From Streptomyces ferrugineus (GTDB lineage: Bacteria; Actinomycetota; Actinomycetes; Streptomycetales; Streptomycetaceae): a DNA stretch of 64,000 bases. Where the stretch lies: the NCBI RefSeq assembly GCF_015160855.1, contig NZ_CP063373.1, positions 5,766,001 through 5,830,000 of the forward strand. The letters run 5' to 3'. The notes below the pieces were generated by a model, which was not told the origin of the DNA, ran no database searches, and saw only the letters and a list, made by a program, of their open reading frames with translations. Position numbers and translations under genes: made by a program. Shown here piece after piece: positions 1-64,000 of this stretch; within the stretch, counting starts at the first letter, position 1; every line of letters starts with the position of its first letter.

Positions 1-360
1 GGACTCGGACTGTTTCTCGAAGGCGAGCGTCAGCACGGTGCCGTGGACGCGGGCCGCGACCAGGTTGGCGGCGACGAGGGCGGTGGATCCGCCGACGGAG
101 CCGGCCGTGTGCACCCGGAGCATGGGCTTGCCCACCGCGCCGAGCGCGTCGGCGAGGTACAGCTCCGGCATCATCACGCCCTCGAAGAAGTCGGGCGCCT
201 TGCCGATGACTACGGCGTCGACGTCCGCCCAGGTCAGTTCGGCGTCGTCGAGCGCCCTGCGGGCGGCCTCCCGGACGAGCCCGGCGATCGACACGTCCCG
301 GCGCGCCGCGACGTGCTTGGTCTGGCCGATCCCTGTGACGGCCACGGGCTCCTTGCTCAT
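1..360 (-). CDS. Thiolase-fold (lipid-transfer, Ltp3-like) protein, 3' part cut off
   Basis: Only the first 120 codons are inside the window; the gene runs leftwards past base 1. It opens MSKEPVAVTGIGQTK, a typical start for SCP-x/Ltp thiolase-fold proteins. Where thiolases carry the nucleophilic Cys (CASGG type block), this protein has HTAGSVGGSTA with no cysteine, as I remember for the mycobacterial Ltp3 group. Its ATG overlaps the TGA of the upstream thiolase-like gene in ATGA, so the two are translationally coupled and probably form one complex with the DUF35 protein. Role inferred: acyl-CoA side-chain cleavage (thiolysis or retro-aldol) in the cytoplasm. Confidence 0.85.
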   Translation of the reverse strand, partial: MSKEPVAVTGIGQTKHVAARRDVSIAGLVREAARRALDDAELTWADVDAVVIGKAPDFFEGVMMPELYLADALGAVGKPMLRVHTAGSVGGSTALVAANLVAARVHGTVLTLAFEKQSES

Positions 361-1406
361 CGCGGATCCCCTTCGAGTACGGCGACCAGGTTCTGTTGCA
401 GACAGGGGCCGGACGTGGCGTGCGCGAGCGCCCGGTCGGACTCGCCCCGCTGGATCCGGGCGGCGGCCTCTCCGATGCGGATGAGCCCGGCGGCCATGAC
501 GGGGTTGGCGGCGAGCGCCCCGCCGGAGGGGTTGACGCGCACGCCGTCGTCGAGCCCCAGCGCCTTGCGCAGGACGACCTCCTGCGAGGTGAACGGGGCG
601 TGCAGCTCGGCGGTGTCGACGGGCCGTTCGAACGCGCCCGCCCGCTCGGCGGCGAGGCGGGTCGAGGGCGAGTCGGTCAGATCGCGCACGCCGAGGCTGT
701 GCGCCTCGATGCGGTGGTCGACACCCCGGATCCAGGCGGGCCGGTCGCACAGCTCACGGGCCCGCTCCCCCGCCGCGAGGACCACGGCGGCGGCTCCGTC
801 GCCGATGGGCGGGCAGTCGCCGGTACGCAGCGGTCGTACGACGTAGTCCCCGTGCGCCACCGAACCGCGCAGCTGGGCATGGGAGTTGGCGGTGGCGTCG
901 GTGCGGCTGCGGGCGGCGACCGCCGCGAGGGCGGGTTCGTCGGTGTCGCCGGCGTCGATGAGGGCCTGGGCCTGGAGGGCGGCCAGGGCCACGGAGTCGG
1001 GCCAGAGGGGGGCGACGTAGTAGGGGTCGAGCTGGCGGGTGAGGACGTCGCGCAGCGGGCCGGGCGAGGACTTGCCGTAGGAGTAGACGAGCGCGGTGTC
1101 GGCGTCCCCGGTCAGCAGCTTGGTCCACGCCTCGTACAGCGCCCACGCGCCGTCCATCTCGACGTGCGACTCGGAGATCGGCGGCCAGGCGCCGACGCCG
1201 TCGAGGGCGAGGGTGAAGGAGAAGGCGCGGCCGGCGAGGTAGTCGCTGGAGCCGGAGCAGGTGAAGCCGATGTCGGCGGTCTTCAGGCCGGTCTGCGCGA
1301 GCACCTCGTGCAGTACGGGCATGAGCATCTCCACCTCGGAGAACTCCTCGCTGGTGCGCCGGTGGTCGGTCTGGGCGAAGGCGACGACGGCGATCTCGCG
1401 GTTCAC
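357..1406 (-). CDS. Thiolase-fold (Ltp4-like) protein
   Basis: 349 residues, GTG start preceded by GGGAG about 5 bases upstream. The chain has the thiolase fold signature of the SCP-x/lipid-transfer family (VVAFAQTDH at the N-terminus, PSGGALAANPVMAAG near the C-terminus). The usual nucleophile block is replaced by SHVEMDGAWALYEAW, so no Cys sits at the canonical place. Start overlaps the stop of the DUF35 gene by 4 bases and its own stop overlaps the next thiolase-like gene, giving a tight echA-DUF35-thiolase-thiolase operon. Order and sequences recall Rv3521-ltp4-ltp3 of Mycobacterium tuberculosis. Probably a heteromeric partner of its neighbours; substrate unknown. Confidence 0.85.
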   Translation of the reverse strand: MNREIAVVAFAQTDHRRTSEEFSEVEMLMPVLHEVLAQTGLKTADIGFTCSGSSDYLAGRAFSFTLALDGVGAWPPISESHVEMDGAWALYEAWTKLLTGDADTALVYSYGKSSPGPLRDVLTRQLDPYYVAPLWPDSVALAALQAQALIDAGDTDEPALAAVAARSRTDATANSHAQLRGSVAHGDYVVRPLRTGDCPPIGDGAAAVVLAAGERARELCDRPAWIRGVDHRIEAHSLGVRDLTDSPSTRLAAERAGAFERPVDTAELHAPFTSQEVVLRKALGLDDGVRVNPSGGALAANPVMAAGLIRIGEAAARIQRGESDRALAHATSGPCLQQNLVAVLEGDPR

Positions 1407-2344
1407 AGCAGCTCCCGGTAGGTGTCGTAGTCCGCGTCGGGCTCGCCCGTGGGCCGGTAGTGGTCGGGGTAGCGGGCGCCTTCCGTCCACACCGGCTCGA
1501 CCCGCAGGCCCATGCGCACCTGGTCGTAGGGGATGCCGCCGATGCGGCCGTGCAGGGCGAGGCCGGCGCCGTCGAGGGCGATGTGGGCGTAGACGTACGG
1601 CACTTCGATGTCGAGGTTCTTCGCCTTGATGTTGACGATGCAGAAGGTGGTGACCGTGCCGTGGGGACCTACCTCGACCTGTTCCGATGTGGCCACCCCA
1701 CATGTGGGGCACGCACCCCTCGGTGGCACGTACACCTTGTGGCAGGACGGACAGCGTTCGCCGACGTTGCGGTGTTCGGCCAGGGCGTTGATGTACGCGC
1801 TCTGGGCCCGGCCGGGTGAGTAGGTGTAGTCGAGGCGGGCGGGGGCGACGATGCCGGTGATCGGGTCCTCGAACTCCCTGTCGGCGCCGGTGGGCTGGGC
1901 CGGATCGCCGTCGTACGGCTCGAAGCAGGCGATGTCCGTGATGGCGCCGGTGCGCTCCTCGGCCCAGCGGACGCGGACGCGCATTCCGGTGTGCACGGCG
2001 TGGGGGCCGGGGGCGTCGAGGGCGTGCAGGAGGGCGGTGTCGGCGCCGTCGAGGCGGACCAGGGCCCAGGCGAAGGGGGTGTCGAGGGGCTGGTCGCGGC
2101 GGGGGGCGTGGTTCCAGGCCCAGGTGGTGACCGTGCCGGTGGGGGCGACCTCGACCAGGTCGCGGATCTCCTCGGCGGTGACGGGGTCGTACTCGACGGG
2201 CGGGACGAGGGTGCGGCCGTCGCCGGTGCGCACCCCGAGCACGACGCGTTCGCGCAGGCCGGTGAGGAAGGCGCTCTGCACGGGGCCGAGGGAACGGGTG
2301 AAGGGGAACTCGACGGCCAAGGGGGCTTTGAGGACTTCCGGCAC
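1403..2344 (-). CDS. Tandem DUF35 OB-fold/zinc-ribbon protein (Rv3521-like)
   Basis: 313 residues, GTG start with GGAGGG upstream. It holds two DUF35 units back to back. The C-terminal unit has an intact rubredoxin-like zinc ribbon (CPSCHKVYVPPRGACPTCG) followed by an OB fold; in the N-terminal unit the matching stretch (VLGVRTGDGRTLVPP) has lost all four cysteines. DUF35 proteins bind and activate thiolase-fold partners (the Ltp2-DUF35 aldolase is the described case), which fits the 4-base overlap with the next thiolase-like gene. It lies 12 bases after the enoyl-CoA hydratase stop. Likely a scaffold/acyl-CoA binding subunit rather than an enzyme alone. Confidence 0.85.
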   Translation of the reverse strand: MPEVLKAPLAVEFPFTRSLGPVQSAFLTGLRERVVLGVRTGDGRTLVPPVEYDPVTAEEIRDLVEVAPTGTVTTWAWNHAPRRDQPLDTPFAWALVRLDGADTALLHALDAPGPHAVHTGMRVRVRWAEERTGAITDIACFEPYDGDPAQPTGADREFEDPITGIVAPARLDYTYSPGRAQSAYINALAEHRNVGERCPSCHKVYVPPRGACPTCGVATSEQVEVGPHGTVTTFCIVNIKAKNLDIEVPYVYAHIALDGAGLALHGRIGGIPYDQVRMGLRVEPVWTEGARYPDHYRPTGEPDADYDTYRELL

Positions 2345-2356
2345 GGTGGTCCCTCC

Positions 2357-3157
2357 TCAGGAACGCTTGTAGACGGGCGGCCGCTTCTGAGCGAAGGCGC
2401 GGGCGCCTTCCTTGGCGTCGGCGGTGTCGAAGATCGGCCAGCCTCGCCCCAGTTCGGCGGCGAGGCCGTCCGTCTCGGTCATCTCGGCGGTGTCGTAGAC
2501 CGACGCCTTGACGGCCTCGACGGCCAGTGGACCGCAGGCGTTGATCTGCTCGGCGATCTCCAGCGCCCTGGTCAGCGCCGTGCCGTCGGGCACGACATGC
2601 CCGATGAGGCCGATGTCGGCGGCCTCGCGGGCGCTGTACGGGCGTCCGGTGAGCAGCATCTCCAGGGCGTGGGTGCGCGGGATCTGGCGTTGCAGCCGGA
2701 CCGTGGAGCCGCCGATCGGGAACAGGCCGCGCTTGACCTCGAACAGGCCGAAGGTCGCCGACTCGCCCGCGACGCGGATGTCGGTGCCCTGGAGCATCTC
2801 GGTGCCGCCCGCGACGCAGTACCCCTCGACGGCGGCGATCACCGGCTTGCGGGGGCGGTGGTGGCGCAGCATCGCCTTCCAGTGCAGGTCGGGATCGGCC
2901 TTGAGCCGGTCGCGGTACTGCTCCCCCGCCATGCCCTGCCCGGCCAGGGCCTTGAGGTCCATGCCCGCGCAGAACGAGCCGCCCGCACCGGTGAACACGA
3001 TCGAGCGGACCGTGTCGTCGGCGTCGGCCTCGAGCCAGCCGTCGTAGAGGCCGACGAGCATGGCCAACGAGAGCGCGTTCTTGGCCTGAGGCCTGTTGAG
3101 CGTGAGCACCAGTGTGGCGCCCTCGCGCTGCACGGTGAGGTGTTCCGTCCCACCCAT
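2357..3157 (-). CDS. Enoyl-CoA hydratase/isomerase (EchA19-like crotonase)
   Basis: 266 residues, start chosen at the ATG with AGGGGAG 7 bases upstream; a nearby ATG at 3164 is in another frame. Crotonase fold: oxyanion-hole block GAGGSFCAGMDLKAL and the second block AVEGYCVAGGTEMLQGTDIRVA. The stretch GGTEMLQGTDIRVAGESATFG and the PIGGSTVRLQRQIP region closely match my memory of M. tuberculosis EchA19, which hydrates steroid side-chain enoyl-CoA thioesters. First gene of the leftward operon; divergent from the FadD19-like gene, sharing a control region with a KstR-like motif and a CTGA-N7-TCAG palindrome. General fatty enoyl-CoA hydratase activity is the alternative. Confidence 0.88.
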   Translation of the reverse strand: MGGTEHLTVQREGATLVLTLNRPQAKNALSLAMLVGLYDGWLEADADDTVRSIVFTGAGGSFCAGMDLKALAGQGMAGEQYRDRLKADPDLHWKAMLRHHRPRKPVIAAVEGYCVAGGTEMLQGTDIRVAGESATFGLFEVKRGLFPIGGSTVRLQRQIPRTHALEMLLTGRPYSAREAADIGLIGHVVPDGTALTRALEIAEQINACGPLAVEAVKASVYDTAEMTETDGLAAELGRGWPIFDTADAKEGARAFAQKRPPVYKRS

Positions 3158-3181
3158 CGCCCATCTCCCCTCTGAAAGAAC

Positions 3182-3195
3182 GAGAACAGGTTGCA
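3182..3195. promoter_or_regulatory. KstR-like operator (13 of 14 positions)
   Basis: GAGAACAGGTTGCA contains the AAC-N2-GTT core and fits the mycobacterial KstR pattern TnnAACnnGTTnnA at all fixed positions but one. It lies 25 bases upstream of the hydratase start, in the region divergent to the FadD19-like gene. Assignment to a KstR homologue is inferred. Confidence 0.45.
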
Positions 3196-3223
3196 GGAGG
3201 CGCCGGGGCACTTCAAGGGTTTT

Positions 3224-3238
3224 CTGACAGGTAGTCAG
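3224..3238. promoter_or_regulatory. Palindromic operator CTGA-N7-TCAG
   Basis: CTGACAGGTAGTCAG is an inverted repeat (arms TCTGAC/GTCAGA when one flanking base is included) followed by ATTTC. The same core and TTTC tail recur at 31072-31086 before the nitronate monooxygenase operon. Probably a TetR-type regulator site for both divergent transcripts. Confidence 0.5.
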
Positions 3239-3322
3239 ATTTCTTGTGCGCGGACCCTTCACAGTTGTGCCGCCCTTTGCTCTGATGACCGGCACCGGTG
3301 GAGAGCGAGGGCAGGAGGAGCG

Positions 3323-4951
3323 GTGGAGTACAACCTTGCCGACCTGTTCGAGTCGGTCGTCGACGCGGTGCCGGACCGCGAGGCGCTCGTGTACATCGAC
3401 CATCCCGGCACGGGTGCGGAGCGCCGTCTGACGTACGCCGAGCTGGACGCGGCCGCCAACCGGATCGGGCACCATCTGATCGACAGCGGGATACGCCCCG
3501 GCGAGCATCTCGGGCTCCACCTCTACAACGGCATCGAGTACCTCCAGACGGTGCTGGGCTGCCTGAAGGCGCGGATCGTGCCGGTCAACGTCAACTACCG
3601 CTACGTGGAAGAGGAGTTGGTCTACCTCTACCGGGACGCCGATCTGGTGGCCCTGGTCTTCGAGGCGGAGTTCGCCGACCGGGTGGCGGCGGCGCTGCCA
3701 CGGGTGGACGGGCTGCGGCACCTGGTGCGGGTGGGCGGTGCGACGCCCGGTGCGGCCGAGGCACCGGTCGTGCCGGCCGTGGCCTTCGCGGACGCCGAGG
3801 CGGCCGGATCGCCCGAGCGGGGATTCCCGGCGCGGTCGGCGGACGACCAGTTCATCATCTACACCGGCGGCACCACCGGGATGCCCAAGGGCGTGATGTG
3901 GCGCCAGGAGGACCTGTTCTTCTCGGGCCTGGGCGGCGGCGCGCCGACCGGTGAGCCGGTGCGGAAGCCGGAGGAACTCGCCGAGCGCGTGGCGGCGAGC
4001 GGCGACGGCATCACCTTCTTCCCGACCGCCCCGCTGATGCACGGGACGTCCACGCTGACCGCCTTCATCGGCTTCAACTTCGGCCAACGCATCGTGATCC
4101 ACCGCAAGTTCGCGCCGGAGGACGTCCTTCGCACCATCGAGAAGGAGAAGGTCACCAGCGTGTCGCTGGTCGGCGACGCGATGCTGCGGCCGCTGGTCGA
4201 CGCGCTGAGCGGGCCTCTCAAGGGCACGGACTGCTCGTCGATGTTCAGCGTTTCGTCGTCCGGGGCGATCATGTCGGACACGGTGCGCCGGCAGTTCCAG
4301 GAGCTGGTCCCGAACGTGATGCTGCTGAACAACTTCGGCTCCTCCGAGTCCGGCTTCAACGGTACGGCGACGGAGGACTCCGGGCCCGAGCGCGGATTCC
4401 GCATCCGCGTCAACTCCCGTACGCAGGTGGTCGATCCGGCCACCCATGAGCCGGTCGCCGTGGGTGAGGTGGGCCGGGTCGCCCAGTGCGGCCATGTGCC
4501 GCTCGGCTACTACAACGACCCGCGGAAAACCGCCGAGACCTTCTTCGAGAAGGACGGCGAGCGCTGGGTGCTGCTCGGCGACATGGCCACCGTCGACGAC
4601 GAAGGTGTCGTCACCGTGCTGGGGCGCGGCTCGCAGTGCATCAACACCGGGGGCGAGAAGGTGTACCCGGAGGAGGTCGAGCAGGCGCTCAAGTCCCACC
4701 CCGATGTGTACGACGCGCTGGTGGCCGGGGTGCCGGACGCCAGGTGGGGGCATCATGTGGCGGCGGTGGTGCAGTTGCGGACGGGCGCGGTACGGCCCTC
4801 CCTGGAGGACGTCCAGTCCCACTGCCGCACCCATCTCGCGGGCTACAAGATCCCTCGCCAGCTGGTGATCACGGACGTGATCCGGCGCTCGCCGAGCGGC
4901 AAGGCGGACTACCGGTGGGCTCGGGAGGTCGCGGCGGCTGCGGACGGGTGA
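3323..4951 (+). CDS. Acyl-CoA synthetase, FadD19-like (ANL superfamily)
   Basis: 542 residues; GTG start fixed by GGAGGAG at 3313-3319, which excludes longer upstream starts. Adenylate-forming enzyme: P-loop YTGGTTGMPKGVMWR, NNFGSSESGF motif, GDMATVDDEG and the C-terminal catalytic lysine block SPSGKADYRW. The N-terminus (NLADLFESVVDAVPDREAL) and GGTTGMPKGVMWR match my memory of FadD19, which activates the cholesterol side-chain carboxylate. It would convert a carboxylic acid, ATP and CoA into acyl-CoA. Divergent from the hydratase/DUF35/thiolase operon, whose enzymes could process its product. Substrate not provable from sequence. Confidence 0.88.
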   Translation: MEYNLADLFESVVDAVPDREALVYIDHPGTGAERRLTYAELDAAANRIGHHLIDSGIRPGEHLGLHLYNGIEYLQTVLGCLKARIVPVNVNYRYVEEELVYLYRDADLVALVFEAEFADRVAAALPRVDGLRHLVRVGGATPGAAEAPVVPAVAFADAEAAGSPERGFPARSADDQFIIYTGGTTGMPKGVMWRQEDLFFSGLGGGAPTGEPVRKPEELAERVAASGDGITFFPTAPLMHGTSTLTAFIGFNFGQRIVIHRKFAPEDVLRTIEKEKVTSVSLVGDAMLRPLVDALSGPLKGTDCSSMFSVSSSGAIMSDTVRRQFQELVPNVMLLNNFGSSESGFNGTATEDSGPERGFRIRVNSRTQVVDPATHEPVAVGEVGRVAQCGHVPLGYYNDPRKTAETFFEKDGERWVLLGDMATVDDEGVVTVLGRGSQCINTGGEKVYPEEVEQALKSHPDVYDALVAGVPDARWGHHVAAVVQLRTGAVRPSLEDVQSHCRTHLAGYKIPRQLVITDVIRRSPSGKADYRWAREVAAAADG

Positions 4952-5067
4952 ATTCCGGGCAGGTCGGATTGAACCTAAGGTGACGTGCGGACGTACTCGT
5001 GGTGGCAGGCCCGGTGATCGGGCGCTGTTCGCCATGCCATCGCAAGACCGCACGGGAGGTCCTCCGG

Positions 5068-6936
5068 GTGTCGCAGGAGGCAACAGAGGCAGCAACACGG
5101 GAGTCGGAAGAAGCGGGGACGCCAGGGGCGGTCGATACGGCGGAGGCGGACAGCGGTGACGACGCTGTCTCGTCGGCCGACACAGACTCGTCCGCCGACA
5201 CGGCCCAGGCGTCGGAGACGTCGGAAGCCGCCGATGAGCCTGAGGCCGCCCGCCCCGCACAGCCGTCCGGCTCCACGCCCCGCCCCGGCTGGTTCGGCTG
5301 GCGGCGCCGCTTCCCCCGTACGGCACAGGGCGTCGCCGTCGGCACGACCGTGCTGGCCGCCGCGCTCCTGCTGTTCGCGCTCCTCGTGCCCAACCGTCTC
5401 GAACGGCTCGGGCCCGACGCGTTCTTCCGCCTCCCGGCCGAGGGGATCCTGCTGGCGGGGCTGCTGCTGGCGGTGCCGCCGCGATCACGGCGGCTGTTGT
5501 CGGTGGCCTCGGGGGTGTTCCTGGGTCTGCTCACCGTCCTGAAGTTCGTCGACATGGGCTTCTACTCGGTGCTGGCCCGCCCCTTCGACCTGGTCCTGGA
5601 CTGGATACTGCTGGACGACGCGGCGGAGTTCGTCCGGGAGTCCTTCGGCCGCACCGGACAGGTGCTCGCGGTGGTCGGGGTGATCGTGCTGCTCGTCGCG
5701 GTGCTCGTCCTCATGACGCTCGCGATGGTGCGCGTGACGAACCTGATGGTCCGCCATCGTGCCGTCGCCACCCGCACGACCCTGGTCCTCGGCACCGCGT
5801 GGATCACCTGTATGACCCTGAGCATCCAGATCGCCGGCGTCCCGCTCGCCACCAAGGGCAACGCCGAGTTCGTCAACAACCGCATCGACCAGGTGCAGGC
5901 GGGCCTCAAGGACGGCCGGATCTTCGAGAAGCAGGCGTCCGTCGACGCCTTCGCGAAGACACCGCCGGACCAGCTCCTGACGGGGCTGCGCGGCAAGGAC
6001 GTGCTGTTCACGTTCATCGAGAGCTACGGCCGGGTCGCGATCGACGACCCGGCGATGGCACCGCAGATCGACGCGGCGCTCGAGGAGGGCACGAACTCGC
6101 TCAAGGCGGCCGGGTTCCAGTCCCGCAGCGCCTGGCTGGAGGCACCGGTGACGGGGGCGGGCAGCTGGCTCGCCCACTCCACGTTCCTCTCCGGCCTCTG
6201 GATCAAGAACCAGCAGCGGTACCGGAGCCTGACGACCAGCGACCGCGCGACGCTGAACAGCTACTTCCGCAAGACGGGGGCGTGGCGCACGGTCGGCATC
6301 GTGCCGGGTGTGCGGCGGGCCTGGCCGGAGGGCAAGTTCTTCGCGCTCGACCACATCTACGACTCGGAGCACCTGGGCTACCAGGGCCCCTACTTCAGCT
6401 GGACGCCGGTGCCCGACCAGTTCAGCCTGGAGGCGTTCCAGCGGCTGGAGCACGGCAAGAAGAACCGCGACCCGATCATGGCGGAGATCATCCTGGCCTC
6501 CAGCCACAACCCCTGGTCCCCCATCGCCCGCATGGTCGACTGGGACGACCTCGGCGACGGCTCGGTCTTCCACCAGATCAAGAAGGAGGGCACCGACCCC
6601 AAGGAGGTCTGGCAGGACCCCGAGCGCGTGCGCACCGAGTACCGCCGCGCCATCGAGTACTCCCTGGACAGCCTCACCGAGTGGGTCGAGCGCTACGGCA
6701 CCGACGACACGGTCCTCGTCTTCCTCGGCGACCACCAGCCGGTGCCGACGGTCACCGCCGGCAGCACGAGCAAGGACGTCCCCGTCACGATCGTCGCCCG
6801 CGACCCGAAGGTCCTCGACCGGATCGCCGAGTGGAACTGGACGGACGGCCTCAAGCCCGCCGAGAACGCCCCGACCTGGGGCATGGACCGCTTCAGGGAC
6901 CGCTTCCTGACGGCGTACGGGCCGCAGGGGGGCTGA
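5068..6936 (+). CDS. Membrane-anchored sulfatase / LTA-synthase-like phosphotransferase
   Basis: 622 residues from GTG (GGGAGGT at 5054-5060); an in-frame start at 4999 lacks a ribosome site. Residues about 1-75 are Ala/Glu/Asp-rich and probably disordered. Four or five hydrophobic helices follow (starting near VAVGTTVLAAALLLFALLV), then an extracytoplasmic alkaline-phosphatase/sulfatase superfamily domain with FTFIESYGR, a Ser/Thr-rich AHSTFLSG block likely carrying the nucleophile, and the metal motif FLGDHQP near the end. The arrangement is that of LtaS-type lipoteichoic acid synthases and phosphoethanolamine transferases. True substrate (glycerol phosphate, phospholipid head group) is unknown. 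Stands alone, 117 bases after the acyl-CoA synthetase. Confidence 0.8.
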   Translation: MSQEATEAATRESEEAGTPGAVDTAEADSGDDAVSSADTDSSADTAQASETSEAADEPEAARPAQPSGSTPRPGWFGWRRRFPRTAQGVAVGTTVLAAALLLFALLVPNRLERLGPDAFFRLPAEGILLAGLLLAVPPRSRRLLSVASGVFLGLLTVLKFVDMGFYSVLARPFDLVLDWILLDDAAEFVRESFGRTGQVLAVVGVIVLLVAVLVLMTLAMVRVTNLMVRHRAVATRTTLVLGTAWITCMTLSIQIAGVPLATKGNAEFVNNRIDQVQAGLKDGRIFEKQASVDAFAKTPPDQLLTGLRGKDVLFTFIESYGRVAIDDPAMAPQIDAALEEGTNSLKAAGFQSRSAWLEAPVTGAGSWLAHSTFLSGLWIKNQQRYRSLTTSDRATLNSYFRKTGAWRTVGIVPGVRRAWPEGKFFALDHIYDSEHLGYQGPYFSWTPVPDQFSLEAFQRLEHGKKNRDPIMAEIILASSHNPWSPIARMVDWDDLGDGSVFHQIKKEGTDPKEVWQDPERVRTEYRRAIEYSLDSLTEWVERYGTDDTVLVFLGDHQPVPTVTAGSTSKDVPVTIVARDPKVLDRIAEWNWTDGLKPAENAPTWGMDRFRDRFLTAYGPQGG

Positions 6937-7043
6937 GCGGAGAGGGCGACGGCCGGCCCGTTCGGGTGACGCGCAACGGACGCAGCCCGTCCGGCGTAGC
7001 AGCAGGCGACGGTGCACGGGTGGCGTACCTACGGTCGCAAGGA

Positions 7044-7060
7044 GAGGTCGTCGCGACCTC
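7044..7060. promoter_or_regulatory. Inverted repeat before the excalibur gene
   Basis: Perfect 7-base arms GAGGTCG and CGACCTC around TCG, ending 20 bases before the GTG start of the excalibur protein. It could be an operator or a leader hairpin close to the ribosome site; no family is recognised. Confidence 0.35.
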
Positions 7061-7080
7061 AGGACCGAAAGGGAACGCCC

Positions 7081-7503
7081 GTGAGAAGACGCGTCCACGC
7101 GATATGCACGACCGCGATCACCGTTCTCGCCATGGCCGGCCCGGCGGCCCACGTGGCGCACGCCCAGGGCGATCTGGACTGCCGCGACTTCGCCTTCCAG
7201 GAAGACGCGCAGGCCGAACTCGACCGCAATCTCAGCGACCCGCACCGGCTGGACCAGGACCAGGGCAGGGACGACGACATCGCCTGCGAGAGGCTGCCGC
7301 ACCGGGGCGCGGCCGTCGCCCCCGTCCACACCCCGCCGCCTCTTCCCACCCGCTCGCCTCTCCCCACCCAGGGGGTGAGGGGCGGACTGGGCGGCAGCTC
7401 GGGGCCGGCGGACTTCGAGATGGCACTGGGAGCCGGCCTGGCGGTCGGCGCGCTGGCGCTGACCGCCGGCTTCGTCGTGTACCGGCGTCGGCTCCACCGC
7501 TGA
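7081..7503 (+). CDS. Secreted excalibur calcium-binding domain protein, C-terminally anchored
   Basis: 140 residues from GTG; AAAGGGAA lies about 7 bases upstream. It has an N-terminal signal peptide (VRRRVHAICTTAITVLAMAG..AHA), then an excalibur domain (DLDCRDF...DDDIACE), a Pro/Ser-rich linker, and a C-terminal hydrophobic helix followed by RRRLHR, giving a surface-exposed, membrane-anchored small protein. In the calcium-ligand loop the usual DxDxDGxxCE reads QGRDDDIACE, so the glycine is missing. Excalibur proteins occur on envelopes of Gram-positive bacteria; function is not defined. No operon partner. Confidence 0.8.
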   Translation: MRRRVHAICTTAITVLAMAGPAAHVAHAQGDLDCRDFAFQEDAQAELDRNLSDPHRLDQDQGRDDDIACERLPHRGAAVAPVHTPPPLPTRSPLPTQGVRGGLGGSSGPADFEMALGAGLAVGALALTAGFVVYRRRLHR

Positions 7504-7539
7504 GCACGCGCTCCCGGCCGTGACGGACCGTCCGCGGGA

Positions 7540-8811
7540 TCATGACCGGCCGAGCACGTCCTGCCCGTCGACCGTGTCGTACGCCGCGTCCGCCGCCTCG
7601 GTCAGGGCCTCGCCCTCGACGGCCGCGACGCCCGGCGAGGCGGAGCCACCCGTGCGCCGCCGCCTCAGACGCATCGCCACGGGTTCGGTGTAGCGGGCGG
7701 TGAGCGGGCCCACGATCACCAGGATCAGCACGTACGCGGTGGCCAGCGGTCCCAGGGACGGCTCGATGCCGGCGGTCACCGCGAGCCCGGCGATGACGAT
7801 GGAGAACTCACCGCGGGCCACCAGGGTTCCGCCCGCCCGCCAGCGGCCCTTGACGGAGATCCCCGCACGCTTGGCGGCCCAGTACCCGGTGGCGACCTTC
7901 GTGAGCGCGGTGACCACGGCCAGCGCGAGCGCGGGCAGCAGCACCGGCGGGATGCTCGCGGGGTCGGTGTGCAGCCCGAAGAAGACGAAGAACACCGCGG
8001 CGAACAGGTCCCGCAGCGGCGCCAGCAGATTGTGCGCCCCCTCCGCGACCTCGCCGGAGAGCGCGATGCCGACCAGGAACGCGCCGACCGCGGCCGAGAT
8101 CTGGAGCTGCTGGGCGAGTCCGGCCACGAGCAGGGTCAGGCCGAGCACGACCAGGAGCAGCTTCTCGGGGTCGTCGCTGGAGACGAAGCGCGAGATGTGG
8201 CGGCCGTAGCGGACCGCGAGCAGGAGGACGAGCCCGGCGGCGCCGAGCGCGATGGCGAGGGTGACGCTCCCCGCCGCGAGACCGGTGCCGGCCAGCAGGG
8301 CGGTGACGATCGGCAGGTAGACGGCCATGGAGAGGTCCTCGAGGACGAGGATGCTCAGGATGACCGGGGTCTCGCGGTTGCCGAGCCGGCCGAGGTCGCC
8401 GAGGACCTTGGCGATGACGCCGGAGGACGAGATCCAGGTGACGCCCGCCAGGACGACGGCGGCGACCGGGCCCCAGCCGAGCAGCAGGGCCATGCAGGCG
8501 CCCGGCAGCGCGTTGAGCGCGGCGTCGACGAGTCCGGCCGGGTACTGGGTCTTGAGGTTGGAGACGAGGTCGCTGGCCGTGTACTCGAGGCCGAGCATCA
8601 GCAACAGCAGGATCACGCCGATCTCGGCGCCGATGGCGACGAAGTCCTCGCTGGTGCCCAGGGGAAGCAGGCCGCCCTTGCCGAAGGCGAGCCCGACCAG
8701 CAGGTACAGGGGTATCGGCGAGAGCTGGAAGCGCCCGGCGAACCGGCCCAGCAGGCCGAGACCGAGGATGATCGCACCGAACTCGATGAGGAAGACCGCG
8801 GAGCTGTGCAT
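7540..8811 (-). CDS. khtU: K+/H+ antiporter, KhtU-type CPA2 membrane subunit
   Basis: 423 residues with roughly 12 hydrophobic helices, starting SSAVFLIEFGAIILGLGLLGRF. Typical CPA2 (KefB/KhtU) features are the LGTSEDFVAIGAEIGVILLLLMLGLEY region and the TWISSSGVIAKVLGDLGRLGNRETP loop. It exports K+ (or NH4+) in exchange for protons across the membrane. The preceding gene encodes the cytoplasmic KhtT-like regulatory subunit and ends 6 bases before this start, the same order as the Bacillus khtTU pair. Residues after about 390 form a short soluble tail. Confidence 0.85.
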   Translation of the reverse strand: MHSSAVFLIEFGAIILGLGLLGRFAGRFQLSPIPLYLLVGLAFGKGGLLPLGTSEDFVAIGAEIGVILLLLMLGLEYTASDLVSNLKTQYPAGLVDAALNALPGACMALLLGWGPVAAVVLAGVTWISSSGVIAKVLGDLGRLGNRETPVILSILVLEDLSMAVYLPIVTALLAGTGLAAGSVTLAIALGAAGLVLLLAVRYGRHISRFVSSDDPEKLLLVVLGLTLLVAGLAQQLQISAAVGAFLVGIALSGEVAEGAHNLLAPLRDLFAAVFFVFFGLHTDPASIPPVLLPALALAVVTALTKVATGYWAAKRAGISVKGRWRAGGTLVARGEFSIVIAGLAVTAGIEPSLGPLATAYVLILVIVGPLTARYTEPVAMRLRRRRTGGSASPGVAAVEGEALTEAADAAYDTVDGQDVLGRS

Positions 8812-8817
8812 CGCGGC

Positions 8818-9303
8818 TCACTCCCGCCCGAGTATCTCGGCGGCCGCCTCCACGCCCTCACGGGTGCCGATCACGATCAGGGTGTCGCCGCCGGCCAGCC
8901 GGAAGTCCGGGGTGGGCGAGGGGATGGCGTCGGCGCGGCGCAGTACGGCCACGATGGACACGCCGGTCTCGGTGCGCATCCGGGTCTCGCCGAGCAGCCG
9001 TCCGTTCCAGTACGAGGTGGCGGACAGTTCGACGCGCTCGGCGACGAGGCCCAACTCGGTGGTGGACAGCAGGTTCGGGCTGTGGTGGGCCGGCATCAGC
9101 GCGTCGATCAGCGTGGCCGCCTCGGCGGAGCTGAGCCTGACCGACAGCGCGCACGCGTCCGGGTCGTCCGTGCGGTACGCGCTCAGCGTCCGCGAGCCGT
9201 CCCGGTGGGCGACCACGGACATGCGGCGTTGCTCACGGGTGGTGAGGTCGTAGCGGACTCCGATGCCGGGCAACGGCGTACTGCTCAGGCGTGGCGCGCC
9301 CAC
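8818..9303 (-). CDS. khtT: KhtT-like regulatory subunit (N-terminal domain plus TrkA-C)
   Basis: 161 residues, GTG start with AGGGGGA upstream. Opens with the KhtT N-terminal domain (LSSTPLPGIGVRYDLTTREQRRMSVVAHRDGSR) and ends with an RCK_C/TrkA-C ligand-binding domain (RRADAIPSPTPDFRLAGGDTLIVIGTREGVE). In Bacillus KhtT this domain binds cyclic di-AMP and senses pH to gate KhtU; the same role is inferred here. Co-transcribed with the antiporter just downstream. Starts 51 bases after the stop of the adenylation fusion gene on the same strand. Confidence 0.87.
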   Translation of the reverse strand: MGAPRLSSTPLPGIGVRYDLTTREQRRMSVVAHRDGSRTLSAYRTDDPDACALSVRLSSAEAATLIDALMPAHHSPNLLSTTELGLVAERVELSATSYWNGRLLGETRMRTETGVSIVAVLRRADAIPSPTPDFRLAGGDTLIVIGTREGVEAAAEILGRE

Positions 9304-9354
9304 GGTTGTCCCCCTGTCTCGGTCAGATGTGGTGTCCGGTTCTCCGACCGAACC

Positions 9355-12198
9355 CTAACGAGTGCCGGGAGCCTGCACGAACGCGGCCGCTCGCCGCCTG
9401 TCGAGCCACCTGGGTGCGCACCGCATCAGGCGGGTCGCCAAGGAGCCGTACATCACGCCGACGGCCAGCGAGACCAGCAGCGCGAGCACGGGCGAGTCGT
9501 CGCGGATGTACGGGTAGACGTGGAAATGCGTCAGGTAGATGTACAGCGAGCTGCCCGCCAGCAGCCCCGCCAGCCGGTTGACCGGGTCCAGGCTGGGCAG
9601 CACCGGCACCCAGATCAGCAGGGCCAGCCCCGCCACGACGACGACCGTCCGCAGCGACTGGCCCTCAGCCCCGGGGAACAGCCCCGGCACGGTGGCCAGC
9701 AGTACCGCTGTCAGCAGCAGCCGCCGCGGCACCGTGCGTGCCCGCGCCGCCGCCCAGCCCAGGGCGAACAGGAAGAACACCACGGTGGGGCTCAGATGGA
9801 ACCGGACGTGGGCCAGCCCCAGCGGGTCGTACCGGCCGATCACCCCCAGCGCCACCAGGCCCAGCGCGAAACCGAACGGGCTGCGCCGCTCGGCCCGGTC
9901 CAGCAGCGGCAGAGCGAGGAGCGCGGTCAGCACGATCAGGAAGTGGACCAGCGCCTCCACGAACCAGTACCGCCACTCGGGGTGCGAATTGTCCTGTGGG
10001 AAGAGACTGTTGACCAGCAGCAGGTTGGCGAGGTCGTACTCGCGGGTCAGGGCCAGCGCGAAGGCCAGCCACACCATGCTCGGCACGGCGATGCGCAGGA
10101 TGCTGCGCCCCAGGGCGCGCACACGGCGCCCGCGCGGGGCGTCGGTGAGGTGGAAGCGGGCGAAGTTGAATCCGGCGACGCCGAGCAGGACATGCGCGCC
10201 GCCCTGGACGAAGTAGACGGGTATGTGTGCGCTGACCACGAGGACGATGCCGACGGCCCGCAGGGCGATGCCGGTCTCCAGCGTGCGTCTTCGGCGCGCC
10301 GGGCGCGGGGTCGGCGACGGGCCGGGGGCCCGCAACTCGCGGATGGGGGTGGTGTGCCAGTCGGCGGGCAGGGTGCCCAGTGCCTCTTCGAGGCGCAGCG
10401 ACATCTCGACGTAGGACAGGGAGTCGCCTCCCAGGCCGACGAAGCTGCTGTCCTCGGTGACGTCCCTGCGGTCGAGGATCTCGGCGTACAGGCGGCACAG
10501 TTCCTCGGTCGTCGCCTCGCCGGGGCGGTTCCGTGCGCTGTCCCGGGACGGTTCCGCCGCGGGGCGGGTCAGGCGTCGTACGGCCTCGTAGTCGGGCTTG
10601 CCCGTGGCCAGCCGGGGCAGATCCGGCACCACGCGGACGCGTATCGCGCGCACCGGCAGTCCGCATGCGTCCGCGACCAGGCGCCGCACTCGCGAGGCGT
10701 CCGCCTCCGCGCCCTCCTCGCTCGCCACCGCGACGGCCAGCGCGTCGTCGTCCCCGGCGCAGTACGCGCGCACGCCGTGCCGCTCCAGCAGCCCTTCGAC
10801 GCGCTGCGGGTCGATGCGCAGCCCGAGGATCTTCGCGAACCGGCTGCGTCGCCCGACGATCTCGTAGAGCCCGTCGGATGCGCGCCGGGCGATGTCTCCC
10901 GTGCGCAGTTCCCCGACGGTACGGCCGAGCGCCAGGTCCGCCGGGGTCTCGGCGTAGCCGAGCATGACGTTGGGTCCCGTGTACACGAGTTCGCCGGTGT
11001 CCGGCGCGCCGGTGCCGTCCGGGCCGTCCAGCGGCTCGAGCCGGAAGGAACCGCCGGGTATGGGCACGCCGACAGCCTGCGGGCGTTCGGCCGCGCGTCG
11101 GGGCGGCAGATAGGCCATCCGGGCCGTCGCCTCCGTCTGCCCGTACATCACGAACAGCTCCCAGCCCGCGCGGCGCCCCAACTCGGCGTATCGCACGACG
11201 CGTTCCGGCGCGAGCCGGCCGCCGGCCTGGGTGACGCGGCGCAGCTCGGGCAGCCGCATCCCCTCGAAGCCGACCCGGTCGAGCAGGTCGAAGGTGTACG
11301 GGACCCCGGCCAGCACCGTGCCCCGGGCGGCACGGAACAGCTCCCAGAAACCGGCGTCGGCCACGGACCGTCCGGTGACGATGAGTCCGGCACCGCGCAG
11401 CAGATGGCTGTTGATGACCGACAGTCCGTAGCAGTAGTGCATGGGCAGGGTGGTGGCGGCCCGGTCGCTGTCCCCGATGTCCTGGTACGAGGCGATGGAC
11501 TCGGCGTTGGCCTGGAGGTTGTCGTGGGAGAGCCGGACCAGTTTGGGTGAGCCCGTGGAGCCGGAGGTGCTCAGCAGCAGGGCGAGGTCGGGGTGGAGGG
11601 TGTGGGCGGAGGTGGGGTGCCGCTCGTCGAGGGCCCAGGTCGTGGTGCCGTTCTCGGCTTGTCGCGGTACGGCGACCACGTCGGGGGCGTAGGCGGCGGT
11701 CAGCGATTCGAGGGTGCTGTCGCTGTCGCCGGGGACCAGCAGGAGCGGATGCCCGGCCGACAGGGCGGCGAGGTAGACGACGAGGGCGTCGACCCGGTTG
11801 GCCCCGGCCAGCAGCACCAGGCGCCGGGCGGGACCGAGGCGTTCGGCCGTCTCGGCCACGCGCGCGGCCAGTTGCCGGTAGGAGAGCTCTCCGTCCTCAG
11901 TGATCAGCGCGGTGCGGTCGCCGAACGCGGCGAGGTTCCGGGCGAACGGCACGGTCCGGGGTTCCGCGCACGGTTGCCCTCCCCCGGCGGTGGTGGCGCC
12001 GCCGGGGACGGACGGTCCGGTGGACGGAGGGGCGAACAGGCCGGCGAACCGTTCTCTGACACGTCGTCCGGAGGCCGGACGTGCGGGCCGGAAGGGCGCG
12101 AAAGGAGACGGAAGCGGTGGAATGTCCGGGCGTGAGTCGGAGGGGATGGTCACGGGGCGCGCCCTTTCCGCTTCCATGGCGTCGTCCGCTGGTAGCAC
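9355..12198 (-). CDS. Adenylation - carrier - membrane acyltransferase fusion protein
   Basis: 947 residues from a GTG at 12198; an ATG at 12177 is an equally possible start, both with weak ribosome sites. Domains: about 85-545 adenylation domain (LLLSTSGSTGSPKLVRL, YGQTEATARMA, GRRSRFAKILGLRIDPQRVE, PRLATGKPDYEAVR); about 560-630 carrier domain with phosphopantetheine serine in LGGDSLSYVEMSLRLE; about 640-930 acyltransferase-3 domain with some ten helices, the LRAVGIVLVVSAH motif (Arg...catalytic His) and a terminal LYIYLTHFHVYP. It should activate an amino or carboxylic acid, load it on its own carrier and hand it to a membrane acceptor, like a one-chain DltA-DltC-DltB. An iron box lies between it and a ferric transporter, so the acceptor may be a siderophore or envelope polymer. 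Substrate unknown. Confidence 0.82.
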   Translation of the reverse strand: MLPADDAMEAERARPVTIPSDSRPDIPPLPSPFAPFRPARPASGRRVRERFAGLFAPPSTGPSVPGGATTAGGGQPCAEPRTVPFARNLAAFGDRTALITEDGELSYRQLAARVAETAERLGPARRLVLLAGANRVDALVVYLAALSAGHPLLLVPGDSDSTLESLTAAYAPDVVAVPRQAENGTTTWALDERHPTSAHTLHPDLALLLSTSGSTGSPKLVRLSHDNLQANAESIASYQDIGDSDRAATTLPMHYCYGLSVINSHLLRGAGLIVTGRSVADAGFWELFRAARGTVLAGVPYTFDLLDRVGFEGMRLPELRRVTQAGGRLAPERVVRYAELGRRAGWELFVMYGQTEATARMAYLPPRRAAERPQAVGVPIPGGSFRLEPLDGPDGTGAPDTGELVYTGPNVMLGYAETPADLALGRTVGELRTGDIARRASDGLYEIVGRRSRFAKILGLRIDPQRVEGLLERHGVRAYCAGDDDALAVAVASEEGAEADASRVRRLVADACGLPVRAIRVRVVPDLPRLATGKPDYEAVRRLTRPAAEPSRDSARNRPGEATTEELCRLYAEILDRRDVTEDSSFVGLGGDSLSYVEMSLRLEEALGTLPADWHTTPIRELRAPGPSPTPRPARRRRTLETGIALRAVGIVLVVSAHIPVYFVQGGAHVLLGVAGFNFARFHLTDAPRGRRVRALGRSILRIAVPSMVWLAFALALTREYDLANLLLVNSLFPQDNSHPEWRYWFVEALVHFLIVLTALLALPLLDRAERRSPFGFALGLVALGVIGRYDPLGLAHVRFHLSPTVVFFLFALGWAAARARTVPRRLLLTAVLLATVPGLFPGAEGQSLRTVVVVAGLALLIWVPVLPSLDPVNRLAGLLAGSSLYIYLTHFHVYPYIRDDSPVLALLVSLAVGVMYGSLATRLMRCAPRWLDRRRAAAFVQAPGTR

Positions 12199-12212
12199 AG
12201 ATCACTTGACGG

Positions 12213-12231
12213 TGAGGTTAGCTTTACCTTA
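12213..12231. promoter_or_regulatory. Iron box (DmdR/IdeR type) between divergent genes
   Basis: TGAGGTTAGCTTTACCTTA agrees with the actinobacterial iron-box consensus (TTAGGTTAGGCTAACCTAA) at 14 of 19 positions by eye. A TTGACG at 12206-12211 could be the -35 of the rightward transporter promoter, so bound repressor would cover the promoter. The stretch is clearly more AT-rich than its surroundings. Predicts iron repression of the transporter and probably of the adenylation fusion gene. Confidence 0.7.
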
Positions 12232-12337
12232 TTCATAGCTCGTTCACAAGGTTCCCCCAGCGGCACCAGACAGCCGCTCGCCCTTCTGATTGACGCGACG
12301 AGCGCCGCAGGTGGCGAGCCACGCAGGAAGGCAACAC

Positions 12338-13378
12338 ATGCGACGCCCCACGGCCCGCCTGATCACCGCGCTCACCGCGATCGGCCTGCTCGTCCCCGCC
12401 CTCGCCGCCTGCGGCTCGGACGACAAGGGCGGCGGCTCGGGCGGCGGCGACGACGCCGCGCTGGTCATCTACTCCGGCCGCAACGAGAAGCTCGTCAAGC
12501 CGATCCTGGACAAGCTGGAGAAGGCCGTCGGCAGCGAGGTCGACGTCCGCTACGGCGAGAGCGCCGAGTTGGCGGCCCAGATCCTGGAGGAGGGCGACCG
12601 CACCAAGGCCGGGCTCTTCTTCTCCCAGGACGCCGGCGCGCTCGGGGCCCTGTCGAAGGAGGGCATGCTGGAGAAGCTGCCCCAGGCCACCCTCGACAAG
12701 GTGGACTCCGCCTACCGGGGCGGCGAGGGCGACTGGGTGGGCCTGTCGGGCCGCGTCCGCGTCATCGCGTACAACCCGGACAAGGTCGACAAGGCGCCCG
12801 ACAGCGTCCACGACGTGGTCAAGCCCGAGTGGAAGGGCAAGGTGGGCTTCGCGCCCACCAACGCCTCCTTCCAGGCCTTCGTCACCGGCATGCGGGTCCT
12901 GGAGGGCGACGACGCCACCCGCACCTGGCTCAAGGGCCTGAAGGCCAACGGCAAGACCTACAGCAACAACCTCGCCACGCTGGACGCCGTCGAGTCCGGC
13001 GAAGTCTCCCTCGGCCTGGTCAACCACTACTACTGGTACGAGCGGGTCGCCGAGAAGGGCGAGGACAAGGTGGGCGCCAAGCTGCACTTCCTGCCCGGCG
13101 GCGACCCCGGCGCGCTGATCAACGTCGCCGGAGCGGCCGTCCTCAAGGACGGCGGGCAGAGCGCGACCGCCCAAAAGGCCGTCGACTACCTGCTGTCGAA
13201 GGAGGCGCAGACCTACTTCGCCGAGGAGACCAAGGAGTACCCGCTGGCCGCCGGCGTGACCAGCCCGGTGCGGGACCTGCCCGCGCTGGACTCGCTTCAG
13301 GCCCCGGACATCGACCTGAGCAAGCTGGAGTCGCTCCAGGAGACCCTGGCCATGCTCCAGGACGTCGGGCTGGTCTGA
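12338..13378 (+). CDS. Ferric-iron ABC transporter substrate-binding lipoprotein (FbpA/FutA type)
   Basis: 346 residues; ATG at 12338 preceded by AGGAAGG is preferred over an in-frame ATG at 12290. A lipoprotein signal ends in LAACGSDD, so the mature protein is anchored outside the membrane by its Cys. The mature part opens [15 protein letters not shown] as in FbpA proteins, and carries the tyrosine-rich iron-ligand block NHYYWYE. First gene of fbpABC-like rightward operon behind the iron box; permease follows after 6 bases. Binds Fe3+ or a small ferric chelate. Confidence 0.9.
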
Positions 13379-13384
13379 TCCGAC

Positions 13385-15040
13385 GTGGGCACATCCCCTC
13401 AGTCCGTACGGGAGCCGGCCGCCCCGGACACCGAAGGCCGCCCGGCCCGGGTGTCCCCCGCGGCCGGGCTCCGGCGCACCCGCAGAGCCGTGGGACGGCT
13501 GCTCCCGGGCGCCGGCCCCGGCGTCCGCGCCACCGACCGCAGGCCTCCGTGGGTGCTGATCGTCCCCGCCTGCGTGGCGGCCCTGTTCGCGCTGCTCCCG
13601 CTCGGCTACCTCGCCGTCCGCGCGCTCGAACGCGGCCCCGGATACGCCTGGGACGTCGTCGCCGACGAGCGCACCCTCCAACTCGTCGGCCGCAGCCTGG
13701 GCCTCGCGCTCACCGTGGTGGCGGCCTGCCTCGTGCTGGGCGTCTCGCTGGCCTGGCTGACCGTGCGCACCGCCCTGCCCGGGGCCCGCGCCTGGTCGGT
13801 GCTGGCCACCCTGCCGCTCGCCGTGCCCAGTTACGTCGCCGCCTTCACCTGGCTGTCCGCCGCTCCGCGGACCGCCGGGTTCGCGGGGGCGGCGCTGGCC
13901 CTGACGCTGGTCAGCTTCCCCTATGTGCAGCTGCCGGTCGCCGCGGCGCTGCGCGGCATCGACCCGGCGCAGGAGGAGGCCGCACGCTCCCTCGGGCACG
14001 GCCCGTTGAGCACCTTCTGGCGGATCACGCTGCCGCAGCTGCGGCCGGCCGCGGCCGGCGGCGGGCTGCTCGTCGCGCTGTACGTCCTGTCCGACTTCGG
14101 CGCGGTCTCACTGATGCGGTACGACACCTTCACCTGGGCCATCCACACCTCGTACCGCGCCTCCTTCGACCGCACCCCGGCCGCCGCGCTGAGCGTCGTG
14201 CTGGTGGTGATGACCGTGGCGCTGGTCGCCGCCGAGGGCCGCACCCGGGGCCGCGCGGGCCACGCCAGGACCGGCACCGGCAGTGCTCGCCCCATCGCTG
14301 CGGTTCCCCTCGGACGCTGGCGGATCCCGGCCCTCGCGTGGTGCTCGGCGGTGACGGCCGTCGCGGTCGCCTTCCCGCTGGGCACCCTCGGCTACTGGCT
14401 GGCCGTCGGCACCTCCGCGACCCGGGACCTCGGCGGGCTCGCCGAGACGGCCTGGGCCACGCTGGGCGTCGCCGCCGCCGGAGCGGCCCTGACCACGCTG
14501 CTCGCCCTGCCGGTCGGCGTGATCGCGGCACGCCACCGGGGCCGCGGTGCCCGGCTGCTGGAGCAGGCGGCGTACGCGGGTCACGCGCTGCCCGGCATCA
14601 CCGTCGCGCTCGCCCTGGTCTTCTTCGCCGTCCGCTACGCCTACCCGCTCTACCAGCAACTCCCGTTGCTGATCTGCGCCTACGCCGTGCTGTTCCTTCC
14701 CGTCGCCGTGGCCGCCACCCGGGCCGCCGTACTGCAGGCGCCACCGGTGCTCGAGGACGTCGCCCGCTCGCTGGGGCGACGTCCGCTGCGGGTGCTGCGG
14801 GACGTGACGGTGCCGCTGGCCGCTCCGGGCGTCGCCGCCGGGGCCGCGCTCACCTTCGTGGTCTGCATGAAGGAACTCCCCGCGACGCTGCTGCTGCGCC
14901 CCACCGGCATGGACACCCTCGCCACCCGGCTGTGGACCGAGACCGGTGCCGGGTCCTTCGCCGCGGCCGCCCCCTACGCCGCGGCACTCATCCTGCTGGC
15001 CGCCGTCCCCTCGTACCTGCTGGGCAGGCACCGCACATGA
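13385..15040 (+). CDS. Iron ABC transporter permease, fused two-half FbpB type
   Basis: 551 residues from GTG, starting 6 bases after the lipoprotein stop and without a clear own ribosome site, so translation is probably coupled. Two similar permease halves are joined, each with a BPD-transport EAA loop: EEAARSLGHGPLSTFWRITLP in the first and LEDVARSLGRRPLRVLRDVTVP in the second. About 12 membrane helices. Residues 1-50 are a Pro/Arg-rich cytoplasmic tail. Forms the membrane channel for the FbpA-like protein and the ATPase encoded downstream. Confidence 0.9.
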   Translation: MGTSPQSVREPAAPDTEGRPARVSPAAGLRRTRRAVGRLLPGAGPGVRATDRRPPWVLIVPACVAALFALLPLGYLAVRALERGPGYAWDVVADERTLQLVGRSLGLALTVVAACLVLGVSLAWLTVRTALPGARAWSVLATLPLAVPSYVAAFTWLSAAPRTAGFAGAALALTLVSFPYVQLPVAAALRGIDPAQEEAARSLGHGPLSTFWRITLPQLRPAAAGGGLLVALYVLSDFGAVSLMRYDTFTWAIHTSYRASFDRTPAAALSVVLVVMTVALVAAEGRTRGRAGHARTGTGSARPIAAVPLGRWRIPALAWCSAVTAVAVAFPLGTLGYWLAVGTSATRDLGGLAETAWATLGVAAAGAALTTLLALPVGVIAARHRGRGARLLEQAAYAGHALPGITVALALVFFAVRYAYPLYQQLPLLICAYAVLFLPVAVAATRAAVLQAPPVLEDVARSLGRRPLRVLRDVTVPLAAPGVAAGAALTFVVCMKELPATLLLRPTGMDTLATRLWTETGAGSFAAAAPYAAALILLAAVPSYLLGRHRT

Positions 15041-15121
15041 AACCTCCGAGGCAGGCATCGCACATGACTCCCCGAGACAGGCTCCGCACATGACTCCCCG
15101 AGACGGGCACCGCCGATGACG
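15027..15121 (+). repeat. Imperfect 26-27 bp tandem repeats at the permease/ATPase junction
   Basis: Units begin at 15027, 15054, 15080 and (partial) 15106, each opening GGC(A/T)(C/T)CG. The first three contain CACATGA and the last runs into the ATPase start, GATGACG. Units 2 and 3 differ at only a few bases. The array starts inside the permease 3' end and ends over the ATPase start codon, so it separates the two genes and carries several extra ATG triplets. Confidence 0.75.
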
Positions 15122-16162
15122 AACGACCTCCACATCGAGCAACTGGCCAAGTCCTACGGCCCCGAGGCCCATGTGCTGCGCGGGCTGGACCTCGACGTGC
15201 CGGGCGGCGCCCTGGCCGCCGTGCTCGGCCCCTCCGGCTGCGGCAAGACCACCCTGCTGCGCGTCGTCGCCGGATTCCTGCGCGCCGACGCCGGTTCGGT
15301 CACCGTCGGGGGACGGCGGCTGACCGGGCCCGGTGTCCAGCTGCCGCCCGAGCGGCGGCGCGTCGGCATCGTGCCGCAGGAGGGCGCCCTCTTCCCGCAT
15401 CTGAGCGTGGCCCGCAACGTGGCCTTCGGGCTGTCCGGCCTGGACCGGGGCGAGCGGCGCCGCCGCACGGAGGAGATGCTCGACCTGGTCGGACTCGCCG
15501 GATACGGCGAGCGGATGCCGCATGAGCTGTCCGGTGGCCAGCAGCAGCGCATCGCCCTGGCCAGGGCGCTCGCCCCGCGGCCCCAGCTCGTGCTGCTGGA
15601 CGAGCCCTTCAACGCCCTCGACAGCGCGCTGCGCGCCGGCGTGCGGGCCGACGTGCGCGCCGCCCTGCGCGCCACCGGGGCGACGGCGGTACTGGTCACC
15701 CACGACCAGCAGGAGGCCCTGTCGACCGCCGACCTGGTCGCGGTCGTACGGCAGGGCCGGGTCGCCCAGTGCGACACGCCGCAGGCGCTCTACCGGCGCC
15801 CCGCCGACCCCTGGGTGGCCGGGTTCGTCGGCGACGCCGTCGTGCTCCCCGGCACGGTCGAGCACGGCGGCCGCACGGTCGCCACGGCTCTGGGCACCGT
15901 GCCGCTGGCCGCCCCGTCCGAGGGCTCCGGGTCCGGCACGGTGCTGCTGCGGCCCGAGCAGTTGCGGCTGACGGAGGCGGAGCCGGGCGGAGCGCGAGGC
16001 ACGGTGACCGATGTGTGCTTCTACGGCCACGATGCGAAGGTGACCGTGTCCGTGGCGGGAGTCGACGCCCCCGTCGACGTCCGCGTCGCGGGTCCGGTGT
16101 CGGTGCGGCCCGGCGAGGAGACGGGCCTGCGCCTCACGGGCGAGGCCACGCTCCACCGTTGA
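15116..16162 (+). CDS. Iron ABC transporter ATP-binding protein (FbpC type)
   Basis: 348 residues. Walker A GPSGCGKTT, signature LSGGQQQRIALARAL, Walker B LVLLDEPFNALD and switch His in LVTHDQQEA are all intact. The C-terminal 110 residues form a TOBE-type regulatory domain (VLLRPEQLRL). Energises the FbpA/FbpB-like proteins encoded just upstream. The ATG is the fourth member of a repeated ATG-containing unit and lacks a strong ribosome site. The 3' end overlaps the convergent hydrolase gene by 29 bases. Confidence 0.92.
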   Translation: MTNDLHIEQLAKSYGPEAHVLRGLDLDVPGGALAAVLGPSGCGKTTLLRVVAGFLRADAGSVTVGGRRLTGPGVQLPPERRRVGIVPQEGALFPHLSVARNVAFGLSGLDRGERRRRTEEMLDLVGLAGYGERMPHELSGGQQQRIALARALAPRPQLVLLDEPFNALDSALRAGVRADVRAALRATGATAVLVTHDQQEALSTADLVAVVRQGRVAQCDTPQALYRRPADPWVAGFVGDAVVLPGTVEHGGRTVATALGTVPLAAPSEGSGSGTVLLRPEQLRLTEAEPGGARGTVTDVCFYGHDAKVTVSVAGVDAPVDVRVAGPVSVRPGEETGLRLTGEATLHR

Positions 16163-17018
16163 CGGCCGGGGGCGCTCCCCCGCTCCCGTTCAGGAAAGCG
16201 ACGACGCACCGCACGAACCACTCCGGATCGTCCAGCCACGGATGGTGCCCGGCGCCGGGCTGCACGGCGACTTCGGCGTCGGGGAAGACGTCGGCGGCGC
16301 GTCGGGCGAGGCCGGGGGTGGGGGATCCGTCGAGTTCGCCGGCGAGGACGAGGACCGGGGCGGCGAGCCGGGAGAGCTCGGCGCGGGTCCGGGGCGGGTC
16401 GTAGGCGCCGTCGGAGCCATAGACGTCGGCGGCCTCGTCGTTGTACTCGTCGTCGCCGAGCGCGTCGTGCTCCTTGGCCGCCTCGTCCCAGCGCCCGTAG
16501 AAGAAGGGCACGAAGACGGGGTCGAAGTCACCCGCCCCGGTCAGCCATGCCTCGAACGCGGCGAACGCCTCCGTGAACCAGGGCTCGTCCTCCCGCAACC
16601 GGGCGGCGGCCAGCCGTTCCTCCGCCGTGGGCGGCATCCCCAACGCCCATGGTGTCGCGGTCACCAGCGCCAGCCGTGCCACCCGCTGCGGATACCGGGC
16701 GGCGTACAACATGGCCAGGCTGCCGCCCGCCGAGTGCCCGAGCACATCCATGTGGGCGAGCCCCATGTGGTCGCGCAACACCTCCACGTCGTCCACCAGG
16801 TGGTCGCAGCGGTACGTGGCCGGGTCGGCCGGCACGGCCGAGTCCCCGGTGCCGCGCAGGTCGAGGAGCACGAGCCGCCGGTGCGCCGCCAGTCCGCCGA
16901 GGTCGCCCAGGTAGGCGGAGGCCCGCATGGGCCCACCGGGCAGGACGACGAGCGGTTCGCCCTCCCCACGCAGGTGGTAGGCGATCTCGGTCCCGTCGGT
17001 GGCGCGGAAGGTCGGCAT
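16134..17018 (-). CDS. Alpha/beta hydrolase, proline iminopeptidase-like (S33)
   Basis: 294 residues, ATG start. Alpha/beta fold: oxyanion block VVLPGGPMRASAYLGDL, strand LLDLRGTGDS, nucleophile elbow GHSAGGSLAMLYAARYP, acidic residue in LVLAGELDGSPTP and catalytic His in GAGHHPWLDDPEWF. Prolyl iminopeptidases carry the HGGPG and RGxG(R/K)S motifs; here PGGP and RGTGDS match only loosely, so a general esterase/epoxide-hydrolase-like role is possible. Stands alone; its end overlaps the convergent ABC ATPase. Confidence 0.82.
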   Translation of the reverse strand: MPTFRATDGTEIAYHLRGEGEPLVVLPGGPMRASAYLGDLGGLAAHRRLVLLDLRGTGDSAVPADPATYRCDHLVDDVEVLRDHMGLAHMDVLGHSAGGSLAMLYAARYPQRVARLALVTATPWALGMPPTAEERLAAARLREDEPWFTEAFAAFEAWLTGAGDFDPVFVPFFYGRWDEAAKEHDALGDDEYNDEAADVYGSDGAYDPPRTRAELSRLAAPVLVLAGELDGSPTPGLARRAADVFPDAEVAVQPGAGHHPWLDDPEWFVRCVVAFLNGSGGAPPAVNGGAWPRP

Positions 17019-17089
17019 GGACCCGATCTTGGCCGCCGGGCCGTCCGTTCGGCAACGGGGCAGGTCACGGTTGTGCGGGCAGCCCGCTC

Positions 17090-17122
17090 GGCGGGCCGCA
17101 CCGACAGAAAGTGCGGCCCGCC
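17090..17122. terminator. Strong perfect hairpin in a divergent intergenic region
   Basis: Arms GGCGGGCCGCAC and GTGCGGCCCGCC pair perfectly (12 bp, 9-base loop). There is no U-tract. It sits between two divergent genes, 72 bases upstream of the hydrolase start and about 100 bases upstream of paaK, so an ordinary terminator role is odd; it may insulate the promoters or fold a leader RNA. Confidence 0.5.
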
Positions 17123-17169
17123 CTCTTGCCTGATCAACGGCCGCCTGGATTACTGATCCCGAAGACCCA

Positions 17170-17185
17170 GACCGAATGATCGGTC
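17170..17185. promoter_or_regulatory. PaaR-like TetR operator before paaK
   Basis: GACCGAATGATCGGTC is a perfect 6-base inverted repeat with a 4-base spacer, 37 bases upstream of the paaK start. It resembles the ACCGA...TCGGT sites of TetR-family PaaR regulators, whose release by phenylacetyl-CoA switches on phenylacetate genes. The regulator gene is not in this window. Confidence 0.6.
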
Positions 17186-17222
17186 GTCCGGAATGACGCG
17201 GTTGGCGAGGGAGAGCTTCCTC

Positions 17223-18521
17223 ATGGCGGATACGACGGAACTGCTGGACCCGGGGGAACGGCTCGCCCCGGAGGCGCTGCGGGCGTTGCAGCTCGAGCGG
17301 TTGCGCGGATCGCTGCGGCAGGCGTACGACAACGTGCCCTTCTACCGTGCGTCGTTCGACAAGGCAGGGGTGCACCCCGACGACTGCGGTTCGCTCGCCG
17401 ATCTGGCCCGCTTCCCGTTCACGACCAAGGCCGACCTGCGCGAGAACTACCCGTTCGGGATGTTCGCCGTGCCCCAGGACCGTATCCGCCGTATCCACGC
17501 CTCCAGCGGCACCACCGGACGCCCCACGGTCGTCGGCTACACCGATGCCGACCTCTCCCTGTGGTCCGACATGGTGGCCCGCTCCATCCGGGCGGCGGGC
17601 GGACGCCCCGGGGACAAGGTGCATGTGGCGTACGGCTATGGGCTGTTCACCGGTGGGCTGGGCGCACACTACGGGGCCGAAAGGCTGGGCTGTACGGTCA
17701 TCCCGGCGTCCGGCGGCATGACGGCCCGCCAGGTCCAGCTGATCCAGGACCTCGGGCCCGAGATCATCATGGTGACGCCGTCGTACATGCTCACCCTCCT
17801 CGACGAGTTCGAGCGGCAGGGCGTCGATCCGCGCGGTACGTCGCTGCGGGTGGGCGTCTTCGGTGCCGAGCCCTGGACCGAGCGGATGCGCCACGAGATC
17901 GAGGAGCGGTTCGCGATCGACGCCGTCGACATATACGGGCTGTCGGAGGTGATCGGGCCCGGGGTCGCTCAGGAGTGTGTGGAGACCAAGGACGGGCTCC
18001 ATGTGTGGGAGGACCACTTCTTCCCCGAGATCGTCGATCCGATCACCGGTGAGGTGCTGCCGGACGGCGAGGAGGGGGAACTGGTCTTCACCTCGCTCAC
18101 CAAGGAGGCGATGCCCGTCATCCGGTACCGCACACGGGACCTGACGCGGCTGCTGCCCGGGACCGCCCGGGTGTTCCGGCGAATGGCGAAGATCACCGGG
18201 CGCAGCGACGACATGGTCATCCTGCGCGGGGTCAATCTCTTCCCCACCCAGATCGAGGAGATCGTGCTGCGCACCCCTGGCGTGGCGCCCCACTTCCAGT
18301 TGCGTCTGACCCGGGAGGGCCGCCTCGACGCCCTCACCGTGCGTGCCGAAGCGCGCCCCGACGCCTCCCCCGGGATCCGGGACGCCGCCGCGCAGGCCAT
18401 CGCGGCGGCCGTGAAGGACGGGATCGGGGTGTCGGTCGCCGTGGAGATCGTCGAACCGGAGTCGCTGGAACGCTCCGTGGGCAAGATCCGCCGCATCGAG
18501 GACCTGCGCCCCCGTCAGTGA
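17223..18521 (+). CDS. paaK: Phenylacetate-CoA ligase
   Basis: 432 residues from the ATG at 17223, chosen for GGGAGAG 7 bases upstream; an ATG at 17193 lacks one. PaaK features: LRQAYDNVPFYR near the N-terminus, P-loop HASSGTTGRPTVVGYT, YGYGLFTGGLGAHYGAE, DIYGLSEVIGPGVAQEC, and the C-terminal RSVGKIRRIEDLRPRQ with the catalytic lysine. Forms phenylacetyl-CoA from phenylacetate, ATP and CoA. The rest of the paa pathway (paaABCDE, paaG, paaZ) is absent here, so it probably feeds a locus elsewhere. Convergent with the next gene, overlapping by 7 bases. Confidence 0.93.
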   Translation: MADTTELLDPGERLAPEALRALQLERLRGSLRQAYDNVPFYRASFDKAGVHPDDCGSLADLARFPFTTKADLRENYPFGMFAVPQDRIRRIHASSGTTGRPTVVGYTDADLSLWSDMVARSIRAAGGRPGDKVHVAYGYGLFTGGLGAHYGAERLGCTVIPASGGMTARQVQLIQDLGPEIIMVTPSYMLTLLDEFERQGVDPRGTSLRVGVFGAEPWTERMRHEIEERFAIDAVDIYGLSEVIGPGVAQECVETKDGLHVWEDHFFPEIVDPITGEVLPDGEEGELVFTSLTKEAMPVIRYRTRDLTRLLPGTARVFRRMAKITGRSDDMVILRGVNLFPTQIEEIVLRTPGVAPHFQLRLTREGRLDALTVRAEARPDASPGIRDAAAQAIAAAVKDGIGVSVAVEIVEPESLERSVGKIRRIEDLRPRQ

Positions 18522-20014
18522 CCGGCGAACCGGTCCCGCAGCTCCCGCTTGAGGATCTTCCCGCTGGCGTTGCGCGGCAACTCGTCCACGAACTCCACCC
18601 GCTTCGGCGCCTTGAAGTGGGCGAGCTTCTCGCGCGCGTGGTCGATCAGTTCGGCCTCGCCCACCTCGCCGCGCGGCACGACGACCGCCGTGACGGCCTC
18701 GATCCAGCGCTCGTCGGGCAGACCGATCACGGCGACCTCGGCGACACCGTCATGGGTGTAGAGCGCGTCCTCGACCTGCCGTGAGGCGACCAGTACGCCA
18801 CCGGAGTTGATGACGTCCTTCACCCGGTCGACGACGGTGAAGTAGCCATGTGCGTCGCGCACGGCGAGGTCGCCGGAGCGGAACCAGCCGTCGCGGAAGG
18901 CCTCGGCGGTCTCCTCGGGCTTGTCCCAGTAGCCCTCACACAACTGCGGGGAGCGGTAGACGATCTCGCCGGAGGTGCCGTCGGGCACCTCCTCGCCCTG
19001 TTCGTCGACGACACGGGCGTCGACGAAGAGGACGGTGCGCCCACAGGAGTCCATCCGGCCCTTGTGCTCGTCCGGGGCCAGCACCATGGCCAGCGGGCCG
19101 ATCTCGCTCTGGCCGAAGCAGTTGTAGAAGCCGAGCTTCGGGAGCCGTTCGCGCAGCCGCTCCAGGACGGGCACCGGCATGATCGACGCGCCGTAGTACG
19201 CCTTGCGCAGCCCGCCGAGGTCGCGCTCGGCGAAGTCGGGACGGCCCGCCAGGCCGATCCACACGGTGGGCGGGGCGAACAGGCTGTCCACCCGGCCGGC
19301 CTCGATCAGGTCGAAGAGCCGGTCGCCGTCGGGGGCGTCGAGGATGAGGTTGGTGGCGCCGACCGCGAGGTACGGCAGCAGGAACACATGCATCTGCGCC
19401 GAGTGGTAGAGCGGCAGGGAGTGCACGGGGCGGTCGCCCGCGCTGAGGTCGAGGGCGGTGATGGCGCTCAGGTACTCGTGGACCAGGGCGCGGTGCGTCA
19501 TCATCGCGCCCTTGGGCAGGGCCGTCGTACCGGATGTGTAGAGCAGTTGCACCAGGTCTTCGGAGCGCGGCTCCGGGCCGTCGTACGCGGGAGCCGTCGC
19601 GAGCCGCGCCAGGAGCGAGTCGTCGGCGTCGCGCAGCGCCAATGTACGGACGTCCGAAGGCAGTCGACCGGCCAGGCCGGGGTCGGCGAGGACGAGACGG
19701 GCGCCGGACTGGCCGACGATGTAGGCGAGGTCGTCGCCGGTCAGGTTCTGGTTGACCGGGACATGGACGAGGCCCGCGCGGGCGCAGGCGAGGAACCCGA
19801 TCAGATAGGCGTCCGAGTTGTGGCCGTAGGCGCCGACCCGGTCGCCGGGGGCGAGGCCCGTATCGAGCAGGACGCTCGCCGCGCGGGAGACGGCCCCGTC
19901 GAGTTCCTCGTACGTCCATGAGCGGTCGCCGTACTCCACCGCGATCCGCGCCGGGGTGCGCCGCGCGCTGCGCCGCAACACCCCGTCAACCGTGCTGCCC
20001 TGTCCCTGCGTCAT
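18515..20014 (-). CDS. Long-chain-type acyl-CoA synthetase
   Basis: 499 residues. ANL-superfamily enzyme with P-loop LLYTSGTTALPKGAMMTH, YNCFGQSEIGPLA, the GDLAVRDAHGYFTVVDRVKDVINSGG block and terminal LPRNASGKILKRELRDRF carrying the catalytic lysine. Length and order are those of FadD-type fatty acyl-CoA ligases. It activates a carboxylic acid to acyl-CoA; substrate unknown, though the neighbouring paaK suggests aromatic or medium-chain acids as candidates. Ribosome site GAGGA lies about 10 bases before the ATG. Transcribed divergently from the acylase gene. Confidence 0.88.
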   Translation of the reverse strand: MTQGQGSTVDGVLRRSARRTPARIAVEYGDRSWTYEELDGAVSRAASVLLDTGLAPGDRVGAYGHNSDAYLIGFLACARAGLVHVPVNQNLTGDDLAYIVGQSGARLVLADPGLAGRLPSDVRTLALRDADDSLLARLATAPAYDGPEPRSEDLVQLLYTSGTTALPKGAMMTHRALVHEYLSAITALDLSAGDRPVHSLPLYHSAQMHVFLLPYLAVGATNLILDAPDGDRLFDLIEAGRVDSLFAPPTVWIGLAGRPDFAERDLGGLRKAYYGASIMPVPVLERLRERLPKLGFYNCFGQSEIGPLAMVLAPDEHKGRMDSCGRTVLFVDARVVDEQGEEVPDGTSGEIVYRSPQLCEGYWDKPEETAEAFRDGWFRSGDLAVRDAHGYFTVVDRVKDVINSGGVLVASRQVEDALYTHDGVAEVAVIGLPDERWIEAVTAVVVPRGEVGEAELIDHAREKLAHFKAPKRVEFVDELPRNASGKILKRELRDRFAGH

Positions 20015-20124
20015 GACTCATGATCCTCGGTGTGTGGCCGAGGCGGGTCAAGCACCTGGCTGGTGCGGTCCGACCCATGGGTACGCTCAACCGCTCCTTC
20101 CCTCAAAGACGTTGGGAGGCACAG

Positions 20125-22539
20125 ATGCGCACCACTCGCCCGAGACGCTTCCTCGTGGCGGCCGCGGCCCTGCTCACGGCATCGGCCACGCTGCCGGCCG
20201 CGGCGGCCGACCGGCCGGATCACCGCGAACGTCCCTCGCACGGCGCCATGTCCGCCGTGCTCCGCTACACCGAGTACGGCATTCCGCACATCGTCGCCGA
20301 CGACTACAAGTCCCTCGGCTTCGGCACCGGTTGGGCGCAGGCCGCCGATCAGGTGTGCACGCTGGCCGACGGGTTCGTGACCGTCCGCGGTGAGCGCTCG
20401 CGCTTCTTCGGGCCGGACGCGGCGACCGACTTCTCGCTGTCGTCGGCCACCAGCAACCTCTCCAGTGACCTGTACTTCCGCGGCGTACGCCAGGCCCGCA
20501 CGGTGGAGAAGCTGCTCGCCGAACCGGCGCCGCGCGGGCCCAGCCGCCAGGTGAAGGACCTGATGCGGGGCTTCGCGGCCGGGTACAACGTCTGGCTGAA
20601 GCGGAACCGGATCACCGACCCGGCCTGCAAGGGCGCCACTTGGGTGCGACCGGCCACCACGCTGGATGTGGCCGCCCGTTTCCACGCCCTCGCCGTGCTC
20701 GGAGGCCAGGGCGGCATCGTGGACGAGATCACGTCCGCCCGGCCGCCCACCGGCTCGGCAGCCGAGACCACGGGCACCGGTGCGGACGCCGAGGCCCTGA
20801 TACGGGCCGTACGCGAACGGACCGCCGATGCGGGCATGGGCTCGAACGCGGTCGCCTTCCGTGGCGACACCACGGCGAACGGCCGCGGTCTGCTGCTGGG
20901 CAACCCGCACTACCCCTGGCAGGGCGGGCGCCGCTTCTGGCAGGCCCAGCAGACGATCCCCGGCGAGCTCGACGTGGCCGGCGCCGCGCTGCTGGGGTCG
21001 CCGACGATCGCCATCGGCTACAACTCCCACGTGGCGTGGAGCCACACGGTGTCGACCGGTGTCCCGTTCAGCCTGCACCGGCTGGCCCTGGATCCCGCCG
21101 ACCCCACCGTCTACCTGGTGGACGGCAAGCCGGAGCGGATGAGGAAGCGCACCGTGACCGTCGCGGTCAAGGACGGCACACCGGTGACCCGCACCCAGTG
21201 GTGGACCCGCTACGGCCCCGTCGCCGCCTCCACCGACGGCGCGCTCCCGCTGCCCTGGACGGCGACCACGGCGTACGCGCTCAACGACCCCAACGCGGCC
21301 AACCTGCGCTTCGCGGACACCTCGCTCGGCTTCGGCAAGGCGCGCGCAACGGCCGACATCGCCAGGTCCCTCACCCGGCACCAGGGCCTGCCCTGGGTGA
21401 ACACCATCGCCGCGGACTCCTCGGGACACTCCCTGTACACCCAGTCGCAGGTGCTGCCCCGGATCACCGACGACCTCGTGGCGCGGTGTTCGACGGACCT
21501 GGGCCGGACCACCTACCCGGCGGCGGGCGTCGCGGTCCTCGACGGCTCCCGCGGCGACTGCGCGCTCGGCAGCGACCGCGACGCCGTCCAGCGCGGGACG
21601 TTCGGGCCCTCGCGCATGCCCACGCTGAAGGACGCGCCGTATGTGGAGAACTCCAACGACAGCGCGTGGCTCAGCAACGCCGACCGGCCGTTGACCGGTT
21701 ACGAGCGGATCTTCGGCAGCATCGGCACCCAGCGCTCCCTGCGCACCCGCGGCGCGATCGAGGACGTGGCGGCGATGGCGGCGCGGGGCGGACTGACCGT
21801 CCGGGACCTGGAGCGTCAGCAGTTCGCGAACCGGGTGCCGGCGGGCGACCTGGCGACGGCCGACGTGGCGAAGGCGTGTGCCGCGCTGCCGGGCGGTACG
21901 GCAACCGGCAGTGACGGCAGGGCCGTTGACGTGTCCGGGGCCTGCCCGGTGCTGGCGGCGTGGGACCGCACCATGGACACCGGCAGCCGGGGCGCCCTGC
22001 TCTTCGACCGGTTCTGGCGGAAACTGACCGCGACGGTTCCGGCCGCCCAGCGGTGGAAGGTGCCGTTCTCGGCGGCGGACCCGGTGCGCACCCCGAACAC
22101 GCTCAACACCGGCGCTCCCGGCTTCGCCACGGCCCTCGCGGACGCGGTCGCCGAGCTGCGGGCGGCGGGCATCGCGCTGGACTCCCGCCTCGGCGAGCAC
22201 CAGGTCGTCGTACGCAACGGCCAACGTGTCCCCGTGCACGGCGGCACGGAGGGGATGGGTGTGTGGAACAAGATCGAGCCGGTGTGGGACCAGGCGCGGG
22301 GCGGCTACACGGAGGTGACGACCGGTTCCAGCCACATCCAGGCGGTGGGCTGGGACGGCAGCCGCTGCCCGGTGGCACGCACGCTGCTGACGTACTCGCA
22401 GTCGTCCAACCCGGGCTCGCCCCACTTCAGCGACCAGACCCGGTTGTTCTCGGGTGAGAGGTGGGTGAGCGCGCGCTTCTGCGAGAAGGACATTCTGGCG
22501 TCACCCGCGTTGAGGGTCGTCCGCTTGAGCGAACGCTGA
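20125..22539 (+). CDS. Secreted Ntn-hydrolase acylase (penicillin/AHL/cyclic-lipopeptide acylase family)
   Basis: 804 residues; ATG at 20125 has GGGAGG upstream, and the longer frame from 20020 is rejected. A signal peptide with an AAA-type cleavage region precedes the mature chain. The Ntn nucleophile is Ser240 in AGMGSNAVAF, where autoprocessing would separate alpha and beta chains; further family blocks are GNPHYPWQGGRRFWQAQQTIPG and AIGYNSHVAWSHTVSTG. Members include Streptomyces penicillin V acylase, aculeacin A acylase and the AHL acylase AhlM, and the length fits them. It would remove fatty acyl chains from amides outside the cell. A hairpin terminator follows directly. Confidence 0.92.
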   Translation: MRTTRPRRFLVAAAALLTASATLPAAAADRPDHRERPSHGAMSAVLRYTEYGIPHIVADDYKSLGFGTGWAQAADQVCTLADGFVTVRGERSRFFGPDAATDFSLSSATSNLSSDLYFRGVRQARTVEKLLAEPAPRGPSRQVKDLMRGFAAGYNVWLKRNRITDPACKGATWVRPATTLDVAARFHALAVLGGQGGIVDEITSARPPTGSAAETTGTGADAEALIRAVRERTADAGMGSNAVAFRGDTTANGRGLLLGNPHYPWQGGRRFWQAQQTIPGELDVAGAALLGSPTIAIGYNSHVAWSHTVSTGVPFSLHRLALDPADPTVYLVDGKPERMRKRTVTVAVKDGTPVTRTQWWTRYGPVAASTDGALPLPWTATTAYALNDPNAANLRFADTSLGFGKARATADIARSLTRHQGLPWVNTIAADSSGHSLYTQSQVLPRITDDLVARCSTDLGRTTYPAAGVAVLDGSRGDCALGSDRDAVQRGTFGPSRMPTLKDAPYVENSNDSAWLSNADRPLTGYERIFGSIGTQRSLRTRGAIEDVAAMAARGGLTVRDLERQQFANRVPAGDLATADVAKACAALPGGTATGSDGRAVDVSGACPVLAAWDRTMDTGSRGALLFDRFWRKLTATVPAAQRWKVPFSAADPVRTPNTLNTGAPGFATALADAVAELRAAGIALDSRLGEHQVVVRNGQRVPVHGGTEGMGVWNKIEPVWDQARGGYTEVTTGSSHIQAVGWDGSRCPVARTLLTYSQSSNPGSPHFSDQTRLFSGERWVSARFCEKDILASPALRVVRLSER

Positions 22540-22544
22540 CTCAG

Positions 22545-22576
22545 TGTGGTCCCGTTCCACATGGGGCGGGACCACA
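22545..22576 (+). terminator. Hairpin terminator after the acylase gene
   Basis: Arms TGTGGTCCCG and CGGGACCACA pair perfectly over 10 bp around a 12-base loop, beginning 5 bases after the acylase stop codon. No T-run follows, as is usual for Streptomyces terminators. Confidence 0.75.
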
Positions 22577-22788
22577 TATGAGTGGCCCATGGGATCCACC
22601 ATGAATGCGCCCTACGTCAATAGCCGTTCACCAAGTGCTTCTTTTGCTTCTCTTGTGCTCCGATGCGCCCCTTTGGAGAAAGGTTTCGGGAAACCAAGAG
22701 CCACTTGGACTGGGCAGGACTTGTCTCAAGCGTTCAAGTCCGTGGTGCGTTCACCGATTTCGCGTGCCGCGTCGGGCAGGAGGGTTTC
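22577..22788 (+). promoter_or_regulatory. AT-richer leader/promoter region of the terpene operon
   Basis: This stretch is visibly less GC-rich than its surroundings. It holds an inverted repeat GGTTTC-GG-GAAACC at 22682-22695 and two copies of CGTTCACC (22625-22632 and 22748-22755) with a third half copy CGTTCA at 22731. The repeats may be regulator sites for the P450/terpene synthase genes; the nearby LAL regulator is an obvious candidate but unproven. Confidence 0.4.
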
Positions 22789-24252
22789 ATGGGCCGTACT
22801 GTGCCTGAACAGAAACGTGTATGGACGACAGGAACTGCTCCAGGCATATTCCCGCTCCTTGGTCACGGTATCGCGTTCTACCGACAACCGCTGGCGTTTC
22901 TCAATTCTTTGCCCACGTACGGGGATCTGGTCGAGATACGGCTGGGCCCCCAGCGCGCATGGATGGTGTGCCATCCGGAGCTGACCCACGAGGTGCTGAT
23001 GGATCCGCACACCTTCGACAAAGGGGGCCCGCTCTACGACAGGCTCGGAAAGCTGATGGGGGACGGTCTCGTCACCTGCCGTCAGCCGACGCACCGGGCC
23101 AAGCGCGCGCTGCTGCAACCCCACTTCCGGCCCTCCCACGTCGCGCATTACACGGACCTCGTCACGGAGGAGGCCGAGGCGGTGTGCCAGGGGTGGCAGA
23201 CGGGTCGGACGGTTCCCGTCACCCAGGCGATGATGACGCTCACGACCCGCGTGACCAGCCGTGTTCTGCTCTCCGACTCGCTGGACGACACGACGACCGC
23301 CGAGGTGGGGGACTGTCTCGCCGATGTGGTCCGTGGTCTGTTCGTCCGCACGGTCGTACCGATCGACGCCCTGTTCCGCCTCCCCACACCCCCCAACCGC
23401 CGCTATCGGCGCGCGCTGTCCCGACTGCACGCGATCATCGACGCGGTGATCGCGGAGCGCCGCAGGGGCCCCGACCGCGACGACGTGCTGGGAACCCTGC
23501 TGACCGCCGCGCGCGACGACGGCGGCGCGCCGGCGATCACCGACCAGGAGGTCCACGACCACCTGATCACGCTGCTGCTGACCGGCGTCGAGACCCAGGC
23601 ACTGACCCTGGCCGGGGTCTTCAGCCTGCTGGCCCGCCATCCGGAGGTGGAGCGACAACTGCACGCCGAGCTCGACTCCGTCCTCGCCGAAGGCCGACGA
23701 CCCGGTCCCGACGATCTGCCGCACCTCGTCTACACCCGGCGCGTCGTCACCGAGACGCTGCGCCACTCGTCTCCCGGCTGGCTCTTCACCCGCGTCGCCA
23801 CCCGGGAGACGGAACTCGCCGGATGCCGTCTGCCCAAGGGTGCTGCCGTCCTGTACAGCCCCTACCTCCTGCACCACGATCCCGCGTCGTTCCCCGACCC
23901 CGAGCGTTTCGACCCCGACCGCTGGCTGCCGGGGCGGTCCACCGCCGAGCAGCGTCGCGCGATGATGCCGTTCTCCGCGGGCAACCGCAAATGCATCGGT
24001 GACGAGTTCGCGATGGTGGAGGCCACCCTGGCGCTGGCGACCATCGCCGGCCGCCGGCGCCTGAGTCATCTGCCGGGGTACGCCGATCAGAAGCCGCGGC
24101 CCGGGATCACGATGGGACCACGTTCCCTGGTCATGTTCTGCGAACCCCGTTCGCGTACGCCCTCCGCCGCCTCGCTCACGCCCCGGGCAACAGCGGGCCG
24201 GCGCACATCGGACATCCGGACGGCAGGTGACGACGTTGTCGACAACGCATGA
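22789..24252 (+). CDS. Cytochrome P450, probable sesquiterpene oxidase
   Basis: 487 residues from the ATG with GGAGGG just upstream; a longer frame from 22663 is not supported. P450 hallmarks: I-helix LLLTGVETQALTLAG (the acid-alcohol pair is E-T), K-helix ETLR, and the haem loop FSAGNRKCIGDEFAM with ligand Cys402. The N-terminal PGIFPLLGHGIAFYRQPLAFL resembles terpene P450s such as CYP170 and PtlI types but differs from CYP170A1 as I remember it. It overlaps the terpene synthase gene by 26 bases, so it should oxidise that enzyme's hydrocarbon product. It needs ferredoxin and reductase encoded elsewhere. The last 30 residues, covering the overlap, are a non-conserved tail. Confidence 0.9.
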   Translation: MGRTVPEQKRVWTTGTAPGIFPLLGHGIAFYRQPLAFLNSLPTYGDLVEIRLGPQRAWMVCHPELTHEVLMDPHTFDKGGPLYDRLGKLMGDGLVTCRQPTHRAKRALLQPHFRPSHVAHYTDLVTEEAEAVCQGWQTGRTVPVTQAMMTLTTRVTSRVLLSDSLDDTTTAEVGDCLADVVRGLFVRTVVPIDALFRLPTPPNRRYRRALSRLHAIIDAVIAERRRGPDRDDVLGTLLTAARDDGGAPAITDQEVHDHLITLLLTGVETQALTLAGVFSLLARHPEVERQLHAELDSVLAEGRRPGPDDLPHLVYTRRVVTETLRHSSPGWLFTRVATRETELAGCRLPKGAAVLYSPYLLHHDPASFPDPERFDPDRWLPGRSTAEQRRAMMPFSAGNRKCIGDEFAMVEATLALATIAGRRRLSHLPGYADQKPRPGITMGPRSLVMFCEPRSRTPSAASLTPRATAGRRTSDIRTAGDDVVDNA

Positions 24253-25243
24253 GGAAATCAAGCTCGGCGCACCGGGCGGAATGCCGGTCTCCACTCTCCG
24301 GGACCTGATCGACACCAACCTCCGTATGCCTTTTCCGTTCCAGCGCAACCCTCATGAACCCGAAGCCGCGACGGGCGTCGACGCCTGGCTGAAGGTGTGG
24401 GGGCTGACGGACGATCCGGATGTGGCGGCGATGATCGCCCGCACCCGACCCGCCGAACTCGCCTGCTACACCAGCCCCTCCATGGATGCCGGTCTGCTGC
24501 AGATCGTGGCCCATCAGATCGCCTATCAGTTCGTCTTCGACGACCTCGCGGAGGATCTCGGCCGGCACTCTCCGGGCAGGCTGCTCCCCCTGCTGTGCGA
24601 AAGCGTCGCGATTCTGCGGGACGGCAGGCCGCCCAGCACTCCCCTCGGAGCCGCCCTGGCCGATCTCCACCGCCAGGTCCGGGAACGGTGCACACCCGCA
24701 CAGGCCGCGCGATGGGCCTGGCAGAGCCGTGAATACGTGCACGGCCTGTTGTACGAGGCCGTGGCCCAGACCCACCCGTTCCTCCCGCGCACCGGCGACT
24801 GCACCTCCATACGGTCGCTGACCGCGGGCGTCGAGCCGTTCTACCCGCTGTACGAGGCCGCCCAGCCACGGGAACCGACCGCGGCCGAGGTGCATCACCC
24901 CGTCGTACGGCGGCTGAGCCGGCTGTCGGCCGACGCGGCGGTGTGGACGGCCGACCTGTTCTCCGCGGTGAAGGAACAGCGCGCGGGCGAGATGATCAAC
25001 ATCGCCCTGGCCCACCAGCGCGAACACCGGTGCTCACTACAGACGGCCGTGCTCCTGGCCATCGAGGAGATCAACGGCACGATCGAGACGTTCGAAAGGC
25101 TCTACGACGGGATCAAACCGGAGTTGAGCCCCGCGGGCGTCGGCTATGTGGAGGGCATGATCGGGTGGATCCGCGGGTGCTACGACTGGTCGCGCACCGT
25201 GCCTCGCTACGCGGACGTGACGTCGGTGCCCGCCGTGCCGTAG
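24227..25243 (+). CDS. Class I terpene synthase (sesquiterpene cyclase) with altered NSE triad
   Basis: 338 residues from GTG. The first metal motif is D105-D106-L-A-E-D, within the usual DDxx(D/E) range. The second, normally NDxxSxxxE, reads A242-D-L-F-S246-A-V-K-E250: the Asn that binds Mg2+ is Ala, while Ser and Glu remain. The C-terminal RY pair (PRYADV) is kept, and length is normal for bacterial sesquiterpene synthases. It would ionise farnesyl (or geranyl) diphosphate and cyclise it in the cytoplasm; the Asn loss may change metal binding or product, or lower activity. Coupled to the upstream P450 and followed 48 bases later by a LAL regulator. Confidence 0.88.
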   Translation: MTTLSTTHEEIKLGAPGGMPVSTLRDLIDTNLRMPFPFQRNPHEPEAATGVDAWLKVWGLTDDPDVAAMIARTRPAELACYTSPSMDAGLLQIVAHQIAYQFVFDDLAEDLGRHSPGRLLPLLCESVAILRDGRPPSTPLGAALADLHRQVRERCTPAQAARWAWQSREYVHGLLYEAVAQTHPFLPRTGDCTSIRSLTAGVEPFYPLYEAAQPREPTAAEVHHPVVRRLSRLSADAAVWTADLFSAVKEQRAGEMINIALAHQREHRCSLQTAVLLAIEEINGTIETFERLYDGIKPELSPAGVGYVEGMIGWIRGCYDWSRTVPRYADVTSVPAVP

Positions 25244-25291
25244 ACGCTCCTGGCGCGCCCGGCTTCAGCGCCACCCGCGAGGTGTCCATCC

Positions 25292-28200
25292 GTGTCCACT
25301 ACCCAGCGAGGAGGCATTCTCCCACCTACCGTTCATGATTCACCCAATGGTGCCCAATCCGGCCTGCCCCCGCTCGACGAGGCGTACGCTCGGCTCCTCC
25401 GAGCCGAACGACAGAAGGCGGTACGGCAGATGGCGATGGAGCCGCGGCACCCGGTCACGCAGCAACGGACGTTGATCGAGCGCCGGCGGGAACTTCAGGC
25501 TCTCGACGCCGCGTTCAAGGAGCTGCGGGGCGCCACGGACGGTGTGCCGCGGGCGAGGCGCAGGGGGCTGCTCGCCTTCAGCGGACCGGCCGGACTGGGT
25601 AAGACGGCACTCATCACGCAGGCACGTGACCGGGCCGTGGCATCGGGACTCACCGTGCTGTCGGGCAGGGGCGGGGAGAAGGAGCAGGGGTCGGCGTTCC
25701 GTGTGGTGCGCCAGTTCATGCAGCCCTGGCTGGCGAGGATGGAGGGGGCGGAACTCCACGACTTCCTGGGCAGCTGGTACGACGTCATGGCCGCGGTACT
25801 CGGCCTCGAAGCGAGGGGTACCGCCCCCGCGCCGGACCCGACCGGGGTCCGCGAGGGACTCGACTGGGTCATGACCCGCCTCACCATCAAGAAGGCGCCC
25901 GTCGTCCTGCTCCTGGACGACCTGCACTGGGCGGACGCCGAATCCCTGAGCTGGCTCGACTCCTTCGCCTCACGGGTCGATGACCTTCCCCTGCTGATCG
26001 TGGTCGCCTACCGGCCCGACGAACTGCCCTCGGAAGCGGGCGAGCTGCGTACGCTCGTCGGGCATCACGGGGACGAGCGCCCCCACGACCTGGCACACCT
26101 CACCCCCGAAGGCGTCGCGCAGATCATCAGGGACCAGGTCGGTGAGGCGGCCGAGGACGTGTTCTGCAAGGAATGCTGGTCGGCCACCGGCGGGAGCCCC
26201 TTCGAAACGGTGGAGCTCGCCATCGGACTCGCGGAGCGCGGACTGAGCGGCAGCGAGGACGACGCGCCCGCGATGCGTGAACTCGCCGCGGCGATCAAGG
26301 GCCCGGGACTGATCGAGCGTCTGGAAGGGCTCGACACCGCGACCGTCCGCTTCGCGCACGCCGCCGCCGTGCTGGGCTCGCCCTTCTCACCCCAGCTCGC
26401 CGCGGCCATCGCGGTGCTGGGCGAGGAGACCGCCGCCGAGGCGGCCCAGAAGCTGCGTGCGGCCCGGATCCTCACCGACGGCCACGGCCCGGAGGGCGAG
26501 CTGGAGTTCGTTCACCCGCTGATCGCCACGACGATCTACCGGTCCATCCGCTCCGGCTTCCGGGCCGGTCTGCACAACGCGGCCGCGGAGGCCGTCCTGA
26601 ACGCGGGGTACGGCCCCACCGCCGCCGCCCGACATCTGCTGGAGGTGTCCTGCGAGGGCAGGCCCGAGACGGTCGAGTGTCTGCGCGAGGCCGCTCGCGA
26701 ATATCTGCGCGCCGGGGCGACCGAGGCCGCCCAGCGGCTGCTGACCCGTGCGCTGCAGGAGCCGCCGCTGCCCGAGGACCGTGCCGCGATCCTGCACGAA
26801 CTCGCGGGTGCCACGTTCCTGATCGAGCCCACGGCCACGGTGCGCCATCTGCGCCAGGCGCTGGCGGAGCCCCATGTCGACCCCGATCTGCGCGCCTCCA
26901 TCGTGTACCGGCTGACGACCGCGCTCGCCCACACCGATCGGATGGCCGAGGCCGCCACCGTGGCCGCCGAGGAGGCCCGGCAGGCGACGAACCCGCGCGT
27001 CAAACTGCGGATGCAGGCCGATCAGTTCGTCTGGAGCACGATGCGCGCCGACGACCCGGACTCGCCCGCCCGCTCCCGGACGCTGGCGCGGCTGGCCGAG
27101 CAGTTGCCCGGCCGCAGCCTGGAGGAGCGCTACATCCTGGGGCTGCGGGCCTGGGACGCCGTCCTGCGGGGCGAACCGCGGCAGACCGCCCTCACGTATG
27201 CGGAGAAGTCCCTGCACGGCGGCATGAGCTGGACCGATGAGAACCGGGGCTTCGAGGTGCCCCTTTCGGTCGCCCTGGTGTTCATGTACGGCGACCAGCC
27301 GCGACGGGCCGAGGAGTTGTTCGAGAAGGGGATCGCCGAGTGCGCCGGCAAGGGCTGGCACGGCTCCCACCTGGCCTTCGGCCAGACCATCGCCGGCTAC
27401 GTCCGCTACCACCGCGGCTGTCTGGCCGAGGCCGAGGACCTGGTCCGCGAAGGCCTGCGCATCGCCGACAAGGTGGAAGGGGTCGTGGCCGCCCGGTGGT
27501 ACGGCGTCAGCGTCCTGATCCAGACGCTGCTGGCCCGTGGGCGCGTCATCGAGGCCCGCGCGCTCGCCGACGACCACCACTTCGGTGAGATGGCTCCGAA
27601 CGCCATCATCTATCCCGACCCGCGCACCGTGTACGCGGAACTGCTCCTGGCGGAGGGACGGCACGCGGAGGCGGCTGCGTTGCTGTCCGCGGTCGGGGAC
27701 TGGCTGGACGGACGGGCCTGGCGCAACCCGGCCTGGTGCCCGTGGCAGCTACGGCTGGCGACCGCGCTCGTCCCCACCGCCCCGGACGCGGCGATCGCCC
27801 ACGCCCAGGACGCCGTCCACCGCGCCCGGGACTTCGGTGCCGCCTCCGTCGTCGGCCAGGCCCTCCACACTCTCGCCGAGGTGACCGGCGGGCCGGCGGC
27901 GCTGGAGCTGTACGCGGAGGCGGTGGACCACCTGGAGCAGTCCCCCGCCTCGTACGAACTCGCCCGCGCCCAGGTCGGCCACGGCGCCGCACTGTCCCGC
28001 AACGGGCGGCTCCAGGAGGCCGCCGACCGGCTCTACCAGGGCCTGGAAGGCGCCGTCCACTGCGGGGCCGAGGCACTCGCGACACGGGCCAGGGAGGAAC
28101 TCTCGGCGGCGGGACTGCGCCCGCTGCCGCTGCGCTACGTGCACGCGGACGCGCTGACCGCGCAGGAACGCCGTACTGCCGAACTGACCGTCGAGGGAAA

Positions 28201-28342
28201 GCCGGTGGCCGTGATCGCCAAGGAACTGCACCTGACCGAGCAAGGGGTGCGGCAGTTGCTGTCCAGCGTCTACCGCAAGATCGGCACCGATGCGGCGGGC
28301 CTCGCCAGGGCCCTGGAGGCCCTTCCCCGTGTGCGTCCCTGA
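25292..28342 (+). CDS. LAL-family (LuxR with AAA ATPase) transcriptional regulator
   Basis: 1016 residues from GTG; an ATG at 25430 is a possible shorter start. N-terminal ATPase with Walker A GPAGLGKT (98-105) and Walker B VVLLLDDLHWAD near 200; a long middle part of helical TPR-like repeats; C-terminal LuxR HTH (LTAQERRTAELTVEGKPVAVIAKELHL, about 955-1005). Such large regulators commonly control Streptomyces secondary-metabolite clusters and respond to nucleotides or small ligands. Same direction and 48 bases after the terpene synthase, so it may control this P450/terpene operon. It ends 2 bases before the convergent acyl-CoA synthetase. Confidence 0.9.
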   Translation: MSTTQRGGILPPTVHDSPNGAQSGLPPLDEAYARLLRAERQKAVRQMAMEPRHPVTQQRTLIERRRELQALDAAFKELRGATDGVPRARRRGLLAFSGPAGLGKTALITQARDRAVASGLTVLSGRGGEKEQGSAFRVVRQFMQPWLARMEGAELHDFLGSWYDVMAAVLGLEARGTAPAPDPTGVREGLDWVMTRLTIKKAPVVLLLDDLHWADAESLSWLDSFASRVDDLPLLIVVAYRPDELPSEAGELRTLVGHHGDERPHDLAHLTPEGVAQIIRDQVGEAAEDVFCKECWSATGGSPFETVELAIGLAERGLSGSEDDAPAMRELAAAIKGPGLIERLEGLDTATVRFAHAAAVLGSPFSPQLAAAIAVLGEETAAEAAQKLRAARILTDGHGPEGELEFVHPLIATTIYRSIRSGFRAGLHNAAAEAVLNAGYGPTAAARHLLEVSCEGRPETVECLREAAREYLRAGATEAAQRLLTRALQEPPLPEDRAAILHELAGATFLIEPTATVRHLRQALAEPHVDPDLRASIVYRLTTALAHTDRMAEAATVAAEEARQATNPRVKLRMQADQFVWSTMRADDPDSPARSRTLARLAEQLPGRSLEERYILGLRAWDAVLRGEPRQTALTYAEKSLHGGMSWTDENRGFEVPLSVALVFMYGDQPRRAEELFEKGIAECAGKGWHGSHLAFGQTIAGYVRYHRGCLAEAEDLVREGLRIADKVEGVVAARWYGVSVLIQTLLARGRVIEARALADDHHFGEMAPNAIIYPDPRTVYAELLLAEGRHAEAAALLSAVGDWLDGRAWRNPAWCPWQLRLATALVPTAPDAAIAHAQDAVHRARDFGAASVVGQALHTLAEVTGGPAALELYAEAVDHLEQSPASYELARAQVGHGAALSRNGRLQEAADRLYQGLEGAVHCGAEALATRAREELSAAGLRPLPLRYVHADALTAQERRTAELTVEGKPVAVIAKELHLTEQGVRQLLSSVYRKIGTDAAGLARALEALPRVRP

Positions 28343-28344
28343 CG

Positions 28345-29922
28345 TCACACGGGCCGGGTACGCCCCTCCCAATACGGTTCCCGCAACCGCCGCTTGTACA
28401 GCTTGCCGTTGGGATCGCGCGGCATCTCGGCGATGAAGTCGACGCTCTTGGGCCGCTTGTAGCCGGCGAGTTGACCAGCGCAGTGGTCGAGGATGGTGGC
28501 GGCGAGCGCGGGGCCGGGTTCGTGGCCGGGGGCCGGTTCGACGACGGCCTTGACCTCCTCGCCCCAGTCGTCGTGCGGGATGCCGAAGGCGGCGGCGTCG
28601 GCGACGGCCGGGTGGGCGAGCAGGGCGGACTCGATCTCGGCCGGGTAGATGTTGACCCCACCGGAGATGATCATGTCGATCTTGCGGTCGCGGAGGAAGA
28701 GATAGCCGTCCTCGTCGAGGTAGCCGAGGTCGCCGACCGTGAAGAAGTCGCCGATGCGGTTCTTCTTCGTCTTGGCCTCGTCCTTGTGGTAGGCGAAGCC
28801 TCCGGTGTTCATCTTGAGGTAGACGGTGCCGAGTTCGCCGGGCGGGAGGCGGTTGCCGTCGTCGTCGAAGACAGCGAGTTCGCTGATGGGCCAGGCCTTG
28901 CCGACGGTGCCGGGCTTCTTCAGCCAGTCCTCGGCGGTCGCGAAGGCACCACCGCCCTCGCTGGCGGCGTAGTACTCCTCCACACAGGGGCCCCACCAGT
29001 CGAGCATCGCCCGCTTCACATGGTCGGGGCACGGGGCCGCGCCGTGGATGGCGTGCCGCATGGAGGAGACGTCGTAGCGGGCCCGTACGTCCTCGGGGAG
29101 GGCGAGGAGGCGGTGGAACTGGGTCGGGACCATATGGGTGTGCGTGCATTTGTGGGTGTCGATCAGGCGGAGCATCTCCTCGGGCGTCCACTTGTCCATC
29201 AGCACCAGCCGGTGCCCTATGTGCAGGGACGCGCCGGCGAACTGGAGCACGGCGGTGTGGTAGAGCGGTGAGCAGACCAGGTGCACGTTGTCGTCGAAGG
29301 GCCTGATGCCGAAGATGCCGAGGAAGCCGCCCAGGTAGGCCTCCTCGGGGGGCTTGCCGGACAGCGGGCGGCGGATGCCGCGGGGGCGGCCGGTGGTGCC
29401 CGAGGTGTAGTTCATGACCCAGCCGAGAGTGCGGTCGGCGGGCGCGGACTCCGGTTGTCCGTCGAGGAGTTGGGCGTAGGGCCTAAAGCCCTCGACCTGA
29501 CCCACAGCGTACCGGTGGGTGGCCGCCAGGCCCGCCTCGTCGGCGGCCCGGCGCGCGGGGTCGGCGTAGCGCTCGTGGGCGATGAGCACCTTGGCGCCGG
29601 AGTCGGCGACGATCCAGGCGATCTCGGGGCCGACGAAGTGGTGGTTGACGGGGACCAGGTAGAAGCCGGCCTGGGAGGCCGCCAGGTAGGCGGTGAAGAA
29701 CTCGACGCCGTTGGGCAGGACGACCGCGAAGGCGTCGCCGCGCTGGAGGCCGGCCGCGCGCAGGCCGTGGACGAGGCGGTTGGTGGCTGCGTGCAGGCGC
29801 CCGGCGGTCCATCGCTCGCCGTCGGGGGCGACCAGGACCGGGCGGTCCGGGTCGGCGGCGGCCTGGGCCCAGAAGCCGACGGGCGGGGTGTTGACGGTGT
29901 GTGCCGCGGGGGTGCTGGTCAC
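28345..29922 (-). CDS. Acyl-CoA synthetase paired with a nitronate-monooxygenase-like enzyme
   Basis: 525 residues, GTG start with AGGAG 6 bases upstream. ANL-superfamily ligase: P-loop NYTSGTTGRPRGIRR, YYAASEGGGAF, VGDLGYLDEDGYLFLRDRKIDMIISGG and terminal RDPNGKLYKRRLREPYW. It activates a carboxylic acid to its CoA ester. Its start overlaps the stop of the upstream oxidoreductase gene by 4 bases (GTGA), so the two act together. Sequence style is that of actinobacterial FadD proteins of steroid/branched-acid catabolism, but the exact group was not settled. Confidence 0.87.
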   Translation of the reverse strand: MTSTPAAHTVNTPPVGFWAQAAADPDRPVLVAPDGERWTAGRLHAATNRLVHGLRAAGLQRGDAFAVVLPNGVEFFTAYLAASQAGFYLVPVNHHFVGPEIAWIVADSGAKVLIAHERYADPARRAADEAGLAATHRYAVGQVEGFRPYAQLLDGQPESAPADRTLGWVMNYTSGTTGRPRGIRRPLSGKPPEEAYLGGFLGIFGIRPFDDNVHLVCSPLYHTAVLQFAGASLHIGHRLVLMDKWTPEEMLRLIDTHKCTHTHMVPTQFHRLLALPEDVRARYDVSSMRHAIHGAAPCPDHVKRAMLDWWGPCVEEYYAASEGGGAFATAEDWLKKPGTVGKAWPISELAVFDDDGNRLPPGELGTVYLKMNTGGFAYHKDEAKTKKNRIGDFFTVGDLGYLDEDGYLFLRDRKIDMIISGGVNIYPAEIESALLAHPAVADAAAFGIPHDDWGEEVKAVVEPAPGHEPGPALAATILDHCAGQLAGYKRPKSVDFIAEMPRDPNGKLYKRRLREPYWEGRTRPV

Positions 29923-31028
29923 TGGCCGCTCCTTCCGGCGATGCGGTTGATGCGGTCGACGGCCCGCTCGAAGCCGCGGGTGAGGTCGTCGAGGACGGCC
30001 TGGACGCTGCGTTCGCTGTTCATCCGGCCGACGATCTGGCCGACGGGCGTGCCGAGCAGGGGCGCGACCTCGTACTTCTGGATGCGTGAGACGGCTTCGG
30101 CCACGAGCAGTCCCTGGAGGGGCATGGGGAGGGTGCCGGGCCCGTTCGGGTCGTCCCAGGCGTCGGTCCACTCGGTGCGCAACTGGCGTGCGGGCTTGCC
30201 GGTCAGGGCGCGGGAGCGGACGGTGTCGCCGGAGCCGGCGGCGAGCAGCTTGGCGGTGAGGCCGGGCGAGTGCATGTCCGCTTCTGTGGTGGTCAGCCAT
30301 ATGGAGCCCAGCCACACACCCTGGGCGCCGAGGCTCAGTGCGGCAGCCACCTGTTGGCCGCTTCCGATGCCGCCGGCGGCGAGTACGGGCAGCGGGTCGA
30401 CCGCCTCCACCACCTCCGGGGTGAGCACCATGGAGGCGATCTCACCGGTGTGGCCGCCGGCCTCGTAGCCCTGGGCCACGACGATGTCGATGCCCGCCTC
30501 CTGGTGCTTGCGGGCGTGGCGGGCGCTGCCCGCGAGGGCGGCGACGAGCACGCCCCGGTCGTGGGCCCGCGCCACGACGTCCGCGGGCGGTGAGCCGAGG
30601 GCGTTGGCGAGCAGCTTGATCGGGTAGTCGAAGGCGACGTCGAGCTGGGTGCGGGCGACCTGCTCCATCCATCCGGTGATCCGCCAGCCGGCCGCCTCTC
30701 CCTCGGCCAGTTCGGGAACCCCGTACTTGGCGAGGGTGTCCTTGACGAACTGCCGGTGCCCCTCGGGGATCATCGCCTCGACGTCGGCCTCGGTGACGCC
30801 CTCCACCTTCTTCGTCGGCATGACGACGTCGAGGCCGTAGGGCCGGCCGTCGACATGTGCCTCGACCCAGTCGAGGTCGCGTTTGAGGTCGTCCGGTGCT
30901 GTGTAGCGGACCGCGCCGAGCACTCCGAAACCGCCGGCCCGGCTGATGGCCGCGGCGACGGCGGGGAACGGCGTGAAGCCGAAGATGGCGTGCTCGACTC
31001 CCAGTTTCTTGCTCAGCTCCGTCTGCAT
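29919..31028 (-). CDS. Nitronate monooxygenase family FMN oxidoreductase
   Basis: 369 residues, ATG start. TIM-barrel FMN protein of the NMO/2-nitropropane dioxygenase family: IFGFTPFPAVAAAISRAGGFGVLGA at the N-terminus, AQGYEAGGHTG phosphate-binding loop, PVLAAGGIGSGQQVAAALSLGAQGVWLGS. Real nitronate monooxygenases use this fold, but family members such as IpdC act as flavin reductases on CoA thioesters in steroid catabolism. Overlap with an acyl-CoA synthetase gene favours a CoA-ester substrate. A palindrome shared with the FadD19 locus lies 44 bases upstream of the start. Confidence 0.87.
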   Translation of the reverse strand: MQTELSKKLGVEHAIFGFTPFPAVAAAISRAGGFGVLGAVRYTAPDDLKRDLDWVEAHVDGRPYGLDVVMPTKKVEGVTEADVEAMIPEGHRQFVKDTLAKYGVPELAEGEAAGWRITGWMEQVARTQLDVAFDYPIKLLANALGSPPADVVARAHDRGVLVAALAGSARHARKHQEAGIDIVVAQGYEAGGHTGEIASMVLTPEVVEAVDPLPVLAAGGIGSGQQVAAALSLGAQGVWLGSIWLTTTEADMHSPGLTAKLLAAGSGDTVRSRALTGKPARQLRTEWTDAWDDPNGPGTLPMPLQGLLVAEAVSRIQKYEVAPLLGTPVGQIVGRMNSERSVQAVLDDLTRGFERAVDRINRIAGRSGQ

Positions 31029-31071
31029 GGGCGCAGGATGCCGGAGTCCTCCGGAGGACGGAAGGGGTTTC

Positions 31072-31086
31072 CTGATGCTCCGTCAG
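31072..31086. promoter_or_regulatory. Palindromic operator CTGA-N7-TCAG (second copy)
   Basis: CTGATGCTCCGTCAG followed by CTTTC. Core spacing and the TTTC tail match the site at 3224-3238. It lies 44 bases before the monooxygenase start and about 70 bases before the divergent serine hydrolase. Confidence 0.5.
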
Positions 31087-31155
31087 CTTTCTGCTCGCCT
31101 CCTGGAACGCTCACGCCTCATTGACACGACCGGCACCCGACAGGAAGGTTTCACG

Positions 31156-32937
31156 ATGACCGATGAGGTGATCCCGAGACCTGCCCGCCGTCAACCGAGA
31201 CCTACCCGCCGTCAACTGGGCACCCTGGCTCTGGGCGGTGCCCTGGCCCTCGCCCCGTTACCCGCCGCCCCGGCCGCAGCCGCGTCCGGTCGCCCCACCC
31301 TTCGCCACGGCTCCCCCGAACGCGCCGGCCTCCTCCCCGATCACCTGCGCCGACTCGTCACCGACGCCGAGGCGTTCCTGGGCCCCTCCCCCACGCACCC
31401 CTGGTACGCGGGCGCCGTCCTGCTCGCCGGGCGTGGCGGCACCGTGGCCCTGCACCAGCCGATCGGGATGGCGGTGCGCTATCGGGCGTACGACGAGGAG
31501 ACCGACACCGGCGTCGAGTTCCCGGCCGACCAGCAGCTCGCCATGGCCGAGGACACCGTCTTCGATCTGGCCTCGGTCTCCAAGCTGTTCACCTCGATCC
31601 TCGCCGTGCAGCAGATCGAGCGGGGCGCCCTCGGACTGGAGGCGACGGTCGCCTCCTACCTCCCGGACTTCGGCCGCGCGGGCAAGCAGGACATCACGGT
31701 ACGTCAGCTCCTCACCCACACCTCCGGGTTCCGCGCCTGGCTCCCGCTGTACGAGGCGCCGACGTACGAGGAGAAGCTCCAGCTCATCTGGGACGAGGCG
31801 CCGATCGACCCGCCCGGCATCGCCTACCTGTACTCGGACCTGAACCTGATCTCCCTCCAACTGGTCCTGGAGAAGATCACCGGCCGTACGCTCGACACCC
31901 TCCTCCACGACGAGATCACCGGCCCGCTCGGCATGCGCCGCACCCGCTACAACCCGCCCGCCGCCTGGAAACCGAAGATCGCGGCCACCGAGGACGCCCG
32001 CAGACCCTGGTCCGGCCTGGACCGCGGTCTGGTGTGGGGTGAGGTGCACGACGAGAACGCCTTCAGCCTCGGCGGAGTCGCGGGCCACGCGGGCGTGTTC
32101 TCGAACGCGTGGGACCTCGCGGTCCTCGGCCGGACGCTGCTCAACGGCGGCGGCTACGGCCGCGCACGCGTCCTGCGGCCGGAGTCGGTGGAGTTGATGT
32201 TCACCGACTTCAACACCGCCTTCCCCGGCGACGAGCACGGCCTCGGCTTCGAGCTCTACCAGCACTGGTACATGGGCGCGATGGCCACTCCGCGCACCGC
32301 GGGGCACACCGGCTTCACCGGCACCTCGCTGGTCCTCGACCCGACGACCGACTCCTTCCTCGTCGTGCTCGGCAACTCGGTGCACCCGGTGCGCGGTTGG
32401 CGCTCCGGCTCCGCGCCCCGGGTCGCCGCGGCGGACAACCTGGCCCGCGCCGTGCCGGTCCGGCCACGACACGGCCGTACGGCATGGTTCTCGGGAATGG
32501 CGAGCGCCACGACCGCGACCCTCGCCCTCCCCGCGCTGGACACGTCCGGCGGTGACGCGCGGCTGTGCTGCGCCCTGTGGTGGGACACCGAGCCCGAGGC
32601 GGACGGCCTCACCCTGGAGACGACGACCGACGGCGGCACCACCTGGCAGCCGCTCCCCTTCACCACGGTCCGCCACGGCGAGCCGCCGCAGTCCCACCCG
32701 ACCGGCACGGTCACCGGCTGGTCCGGCCGGGTCTGGCACCGGCTCACGGCGCGGCTCCCCGCGCACCGGGGGCTGACGCTGCGCTGGCGGTACGCCACGG
32801 ACCGGCGGTACGTGGGCCGTGGCGCGTACGTGGACGGTGTGCGCGTCGAGACGAGGCGCACCGTGCTCTTCGACGAGGCCCGGCCGGCGGACGCGGCGCG
32901 GATCACCGCGAACGGCTGGTCCGCCTGCGCAAACTGA
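31156..32937 (+). CDS. Secreted serine hydrolase (class C beta-lactamase family), Tat signal
   Basis: 593 residues, ATG with AGGAAGG upstream. The N-terminus has RRQPRPTRRQLGTLALGGA then an AAA-rich cleavage region: a Tat-like signal whose twin-arginine block is duplicated. Beta-lactamase/DD-peptidase domain (about 45-470): S140-V-S-K143 catalytic motif, Tyr motif YSDLN, HTG in AGHTGFTGT. The last 120 residues form an extra beta-rich domain with YVGRGAYVDGVRVE, like the carbohydrate-binding-type modules at the end of some secreted peptidases. Likely an esterase or D-amino-acid hydrolase outside the cell rather than a true beta-lactamase. Confidence 0.87.
   Translation: MTDEVIPRPARRQPRPTRRQLGTLALGGALALAPLPAAPAAAASGRPTLRHGSPERAGLLPDHLRRLVTDAEAFLGPSPTHPWYAGAVLLAGRGGTVALHQPIGMAVRYRAYDEETDTGVEFPADQQLAMAEDTVFDLASVSKLFTSILAVQQIERGALGLEATVASYLPDFGRAGKQDITVRQLLTHTSGFRAWLPLYEAPTYEEKLQLIWDEAPIDPPGIAYLYSDLNLISLQLVLEKITGRTLDTLLHDEITGPLGMRRTRYNPPAAWKPKIAATEDARRPWSGLDRGLVWGEVHDENAFSLGGVAGHAGVFSNAWDLAVLGRTLLNGGGYGRARVLRPESVELMFTDFNTAFPGDEHGLGFELYQHWYMGAMATPRTAGHTGFTGTSLVLDPTTDSFLVVLGNSVHPVRGWRSGSAPRVAAADNLARAVPVRPRHGRTAWFSGMASATTATLALPALDTSGGDARLCCALWWDTEPEADGLTLETTTDGGTTWQPLPFTTVRHGEPPQSHPTGTVTGWSGRVWHRLTARLPAHRGLTLRWRYATDRRYVGRGAYVDGVRVETRRTVLFDEARPADAARITANGWSACAN
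31174..31215 (+). repeat. 21 bp tandem duplication inside the Tat signal
   Basis: Two units, 31174-31194 and 31195-31215, differ at one base (CTG versus CTA region). They encode the two copies of the RPxRRQ block, so the twin-arginine motif appears twice in the signal peptide. In frame, hence no disruption. Confidence 0.85.
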
Positions 32938-32941
32938 CGGT

Positions 32942-33793
32942 TCAGCCGGGGACGTCCAGGCGCTGGGTGCCGACGACGGACAGCAGCCGCAGCGCCTCCT
33001 CGGACGGCGAGCCGGGGGTGGCGGTGTAGATGACGACCCGCTGGTCGCGGTCGGCGATGTCGAGCACGTCGCAGTCGACGGTGACCGGGCCGACGACCGG
33101 GTGGTCGAAGGTCTTGCGGAGCGTGGGAGCGGCGGTCACGTCGTGGGCCGCCCACAGCCGGGCGAACTCCTCGCTGCCGGCCAGGAGTTCGCGGACCAGC
33201 CCGGTCAGTTCCGGGTCGTCCGGGTAACGGGCCGCGGCGGCGCGCAGCCGCTGTGCGGAGTGCCGCGCGAACTCGGTCACGTCGGACACTCCGTAGAGCC
33301 GCCGGCCGTCGCGGTGCGGGCCCAGGAAGGCGCGCCGGACGAGGTTGCGGTCGCGGCGGGGCAGGGCGGAGAAGTCCTCCATCAGGGCGGCCGCGAGGTC
33401 GTTCCAGGCGATGATCTCGAACGTCGCCGAGATCACGATCGCGGCCGCGTGCGGCAGCCGGTGCAGCAGGTCGACGATGCTCCGGCGGACCTCGCGCGAG
33501 GGCCCCGGCGGCGGTCCGGGCGGGGTCCCGGCGAGGTGGTGGAGGTGGTCCCGCTCGGCGTCCGACAGGCGCAGGGCGCGGGCGAGCTGGGCCAGCACCT
33601 CGCGCGAGGGGCGCGGGGCGCGGGCCTGCTCCAGCCGTGTGTAGTACTCGGTCGAGATGAACGCGAGCTGCGCCACCTCCTCGCGGCGCAGTCCCGGCGT
33701 ACGGCGCCGCGGCCCGCTCGGCAGCCCCACGTCCGCGGGCGCGATGCGCTCGCGCCGGCTGCGCAGGAAGTCGGCCAGTTGTCGTCGGTCCAC
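32942..33793 (-). CDS. XRE-family regulator with MmyB-type ligand-binding domain
   Basis: 283 residues from GTG. N-terminal helix-turn-helix (LADFLRSRRERIAP...PGLRREEVAQLAFISTEYYTRLEQAR, about 5-60), then the MmyB ligand-binding domain (WNDLAAALMEDFS, about 100-270) with DPELTGLVRELLAGSEEFARLWAAHDV. These regulators usually control a divergent short-chain dehydrogenase and their own gene, exactly the layout here; a long inverted repeat lies between them. The ligand is possibly a fatty acid, as suggested for MmyB homologues. Confidence 0.92.
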   Translation of the reverse strand: MDRRQLADFLRSRRERIAPADVGLPSGPRRRTPGLRREEVAQLAFISTEYYTRLEQARAPRPSREVLAQLARALRLSDAERDHLHHLAGTPPGPPPGPSREVRRSIVDLLHRLPHAAAIVISATFEIIAWNDLAAALMEDFSALPRRDRNLVRRAFLGPHRDGRRLYGVSDVTEFARHSAQRLRAAAARYPDDPELTGLVRELLAGSEEFARLWAAHDVTAAPTLRKTFDHPVVGPVTVDCDVLDIADRDQRVVIYTATPGSPSEEALRLLSVVGTQRLDVPG

Positions 33794-33820
33794 CCGTCCA
33801 GTGTGCGCATGCGTCCGGGA

Positions 33821-33853
33821 GCCCAGCCAGGTACAGCCGGTGCCTGGCTGGGC
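33821..33853. promoter_or_regulatory. Long inverted repeat between the MmyB-type regulator and SDR genes
   Basis: Arms GCCCAGCCAGGTAC and GTGCCTGGCTGGGC, 14 bases with one mismatch, around AGCCG. It lies 27 bases from each start codon, so it is placed to act on both divergent promoters as the operator of the regulator. Confidence 0.7.
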
Positions 33854-33880
33854 CTTGCGGCCGGTCGCAGGCTCGACGGT

Positions 33881-34666
33881 ATGAACGACACATCGATCAC
33901 CACCGCGACCGGTCTGCTCGAGGGCAAGGTCGCGTTCGTCACCGGCGCCGGCCGTGGCATCGGCGCCGCCGCCGCTCGGCTGTTCGCCCGGGAAGGGGCC
34001 CGAGTGCTGCTCGCGGCGCGCACCGAGGCGCAGCTCAAGGCGGTCACCGAGGAGATCGGAGCGGCCGGCGGCACCGCGGACTTCGTGCGGTGCGACCTGG
34101 CCGACGCCGACAGTGTGCGGGCCGCCGTCGACCGGGCCGTGGAGTTGTACGGCCGCCTGGACGTCGCCTTCAACAACGGTGCGACGATCCAGCCGCCCGG
34201 CCCGCTGGACCAGCTCTCGGAGGCCGAGTTCGACCGGATCGGCGCCGTCGATCTCAAGGGTCCCTGGCTGGCGATGAAGGCCGAGATCGCCGCCATCCGG
34301 GCCACCGCCGGACACGGCGCGATCGTCAACAACTCCAGCGTGGGCAGCTTCGCCGCCAACCCCGAGCTGCCGGTGTACGGCGCGATGAAGCAGGCGGTCA
34401 ACAGCCTGACCGCGTCGGCCGCCGTCACGTACGGCCGCGAGGCCATCCGGGTCAACGCCATCGCCCCCGGGCTCACCCTCACCGAGATGGTCGACGAGTG
34501 GGAGCGGAACTCCCCCGGCATCATCGACCGGGCCACCGCACTGAGCCCGCTGGGCCGGGCCGCCGACCCGGAGGAGATCGCCCAGGCCGCCGCATGGCTG
34601 CTGAGCGACCGCGCGTCCTATGTCACCGGCGTGGTCCTCCAGGTGGACGGTGGCGCCCGCGCCTAG
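33881..34666 (+). CDS. Short-chain dehydrogenase/reductase
   Basis: 261 residues, classical SDR. Cofactor loop TGAGRGIGAAAARLF, NNGAT motif (in place of NNAG), catalytic Ser in NNSSVGSFA and YGAMK active-site Tyr/Lys, then IAPGLTLTEM. Uses NAD(P)H to reduce or oxidise a carbonyl/alcohol; the Arg-rich AARTEAQ after strand 2 suggests NADPH. Divergent from the MmyB-type regulator and probably its main target. Its stop overlaps the stop of the convergent FAD oxidoreductase. Confidence 0.93.
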   Translation: MNDTSITTATGLLEGKVAFVTGAGRGIGAAAARLFAREGARVLLAARTEAQLKAVTEEIGAAGGTADFVRCDLADADSVRAAVDRAVELYGRLDVAFNNGATIQPPGPLDQLSEAEFDRIGAVDLKGPWLAMKAEIAAIRATAGHGAIVNNSSVGSFAANPELPVYGAMKQAVNSLTASAAVTYGREAIRVNAIAPGLTLTEMVDEWERNSPGIIDRATALSPLGRAADPEEIAQAAAWLLSDRASYVTGVVLQVDGGARA

Positions 34667-36261
34667 GCCTGGTTCCACAACACGCCCTGGTCGGCGGCCT
34701 CCAGCACCGCCATCGCCGCGTTGTGCCCCGGCACCCCGCTCACCCCTCCCCCGCGCACCGCGCCCGCCCCGCACAGCAGCACGTTCGCGTGCCGGGTCTC
34801 CACGCCCCAGCGGCCGGTGCCCTCCTGGGCGTAGGGCCAGGCCAGCTCGCGGTGGAAGATGTTGCCGCCGGGCAGCCGCAGGTCGTGCTCCAGGTCGAGG
34901 GGGGTCTTCGCCTCGATGCAGGGGCGCCCGTCGGCGTCGGTCGCCAGGCAGTCGGCGATCGGCTCGGCGAGGTGGGCGTCGAGTTGGGCGAGGGTCGCCT
35001 TCAGCAGCTCGTCGCGCACGGCGTCGTTGTCGCGCTCGAAGAGCCGGGCCGGGGTGTGCAGGCCGAAGAGGGTGAGGGTCTGGTAGCCCTGTTCGACGAG
35101 GTCGGGGGCGAGGATCGTGGGGTCCGTGAGGGAGTGGCAGTAGATCTCGGACGGGGGCGCGGCGGGGAGTTCGCCCGCGGCGGCCTGGGCGTGGGCGGTG
35201 GCGAGCTGGTCGTAGCCCTCGGCGATGTGGAAGGTGCCGGCGAACGCCTCGCGCGGGTCGACGGAGCGGTCACGCAGCCGGGGCAGACGTCTGAGCAGCA
35301 TGTTCACCTTGAGCTGGGCGCCCTCGGCGGGCGCCGGGGGCGTGTCGCCGGTGAGGGTGGCCAGCTCCTGTGGGGAGGCGTTGACCAGGACGTGGCGGGC
35401 GGCGGCGACGCCCTCGCCGTCGGCCGTGCGGTAGGTGACCTCGGCCGTCCGGCCGTCCGTGTCGACGCGCAGCGCCTCGTGCCCGGTGACGAGGACCGCG
35501 CCCGCCTCGCGTGCCGCCTTGGCCAGTGCGTCGGTGAGGGCGCCCATGCCGCCGACGGGGACGTCCCAGTCGCCGGTGCCGCCGCCGATCACGTGGTAGA
35601 GGAAGCAGCGGTTCTGCTTCAGCGACGGGTCGTGGGCGTCGGCGAAGGTGCCGATCAGGGCGTCCGTGAGGACCACGCCCCGCACCAGGTCGTCCGTGAA
35701 GCGGTCCTCGATCGCCACGCCGATCGGCTCCTCGAAGAGGATGCGCCAGGCGTCCTCGTCGTCGACCCGCCGGCGCAGCTCCTCGCGGCCGGGCAGAGGC
35801 TCGGTGAGCGTCGGGAACACGCGCCGCGCGACCTCGCCGGTCATGCCGTAGAAGCGCTGCCACGCCGCGTACTCGCGCTCGCCGCCGGTCAGCCGCTCGA
35901 ACGCCTCCCGGGTGCGCCGCTCGCCACCGCCCACCAGCAGTCCGGTGGGCCGTCCGTCGCGTTCGGCGGGCGTGTAGGAGGAGATGTCGCGGGTGCGGAC
36001 GCGGAAGTCCAGGCCCAGGTCCCGCACGATCTTCCTGGGCAGCAGGCTGACCAGGTACGAGTAGCGGGAGAGCCGTGCGTCGACCCCGGTGAACGGCCGT
36101 GTGGACACGGCGGCGCCCCCGGTGTGGTCCAGCCGCTCCAGCACCAGCACGGACCGGCCGGCCCGGGCCAGATAGGCGGCGGCGACCAGGCCGTTGTGGC
36201 CTGCGCCGACGATGACGGCGTCGTACGTACGGTGTCCCGGGTGTGCCTCGTGTGCGGCCAT
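34663..36261 (-). CDS. FAD-dependent oxidoreductase, phytoene-desaturase/PYROXD2-like
   Basis: 532 residues from the ATG at 36261; an in-frame ATG at 36297 lacks a ribosome site. N-terminal dinucleotide fold DAVIVGAGHNGLVAAAYLARAG followed by LERLDHTGGAAVS, and C-terminal LLCGAGAVRGGGVSGVPGHNAA that closes the FAD site. This is the CrtI/PYROXD2-like group, not a dedicated carotenoid enzyme: no other crt gene is near. It starts 46 bases after the TPR kinase stop on the same strand, making it the last member of the leftward FadE-MpaB-kinase run. Confidence 0.88.
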   Translation of the reverse strand: MAAHEAHPGHRTYDAVIVGAGHNGLVAAAYLARAGRSVLVLERLDHTGGAAVSTRPFTGVDARLSRYSYLVSLLPRKIVRDLGLDFRVRTRDISSYTPAERDGRPTGLLVGGGERRTREAFERLTGGEREYAAWQRFYGMTGEVARRVFPTLTEPLPGREELRRRVDDEDAWRILFEEPIGVAIEDRFTDDLVRGVVLTDALIGTFADAHDPSLKQNRCFLYHVIGGGTGDWDVPVGGMGALTDALAKAAREAGAVLVTGHEALRVDTDGRTAEVTYRTADGEGVAAARHVLVNASPQELATLTGDTPPAPAEGAQLKVNMLLRRLPRLRDRSVDPREAFAGTFHIAEGYDQLATAHAQAAAGELPAAPPSEIYCHSLTDPTILAPDLVEQGYQTLTLFGLHTPARLFERDNDAVRDELLKATLAQLDAHLAEPIADCLATDADGRPCIEAKTPLDLEHDLRLPGGNIFHRELAWPYAQEGTGRWGVETRHANVLLCGAGAVRGGGVSGVPGHNAAMAVLEAADQGVLWNQA

Positions 36262-36307
36262 GGTTCTTCGTAACACGTGATGATCTAGGTCGGCCATAGG
36301 GCGGCCT

Positions 36308-38548
36308 TCACGGGCCGCCGGACGCCCGCTGCTGCCGCAGCACCGCCACCCGGCGGTACAGCTCGACCGCCTCCGCCTCCCGCCCGAGCTGTTGCAGGCA
36401 GTGGGCCTCGTCGTTGCGGCTGGCGAGGGTGTCGGGGTGGTCGGCGCCCAGCACGCGTTCACGGGCGGCGGCCACTGTGCGGTACTCGGTGAGCGCGTCC
36501 GGCCAGCGGCCCAGCCAGCCGAGGCTCACGGCGACCTCGCGTCGGCTGACCAGGGTGTCCGGGTGGTCGGGGCCCAGCACGCGCTCGCGGATCGCGCAGA
36601 CGTCGCGGGACTCTGCGAGCGCCTCCTCCCAGCGGCCGAGGCGGCCCAGGTTGACGCCGAGGCCGTGGCGGGCGCGCAGGGTCTCGGGGTGGGCGGGGCC
36701 GTGGACGCGGGTGCGGTCGTCGACGAGGTCGCGGTAGAGCTGGAGCGCCTCCGCGCTGCGGCCGAGCCGCCCGAGGCTGATGCCGACCTCGTAGCGGGCG
36801 GAGAGCGTGTCGGGGTGGTCGGGGCCGAGGGCCTGGGCGCGGGCCTCGGCGACCTCGCGGTAGGTCTGCAGGGCCTCCGTCCAGCGGCCCAACTGGCCTA
36901 GTGCGTAGGCGACCTCGTAGCGGGTCACCAGGGTGTCGGGATGGTGCGGGCCGAGGATGCGGGCGCGGGCGGCGGCGACCTCGTCGGCCATGCGGTACGA
37001 GTCCTCCAGCCGGCCGAGCCTGCTGAGGTTGAAGGCGAGGTTGTGGCGGCAGCGCAGGGTGTCGGGGTGGTCGGCGCCCATGGCGCGCTCGCGGGCGATC
37101 AGCACCGAGGTGTAGACCTGGTGCGCGTCGAAGTGGCGGCCCAACTGGCCGAGCACGTACGCCATCTCCTGCCGGGCGGCGAGCGTCTCGGGGTGGTCCG
37201 GGCCGAGCGACAGGCTGCGGGCGCGGGCGACGTGCTTGTACTCGCGCAGCGCGTCGGCGGCGCGGCCGGTGCGGCTGAGGGTGAAGGCGACCTCGTAGCG
37301 GCTGGCGAGGGTGTCGGGGTGGTCGGGGCCGAGGAGGTGCTCGCGCTCGGCGGCGACGGCCCGGTGCACCTCGCCCGCCTCGGTCCAGCGGCCCAGCCGG
37401 CCGAGGCTGAGCCCGGCGTTGTGCCGTCCGGCCAGCGCGGTGAGCGTCGCCGCGGACGGGGCGGGCGGCTCCTCGGGTACGGCGGTCTCGTCGGGCCGTC
37501 CGGTGGCGGGCCGCGGGATCCACTCGCCGGTGAGGCCGGCCCCGGCGTCCGGGGGTGTGGTGCGCAGTGCGGCGCCGGTGGCCTTGTGGCCGGTGGTCAT
37601 GCCGCGGGTCCAGGACGGCAGGCGGGGCTCGCGGGCCGCGGGCTCCGGGGGCCTGAGGGCGGGCTGCGGGGTCACCACGGTCGGCACGTACTCCGGGGTC
37701 GTACGGCCCAGGCTGATCCGGCGGCCCAACTCGCGGCCGTCGTGCGGGCGTTCCTCGGGGCGCTTGGCCAGCAGATCGAGGATGACCCGCTCGACGTACT
37801 CGGGCAGCTCGTCGCGGTGGCTGCGCGGTGGCCGGGGCGGGGTGTCGCGGTGGCCGACGAGGATCGCCCAGGGGTCGTCCAGGTCGAACGGCGGTACCCC
37901 GGTGGCGATCTCGTACAGCACGCAGCCCAGTGAGTACAGGTCGCTGCGCTGGTCCACCTCCTCGCCGCCGATCTGCTCGGGCGACATGTAGTGCGGGGTG
38001 CCCATCGCGATGCCGGTGCCGGTCAGCCGGGAGGTGAAGCCGATGTCGTGGGCCAGGCGCGCTATGCCGAAGTCGCAGATCTTCACCGTGCCGTCGGCGA
38101 GCCGCATGATGTTCGCCGGCTTCAGGTCGCGGTGCACGATGCCCTGCTGATGGGTGTAGGCGAGGGCGGCGGCGACCTGGTCGGCGATCTCGACGACGTC
38201 CGGGACGGGCAGCGGATGGTGTTTGTTGTCCTCCAGGAGCTGGCTGAGGTTGCGGCCCTGAAGCAGCTCCATGACCAGGAAGAGGACGCCGTCGGACTCG
38301 CCGAAGTCGTGGACGACGGTCACCCCGCGGTGCTGCAGGGCCGCGGCCACCCGGGCCTCGCGGCGGAACCGCTCCCGCAGGACCCGGGTGAAGGAGTGGT
38401 CGTGGTGGGGTCCCAGCGGCTTGAGGCACTTGACGGCGACGTGCCGGCCCAGCGACTCGTCGCGCGCACGCCACACCTCGCCCATACCGCCGCGCCCGAT
38501 CAGCTCGAGCAGCCGGTACCGGCCCTGGATCAGCCTGCTGTCCCCCAT
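36308..38548 (-). CDS. Soluble Ser/Thr protein kinase with eight C-terminal TPR-like repeats
   Basis: 746 residues. Kinase domain about 8-270: GRGGMGEVW loop, VAVKCLK lysine, HRDLKPANIM catalytic loop, DFG and SPEQIGG. A Pro-rich linker (about 285-370) leads to eight repeats of about 42 residues, each containing a G(P/A)xHP(D/E)TL block (TPR_10/12 type). No membrane helix and no PASTA domain, so it is cytoplasmic and probably binds its partners through the TPRs. The start overlaps the MpaB-like gene's 3' end by 19 bases. Placement inside a lipid-catabolism-like run is unusual and suggests it may phosphorylate those enzymes or their regulator. Confidence 0.92.
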   Translation of the reverse strand: MGDSRLIQGRYRLLELIGRGGMGEVWRARDESLGRHVAVKCLKPLGPHHDHSFTRVLRERFRREARVAAALQHRGVTVVHDFGESDGVLFLVMELLQGRNLSQLLEDNKHHPLPVPDVVEIADQVAAALAYTHQQGIVHRDLKPANIMRLADGTVKICDFGIARLAHDIGFTSRLTGTGIAMGTPHYMSPEQIGGEEVDQRSDLYSLGCVLYEIATGVPPFDLDDPWAILVGHRDTPPRPPRSHRDELPEYVERVILDLLAKRPEERPHDGRELGRRISLGRTTPEYVPTVVTPQPALRPPEPAAREPRLPSWTRGMTTGHKATGAALRTTPPDAGAGLTGEWIPRPATGRPDETAVPEEPPAPSAATLTALAGRHNAGLSLGRLGRWTEAGEVHRAVAAEREHLLGPDHPDTLASRYEVAFTLSRTGRAADALREYKHVARARSLSLGPDHPETLAARQEMAYVLGQLGRHFDAHQVYTSVLIARERAMGADHPDTLRCRHNLAFNLSRLGRLEDSYRMADEVAAARARILGPHHPDTLVTRYEVAYALGQLGRWTEALQTYREVAEARAQALGPDHPDTLSARYEVGISLGRLGRSAEALQLYRDLVDDRTRVHGPAHPETLRARHGLGVNLGRLGRWEEALAESRDVCAIRERVLGPDHPDTLVSRREVAVSLGWLGRWPDALTEYRTVAAARERVLGADHPDTLASRNDEAHCLQQLGREAEAVELYRRVAVLRQQRASGGP

Positions 38549-39480
38549 CTCCCGCGCTCGCCCCCCGTTACGTCACGGTCCGCTCCGCCCTCCCCCGGCC
38601 CGTCCAGTATGGCGAGCTGTCGTCCGAGTTTGTACGGGGCCGGGCGCGAGCCGGGACCGAGTCGTGCCATGGCGCGCAGGATGTGTTTGGGCGGCAGTTG
38701 CCAGCGCAGACGCGCGGGAACGCAGCGCAGCACGGTGCCCGTGGCACGCAACTGACGGGTGACGGTGGCGGGTTTCGGGGCCGCTCTGCCGTACAGCTCG
38801 TGGGCGTACGGCGGCAGGGCGGCGTAGGCCATGTGCGCCACGCGCCGCCACAGCACCTCACGCGCCGGGACGAGAAGGGGGTGCGTCGGCGGGCGGAGCA
38901 GGAAGTCGTCCACCGCGCGCGCCCCGGGTCCGCACTCCAGTTCGGGGCGCACCTTCTCGAAGTACTCCGCCAGCTCAGCCCGGTTGGCCGGTACGGCGTC
39001 CGGGTCCAGGCCCACCAGGCGGGCGCTGGCCCGCTGTTCGTCGATGTAGCGGTCGGCTTGAGCGTCGGTGAGGCGGAGGCCGGAGCGGCTCGCGACGTGC
39101 AGATAGGAGTCGATCTCGGCGCAGTGCACCCACAGCAGCAGTTCGGGTTCGTCGACGCCGTAGCGCTCCCCCGTGTCCGGGTCGGTGGCGCTCAGCATGC
39201 TGTGGATCCTGCGTACCCGGGCGCCGGCCCTCTCGGCGGCCTCGGTGGTGCCGTAGGTGATGGTGCCGACGAAGTTGGCGGTGCGCAGCAGGCGCCCCCA
39301 GGCGTCCTGGCGGCCACTCTTTTGACGATTAAACGCAGTGGAGTTCTGCATGACGCCGCGCACCGCGCGCGGGTGCAGGGCCTGGAGGTAGAGCGCGCGG
39401 ATTCCAGCGACCCACATCATGGGGTCGCCGTGCATCTGCCAGGTCACGGAGTTCGGCGTGAACAGCCCGGGATCACCCAT
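38530..39480 (-). CDS. MpaB-like / DUF2236 oxygenase-type protein
   Basis: 316 residues, ATG start 9 bases after the acyl-CoA dehydrogenase stop. The DUF2236 core is clear: MHGDPMMWVAGIRALYLQALHPRAVRGV, TANFVGTITYGTTEAAERAGARVRRIH, LLLWVHCAEIDSYL. The family includes the latex-clearing rubber oxygenase (a b-type haem protein) and fungal MpaB, and is frequent in actinobacteria beside lipid genes. Conserved histidines in LHPRAV and WVHCAE could be haem or metal ligands. A role in oxidative cleavage of an isoprenoid or steroid side chain is possible but not shown. Confidence 0.88.
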   Translation of the reverse strand: MGDPGLFTPNSVTWQMHGDPMMWVAGIRALYLQALHPRAVRGVMQNSTAFNRQKSGRQDAWGRLLRTANFVGTITYGTTEAAERAGARVRRIHSMLSATDPDTGERYGVDEPELLLWVHCAEIDSYLHVASRSGLRLTDAQADRYIDEQRASARLVGLDPDAVPANRAELAEYFEKVRPELECGPGARAVDDFLLRPPTHPLLVPAREVLWRRVAHMAYAALPPYAHELYGRAAPKPATVTRQLRATGTVLRCVPARLRWQLPPKHILRAMARLGPGSRPAPYKLGRQLAILDGPGEGGADRDVTGGERGRWGTAG

Positions 39481-39489
39481 GCCCGCAGG

Positions 39490-40668
39490 CTAACGCCGCA
39501 CCCTCGGCATTCCCAGACCGATCCAGGAGATGATCTCCCGCTGGATCTCGTTGTTGCCGCCGCCGAAGGTGAAGATGACGGCCGAGCGGTAGCCGCGTTC
39601 CAGCTCGCCGTGGAGTACGGCGCCCGCCGAGCCCTCCTTCAGCGCCCCTGGTGCGGCGACGATCTCCATCAGCCAGGCGTAGGCGTCGCGGCGCGCCTCG
39701 GAGCCGTAGACCTTGACGGCGGAGGCGTCCTGCGGGGTGAGGGTGCCGTCCTGGACGGCGCTGACCATCTGCCAGTTGAGGAGCTTGAGGGCGTCGAGCC
39801 TGGTGTGGGTCTGGGCGAGGCGGCGGCGCACCCAGGGCAGGTCGATCACCCGGCGGCCGTCGGCGAGCTTGGTCTCCATCGCCCAGCGCTGGACGTCGTG
39901 CAGGGCGCGGATGGCCATGGTGCCGTGGGCGGCGAGGGTGACGCGCTCGTGGTTGAGCTGGTTGGTGATCAGGCGCCAGCCCTGGTTCTCGGCGCCGACG
40001 CGGCGGGAGACGGGGACGCGGATGTTCTCGTAGTAGCTGGCCGTGGTGTCGTGCGAGGCGAGGGTGTTGATGACGGTGCAGGAGTAGCCGGGTTCGGTGG
40101 TCGGCACGAGGAGCATGGTGATGCCCTTGTGGGGCGGGGCGTCCGGGTCGGTGCGCACGGCCAGCCAGACCCAGTCGGCGGTGTCGCCGTTGGTCGTCCA
40201 GATCTTCTGGCCGTTGACGACGTAGTCGTCGCCGTCGCGCACCGCGCGCGTCCTGAGGGACGCGAGGTCGGTGCCCGCCTCGGGCTCGCTGTAGCCGATC
40301 GCGAAGTCGATCTCGCCGGAGAGGATCTTCGGCAGGAAGTACGCCTTCTGCTCGTCGGTGCCGTACCGCATGATCGTCGGGCCGACGGTGTTGAGCGCCA
40401 TCAGCGGCAGCGGTACGCCCGCCTGGGCGGCCTCGTCGAAGAAGATGAACTGTTCCATCGTGGTCAGGCCACGTCCGCCGTACTCCTTGGGCCAGCCCAC
40501 ACCGAGCCAGCCGTCGGCGCCGAGCCGCCGGATGGTGCGGCGGTAGTGGCGTTTCTGGGCTGCCGGGTCGGTGAAGCGGGTCTGTGCGAGGTCCGGCACC
40601 AGTTCGGCGAAGTAGTCGCGCAGTTCGCTGCGCAGCCGCTGCTGCTCGGGCGTGTATTCGAGATGCAC
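39490..40668 (-). CDS. Acyl-CoA dehydrogenase, FadE26/ChsE4-like
   Basis: 392 residues; GTG with GGAGG 4 bases upstream is preferred to an in-frame start at 40710. Acyl-CoA dehydrogenase fold with GYSEPEAGTDLASLRTRAVRDGDDYVVNGQKIWTT FAD-binding region described here in two adjoining parts (GYSEPEAGTDLASL; GDDYVVNGQKIWTT), QLNHERV and TFGGGNNEIQREII. WPKEYGG, GYSEPxAGTDLA and TNQLNHERV match my memory of M. tuberculosis FadE26, the alpha subunit of the steroid side-chain dehydrogenase. FadE26 works with FadE27 as a heterotetramer; no FadE27-like gene is visible. A KstR-like box sits 45 bases upstream. Confidence 0.88.
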   Translation of the reverse strand: MHLEYTPEQQRLRSELRDYFAELVPDLAQTRFTDPAAQKRHYRRTIRRLGADGWLGVGWPKEYGGRGLTTMEQFIFFDEAAQAGVPLPLMALNTVGPTIMRYGTDEQKAYFLPKILSGEIDFAIGYSEPEAGTDLASLRTRAVRDGDDYVVNGQKIWTTNGDTADWVWLAVRTDPDAPPHKGITMLLVPTTEPGYSCTVINTLASHDTTASYYENIRVPVSRRVGAENQGWRLITNQLNHERVTLAAHGTMAIRALHDVQRWAMETKLADGRRVIDLPWVRRRLAQTHTRLDALKLLNWQMVSAVQDGTLTPQDASAVKVYGSEARRDAYAWLMEIVAAPGALKEGSAGAVLHGELERGYRSAVIFTFGGGNNEIQREIISWIGLGMPRVRR

Positions 40669-40712
40669 GGCGCCTCCAGGCTCCCCAAGGGCGGTCCTGA
40701 CGGCGCACACCG

Positions 40713-40726
40713 TAGAACGTGTTTCA
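40713..40726. promoter_or_regulatory. KstR-like operator before the FadE26-like gene
   Basis: TAGAACGTGTTTCA fits the KstR pattern TnnAACnnGTTnnA at every fixed position. It sits between the stop of the copper-storage-like gene and the start of the dehydrogenase, implying that the dehydrogenase has its own promoter. KstR is the TetR-type cholesterol regulator of mycobacteria; a homologue in this organism is inferred. Confidence 0.6.
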
Positions 40727-40740
40727 GAAATTGGGAACGG

Positions 40741-41115
40741 TCAGGCGAGGCTCCCTATGAAGTCGGTGCACGCCCGCGCACACTTCCGGCACGCCTCGGC
40801 GGCCTCTTCACCACCGGGACGGCTGTCGAAGGTGTGCGCGCACTCCACGCACACCGACCTGCACCACTCGAGCTGAGCGCGGATCGCGGCCTCGTCGAGG
40901 AGGTTCTGCTCGGACAGCACCTGGCAGGTCGCGTCGCAGACCTCCGCGCACATGATGCCCTTGCGCCGCAGGAGTTCCTGCTCCTGGGTCCCGTCCGGAT
41001 CCACCAGGCTCGCGCGCAGCGCACAGGCACGGGCGCAGTCCGTACAGGCCTGGGCGCACGCGAAGCGGTCCTCGAGGAACCGGACGAGCTCTTGCTGGGA
41101 TGTCGTGGATGTCAC
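40741..41115 (-). CDS. Four-helix-bundle copper-storage-like protein (DUF326/Csp)
   Basis: 124 residues, GTG start. It carries 13 cysteines spaced as CxxxC and CxxCxxxC along predicted helices (for example CAQACTDCARAC, CAEVCDATC, CRKCARAC), the pattern of cytosolic Csp3-type copper storage proteins, whose cysteines line a helical tube and bind many Cu(I) ions. No signal peptide, so cytosolic. The next rightward genes include a copper-dependent cytochrome oxidase set, which gives a plausible link. Followed by the FadE26-like gene after 72 bases, which has its own operator. Confidence 0.88.
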   Translation of the reverse strand: MTSTTSQQELVRFLEDRFACAQACTDCARACALRASLVDPDGTQEQELLRRKGIMCAEVCDATCQVLSEQNLLDEAAIRAQLEWCRSVCVECAHTFDSRPGGEEAAEACRKCARACTDFIGSLA

Positions 41116-41164
41116 ACGGGGCGGGTAGCCGGAGCCGCGGGCGCCAAACCCGGTGTTCCCGGGC

Positions 41165-41200
41165 GTCCGGGCCGGTCGCGGTGTCCGGGCCGGTCGCGGT
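41165..41200 (+). repeat. 18 bp perfect tandem repeat
   Basis: GTCCGGGCCGGTCGCGGT occurs twice in tandem at 41165-41182 and 41183-41200, then starts a third time as GTTCGGGTT. It lies between the divergent starts of the copper-storage-like gene and the DUF6479-like gene and may contain regulator sites for either. Confidence 0.8.
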
Positions 41201-41239
41201 GTTCGGGTTCACGTGTGGTGCCAGGGGTACTCGCGCGCC

Positions 41240-41605
41240 ATGGATACCGCTTGGATGGACATCGCCGCGCCCTCGGGCGCGCTCGCCGTCGGTCTGCTCG
41301 TCGCGGGTGTGGCCGTCGTGGCGCTGCTCGTCGGCGCCTTCGCGCTGGGCATCCGGGTCAGGCGCCGCGAACCGGGTCCGCCCCGTCCCGGGGAACAGCC
41401 CCGGCTGCCGGCGGAGGGCCCGGTCCACGAGGTCCGGGAGAACCGCGAGCCCGCCGAGGTGCCCAGAAGCGACCACCGCGTCACCCCGCACGACATGCCC
41501 GCCCACGGCAACCTGCCCACCCGGCCGGGCCCCTCACGCAAACGGCGCCGCTGGAGCGCCGGCGGCAGCGGGTCGTTCGGCGGTGGCGGGCCGGGCAGCA
41601 CGTGA
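41240..41605 (+). CDS. Small single-pass membrane protein, DUF6479-like
   Basis: 121 residues from the ATG at 41240. One hydrophobic helix near the N-terminus (ALAVGLLVAGVAVVALLVGAFALG) is followed by RVRRREPGPPRPGEQP and a charged, Pro/Gly-rich cytoplasmic tail ending in GGSGSFGGGGPGST. This is the usual architecture of the Streptomyces DUF6479 family; function unknown. A longer reading frame upstream would translate the 18 bp repeats and has no ribosome site. Confidence 0.75.
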   Translation: MDTAWMDIAAPSGALAVGLLVAGVAVVALLVGAFALGIRVRRREPGPPRPGEQPRLPAEGPVHEVRENREPAEVPRSDHRVTPHDMPAHGNLPTRPGPSRKRRRWSAGGSGSFGGGGPGST

Positions 41606-41668
41606 CGTCCGGCGCCGTCCGAGGCAGCCATGAGGCGCGCACCTGTGACACCGAGGGAAGTGAGAACC

Positions 41669-42019
41669 ATGGCCGACCCCACCCGTAGCACCCTGCCGCT
41701 GCCCGACTACGACCACCTGCCGATCGGCGGTCTGGAGAGCCGCGTACGGTCGCTGTCCGCCGGCGAGGTCGAGGAGCTGCTGGCCTATGAGCGGGCGCAC
41801 GCCGACCGGCTCCCGGTGACCGAACTGCTGGCCACCCGACTGGAGCAGCTCGAGTCCGGCGCCGAGCCGACGTCCGGTGACCCCGGCGCGCTGCGCCCCG
41901 AGAGCGGCGCACGGCGGGCGGGTTCCCCGGTGTCCCCCGCGACCTCGCCGGAGCCCTTCAGCCCGCCGCCGCACGGCACACCCGACCAGCGGGGGAAGCC
42001 GAAGGGTGATCGTTCGTGA
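41669..42019 (+). CDS. Conserved hypothetical protein with LPxxxLxSRVRSLSxxEVEELLAYE block
   Basis: 116 residues; ATG has GAGGGAAG 8 bases upstream. The conserved part is the amphipathic stretch around residues 10-60 (DHLPIGGLESRVRSLS, VEELLAYERAHADR, LLATRLEQLE), which looks like a short helical domain seen in small actinobacterial proteins (DUF8129-like, from memory). The C-terminal half is Pro/Ser-rich and probably disordered. No signal peptide or membrane segment. It precedes the cytochrome b gene by 41 bases on the same strand and could be co-transcribed; function unknown. Confidence 0.7.
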   Translation: MADPTRSTLPLPDYDHLPIGGLESRVRSLSAGEVEELLAYERAHADRLPVTELLATRLEQLESGAEPTSGDPGALRPESGARRAGSPVSPATSPEPFSPPPHGTPDQRGKPKGDRS

Positions 42020-42060
42020 CAGTCCGTTTCCCGGCGCGGGCGCCGGGGGACTCGTGATCC

Positions 42061-43569
42061 GTGCTGTGGAGGAGGAGAAGGGCTCGTGCCGGCGCCCGGG
42101 CCCGTCATGCCGCTGAGCGCACCACGGACTACATCGACGGGCGGCTGCCCCTCTCCGAGGGCGGCGGACTGCTGCGGAAGGCCTTCCCCGACCACTGGTC
42201 GTTCCTGCTCGGCGAGATCGCCCTCTACAGCTTCGTCGTCCTGCTGCTGACCGGCGTATGGCTGACGCTGTTCTTCCACCCCTCGATGACCGAGGTGGTC
42301 TACCACGGCTCGTACACCCCTCTGGCCGGGGTGCGCATGTCGGCCGCGTACGAGTCGACGCTGGACATCAGCTTCGATGTGCGCGGCGGCCTGCTGATCC
42401 GTCAGATGCACCACTGGGCGGCCCTGGTGTTCCTCGCCGCGATCGGGGTGCATCTGCTGCGGATCTTCTTCACCGGCGCGTTCCGCCGGCCCCGCGAGGT
42501 CAACTGGCTGATCGGCGTGACCCTGTTCCTGCTGGCGCTGGCCGAGGGGTTCGCCGGCTACTCGCTGCCGGACGACCTGCTGTCGGGTACGGGCCTGCGG
42601 ATCGCCCAGGGCATCATGCTGTCGATCCCGGTCGTGGGCACGTATGTGTCGTTCTTCGCCTTCGGCGGCGAGTTCCCCGGCGAGGAGATCATCCCGCGGC
42701 TGTACGCGCTGCACATCCTGCTGCTCCCCGGACTGCTGCTCGCGCTCGTCACCGTGCATCTGATCCTGGTGTTCTATCTCAAGCACACCCAGTGGGCGGG
42801 CCGCGGCCGCACAGAGCGCAACGCGGTGGGCAAGCCCATGGTCCCGCAGTTCGCGGCCTCCTCGGGTGGTCTGTTCTTCATGGTGTTCGGTGTCCTGACG
42901 CTGCTGTCGGGGGTGGCGCAGACCAACCCGATCTGGGCGTACGGCCCCTACCGCGCGGACGTCGTGTCGACGGGCTCTCAGCCGGACTGGTACGTCGGCT
43001 TCCTGGAGGGCTCGCTGCGCCTGGTGCCCCCGTGGGAGACGACGGTGGCCGGGCACACGCTGATGTGGAACGTGCTGCTGCCCGCGGTCGTCCTGCCGGG
43101 GGTGCTGTTCGCGGTGCTGTACGCGTACCCGTTCGCCGAGCGGTGGGTGACCGGCGACCGCGAGGAGCACCATCTGTGCGACCGCCCCCGCGACCACCCC
43201 GTGCGCACCGGACTCGGGGTCGCGGCGATCAGCTGCTACGGCGTGCTGCTGGCGGCGGGCGGCAACGACATCATCGCCTACGCCTTCTCGATCTCCGTGA
43301 ACGCGCTGACCTGGGTGTTCCGGATCTCGTTCCTGGTCCTGCCGCTGCTCGCGTTCATGGTGACGAGACGTGTCTGCCGGGCGCTGCGGGAGGCGGACCA
43401 GGAGCGGCTGACGGAGGGCGAGGAGACCGGCGAGCTGCGGCAGACCCTCGCGGGCGGCTACGAGGAGCGCCACGAGCCGCTCGACGAGGAGCGGCGGTAC
43501 GTCCTGCGGAGCTACGGGCTGCGGGGCGAGGAGGAACGGGAGCCGTCCGCGGAGGAGCTGGAGCGCTGA
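42061..43569 (+). CDS. qcrB: Accessory cytochrome b subunit (QcrB paralogue)
   Basis: 502 residues from a GTG; a stop codon 4 bases upstream in frame leaves no longer option. N-terminus is Arg-rich, then KAFPDHWSFLLGEIALYSF, haem-ligand regions IRQMHHWAALVFLAAIGVHLLR and RLYALHILLLPGLLLALVTVHLI, and the quinol-site motif PDWY (QPDWYVGF) typical of actinobacterial QcrB. About nine membrane helices and a 60-residue charged tail. No QcrA or QcrC gene lies nearby, so this second copy must borrow them or work with the oxidase genes encoded convergently next door. Its 3' end overlaps ctaF by 58 bases. Confidence 0.9.
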   Translation: MLWRRRRARAGARARHAAERTTDYIDGRLPLSEGGGLLRKAFPDHWSFLLGEIALYSFVVLLLTGVWLTLFFHPSMTEVVYHGSYTPLAGVRMSAAYESTLDISFDVRGGLLIRQMHHWAALVFLAAIGVHLLRIFFTGAFRRPREVNWLIGVTLFLLALAEGFAGYSLPDDLLSGTGLRIAQGIMLSIPVVGTYVSFFAFGGEFPGEEIIPRLYALHILLLPGLLLALVTVHLILVFYLKHTQWAGRGRTERNAVGKPMVPQFAASSGGLFFMVFGVLTLLSGVAQTNPIWAYGPYRADVVSTGSQPDWYVGFLEGSLRLVPPWETTVAGHTLMWNVLLPAVVLPGVLFAVLYAYPFAERWVTGDREEHHLCDRPRDHPVRTGLGVAAISCYGVLLAAGGNDIIAYAFSISVNALTWVFRISFLVLPLLAFMVTRRVCRALREADQERLTEGEETGELRQTLAGGYEERHEPLDEERRYVLRSYGLRGEEEREPSAEELER

Positions 43570-43955
43570 CCGTCCCGGCCCGCGTACTGGAACACCATGC
43601 CGACGACCCCGTGTCCGAGCACCCCGACGCCCAGCAGGAACAGCCACAGTCCGTAGACGACGCCGAGCGCGGCGAGGACGGATCCCGCGGCGATGGTGAT
43701 CGGCCAGGGGCTGTGCGGCGGGAAGAAGTCGAGCGGGCCGGCGGTGTCCGCGATCTCGGCGTCCGCACGGTCCTGGGCGCGCAGGCCGCGCCTTCGGTAC
43801 TGCATGTGCAGGAAGAACGCGACGAGCGCGGCCATGAGAAACGCGATGAGCAGTACGGCGGTGCCCGCGGGTTCCTCGGAACTCACGCCGTAGCCGACTG
43901 CCGTGACGAGGAAGAACGCCGCGACGCCGACGAAGAGCCGGGATTCGGTCCGCAT
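43512..43955 (-). CDS. ctaF: Cytochrome c oxidase subunit IV (CtaF type)
   Basis: 147 residues with four hydrophobic helices (RLFVGVAAFFLVTAVGYGV, GTAVLLIAFLMAALVAFFL, ITIAAGSVLAALGVVYGLW and a final one). The ADTAGPLDFFPPHSPWPI region is characteristic of the actinobacterial CtaF subunit. Its ATG overlaps the ctaD stop by one base, so it is coupled to ctaD. The C-terminal Ser/Arg-rich tail is encoded in the 58-base antisense overlap with the cytochrome b gene. Confidence 0.9.
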   Translation of the reverse strand: MRTESRLFVGVAAFFLVTAVGYGVSSEEPAGTAVLLIAFLMAALVAFFLHMQYRRRGLRAQDRADAEIADTAGPLDFFPPHSPWPITIAAGSVLAALGVVYGLWLFLLGVGVLGHGVVGMVFQYAGRDGQRSSSSADGSRSSSPRSP

Positions 43956-45610
43956 CAGGACTCCTTGGCGATGGCCGGGTGGTGCAGGTCGAACGCCGGG
44001 GACTCCGAGCGGATCCGGGGCAGCGCCGTGAAGTTGTGGCGCGGGGGCGGGCAGGAGGTGGCCCATTCGAGGGAACGGCCGTAGCCCCAGGGGTCGTCCC
44101 GGTCCACCCGTCGGCCGAAGTGGGTGGTGCGCCACACGTTGTACAGGAACGGCAGGGTGGACAGGCCGAGCAGGAACGCGCCGATGGAGCTGATGGTGTT
44201 CAGCAGGGTGAAGCCGTCCGCGGCCAGGTAGTCGGCGTAACGGCGGGGCATGCCCTGTTCGCCCAGCCAGTGCTGGACCAGGAAGGTGGTCTGGAAGCCG
44301 ACGAAGAGGGTCCAGAAGTGGATCCGGCCGAGGCGTTCGTCGAGCATCTTCCCGGTGAGTTTGGGCCACCAGAAGTAGAAGCCGCCGAACATCGCGAAGA
44401 CGACGGTGCCGAACAGCACGTAGTGCAGATGGGCGACGATGAAGTACGAGTCGGTGAGGTGGAAGTCCAGCGGCGGGGAGGCGATGAGGACGCCGCTCAT
44501 GCCGCCCAGCAGGAACGTCACCAGGAAGCCGCAGGCCCACAGCATCGGGGTCTCGAAGGACAGCGAGCCTCTGATCATCGTGCCGATCCAGGCGAAGAAC
44601 TTGATGCCGGTGGGCACGGCGATGAGGAACGACATCAGGGAGAAGAACGGCAGCAGAACGGCGCCTGTCGCGAACATGTGGTGGGCCCACACCACGGCGG
44701 ACAGCATGGTGATGACGATGGTCGCGCCGATGAGGCCGAGGTAGCTGAAGATCGGTTTGCGGCTGAAGACCGGGATGATCTCGGTGACGATGCCGAAGAA
44801 CGGCAGCGCGACGATATACACCTCGGGATGCCCGAAGAACCAGAACAGGTGCTGCCACAGCACCGCACCGCCGCTCGCCGCGTCGTAGATGTGCGCCCCG
44901 AACTTGCGGTCCGCCTCCAGCGCGAGCAGGGCGGCGGTGAGCACCGGGAACGCCGGCAGGATCAGGATCGACGTGAACAGGGTGTTCCACGTGAAGATCG
45001 GCATCCGGAACATGGTCATGCCGGGGGCGCGCAGGCACAGGATCGTGGTGATGAAGTTGACCGCGCCGAGGGTGGTGGACACACCGGTCACCACCAGGCC
45101 CATGGTCCACAGGTCACCGCCCGCGCCGGGGCTGCGGACCGCGCTGTTGAGGGGCGCGTAGGCGAACCAGCCGAAGCTCGCGGCTCCGCCGGGTACGAGG
45201 AAGCCGCCGACGACCATCAGGCCGCCGAACAGGTACAGCCAGTACGACAGGGCGTTGAGCCGGGGGAACGCCACGTCCGGGGCGCCGATCTGCAACGGCA
45301 TGACGGCGTTGGCGAACCCGGCGAACAGCGGCGTCGCGAACAGCAGCATCATGACCGTGCCGTGCACGGTGAACAGCTGGTTGTACTGGTCGTTGCTGAA
45401 CAACTGCAGCCCGGGGCGGGCGAGTTCGGCCCGCATCAGCAGCGCGAGGACACCGCCGAGGAGGAAGAAGCCGAAGGCGGTCGTCAGATAGAGGTTGCCG
45501 ATCACCTTGTGGTTGGTCGTGGTCGCCCAGCGCGCCAACGCCCGACCGAGCCCGCCGCCCGGCCGGGACGGCGCGGTCCGCGTCCGCCCGGTCCTGCTGT
45601 CCACCGCCAT
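43955..45610 (-). CDS. ctaD: Cytochrome c oxidase subunit I (CtaD paralogue)
   Basis: 551 residues, 12 membrane helices. All active-site elements are present: haem a ligand in [12 protein letters not shown], CuB His/Tyr motif [17 protein letters not shown] of [10 protein letters not shown], and [17 protein letters not shown] with haem a3 ligands. It reduces oxygen at the haem a3/CuB centre. CtaC (subunit II, CuA) and CtaE are not encoded here, so this is an accessory copy paired with ctaF and the second cytochrome b. The N-terminal [19 protein letters not shown] is standard. Confidence 0.95.
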
Positions 45611-45675
45611 GCGCCGCTGGGTACCCCGTCGCCGATGGCGGCAGTCCTGCACCGGGCGGCATTCACCCGTGCGCC

Positions 45676-46017
45676 TCAGCCGCCGTCGGAGAACCTCCGC
45701 GCGAGGTCCCGATGGTGGTCCGCGACCTGTCCCGCCTGGTCCGCGGTGAGGGCAGCGCCCGGCATGGACCCCAGCCGCTCGATCTGCTCGGCGAGGCGCA
45801 GGTGCTGCGCGCGAGCGTGCTCGCGGCAGGCCAGGCAGGTGACGCTCTCCGGCCGCGACGAGGTCATCGCGTACGGCACCCGCAGACCGCAGCCGGTGTC
45901 GACGGTCTCCGGCAGATCGCCGACCCGGCCGAACGTGCCGGCGAGCAGATTGCGCGCGCGGGCGTCGTAGCGGGTCACGCTCCGCTCGACGTGGATGTGC
46001 GGATCGGCGTCGTCCAT
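45676..46017 (-). CDS. Conserved hypothetical protein with CxxC pair
   Basis: 113 residues, ATG start, 65 bases upstream of ctaD on the same strand. It contains [12 protein letters not shown] and, further on, [20 protein letters not shown]; three cysteines plus His could form a small zinc site. Remaining sequence is helical and charged, with no signal peptide or membrane segment. Not recognised. Its position suggests membership in the ctaD-ctaF unit, but no function follows. Confidence 0.65.
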
Positions 46018-46056
46018 GGGCCCATCCTGCCCTCCCGCCCGGTGCCCCCGATGCGA

Positions 46057-46087
46057 GGGTCCGTAAGTCGCGAGGGGCCGTAAGTCG
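46057..46087 (+). repeat. Direct repeat upstream of the PPK2 gene
   Basis: GGGTCCGTAAGTCG (46057-46070) and GGGGCCGTAAGTCG (46074-46087) are 13/14 identical and spaced 17 bases apart, about 80 bases before the PPK2 start. The GGGNC...GTC shape recalls DosR-type half sites. Confidence 0.5.
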
Positions 46088-46162
46088 GCCGTCCGGGGTG
46101 CGCCGCGCGCCGCCCGTCAGTACGGTGCTGTTCTGGTGTTCGGTGCGGCTGTGGGAGGCGGC

Positions 46163-46966
46163 ATGGCCGGCGACGACGTGGAGAAGCTGCCGCGCAAGAC
46201 GTACGAGAAGGAACTGCTGCGCCTCCAGACGGAGCTGGCGAGGCTTCAGGAGTGGGTGCGCGCGACCGGCGCCCGGCTGGTCGTGATCTTCGAGGGGCGG
46301 GACGCGGCGGGCAAGGGCGGCACGATCAAACGGGTCACGGAGCACCTCAACCCGCGGGTGGCCCGGATCGCGGCCCTGCCCAAGCCGACCGAGCGCGAGC
46401 GCACCCAGTGGTACTTCCAGCGGTACGTCGAGCATCTGCCGGCCGCCGGGGAGATCGTGCTGTTCGACCGGAGCTGGTACAACCGGGCCGGCGTCGAGCA
46501 CGTCATGGGTTTCTGCACCAAGGAGGAGTACCAGCTCTTCCTGCGGCAGTGCCCCATCTTCGAGCGGATGCTGGTGGAGGACGGGATCCTGCTGCGCAAG
46601 TACTGGTTCTCGGTGAGCGACGACGAGCAGCAGGAACGCTTCCGGCGCCGCCTTGAGGACCCCCTGCGCCGCTGGAAGCTGTCCCCCATGGACCTGGAGT
46701 CGATCACCCGCTGGGAGGACTACTCCCGGGCCAAGGACGAGATGATGGTGCACACCGACATCACCGAGGCGCCCTGGTACGTGGTGGAGAGCGACGACAA
46801 GCGCCGGGCCCGGCTGAACATGATCGCCCACCTGCTGGACTCCGTGCCGTACCAGGACGTGCCCCCACCGGTCCTGGAACTGCCCGAACGCCCGGAGTCG
46901 ACCGGCTACCGGCGACCACCGCGCGAACTGCAGACCTACGTCCCGGACCACACCGCCGACCTGTGA
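46163..46966 (+). CDS. ppk2: Polyphosphate kinase 2
   Basis: 267 residues; ATG with GGGAGG upstream is favoured over an in-frame start at 46136. Single-domain PPK2: Walker [18 protein letters not shown], Walker B/lid region [19 protein letters not shown], and [19 protein letters not shown]. Makes nucleoside di- or triphosphates from polyphosphate; the class (ADP- or AMP-using) cannot be set by eye, though single-domain length fits either class I or III. Energy recovery from polyphosphate suits the surrounding stress genes. Convergent with a universal stress protein gene, 3 bases apart. Confidence 0.93.
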
Positions 46967-46969
46967 GGT

Positions 46970-47851
46970 TCACTCCTCCTCGGTGCGGACCACGGCGACC
47001 GGGCACTCGGCATGGTGGAGCACCGCCTGGCTGACCGAGCCCAGGAGCAGCCCGGCGAATCCGCCCCGTCCCCGCGCCCCGACCACCACGAGCCCGGCAT
47101 CGGCGCTGGCCTCGATGAGGGAGTGCCGCACCCGGCCGCGCACCAGCCTGCGCTCCACGGCGACATCGGGATACCGCTCGCGCAGCCCGCCCAGCGCCTC
47201 GGCGAGCACCCGCTCCTCCTCGTCGTGCAGCCGGCCCTCGTCGTACGTGACGAAGGGCGGGTCGGCGGGCGCCTCGTACGCCCGCTCGGTCCGGGTGCTC
47301 CAGGCGTGCAGCGCCACCAGGCGCACGCCGTGCAGGGAGGCGTGGGCGAAGGCGAACTCGACCGCTCCGCGCGCCGCGGGCGAGCCGTCCACGGCGAGGA
47401 GGACGGGCCCGGCCGGATCGGGCCTGCGGCGCACCACCAGCACCGGGCAGGCGGCGTGGGCGGCCAGGTGACCCGCGGTGGAGCCGAGCAGCAGGGCGCC
47501 GAAGCGGCTCAGGCCGCGGCTGCCGACCACGGCCAGGGACGCGGTGCGCGACTCGACCTCCAGCACCGTCACCGGTTCGCCGACGACGACCTCACGCGTG
47601 ATCTCCAGACCCGGGGCCGTGTCGTGAGCGCACCGCTCGGCCCTGATGAGCGTGCCGTCGAGCAGCTCACGCACCCCGGCGCTGCCCGCGTCCCAGGGCC
47701 GCCCGCCGGGCGGTATGTGCGCGGCCGGCCAGCCGAAGGCGTGCACCAGCCGGAGCCCCACGCCCCGCAGCCCGGCCTCGCGCGCCGCGACCTCCACGGC
47801 CACCATGCTCGACGGCGAACCGTCCACCCCTACGACCACCGGGCCGTTCAT
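46970..47851 (-). CDS. Universal stress protein, two UspA domains
   Basis: 293 residues, ATG with GGAGGG 8 bases upstream. Two tandem Usp domains, both with the ATP-binding signature: VVGSRGLSRFGALLLGSTAGHL in the first and VVGARGRGGFAGLLLGSVSQAVL in the second. Cytoplasmic; two-domain Usp proteins of actinobacteria belong to dormancy/hypoxia regulons. Ends 3 bases from the PPK2 stop. Starts 76 bases downstream of the GH65 stop on the same strand. Confidence 0.92.
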   Translation of the reverse strand: MNGPVVVGVDGSPSSMVAVEVAAREAGLRGVGLRLVHAFGWPAAHIPPGGRPWDAGSAGVRELLDGTLIRAERCAHDTAPGLEITREVVVGEPVTVLEVESRTASLAVVGSRGLSRFGALLLGSTAGHLAAHAACPVLVVRRRPDPAGPVLLAVDGSPAARGAVEFAFAHASLHGVRLVALHAWSTRTERAYEAPADPPFVTYDEGRLHDEEERVLAEALGGLRERYPDVAVERRLVRGRVRHSLIEASADAGLVVVGARGRGGFAGLLLGSVSQAVLHHAECPVAVVRTEEE

Positions 47852-47927
47852 CGCGCTCACCCTCCGGGCCTGATCCGCTGTTGCCCTCCCAGCCTCCACC
47901 CGCCGGCCGCATCCCGCACAGGGCCGG

Positions 47928-50327
47928 TCAGTCGTGAACGACCAGCCGCGCCGTCTCCCCCGGCTGCACGGACATCTCGCGCCCCTCCAGCCGCACGTCG
48001 ATCGGTGACACGTCGTGGGACGGAACCGCGATCTCCAGCAGCCCCCGCTCCAGACGCAGCCGGACACCCCAGTTGCCCTGGTAGCGCAGGGCGAACCCGT
48101 ACGAGGACAGCTCCGGCAACGGCACCGGGTCGAGCCACAGTGCCCCACCCCGCGTCTCCAGACCGGTCAGCCCGCGCTGTACGAGGTCGAGGGTGCCGGC
48201 CATGGCACCCAGATGGATGCCCTCGCCGGTGGTACCGCCCTGCACATCGGCGATGTCTCCCTGCAGCGCCTCCTGCACGAACTTCCACGCCTCGGTACGC
48301 CGGCACCGGGCCAGCACCCAGCCGTGGACCAGCCCGCTGAGCGTCGAGCCGTGACTGGTGCGGTGCATGTAGTAGTCCACGGTGCGCCGCCACATCTCGT
48401 CATCCAGCCGATAGCCCAACCGGCGGAACAGCTCGCGCAGTTCGGCCGGCGCGAAGAGATAGCCCAGCATCAGCACATCGGCCTGCTTGGAGGCCTTGTA
48501 GTGGTTGACGGAATCCCCCTCCGCCTCCAGGACCCGGTCCAGGCGGCGGATGTCGCCGTACTGCTCGCGGTAGCCGTTCCAGTCGAGCTCGGCGAGCTCA
48601 CCGTAGCCCTCGAACTGGCTGATGACGTCGTCGTGGAAGGGCACGTGAAGCGTACGGGAGACGTCCTCCCACCGTTCGAGTTCGCCGCCGTCCAGTGCGG
48701 TGCGTTCGACGAGTTCGCGCCGACGCGGCTCGGGCAGGGTGCCGAGCAACTCCAGGGTGCGGACCAGCACCCAGGCCGCGGTGACGTTCGTGTACGCGTT
48801 GTCGTCGAGACCCGGCGCCTCGCTGTCCGGGTACGCCTCGTGGTACTCGTCCGGGCCCACGACTCCCTTGATGCGGTGCCGGCCCAGGCTCTCGTCGTAC
48901 ACGGCCCGGTCCGCCCAGAACCGGGCGATCTGCAGCAGCATCTCGGCGCCCTTGGTGTGCAGGAACTCCATGTCGCCGCTCGCCTCGCAGTACTGCCACA
49001 CGTTGTAGGCGATCGCCGACCCGACATGGTGCTGGAGATGGGAGTGGTCGGGCAGCCACCGCCCCGAACGGGGGTTCAGGTGAAGCTGCTGGGTCTCCTC
49101 GCGCCCGTCGCTGCCGCTCTGCCACGGATACATCGCACCCCGATGGCCAGCCGAACTGGCCGCGGTACGGGCCTGTTCGAGGCGGCGGTGACGGTGGTGG
49201 AGCAGGGCGCGGGATACCTCGGGGAAGTGGAGGTTGAGGTAGGGCAGGACGAACAGCTCGTCCCAGAAGACGTGGCCTCGGTAGGCCTCGCCGTGCAGTC
49301 CCCGGGCGGGCACGCCGACGTCGAGGTCGGCGGTGTGCGGGGAGAGGGTCTGCAGGACGTGGAAGAGGTGCAGCCGCAGGATCCGGCCCGACTCGCCGGG
49401 CACGTCGAGCTCCGCACGACGCCACAGCTGGTCCCAGGCCGTGCGGTGCGACTTGAGCAGCGTGTCGAAGTCCGGGGCTCGGCCGACGCGGTCGACGGCT
49501 GCGTGCAGCGGGTCGCTGATAGCCGGGTCGCGGGAGGTGTGCAGGGCCACGGTCTTGTCGACGGTGGCGGTGCGGCCGTCCGTCAGATCGAGCTTCAACC
49601 GCTGGATGACGTACGGCAGTTCGTGGCGGACCGTCGCGGGCGCGTCGGCGGTGAGGCGGGCCGCGAGGCCGATCCGGATGTCGGAGGTGCGGGTGCGGCA
49701 GCGCAGCCACACCGTGTCCGGGGCGGAGGTGCCGGCGTGGAGGTGGGTCAGATGACGGCCGTCCAGGTCCCGGTAGCGCGCCACGCCGGCGTTGGTGACT
49801 CCGCCGTCCAGGGCCGCCTCCACCTCCAGCTCGCCGGAGAACCCCTCGGCCGTGAACTCGGTGCGTAGGGCGGCCATATGTGGGTCGGCCATATGCACCA
49901 TCCGGAGCTGCCGTACCATCAGCACACGGTCCTCGCCGAGGTCGTAGCGCGTCCGGCGCTCCATCAGTCCGGCAGCCAGGTGCAGCATCTGCCGGTGTTC
50001 GAGCACGGGCGTGGTGTCGGGGGTGAGCCACGGCCCGCCGGGGAGGCGGAAGCGCAGCGGCAGCCAGTTGGGAACGTTGACCATGTCCTCGTTCTCCACA
50101 CGGCGGCCCGCGACATCGGACGTGAGCCGGTTGTAGATGCCGGCCACATACGTCCCCGGATAGTGCACCTCATCGGCAGCACACTCCGGAAGCGCACCCC
50201 GAGTGGCGAAGTAGCCGTTGCCCAACGTGCACAGCGACTCCCGAAGCCGCTCGTCAGCGGGCTCGTACCCCTCGTACTCCCAGCTCCAGCCCGCCGCCAC
50301 GGCCTCCGGGCTCAGCTCGTCCGTCAC
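47928..50327 (-). CDS. GH65 glycoside phosphorylase (maltose/trehalose/kojibiose type)
   Basis: 799 residues, GTG start with GAGGAG upstream. Three-part GH65 layout: N-terminal beta-sandwich from WSWEYEGYEPADERLRES with LGNGYFATRGALPE, central (alpha/alpha)6 barrel with catalytic acid Glu494 in VVGPDEYHE and phosphate-binding TSHGSTLS, and a C-terminal beta domain. Phosphorolysis of an alpha-glucobiose yields beta-glucose 1-phosphate and glucose, with inversion. The phosphate-site motif supports a phosphorylase, not a hydrolase; which disaccharide is used cannot be told. It overlaps the beta-phosphoglucomutase gene by 4 bases, and that enzyme uses its product. Confidence 0.93.
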   Translation of the reverse strand: MTDELSPEAVAAGWSWEYEGYEPADERLRESLCTLGNGYFATRGALPECAADEVHYPGTYVAGIYNRLTSDVAGRRVENEDMVNVPNWLPLRFRLPGGPWLTPDTTPVLEHRQMLHLAAGLMERRTRYDLGEDRVLMVRQLRMVHMADPHMAALRTEFTAEGFSGELEVEAALDGGVTNAGVARYRDLDGRHLTHLHAGTSAPDTVWLRCRTRTSDIRIGLAARLTADAPATVRHELPYVIQRLKLDLTDGRTATVDKTVALHTSRDPAISDPLHAAVDRVGRAPDFDTLLKSHRTAWDQLWRRAELDVPGESGRILRLHLFHVLQTLSPHTADLDVGVPARGLHGEAYRGHVFWDELFVLPYLNLHFPEVSRALLHHRHRRLEQARTAASSAGHRGAMYPWQSGSDGREETQQLHLNPRSGRWLPDHSHLQHHVGSAIAYNVWQYCEASGDMEFLHTKGAEMLLQIARFWADRAVYDESLGRHRIKGVVGPDEYHEAYPDSEAPGLDDNAYTNVTAAWVLVRTLELLGTLPEPRRRELVERTALDGGELERWEDVSRTLHVPFHDDVISQFEGYGELAELDWNGYREQYGDIRRLDRVLEAEGDSVNHYKASKQADVLMLGYLFAPAELRELFRRLGYRLDDEMWRRTVDYYMHRTSHGSTLSGLVHGWVLARCRRTEAWKFVQEALQGDIADVQGGTTGEGIHLGAMAGTLDLVQRGLTGLETRGGALWLDPVPLPELSSYGFALRYQGNWGVRLRLERGLLEIAVPSHDVSPIDVRLEGREMSVQPGETARLVVHD

Positions 50328-51097
50328 TGCGGCTCTCCTCCCGCGCAGAGTTCTCCCAGGTCCCGTACGACGATGTCGGCGCCGTGCCGCCGCAGCCTCT
50401 CCCCCGAGTCCCGGGTGCCACCCCGGTCGACCCCGACCACCAGAGCGAACCCACCCCTGCGCCCCGCCTCCACCCCCGCCAGCGCGTCCTCCACCACGAC
50501 AGCCCCCTCGGCAGACACACCCAGCCGGGACACGGCCTCCAAAAACAGATCCGGCTCCGGCTTACCCGCAAGACCCAGCCGAGCCGCCTCACCCCCGTCC
50601 ACCAGCACGTCGAACAAGTCCCGCACCCCAGCCCGGCTCAACAACTCCCCCGCATGCCGAGACGCCGAAGCCGCAGCCACCGCCACCCCCACCCCACGCA
50701 ACACCCGCACCAACCGGACCGTCCCCCGATACGCATCAACACCGTCCGCACGCAGCCGCTCCATAAACAGCCGCTCCTTCTCGGCAGCCACCGCACGCAC
50801 CCTCTCCGCCGACGCCTCCACACCCCGCGCGGCAAGAAAAGCCGCCGCACCGTCGAGACGGGACCTGCCATCCACATACCGCAGATAGTCCTCCCCCACA
50901 TCAAAAGGACGCCGCTGATCCGCATCCGCCGGCGGATGCGCCCCCAGGAAGCCGTCGAAGGCCTCCTTCCAGGCAGCCGCATGCACCCGAGCCGAATCAG
51001 TGATCACACCATCGGTGTCGAACACGACGGCACGCACTTCGCGAAGGGGGTCGGCGAGCGTGTCTTCGGACTGGTCACCCCGATATGTGAACCGCAC
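50324..51097 (-). CDS. Beta-phosphoglucomutase (HAD superfamily)
   Basis: 257 residues, GTG start after GAGGAGG. HAD motif I VVFDTDGVITDS gives nucleophile Asp28 and acid/base Asp30; motif II ASASRHA, motif III lysine GKPEPD and motif IV VVEDALAGVEAGRRGG are intact. With the overlapping GH65 gene it turns beta-glucose 1-phosphate into glucose 6-phosphate. Codon choice is unusual: many codons end in G or T (TTG, TTT, GAT, GGT, GCT) where neighbours use C, suggesting a different recent history or relaxed selection. Confidence 0.92.
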   Translation of the reverse strand: MRFTYRGDQSEDTLADPLREVRAVVFDTDGVITDSARVHAAAWKEAFDGFLGAHPPADADQRRPFDVGEDYLRYVDGRSRLDGAAAFLAARGVEASAERVRAVAAEKERLFMERLRADGVDAYRGTVRLVRVLRGVGVAVAAASASRHAGELLSRAGVRDLFDVLVDGGEAARLGLAGKPEPDLFLEAVSRLGVSAEGAVVVEDALAGVEAGRRGGFALVVGVDRGGTRDSGERLRRHGADIVVRDLGELCAGGEPQ

Positions 51098-51438
51098 GGC
51101 CTCCTCACCTCCACTCGAGCCGCGTCCCGCGACCGACGGGATCCGCTCATGGGTACCCGTCGAGCCCGCCTTGTCACCTTGTCACCTTTGTGGGCCCTGA
51201 AGGCCGACCGGCCCTGGCGCAGCCGCCTCGCGCGTGGTGTGCTGGAGGGGACGGGAAGGACCCAGAACGACGCGGAGAAGCGGCCGGCAGCCGCGCACCG
51301 CGCAATCAGGATCCGCGAGAAGTGGATAGGGCCCTTCCCGCCCTCTTGCCCGGGCGCGGCCGGATGCATAACCCAAGCGTATGGATGACACCACGGTACG
51401 CATTTTGGGCAAAGATCGAGCGGTCGCACGATCGGCGT
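51098..51438. other. 341-base intergenic region without a gene
   Basis: No convincing coding frame. Near 51170-51195 there is a short tandem CTTGTCAC repeat; read leftwards it gives GTGACA hexamers that could serve as -35 elements for the phosphoglucomutase/phosphorylase unit. Base composition drops just before the EamA start (ACGCATTTTGGGCAAAGATC), which may hold that gene's promoter. No clear terminator or RNA was seen. Confidence 0.4.
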
Positions 51439-52350
51439 ATGCACACCCGCCCCTCACCCGCGCTGACGCCCGCAGCCGCGCCCGCGCCTGCGACCCGGCC
51501 GGATACCCCCGAGCGGACCGGCGGACGCCTCGTCGGCGTGGCGACCATGATCGGCAGCGGCCTGTCCAACCAGACCGGTGCCGCGATCGGCTCCCTCGCC
51601 TTCCCCGTCCTCGGCCCCGTGGGCGTCGTCGCCGTGCGCCAGTACGTCGCCGCCCTGGTCCTGTTCTCGGTCGGCAGGCCGAGGCTGCGTTCGTTCACGT
51701 GGGGTCAGTGGTGGCCGGTGATCCTGCTGGCCGTGGTGTTCGGCACCATGAATCTCTCTTTGTACTCGGCGATCGAGCGGGTCGGCCTGGGTCTGGCGGT
51801 GACGCTGGAGTTCCTCGGCCCGCTCGCCATCGCGCTGGCGTCCTCGCGCCGCCGCGTGGACGTGTGCTGCGCGGTGATCGCCGGGGCCGGTGTCGTCATC
51901 CTGATGCGCCCGCAGCCCTCGACCGACTACCTCGGGATGGCGCTGGGGCTGCTGGCGGCCGCCTGCTGGGCGTCGTACATCCTGCTCAACCGCACCGTCG
52001 GCCGCCGCGTCCCCGGAGCGCAGGGCGCGGCGGCCGCGGCCGGTATCTCCGCGGTGATGTTCCTGCCGATCGGCGTCGCCGTCGCCGTCCGGCACCCGCC
52101 AACGGCCGGCGCCGTCGCCTGCGCGGTCATCGCCGGGCTGCTGTCCTCGGCCGTGCCCTATCTCGCGGACCTGTTCACCCTCCGCCACGTCCCGCCCCGG
52201 GCCTTCGGTCTGTTCATGAGCGTCAACCCGGTCATCGCGGCCGTGGTCGGCTGGGTGGGGCTGGGCCAGGACCTGGGCGGCCTGGAGTGGGCGAGCATCG
52301 GCGCGATCGTGGCGGCCAACTCGCTGAGCATTCTGACGTCGCGTGGCTGA
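51439..52350 (+). CDS. EamA/RhaT-family drug-metabolite transporter
   Basis: 303 residues, ten hydrophobic helices arranged as two EamA repeats; the first starts near GSGLSNQTGAAIGSLAFP, the second near GMALGLLAAACWASYILLNR. Residues 1-30 are a Pro/Ala-rich soluble lead. ATG at 51439 has no strong ribosome site (CGGCGT upstream), so the message may be nearly leaderless. Exports small metabolites or amino acids (RhtA-like); substrate unknown. No functional link with its neighbours. Confidence 0.9.
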   Translation: MHTRPSPALTPAAAPAPATRPDTPERTGGRLVGVATMIGSGLSNQTGAAIGSLAFPVLGPVGVVAVRQYVAALVLFSVGRPRLRSFTWGQWWPVILLAVVFGTMNLSLYSAIERVGLGLAVTLEFLGPLAIALASSRRRVDVCCAVIAGAGVVILMRPQPSTDYLGMALGLLAAACWASYILLNRTVGRRVPGAQGAAAAAGISAVMFLPIGVAVAVRHPPTAGAVACAVIAGLLSSAVPYLADLFTLRHVPPRAFGLFMSVNPVIAAVVGWVGLGQDLGGLEWASIGAIVAANSLSILTSRG

Positions 52351-52377
52351 GAACGTGCGGTGAGCCCGCTGTGCCGC

Positions 52378-53217
52378 TCAAGTCGGGTCCACGTCCGTGC
52401 GTACGACGTGGTGGTCCGAGTTCGGCGTCGGATGTACATGGTGACGGAGCGGGACGAAGCCTCGAAGGAAGACGTAGTCGAACTTGCTCTGCCAGTCGGT
52501 GGTCGGCGTGCAGATGCCGGTGGACGCGGGACGGCACTGGGGGTCCGTGGCCGTGGCCAGGGCCCACATCGGGGCGAGTTCGGGGGCGTCCGGCACGGCG
52601 TTGAAGTCGCCGAGCACGATCGCCCGGTCGTGCTCGGCGACCTCCGCGGCGAGTACGCGCGTCTGGCCTGCCCGGACCGTCTCCTGACGTCGGTGGGCGA
52701 GGTGGGTGTTGAAGACCCGGACGGACTGGCCGCCCACGGTGGTGGTGACGGCCATGTACCCACGGTCCTCGGATCCGCCGTCGGGATACTCCACGTCGAC
52801 GGGGTCGGTCATCGGTGCCGCCGAGAGGACCGCCTGACCGAACTCCCCGGGGCTCCACGGCACTCCCCCGCAGCGGCCCCAACTGCGCAGCACCATCCCG
52901 TACTCGACGTGGTAGACCAGCCCGTAGAGGTTCTCCAGATGGTCCCGGATGCTCTCGACGTCCCGCACGCACGCTTCCTGCATGCCGATGACCTGGGGCG
53001 CGTATGTGGCGATCTCCGCTGCCCGGTCGACGTTGCTCGTCTCGCAGGGGTTGCAGATGTTCCACGTCATGACCCGGTTCGGCACGACGTCCCTGACGGC
53101 CTCGACGGGCAGTGACCCGCCGGCGAGGGCTCCGCTCGGCGCACTGGGGCCGACGAGCACCATGCAGGCCACGGTCATGGCGCCCACGAGCAGACGCGTG
53201 ATCCTTCCGAGCACCAT
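52378..53217 (-). CDS. Secreted endonuclease/exonuclease/phosphatase-family hydrolase
   Basis: 279 residues, ATG with GGAGGGG upstream. A signal peptide (LLVGAMTVACMVLVGPSAPSGALA) precedes an EEP domain: MTWNI, IGMQE (metal Glu), NTHLAH, LGDFNAVPD and SDHHVV, the complete catalytic set. Several cysteines in the mature part (NPCETS, EACVRD, GRCGG, PQCRP, GICTP) could form disulfides, as expected outside the cell. Substrate may be extracellular DNA/RNA, sphingomyelin or inositol phosphate. Stands alone, convergent with the transporter. Confidence 0.9.
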   Translation of the reverse strand: MVLGRITRLLVGAMTVACMVLVGPSAPSGALAGGSLPVEAVRDVVPNRVMTWNICNPCETSNVDRAAEIATYAPQVIGMQEACVRDVESIRDHLENLYGLVYHVEYGMVLRSWGRCGGVPWSPGEFGQAVLSAAPMTDPVDVEYPDGGSEDRGYMAVTTTVGGQSVRVFNTHLAHRRQETVRAGQTRVLAAEVAEHDRAIVLGDFNAVPDAPELAPMWALATATDPQCRPASTGICTPTTDWQSKFDYVFLRGFVPLRHHVHPTPNSDHHVVRTDVDPT

Positions 53218-53311
53218 CGCCCCTCCTCACCGTGGATGCGCGGGGCATCCGACGTCTCCACGCATGAGGTTATGGGACGAGTCTGTGAACGACGCGCGCG
53301 TGCCTGCCGCG

Positions 53312-55999
<2,688 letters not shown>

Positions 56000-56013
56000 C
56001 GGGCCTCGGCCTC

Positions 56014-56916
56014 TCACTCGTGGGGAACGACGGCCACGGGGCAGCCGACGTGATGGATGGCGGCGTGCGTGACGGGTCCGGTGCGGGGGCCCGTCGGGCG
56101 TTCGGTCATCCGGCGGCCGACCACGAGCAGACTCGCCCCGGTGGCGGCCCGGACCAGCACGGACTGGGCGCGGCCCTCGGTGACGGTCTGAGCGACCTCG
56201 ACCTCGGGATACTTGTCCCGCCACACCTGCATGACGGCGGTGAGGAAGCCGAGCCATTCGTCGGCCTGTCCCGGGCCGTCCACCAGGCCGATGTCGCCGG
56301 GGCCGAGCCCGAGCGGGGACGGTGTCTGCCAGGCGTGCACGACGTGCAGGCGCGCGCCGCGCAGCCGGGCCGCCTCGAAGGCGAACTCGATCACTTCGTC
56401 GCAGGGGTCGTCGAGGTCGATGCCCAGGACGACGTCGCGGTAGCCGGTGCGGGTGGAAGGGCCGCCGTCGTCGGCCGGAACGTGCTCGTCGGACGCCTCC
56501 TCGTCCGCCCGGACGAGGACGACGGGCCGCACGGCGCGTGCCACCACTCCCAGGGCGACCGACCCGACCAGGAACCCGGTGAAACCGCTGAGCCCGCGCG
56601 AGCCCAGGACCAGCAGCTCGGCCTCCTCGGCCGCGTGGAGCAGGGCGGCGGTCGCGGGGCCCGGCCGCTGCTCGTCGTCGAGTTTGACGCCGGGGCAGGT
56701 ACGGCGGATCCGGTCCTCGGCCTGGCGCAGCGCGCGCCGGCCCAGATGCCGCCGGACCGCCGGTGCCGGCTCCGCCGCTCCTTGGCCGGGGTGCCAGTTC
56801 CAGACGTGCACCAGACGCAGCGGCCGGTCCCGGCGCGCCGCCTCGCGGGCGGCCCACTCCGCGGCGGCGAGACTCTCGGCGGATCCGTCGACTCCGGCCA
56901 TGACGGGCGGAAGCAT
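56014..56916 (-). CDS. Universal stress protein, two UspA domains (second degenerate)
   Basis: 300 residues from the ATG at 56916, chosen because AGGAGG lies 8 bases upstream; a GTG at 56925 overlaps that site. First Usp domain has VLGSRGLSGFTGFLVGSVALGVV, an intact ATP loop. In the second, the loop reads VVGRRMTERPTGPRTGPVTHAA, lacking the GS pair, so nucleotide binding there is doubtful. First gene of the usp-ppdK operon; divergent from another usp gene with a DosR-like 14-mer between them. Confidence 0.9.
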   Translation of the reverse strand: MLPPVMAGVDGSAESLAAAEWAAREAARRDRPLRLVHVWNWHPGQGAAEPAPAVRRHLGRRALRQAEDRIRRTCPGVKLDDEQRPGPATAALLHAAEEAELLVLGSRGLSGFTGFLVGSVALGVVARAVRPVVLVRADEEASDEHVPADDGGPSTRTGYRDVVLGIDLDDPCDEVIEFAFEAARLRGARLHVVHAWQTPSPLGLGPGDIGLVDGPGQADEWLGFLTAVMQVWRDKYPEVEVAQTVTEGRAQSVLVRAATGASLLVVGRRMTERPTGPRTGPVTHAAIHHVGCPVAVVPHE

Positions 56917-57006
56917 GGCGCGCACCTCCTGTGGTCGGTCTGCTCCTCGGTGCCAGCGTCCGCCGGCGCCCTCCCGGCGGGTAGGGGCCGCCAGGACCCC
57001 GGTCCG

Positions 57007-57020
57007 GGCCCGTTCGGCCC
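57007..57020. promoter_or_regulatory. DosR/OsdR-like 14-mer between two usp genes
   Basis: GGCCCGTTCGGCCC, 12 of 14 identical to the site at 58179-58192 upstream of the hydrogenase protease gene. The GGGNC-N4-GNCCC shape is that of DosR-type boxes. It lies 79 bases from the rightward and 91 from the leftward start. Confidence 0.45.
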
Positions 57021-57098
57021 CCTGTGTGCCGGTCGTGGGCGAGGCGACGCTGGAACGGCCCGCGCATCGAGTTCCCCCGGGGTGGAAGGCGGCACATC

Positions 57099-57923
57099 AT
57101 GGAGCGAGCGATCATCACCGGTGTGGACCGGTCGGCACGCAGCCGTGCCGCGGCGGACTGGGCCGCGCGTGAGGCGCTGTCGCGCGGCCTGCCCCTGCGG
57201 GTGGTGCACGTGTCGCCGCCGGACGGTGCGGGGCCGGCCGAGCGCTGGCCGTACCGCCCTGAGACGGTGGCGGACCACGTGGTCGCCGAACTCACCGGCC
57301 GGCACCCGGGTTTGCGGGCCGAGGGCCTGAACCTCACCGGGGCTCCGGCGGCGGCCCTGCGCACGACGGCCGAGGACGCGGAGCTGCTGGTGCTCGGTCT
57401 GCGCGGCGAGGGCGATCACCCCAGGATTCCCGTGGGCTCGACCGCCAGCGCCCTGGTCCGGGCGTGCCGGCGTCCGATGGTGCTGGTCCCCGGCGCGCCG
57501 GCGGGCGAGGGGCCGCCCGGCCGTGCCGACGGCGTGACCCTCGGGTTCGACGCCCGCGGCCCGGCGAGCGGCGCTGTCGGCCTCGCCTTCGAGGCGGCCC
57601 GGCTGCGCGGCGTACGGCTGCACGCCGTGCATACCTGGGCGCTGCCCGCGCAGGCGGCGAAGCGGCCCTTCCCCGTGCTGGAGGAGGACCGCGCCAGCTG
57701 GGAGGACGACGAGGTGCAGTCGCTGTCGGACGCGCTGCGGCCGTGGCGCGGCAAGTATCCGGACGTGGACGTTCTGGAGGACGTCGTGCTGCTCGCTCCG
57801 GAGGTCGCGCTCGCCCATGCCTCCGGGAACTCCGGTCTGGTGGTGATCGGCCGCCACTCGGGCGATACGGCGCTCGCACTGCTGCCACACGCCCTGTGCC
57901 CGGTCGCGGTCGTCCCGGTATAG
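57099..57923 (+). CDS. Universal stress protein, two UspA domains
   Basis: 274 residues; ATG has GGTGGAAGG upstream. First Usp domain ends VLGLRGEGDHPRIPVGSTASALVRACRRPMVLV; the second is shortened at its ATP loop (VVIGRHSGDTALALLPHALCPVAVVPV), missing the usual GSxS element. The 3' end has a decayed second copy immediately downstream, 186-188 bases away. Divergent from the usp-ppdK operon and preceded by a DosR-like 14-mer. Cytoplasmic; role in stress survival inferred from family. Confidence 0.88.
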   Translation: MERAIITGVDRSARSRAAADWAAREALSRGLPLRVVHVSPPDGAGPAERWPYRPETVADHVVAELTGRHPGLRAEGLNLTGAPAAALRTTAEDAELLVLGLRGEGDHPRIPVGSTASALVRACRRPMVLVPGAPAGEGPPGRADGVTLGFDARGPASGAVGLAFEAARLRGVRLHAVHTWALPAQAAKRPFPVLEEDRASWEDDEVQSLSDALRPWRGKYPDVDVLEDVVLLAPEVALAHASGNSGLVVIGRHSGDTALALLPHALCPVAVVPV

Positions 57924-57991
57924 CGCCCCGACGGGTCCACGGCGGCTCGGCGGGACAAAAGCAACCCCCGAGGAGGATCGCCCCACACGAC

Positions 57992-58109
57992 AGACGCCTC
58001 ACCCACGCCCGCAGACTCCCGCCCAGCGGCGATCGGCCCCCACTCCGGCCGCACAGCACTCGCACCGCTACCGCACACGCCGTGCCCGGTCGCGGTCGTC
58101 CGGGCACAG
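57992..58109 (+). pseudogene. Decayed duplicate of the usp 3' end
   Basis: This stretch aligns with 57805-57923, the last 40 codons of the adjacent usp gene: GATCGGCC.CACTC, CGCTCGCAC-like segment, and CCCGGTCGCGGTCGTC shared exactly. Offset is 188 bases before a 2-base deletion and 186 after it; similarity continues weakly to about 58130, past the old stop, which here is CAG. The copy lacks a start codon and has no ribosome site. It explains most of the 305-base gap between usp and the hydrogenase protease gene. Confidence 0.75.
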
Positions 58110-58178
58110 CACACCGGCGGGTTCGCGGCCCGGCGCGGCGCGAGGGGCGGGCGCCGGGGAGGGTCGGCCCCTTGGCCG

Positions 58179-58192
58179 GGGTCGTTCGGCCC
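58179..58192. promoter_or_regulatory. DosR/OsdR-like 14-mer upstream of the hydrogenase maturation genes
   Basis: GGGTCGTTCGGCCC fits GGGNC-N4-GNCCC exactly and lies 37 bases upstream of the protease start. It shares CGTTCGGCCC with the site between the two usp genes. DosR-type regulators respond to low oxygen, which would suit a hydrogenase operon. Confidence 0.5.
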
Positions 58193-58228
58193 ATGCGGCG
58201 GGCGGCGGTGATGGCCCACGGTGAGGGC

Positions 58229-58735
58229 ATGAGGAGACGCGGTCGCATCGCCGTCATCGGGGTCGGGAACGAGTTCCGGCGCGACGACGGCGTGGGCTGG
58301 GCCGTGCTCGCCCGGTTGCGCGAGCGGGCCGAGGAGCGGGCGTTGCCGCCGGACACCGACCTCGCGACCTGCGACGGCGACCCGGGACGGCTGCTCGGCC
58401 TGTGGGAGGGCGCCCGCCTCGCGGTCGTCGTCGACGCCGCCCACGCCCACCCGGGCACCCCCGGACGGGTGCACCGCCTGGCTCTTGACGCCGGGCTCGT
58501 CGCACAGCCGTCGACCACCAGCTCCCACGGGCTGGGACTGGGCGAGGCCGTGGAGCTGGCCCGGGTGCTGGGCATGCTGCCCGAGCGGCTGATCGTGTAC
58601 GCCGTCGAGGGCGCCGAGAGCGAGTTCGGTACCGGCCTCTCCCCCGCCGTCGCGGCCGCGGTGGAGCCCGTCGCGACGGCGATCGAGGGCGAGATCGCGC
58701 GCAGTGGTCACGCGCCGGCCGGGGGGCAGCGATGA
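58229..58735 (+). CDS. [NiFe]-hydrogenase maturation protease (HyaD/HybD family)
   Basis: 168 residues from the ATG at 58229 after GGTGAGGG; an ATG 18 bases earlier is in frame. Family metal-ligand residues are present: Glu in GVGNEFRRDDGVG, Asp in VVVDAAHA and His in TTSSHGLGLGEAVELA. It clips the C-terminal extension of the hydrogenase large subunit after nickel insertion. Stop overlaps the hypF start (ATGA). The large subunit it would process is expected beyond the right edge. Confidence 0.9.
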   Translation: MRRRGRIAVIGVGNEFRRDDGVGWAVLARLRERAEERALPPDTDLATCDGDPGRLLGLWEGARLAVVVDAAHAHPGTPGRVHRLALDAGLVAQPSTTSSHGLGLGEAVELARVLGMLPERLIVYAVEGAESEFGTGLSPAVAAAVEPVATAIEGEIARSGHAPAGGQR

Positions 58736-61023
58736 CCGTGCGTCACTTCTCCGTCGAGGGCATCGTCCAGGGCGTCGGCTTCCGGCCCTTCGTCTATCGG
58801 ACCGCGGTCGGACTCGGCCTGCACGGCTGGGTGGCCAACGTCGACGGCCATGTGGAGGGCGAGGTCTGCGGGCCGACGCCTGCGGTCGAGGAGTTCGCCA
58901 CCCGGCTGCGCACCGACGCACCGGCCCTCGCCCGGGTGCGCCGCGTCCGGCTGACCGACGGCGCGCACCGTCGGCCGTACGACACGGGATTCCAGGTACG
59001 GCTCAGCGCCCCCGGCGGCCCGGACACGGCACCCCGCGAGATCCCGCCGGACGCGGCCGTCTGCGACGCCTGCCTCAGCGAGCTGTACGACCCCCGCGAC
59101 CGCCGCTACCGCTACCCGTTCATCAACTGCACCGACTGCGGCCCGCGCGCCACGATCATCGAGGGCCTGCCGTACGACCGGATCCGCACGACCATGCGCC
59201 GCTTCCCGCTGTGCGCCGAGTGCGCCGCCGAGTACGCCGACCCCCGCGACCGGCGGTTCCACGCCGAACCCGTCGCCTGCCCGGCCTGCGGGCCACGGCT
59301 CGCCTGGGAGGAGCTGCGCGGCGAGGAGGCGCTGCGGGCGGCGGTGCGCACGGTCGACCGGGGCGGCATCGTCGCGTTGAAGGGGCTGGGCGGCTATCAG
59401 CTGGTGTGCGACGCGGGCGACCCGGTGGCCGTGGCGGAGCTGCGGCGTCGTAAGCGGCGTCCGGCGAAGCCGCTCGCCGTGATGGTCGCGGACCTCGCCG
59501 CGGCCGCGCGGCTCGCGCAGATCAGCGCGGGCGAGCGCGCGGCCCTGGTATCCCCGGAGCGCCCGGTGGTGCTGCTGGGCCGTCGCCGGTGGCGTGGGCG
59601 CGCGGCTCCCCTCGCCCCCGGGGTCCATCCCGGCCTGAGCCGGGTCGGCCTGTTCCTGCCCACCACCGGCCTGCACCATCTCCTCCTGGACGGGCTGGCG
59701 CGGCCGCTCGTGGTCACCAGCGGCAATCTCAGCGACGAGCCGATCGCCATCGACGACGCAGCGGCACGCAGCAGCCTGGCCGCCGTGGCGGACGGATTCC
59801 TCACGCACGACCGGCCGATCCGGTCCCGGTACGACGACTCCGTGGTGCGGTTCACCGGGCGGACCAGGATCACGGTCCGCCGGGCGCGCGGGCTGGCTCC
59901 CGCCCCGCTGCCGCTGGCGGTACGGCGGCCGGTGGCCGGTGCCGGCGCCCAGCTCAAGCACACCTTCACCCTCGCCGCCGACGGCCGGGCCCACATCGGT
60001 CCGCACACCGGGGACCTGGCCGACCTCCCGACGTACGACGCGTTCACGGCGTCGTACGACCACCTCAGGGAGCTCACCGGAATCGAGCCCGCCGTCCTCG
60101 CCCACGACCTGCACCCGGGATACCTGTCCACGCGGTGGGCGATGGAGCAGCCGCTGCGCCGCGTCGCGGTGCAGCACCACCACGCGCACGTGGCCGCCTG
60201 CGCGGCCGAGCACGGGGTGCGCGGCCCATTCCTCGGGGTCGCCTACGACGGGCTGGGGCTGGGCGACGACGGGACGCTGTGGGGCGGCGAGATCCTCGTC
60301 GCCGAGCTGAGCGGCTACCGCCGCGTGGGCAGGTTCGCCACGGCGCCCCTGCCCGGCGGCGACGCGGCGGTACGCCATCCCTCCCGCACCGCCCTCGGCC
60401 ATCTGCTGGGCGGCGAGACGCTGGGCTCCCCGCGCCCCTACCCCTGGCTCACCCGGCCCTTCACCGAGCGGCTCGACCCGGCCGAGGTCGCGGCCGTGCG
60501 CGCCATGGTCGCGCGGGACGTCAACTGCCCGCGTGCGTCCAGCGCCGGACGGCTCTTCGACACGGTGGCGGCACTGCTCGGTCTCACCGACGAGGTGAGT
60601 TACGAGGGTGAGGCGGCCGTCCGGCTCGAAGCGACGGCCGGCGACGAGCGTGCCGTACCGCTCGCCCATCGGGTGGTACGGGCGCAGGGCCTGTGGGTGT
60701 ACGACTCCGTGCCGACGCTGTCCGATCTGCTGCGGCGGCAGCGGGACGGGGAGCCGCCGTCCCGGCTGGCGGCGGCCTTCCATCTGACGCTCGCGATCGT
60801 CACCGCCGAACTCGTGGCGCGGGCCGTGGGCGAGGGCGCGCCGCGCACGGTGTGCCTGGGCGGCGGCTGCTTCGTGAACCGGCGGCTGCTGACCGAGGTG
60901 AAGCGCCGGCTGCAGGCACAGGGCCTGCGGGTGCTGGTCGGCGGTCAGGTCCCCGTCGGGGACGGCGGCATCAGCTACGGCCAGGCGGCGGTCGCGGCCG
61001 CACGGCTGGCCCGGGAGGGGTGA
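58732..61023 (+). CDS. hypF: Carbamoyltransferase HypF
   Basis: 763 residues. In order: acylphosphatase domain (VQGVGFRPFVYR near residue 14), two zinc-finger units (CDACLSELYDPRDRRYRYP...CTDCGPR and CAECAAEYADPRDRRFHAEPVACPACGPR, each quoted in part), YrdC-like domain (KGLGGYQLVCDA; SGNLSDEPI), and Kae1-like domain (HDLHPGYLST, QHHHAHVAACAAEHG, YDGLGLGDDGTLWGGE). It uses carbamoyl phosphate and ATP to start synthesis of the CN ligands of the NiFe centre with HypE. hypC follows after 6 bases; hypA, B, D, E are not in view. Confidence 0.97.
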   Translation: MTVRHFSVEGIVQGVGFRPFVYRTAVGLGLHGWVANVDGHVEGEVCGPTPAVEEFATRLRTDAPALARVRRVRLTDGAHRRPYDTGFQVRLSAPGGPDTAPREIPPDAAVCDACLSELYDPRDRRYRYPFINCTDCGPRATIIEGLPYDRIRTTMRRFPLCAECAAEYADPRDRRFHAEPVACPACGPRLAWEELRGEEALRAAVRTVDRGGIVALKGLGGYQLVCDAGDPVAVAELRRRKRRPAKPLAVMVADLAAAARLAQISAGERAALVSPERPVVLLGRRRWRGRAAPLAPGVHPGLSRVGLFLPTTGLHHLLLDGLARPLVVTSGNLSDEPIAIDDAAARSSLAAVADGFLTHDRPIRSRYDDSVVRFTGRTRITVRRARGLAPAPLPLAVRRPVAGAGAQLKHTFTLAADGRAHIGPHTGDLADLPTYDAFTASYDHLRELTGIEPAVLAHDLHPGYLSTRWAMEQPLRRVAVQHHHAHVAACAAEHGVRGPFLGVAYDGLGLGDDGTLWGGEILVAELSGYRRVGRFATAPLPGGDAAVRHPSRTALGHLLGGETLGSPRPYPWLTRPFTERLDPAEVAAVRAMVARDVNCPRASSAGRLFDTVAALLGLTDEVSYEGEAAVRLEATAGDERAVPLAHRVVRAQGLWVYDSVPTLSDLLRRQRDGEPPSRLAAAFHLTLAIVTAELVARAVGEGAPRTVCLGGGCFVNRRLLTEVKRRLQAQGLRVLVGGQVPVGDGGISYGQAAVAAARLAREG

Positions 61024-61029
61024 ACGCGT

Positions 61030-61287
61030 ATGTGCCTGGGCATCCCCGGGCGGATCCTGGAGGTCCACGACGACGCGGGCCTGCGCATGGCGACGGTCGA
61101 CTTCGGCGGAATCCGGCGCGAGGTCTGTCTGAGCTGCACGCCCGAGGCGGCCGTCGGGTCGTACGTCATCGTGCACGTCGGCTTCGCGATCACCCAGGTC
61201 GACGAGGCGGAGGCACAGCGCACGCTCGACGTGCTGCGGTCGATGGCGGACGCGGTGGAGAGCGAGCTGGGCGAGCCGCTCCCCTGA
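61030..61287 (+). CDS. hypC: Hydrogenase assembly chaperone HypC
   Basis: 85 residues. N-terminal MCLGIPGRILEV with the essential Cys2, then the OB-fold-like body VDFGGIRREVCLSCTPEAAVGSYVIVHVGFAI and the helix VDEAEAQRTLDVL. It carries the Fe(CN)2CO group with HypD and holds the large-subunit precursor. Follows hypF by 6 bases with no own promoter. Confidence 0.96.
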   Translation: MCLGIPGRILEVHDDAGLRMATVDFGGIRREVCLSCTPEAAVGSYVIVHVGFAITQVDEAEAQRTLDVLRSMADAVESELGEPLP

Positions 61288-61310
61288 GGGACCCGGTCGG
61301 CCCGTCAAGA

Positions 61311-61324
61311 GGGCCGGTCAGCCC
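61311..61324. promoter_or_regulatory. DosR/OsdR-like 14-mer before the hydrogenase structural genes
   Basis: GGGCCGGTCAGCCC differs from GGGNC-N4-GNCCC at one fixed position and is 11 of 14 identical to the 58179 site. It lies in the 109-base gap after hypC, 73 bases before the first structural gene, implying a second promoter. Confidence 0.4.
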
Positions 61325-61396
61325 CTGCCGCCGGCCCTCGCCGAGTCGGAACCTGACGGTGGAGGAGCACGAGCCACCCGGACGAGGAGGACCGTC

Positions 61397-62551
61397 ATGA
61401 CCGCCCTCACAGCCCCCGCCGTGCTCGACCGGGATGGTCTGGACGCGCTGGTCGCCGTCCTCGTGGCGAAGGGACGCACGGTCATCGGGCCCACCGTCCG
61501 CGACGGCGCGATCGTGCTCTCGGAGCTGACCTCGGCGGACGCGCTGCCCTACGGCTGGGGCGTCGAACTGGACGCCGGGCGGTATCGGCTGGTCTCCCGC
61601 GAGGACGGCGCGGCCTTCGCGCACAGCGCCGGACCGCAGTCCTGGAAGTCCTGGCTGCACCCGGCGCGAGAGCGGCTGTGGAGCGCCGACCGGACGGCCG
61701 AGTCAGACGTCGCCTTCACCGCGGCCGAGCCGGCCGAGCCCTCGTACGCCTTTCTCGGCGTCCGGCCCTGTGACCTGCGGGCCATCGCGATCCAGGACCG
61801 GGTGCTGACCGGCGGGCGGTACGAGGACACCGGGTACCGCAGGCGTCGCGGCAAGGCGTTTGTGATCGCCGCCGAGTGCACCGAGCCCGGGGCGACCTGC
61901 TTCTGTGTGTCCACCGGCGGCGGCCCCGCGGCCGACCCCGGCTACGACCTGGCGCTGACCGAGGTCGTGGACGAGGACGGGCACCGCTTCCTCGTCCGCG
62001 TCGGCAGCGACGAGGGCGCCGAACTGCTCAAGGCGATACCGCACCGCACCGCCGACCCGGTCACGGAGTCGACCGCCGACGCCGCCGTGGAGGCGGCCCG
62101 TGACCGCATGGGCCGTTCGCTGCCCCCGGTCGACCTGCGCACCCTCATGGGGGCGAGCCTGACCGCCGAGCGCTGGGACGACGTCGCCGCCCGCTGTCTG
62201 ACCTGCGGCAACTGCACCATGGTCTGCCCGACCTGCTTCTGCACCACCACCGAGGAGGTCACGGACCTCACCGGTGACCACACCGAGCGCTGGCAGCGCT
62301 GGGACTCCTGCTTCGACCTGGACTTCTCCTATCTGCACGGCGGACCGGTCCGCTCCTCCCCCCGCAGCCGCTACCGGCAGTGGCTCACCCACAAGCTCTC
62401 CACCTGGCACGACCAGTTCGGCACGGCCGGATGCGTCGGCTGCGGACGCTGCATCACCTGGTGCCCGGCCGGCATCGACATCACGGAGGAGGTCGCCGCC
62501 CTCGACGCCGAACTCACCGCTCACGCCGAAACCGGAACGGAGTCGGACTGA
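61397..62551 (+). CDS. hydB: Group 3b [NiFe]-hydrogenase beta subunit (4Fe-4S dicluster, HydB-like)
   Basis: 384 residues; ATG preceded by GAGGAGG. Two ferredoxin-type clusters near the C-terminus: [12 protein letters not shown] and [14 protein letters not shown], plus upstream Cys motifs ([17 protein letters not shown]) typical of sulfhydrogenase beta subunits. It passes electrons between the flavin subunit (gamma) and the hydrogenase dimer in the cytoplasmic NADP(H)-linked enzyme. One-base overlap with the next gene. First structural gene of the cluster. Confidence 0.92.
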
Positions 62552-63015
62552 TGCCTCCCTCGATCGCCCTGCGCATGAACCACGCCCTGCCCGTGGAGCA
62601 CCGCGAACGGCTGCTGCGCGTCGGCCGCGAGGTGAGCTTCCCGCAGGGCACCCGGCTGTTCGAGGAGGGCGGGCACGCGAACCGCTTCTGGATCATCCGG
62701 GACGGCACGGCCGCCCTCGACATGCATGTGCCCGGCCGCCGGCCGCCGGTCGTCGAGACGCTCGGCGTCGGTGACCTCGTCGGCTGGTCCTGGCTGTACG
62801 AGCCGTACGTCTGGCAGTTGGGCGCCGAGACCGTGACGCCGCTGCGGGCCTACGAGTTCGACGCCGTCGCCGTCCGCCTCACCTGCCTGAACGACCCCGA
62901 GTTCGGGCGTGCCGTGGAGCACTGGGTCGGCCGGGTGCTGGCGCATCGGCTCAACGCGGCCCGCGCCCGGCTGGTCGACCTGTACGGGATCTACGAGACG
63001 AAGGAAACACGATGA
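62551..63015 (+). CDS. Cyclic-nucleotide-binding-domain protein without HTH
   Basis: 154 residues, start overlapping the hydB stop by one base. A single cNMP-binding (Crp N-terminal-like) beta-roll: VSFPQGTRLFEEGGHANRFWIIRDGTAAL, LGVGDLVGWSWLYEPYVW. It stops after the connecting helix (LAHRLNAARARLVDLYGIYE), so it lacks the DNA-binding HTH. In the phosphate-binding cassette the usual Arg-Ser pair is replaced by WLYEPYVW, so cAMP may not be bound. Located between beta and gamma subunit genes, it is probably a regulatory or assembly subunit of the hydrogenase. Confidence 0.85.
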   Translation: MPPSIALRMNHALPVEHRERLLRVGREVSFPQGTRLFEEGGHANRFWIIRDGTAALDMHVPGRRPPVVETLGVGDLVGWSWLYEPYVWQLGAETVTPLRAYEFDAVAVRLTCLNDPEFGRAVEHWVGRVLAHRLNAARARLVDLYGIYETKETR

Positions 63016-63818
63016 CCACCGTGCCGGTCCCCCATCGCGTGGTCGCCCGCCGGACGGAGACCGCGGACACGGTCACGCTGTGCCTGGAACCGGTGGCCGC
63101 GGCGCTGCCCGACTTCGCGCCGGGACAGTTCGCGATGGTGCACTCCTTCGGCCGGGGCGAGATCCCGGTCTCGGTGAGCTCCGTCCAGGCCACGGGCGGC
63201 CTGGCGCACACCGTCCGCTCCGTGGGCGCCGTCTCCGAAGGGCTGTGCGCCACGCGGGTCGGCGATGTCGTCGGGATCCGCGGCCCCTACGGCAACAGCT
63301 GGGAACTGCGGCGGGCGCGCGGCAGTGACGTGCTGATCGTGGCCGGCGGCATCGGCCTCGCCCCGCTGCGGCCGTTGGTCCTCGGCGCGCTGGCCGAGCC
63401 GGAGGCATACCGCCGCGTCAACGTCCTCGTCGGGGCCCGCACCCCGGACGACCTGATCGGCCGCCGGGAGGTGGAGAGCTGGCCCACCGCCTTCACCGGG
63501 ATGACGGTCGACCAGCCCGCTCCCGGCTGGCGCGGGGACGTCGGCGTGGTCACCCAGCTCCTGGGGCGGGCGCTCTTCGACCCCGGCTCCACCTGGGCGT
63601 TCGTCTGCGGGCCCGAGCCCATGATCCGGGCCGCCGCCCGCGAACTCGTCCAGCGCGGTGTCCCGCACGACCGTGTCCGCGTGTCGCTGGAGCGCAACAT
63701 GCGCTGCGCGACGGGGCACTGCGGGCACTGCCAGCTCGGCCCGCTGCTGCTGTGCCAGGCGGGGCCCGTGGTGACCTGGGCGCAGGCCGAACCCCTGCTG
63801 TCGGTAAGGGAGTTGTGA
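63012..63818 (+). CDS. hydG: Group 3b hydrogenase gamma subunit (FAD/NAD(P)-binding, HydG-like)
   Basis: 268 residues, 4-base overlap with the preceding gene. Ferredoxin-reductase fold: [22 protein letters not shown] for [14 protein letters not shown](P) loop [23 protein letters not shown], and a C-terminal 2Fe-2S site CATGHCGHC...LLLC as in dihydroorotate dehydrogenase electron-transfer subunits. It exchanges electrons with NAD(P)H. Small subunit gene begins 1 base later. Confidence 0.93.
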
Positions 63819-63819
63819 G

Positions 63820-64000
63820 ATGGCCCCCACACTCGCCGTGTTCAAACTGGCCTCCTGCGACGGCTGCCAGCTCACCCTGCTGGACTGTGAGGACGAACTC
63901 CTGGCGCTGACGGGCGTGGTGGAGATCGCCCACTTCCTGGAGGCGACCAGCGCGGTGGCGCCCGGACCGTACGACCTGTCCCTCGTCGAGGGCTCGGTCA
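63820..64000 (+). CDS. Group 3b [NiFe]-hydrogenase small subunit (delta), cut by the window end
   Basis: First 60 codons only. [28 protein letters not shown] contains the CxxC motif (SCDGCQ) that ligates the proximal 4Fe-4S cluster in group 3 small subunits. No Tat signal, so the enzyme is cytoplasmic. The large subunit should follow immediately to the right. Confidence 0.92.

Follow-up and report, generated by a model that had tools for sequence, protein, structure and literature searches.

A single-chain adenylation, carrier and transmembrane acyltransferase protein linked to FbpABC-type transporter genes and a predicted iron box in actinobacteria

Introduction

What might a bacterium use a protein for that joins acid activation, a phosphopantetheine carrier and a membrane acyltransferase in one chain, and that is encoded back to back with an FbpABC-type transporter? 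A gene of this kind lies in a 64,000-nucleotide stretch of the Streptomyces ferrugineus genome (hereafter the window; Table 1), and we refer to its product as the A-T-AT3 protein, after its adenylation, carrier and AT3 domains. To our knowledge, it is not clear how ferric iron is supplied to the FbpABC-type importers of Actinobacteria. A sequence-only reading of the locus had considered an iron role plausible, and we follow this suggestion here through domain, homologue and genome comparisons.

Table 1. Features of the A-T-AT3 locus (window coordinates)
Feature	Position	Strand	Remarks
A-T-AT3 gene	9355..12198	minus	947 aa open; single-chain adenylation, carrier, transmembrane acyltransferase
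A-T-AT3 gene start	GTG at 12198	minus	ATG at 12174 is a possible start
Adenylation domain	10564..11946	minus	about residues 85-545
Adenylation-domain codons	Arg360 11119-11121; Cys256 11431-11433; Lys534 10597-10599	minus	
Carrier (PCP/ACP) domain	10324..10512	minus	about residues 563-625; Pfam PP-binding
Carrier phosphopantetheine Ser593	10420-10422 (codon)	minus	GGDSLS
AT3 transmembrane acyltransferase domain	9376..10284	minus	about residues 639-941; Pfam Acyl_transf_3
AT3 key residues		minus	Arg647, His658, His669, Glu748, Tyr888, His891
DtxR/IdeR/DmdR1-type iron box	12213..12231		15/19 to consensus; between divergent genes
FbpA-type ferric-binding protein	12338..13378	plus	ATG at 12338 after AGGAAGG; longest ORF from 12290
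Two-domain FbpB-type permease	13385..15040	plus	two BPD_transp_1 stretches
FbpC-type ATPase with TOBE_2 domain	15116..16162	plus	Pfam, NCBIfam

Results

Domain architecture of the A-T-AT3 protein

Three Pfam domains score over their cut-offs on the polypeptide: AMP-binding at residues 85-415 (151.6 bits, cut-off 29.9), PP-binding at residues 566-609 (29.8 bits, cut-off 20.8) and Acyl_transf_3 at residues 645-919 (40.1 bits, cut-off 31). This domain search, which the sequence-only reading had called for, bears out its claim that activation, carrier and membrane acyltransferase share one chain. Like NRPS, the protein combines an adenylation domain and its active Lys with a carrier domain and its active Ser; it differs from NRPS in that Pfam detects no condensation or thioesterase domain in this polypeptide. 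The best 25 of 85 matched NCBIfam models all fall far under their cut-offs; the best match is an exosortase-associated ligase (139.7 bits versus a cut-off of 592), and the amino-acid adenylation domain model reaches 136.2 bits (cut-off 317). The window gene is the only full-length match in the 9.96-Mb source genome, where 24 other matches cover parts of residues 19-638 only. Residues 1-77 are of low confidence in the predicted structure.

In OafB, the AT3 motif consists of an Arg and a His that lie some 11 residues from each other on the first helix, and Arg647 and His658 match the expected spacing. The predicted fold of the membrane domain matches that of HGSNAT, the TmAT fold. The protein thus has the Acyl_transf_3 domain, the HGSNAT-like predicted fold and the first-helix Arg and His in common with AT3/TmAT enzymes (OafB, OatA, HGSNAT), but differs from them in that activation and carrier domains are part of the same chain. 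At E ≤ 1, the AT3 part alone matched neither an NCBIfam model nor a PDB sequence. Passages of a review argue that acyl-CoA, not ACP, is the physiological AT3 donor, describe the modification of surface glycans by AT3 proteins and name SGNH and Ala-racemase as fusion partners (PMC9558356). Because this source favours acyl-CoA donors, a carrier-fed AT3 protein would be an exception.

Distribution and residue conservation

A scan of one genome per species (84,980 species; tblastn, E ≤ 1e-3) returned 183 stretches that encode a relative. The best 80 of these 183 were kept, all matched over most of their length, and come from Streptomyces (53), Rhodococcus with Rhodococcoides (10), Actinomadura (4), Micromonospora (3), Nocardioidaceae (3), Catellatospora (2), Arthrobacter (2) and, with one each, a Micromonosporaceae MAG, Spirilliplanes and Phytoactinopolyspora. 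The gene is present in 13 of 60 genomes of a class-level draw, the source genome counted, and in at least 12 of 198 genomes of a phylum-level draw, in which four candidates were scored per genome. None of the seven other genomes of the source genus in these draws has it, so the gene is patchy even within this genus. Relatives with 35-40% identity reside on proteobacterial plasmids (Rhizobium, Leisingera, Sinorhizobium, Rhodobacter and a record labelled Roseateles), and no relative was confirmed on viral contigs.

We aligned 92 homologues, some of them nearly identical, from the 80 loci and 12 class-draw genomes. All 92 have Ser593, Lys534, Arg360, Gly258, Ala325, Arg647, His658, Gly666, His669, Asn678, Trp745 and Tyr888; Arg681, Glu748 and His891 are each kept in 91 and Arg692 in 90. 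The Arg/His acyltransferase motif, described as intact from the window alone, is therefore intact throughout this set, and a search for loss of the carrier Ser or the catalytic His, either of which the sequence-only reading had named as evidence against itself, found both residues in every homologue. Four aligned proteobacterial relatives keep Arg647 and His658 and have Gly or Ala at position 669.

Linkage to FbpABC-type transporter genes

The genes divergent from the A-T-AT3 gene are, by sequence, of the same type as FbpABC/HitABC ferric transporters. The binding protein, likely a lipoprotein to judge from an LAAC motif after a hydrophobic stretch, has 7w3w as its best PDB match (E 6.9e-74) and also matches HitA (E 3.4e-64), and its NHYYWY aligns with NNYY and NNYYWY. 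The ATPase reaches 235.7 bits against the ferric ABC model NF008513 (cut-off 496), and among the matches listed no NCBIfam model exceeds its cut-off for the binding protein, permease or ATPase. Together with the 15/19 box, these FbpA-type, permease and ATPase genes agree with the earlier description of a gene divergent from a ferric transporter across an iron box. For the solved FbpABC/HitABC relatives, we know of no adenylation-carrier-AT3 partner.

Linkage was counted by tblastn; the ORF picker sometimes took antisense ORFs (clusters 3 and 4). Genes for the binding protein and permease lie near the A-T-AT3 gene in 76 of 92 loci, in divergent orientation (61), with the gene before Fbp (8), with Fbp before the gene (4) or convergently (3). 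The other 16 loci lack these genes nearby, some because contigs end. Where flanks are full, all three transporter genes are present in 53 of 59 loci, and where flanks are short the binding protein is found in 16 of 21. A consistent location of homologues away from iron genes, the other observation that would have counted against the sequence-only reading, is thus not what the homologue survey returned. Around the homologue loci we saw no conserved neighbours other than the Fbp genes, and neither a siderophore exporter nor another biosynthetic gene as a conserved neighbour. A Pfam search of ten proteins encoded nearby at eight loci (L071 and seven that have no Fbp genes in reach) revealed no common theme. 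We discarded the Rhodobacter sp. CZR27 relative as an Fbp-linked case: an ABC transporter is near, but its binding protein is of the NMT1 type.

Co-occurrence extends beyond adjacency. In the class-level draw, FbpA is found at E ≤ 1e-20 in all 13 carrier genomes, in five of them far from the A-T-AT3 gene (G002, G030, G034, G047 and G048), and in 9 of 47 non-carriers, those nine having only partial adenylation matches (Fisher p 9.6e-8, a statistic that ignores shared ancestry). Six further carriers lie outside the class; five encode an FbpA-like protein (two at 29-31% identity), the FbpA-like gene is adjacent in two, and a box precedes the A-T-AT3 gene in one. The association with FbpA and the box thus weakens outside the class. 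The proteobacterial A-T-AT3 proteins (L141 9959-12568, from Rhizobium etli p42e, and L142, L143 and L144) have no FbpA-type genes nearby and possibly put the same chemistry to another purpose. A helix-turn-helix regulator gene adjoins the A-T-AT3 gene in L141 and L142.

An iron box upstream of the A-T-AT3 gene

Using the 19-bp IdeR/DmdR1 consensus as printed in a section of PMC8464063, we found that the box in Table 1 is the only stretch with at least 13/19 matches in the 64-kb window. A site of at least 14/19 occurs in 76 of the 80 loci between 500 bp upstream of the match and 60 bp inside it (Streptomyces 52/53; others 24/27), against a single one among 1405 regions drawn at random from these loci. 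The four loci without such a site are L029, where the upstream sequence spans 8 bases, L071 and L090 (10/19), and L078 (13/19). A 300-bp version of the search recovered the box in 75 of 80 loci versus 14 of 7900 dinucleotide-preserving shuffles, and found none in 396 regions preceding other picked ORFs of at least 250 aa.

A box within a divergent pair could serve the transporter alone. Countering this, 10 of the 11 loci (of 80) without Fbp genes in reach have a box, the eleventh being L029. Of the 12 class-draw genomes, 11 have a box ahead of either the A-T-AT3 gene or the Fbp operon; L110 has none. Where FbpA is away from the A-T-AT3 gene or that gene is absent, a box of at least 14/19 precedes FbpA in 9 of 12 operons (from five carrier genomes and seven of the nine genomes without the gene). 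We predict from these sites that the A-T-AT3 gene is iron-repressed through a DtxR/IdeR-type box, and the box and the Fbp linkage together uphold the plausibility of an iron role.

The adenylation pocket and the activated acid

The best solved matches to the pocket segment are entries of VinN, a stand-alone adenylation enzyme (E 5.3e-12), nearly tied with oxalate-CoA ligase (E 8.4e-12); feruloyl- and malonyl-CoA ligases come next. Counted along the alignment, VinN chain positions 246, 315 and 347 (Asp, Ser and Arg) lie opposite Cys256, Ala325 and Arg360; with an inferred numbering offset of 16, they are Asp230, Ser299 and Arg331. According to sections of the VinN literature, Asp230 contacts the substrate amine (PMC7756342), Arg331, with Ser299 or by itself, recognises the alpha-carboxylate (PMC7756342; PMC12186527), and Arg331 sits in a loop one residue shorter than usual (PMC11253843). 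The two proteins thus have the Arg in common and differ at the Asp and Ser positions and in the loop, which before Arg360 has the longer form, one residue more than in VinN. In 23 other adenylation domains of the source genome, the Arg360 column never holds Arg and the Cys256 column holds Asp in 11. A phmmer alignment to LgrA places Gly258 rather than Cys256 opposite the Asp, while the VinN and 23-domain alignments place Cys256 there; neither candidate is acidic.

The substrate is likely an amine-free acid that has a second carboxylate, predicted to be di- or tricarboxylic, as judged from Cys256 and Arg360 against VinN. The sequence-only reading had entertained an amino acid, activated as in Dlt, and this part does not hold up: the amine-contacting Asp position is Cys in 88, Val in two and Ser in two of the 92 homologues. 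Oxalate-CoA ligase has Leu at the Arg360 position, which weakens the dicarboxylate reading. Arg360 could also mark a clade rather than a substrate, since the four proteobacterial relatives and an enzyme from a Parabacteroides polysaccharide cluster also have the Arg, combined with Ser in place of Cys256. AmcH (NF058661, 2-oxoglutaryl-ACP ligase), whose family name implies that it charges a carrier with a non-amino dicarboxylic acid, scores 81.6 bits on the A-T-AT3 protein against a cut-off of 370. Adenylation-domain matches fill the whole-model Foldseek and VIA lists, which do not discriminate between substrates.

The Parabacteroides enzyme (L145 7522-9386, on a plasmid) is an adenylation enzyme that stands alone, shares the pocket motifs except that Ser replaces Cys256, and is accompanied by two carrier proteins and a KAS III. 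It is likely a split relative of the A-T-AT3 protein and could reveal the acid that the latter uses.

An aryl acid is disfavoured as the common substrate. Salicylate synthase is over its cut-off in 3 of 13 carrier genomes, the source genome among them, and DhbA in none of the 13. A long adenylation ORF (5370228) lies about 8 kb from the source genome's salicylate synthase gene (G000:C1:5361002-5362255), which probably belongs to a separate siderophore cluster.

Other features of the window

Directly downstream of the A-T-AT3 gene lie genes for a TrkA_C protein and then a Na/H exchanger membrane protein (7540-9303, minus strand), a pair that tblastn recovered in only 1 of the 80 loci (L013). 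On the plus strand, 4999-6936 encodes a 645-aa membrane-type protein without a Pfam match at E 0.01 that resembles, by eye only, a sulfatase or LTA-synthase-like enzyme; 20020-22539 encodes a penicillin-amidase family protein, the family to which DmdR1-controlled desG of S. coelicolor is assigned in a passage of PMC12161575. Also on this strand, the gene for a large AAA_16 ATPase-type protein adjoins a terpene synthase gene (25292-28342 and 24227-25243).

Discussion

We give an even chance to a model in which an iron-repressed A-T-AT3 enzyme acylates an acceptor on the extracytoplasmic side, giving a ferric-iron-binding product that serves the predicted FbpABC transporter. Judging from the intact domains, a small amine-free acid and ATP would yield an adenylate and then a thioester on Ser593; the fusion suggests that the loaded carrier arm would feed the AT3 pore, and the AT3/TmAT fold that the acyl group would pass to an acceptor outside. 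The product would then bind ferric iron for collection by FbpA, as the box, the linkage and the one-way co-occurrence suggest. A pattern in which the gene implies FbpA and not the reverse is expected if the product is useful only with an FbpABC-type importer. A wall glycan or a lipid could serve as the acceptor, as could a small molecule released as a diffusible carboxylate siderophore. More tentatively, one gene might build a surface siderophore during iron starvation, with a di- or tricarboxylic acid fixed outside through the TmAT pore and the FbpA lipoprotein taking iron from this layer or ester. If true, this would have no precedent known to us, either as a transmembrane acyltransferase supplied by a fused carrier or as a relay of this kind serving iron uptake.

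The box, linkage and co-occurrence would also fit a diffusible secreted siderophore, in which the acid is joined at the membrane to a small polar acceptor and FbpABC takes up the ferric complex or the iron. Di- or tricarboxylic acids are usual iron ligands of carboxylate siderophores, but solved FbpA-type proteins bind ferric iron itself and no exporter or further biosynthetic gene is a conserved neighbour; we rate this reading as possible but rather unlikely. We think it improbable that the protein remodels the envelope during iron starvation, for charge or wall protection without chelation, with the FbpABC linkage reflecting shared regulation. The glycan modification ascribed to AT3 proteins in the review passages (PMC9558356) and the proteobacterial relatives without FbpA-type neighbours speak for such a role. 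Shared regulation alone is insufficient, however, because FbpA is present in 13 of 13 carriers, including the five in which the genes are far apart.

Fixation of an aryl acid (salicylate or 2,3-dihydroxybenzoate) on the surface as a siderophore-type phenol would accord with whole-model structural matches that start with BasE and PchD and include DhbE, though widely tied with many others, and with the salicylate synthase of the source genome. The rarity of that synthase and the absence of DhbA among carriers, together with Arg360, Gly258 and Ala325 staying invariant whereas aryl-acid pathways vary, make it very doubtful. We also consider it highly unlikely that the protein attaches an amino acid to a wall polymer as Dlt does. 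The step order is that of Dlt (DltA, DltC, DltB, DltD), from activation through carrier to membrane acyltransferase, and in Dlt the membrane acyltransferase likewise passes the acyl group outward. Dlt, however, consists of separate proteins, with DltB an MBOAT and D-Ala held by an amine-binding Asp, whereas the A-T-AT3 protein is one chain with an AT3 domain and Cys256. Membership in Dlt fails because there is no MBOAT and no amine-binding Asp, and we know of no iron role for Dlt.

The claim that no such system has been described agrees with a search of open-access full-text literature, which cannot prove absence: among the matches listed, no title or abstract start describes such a protein. 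Such a gene is likewise not mentioned in sections of the S. coelicolor DmdR1 regulon paper (PMC12161575) or of PMC13061897.

The use of carrier-bound donors by AT3/TmAT proteins and the iron supply of FbpABC-type importers would both be testable through one gene, as the soluble A-T part lends itself to loading and mass measurement and a deletion strain to iron-uptake assays. The protein is spread over genera from Streptomyces to Rhodococcus and Arthrobacter.
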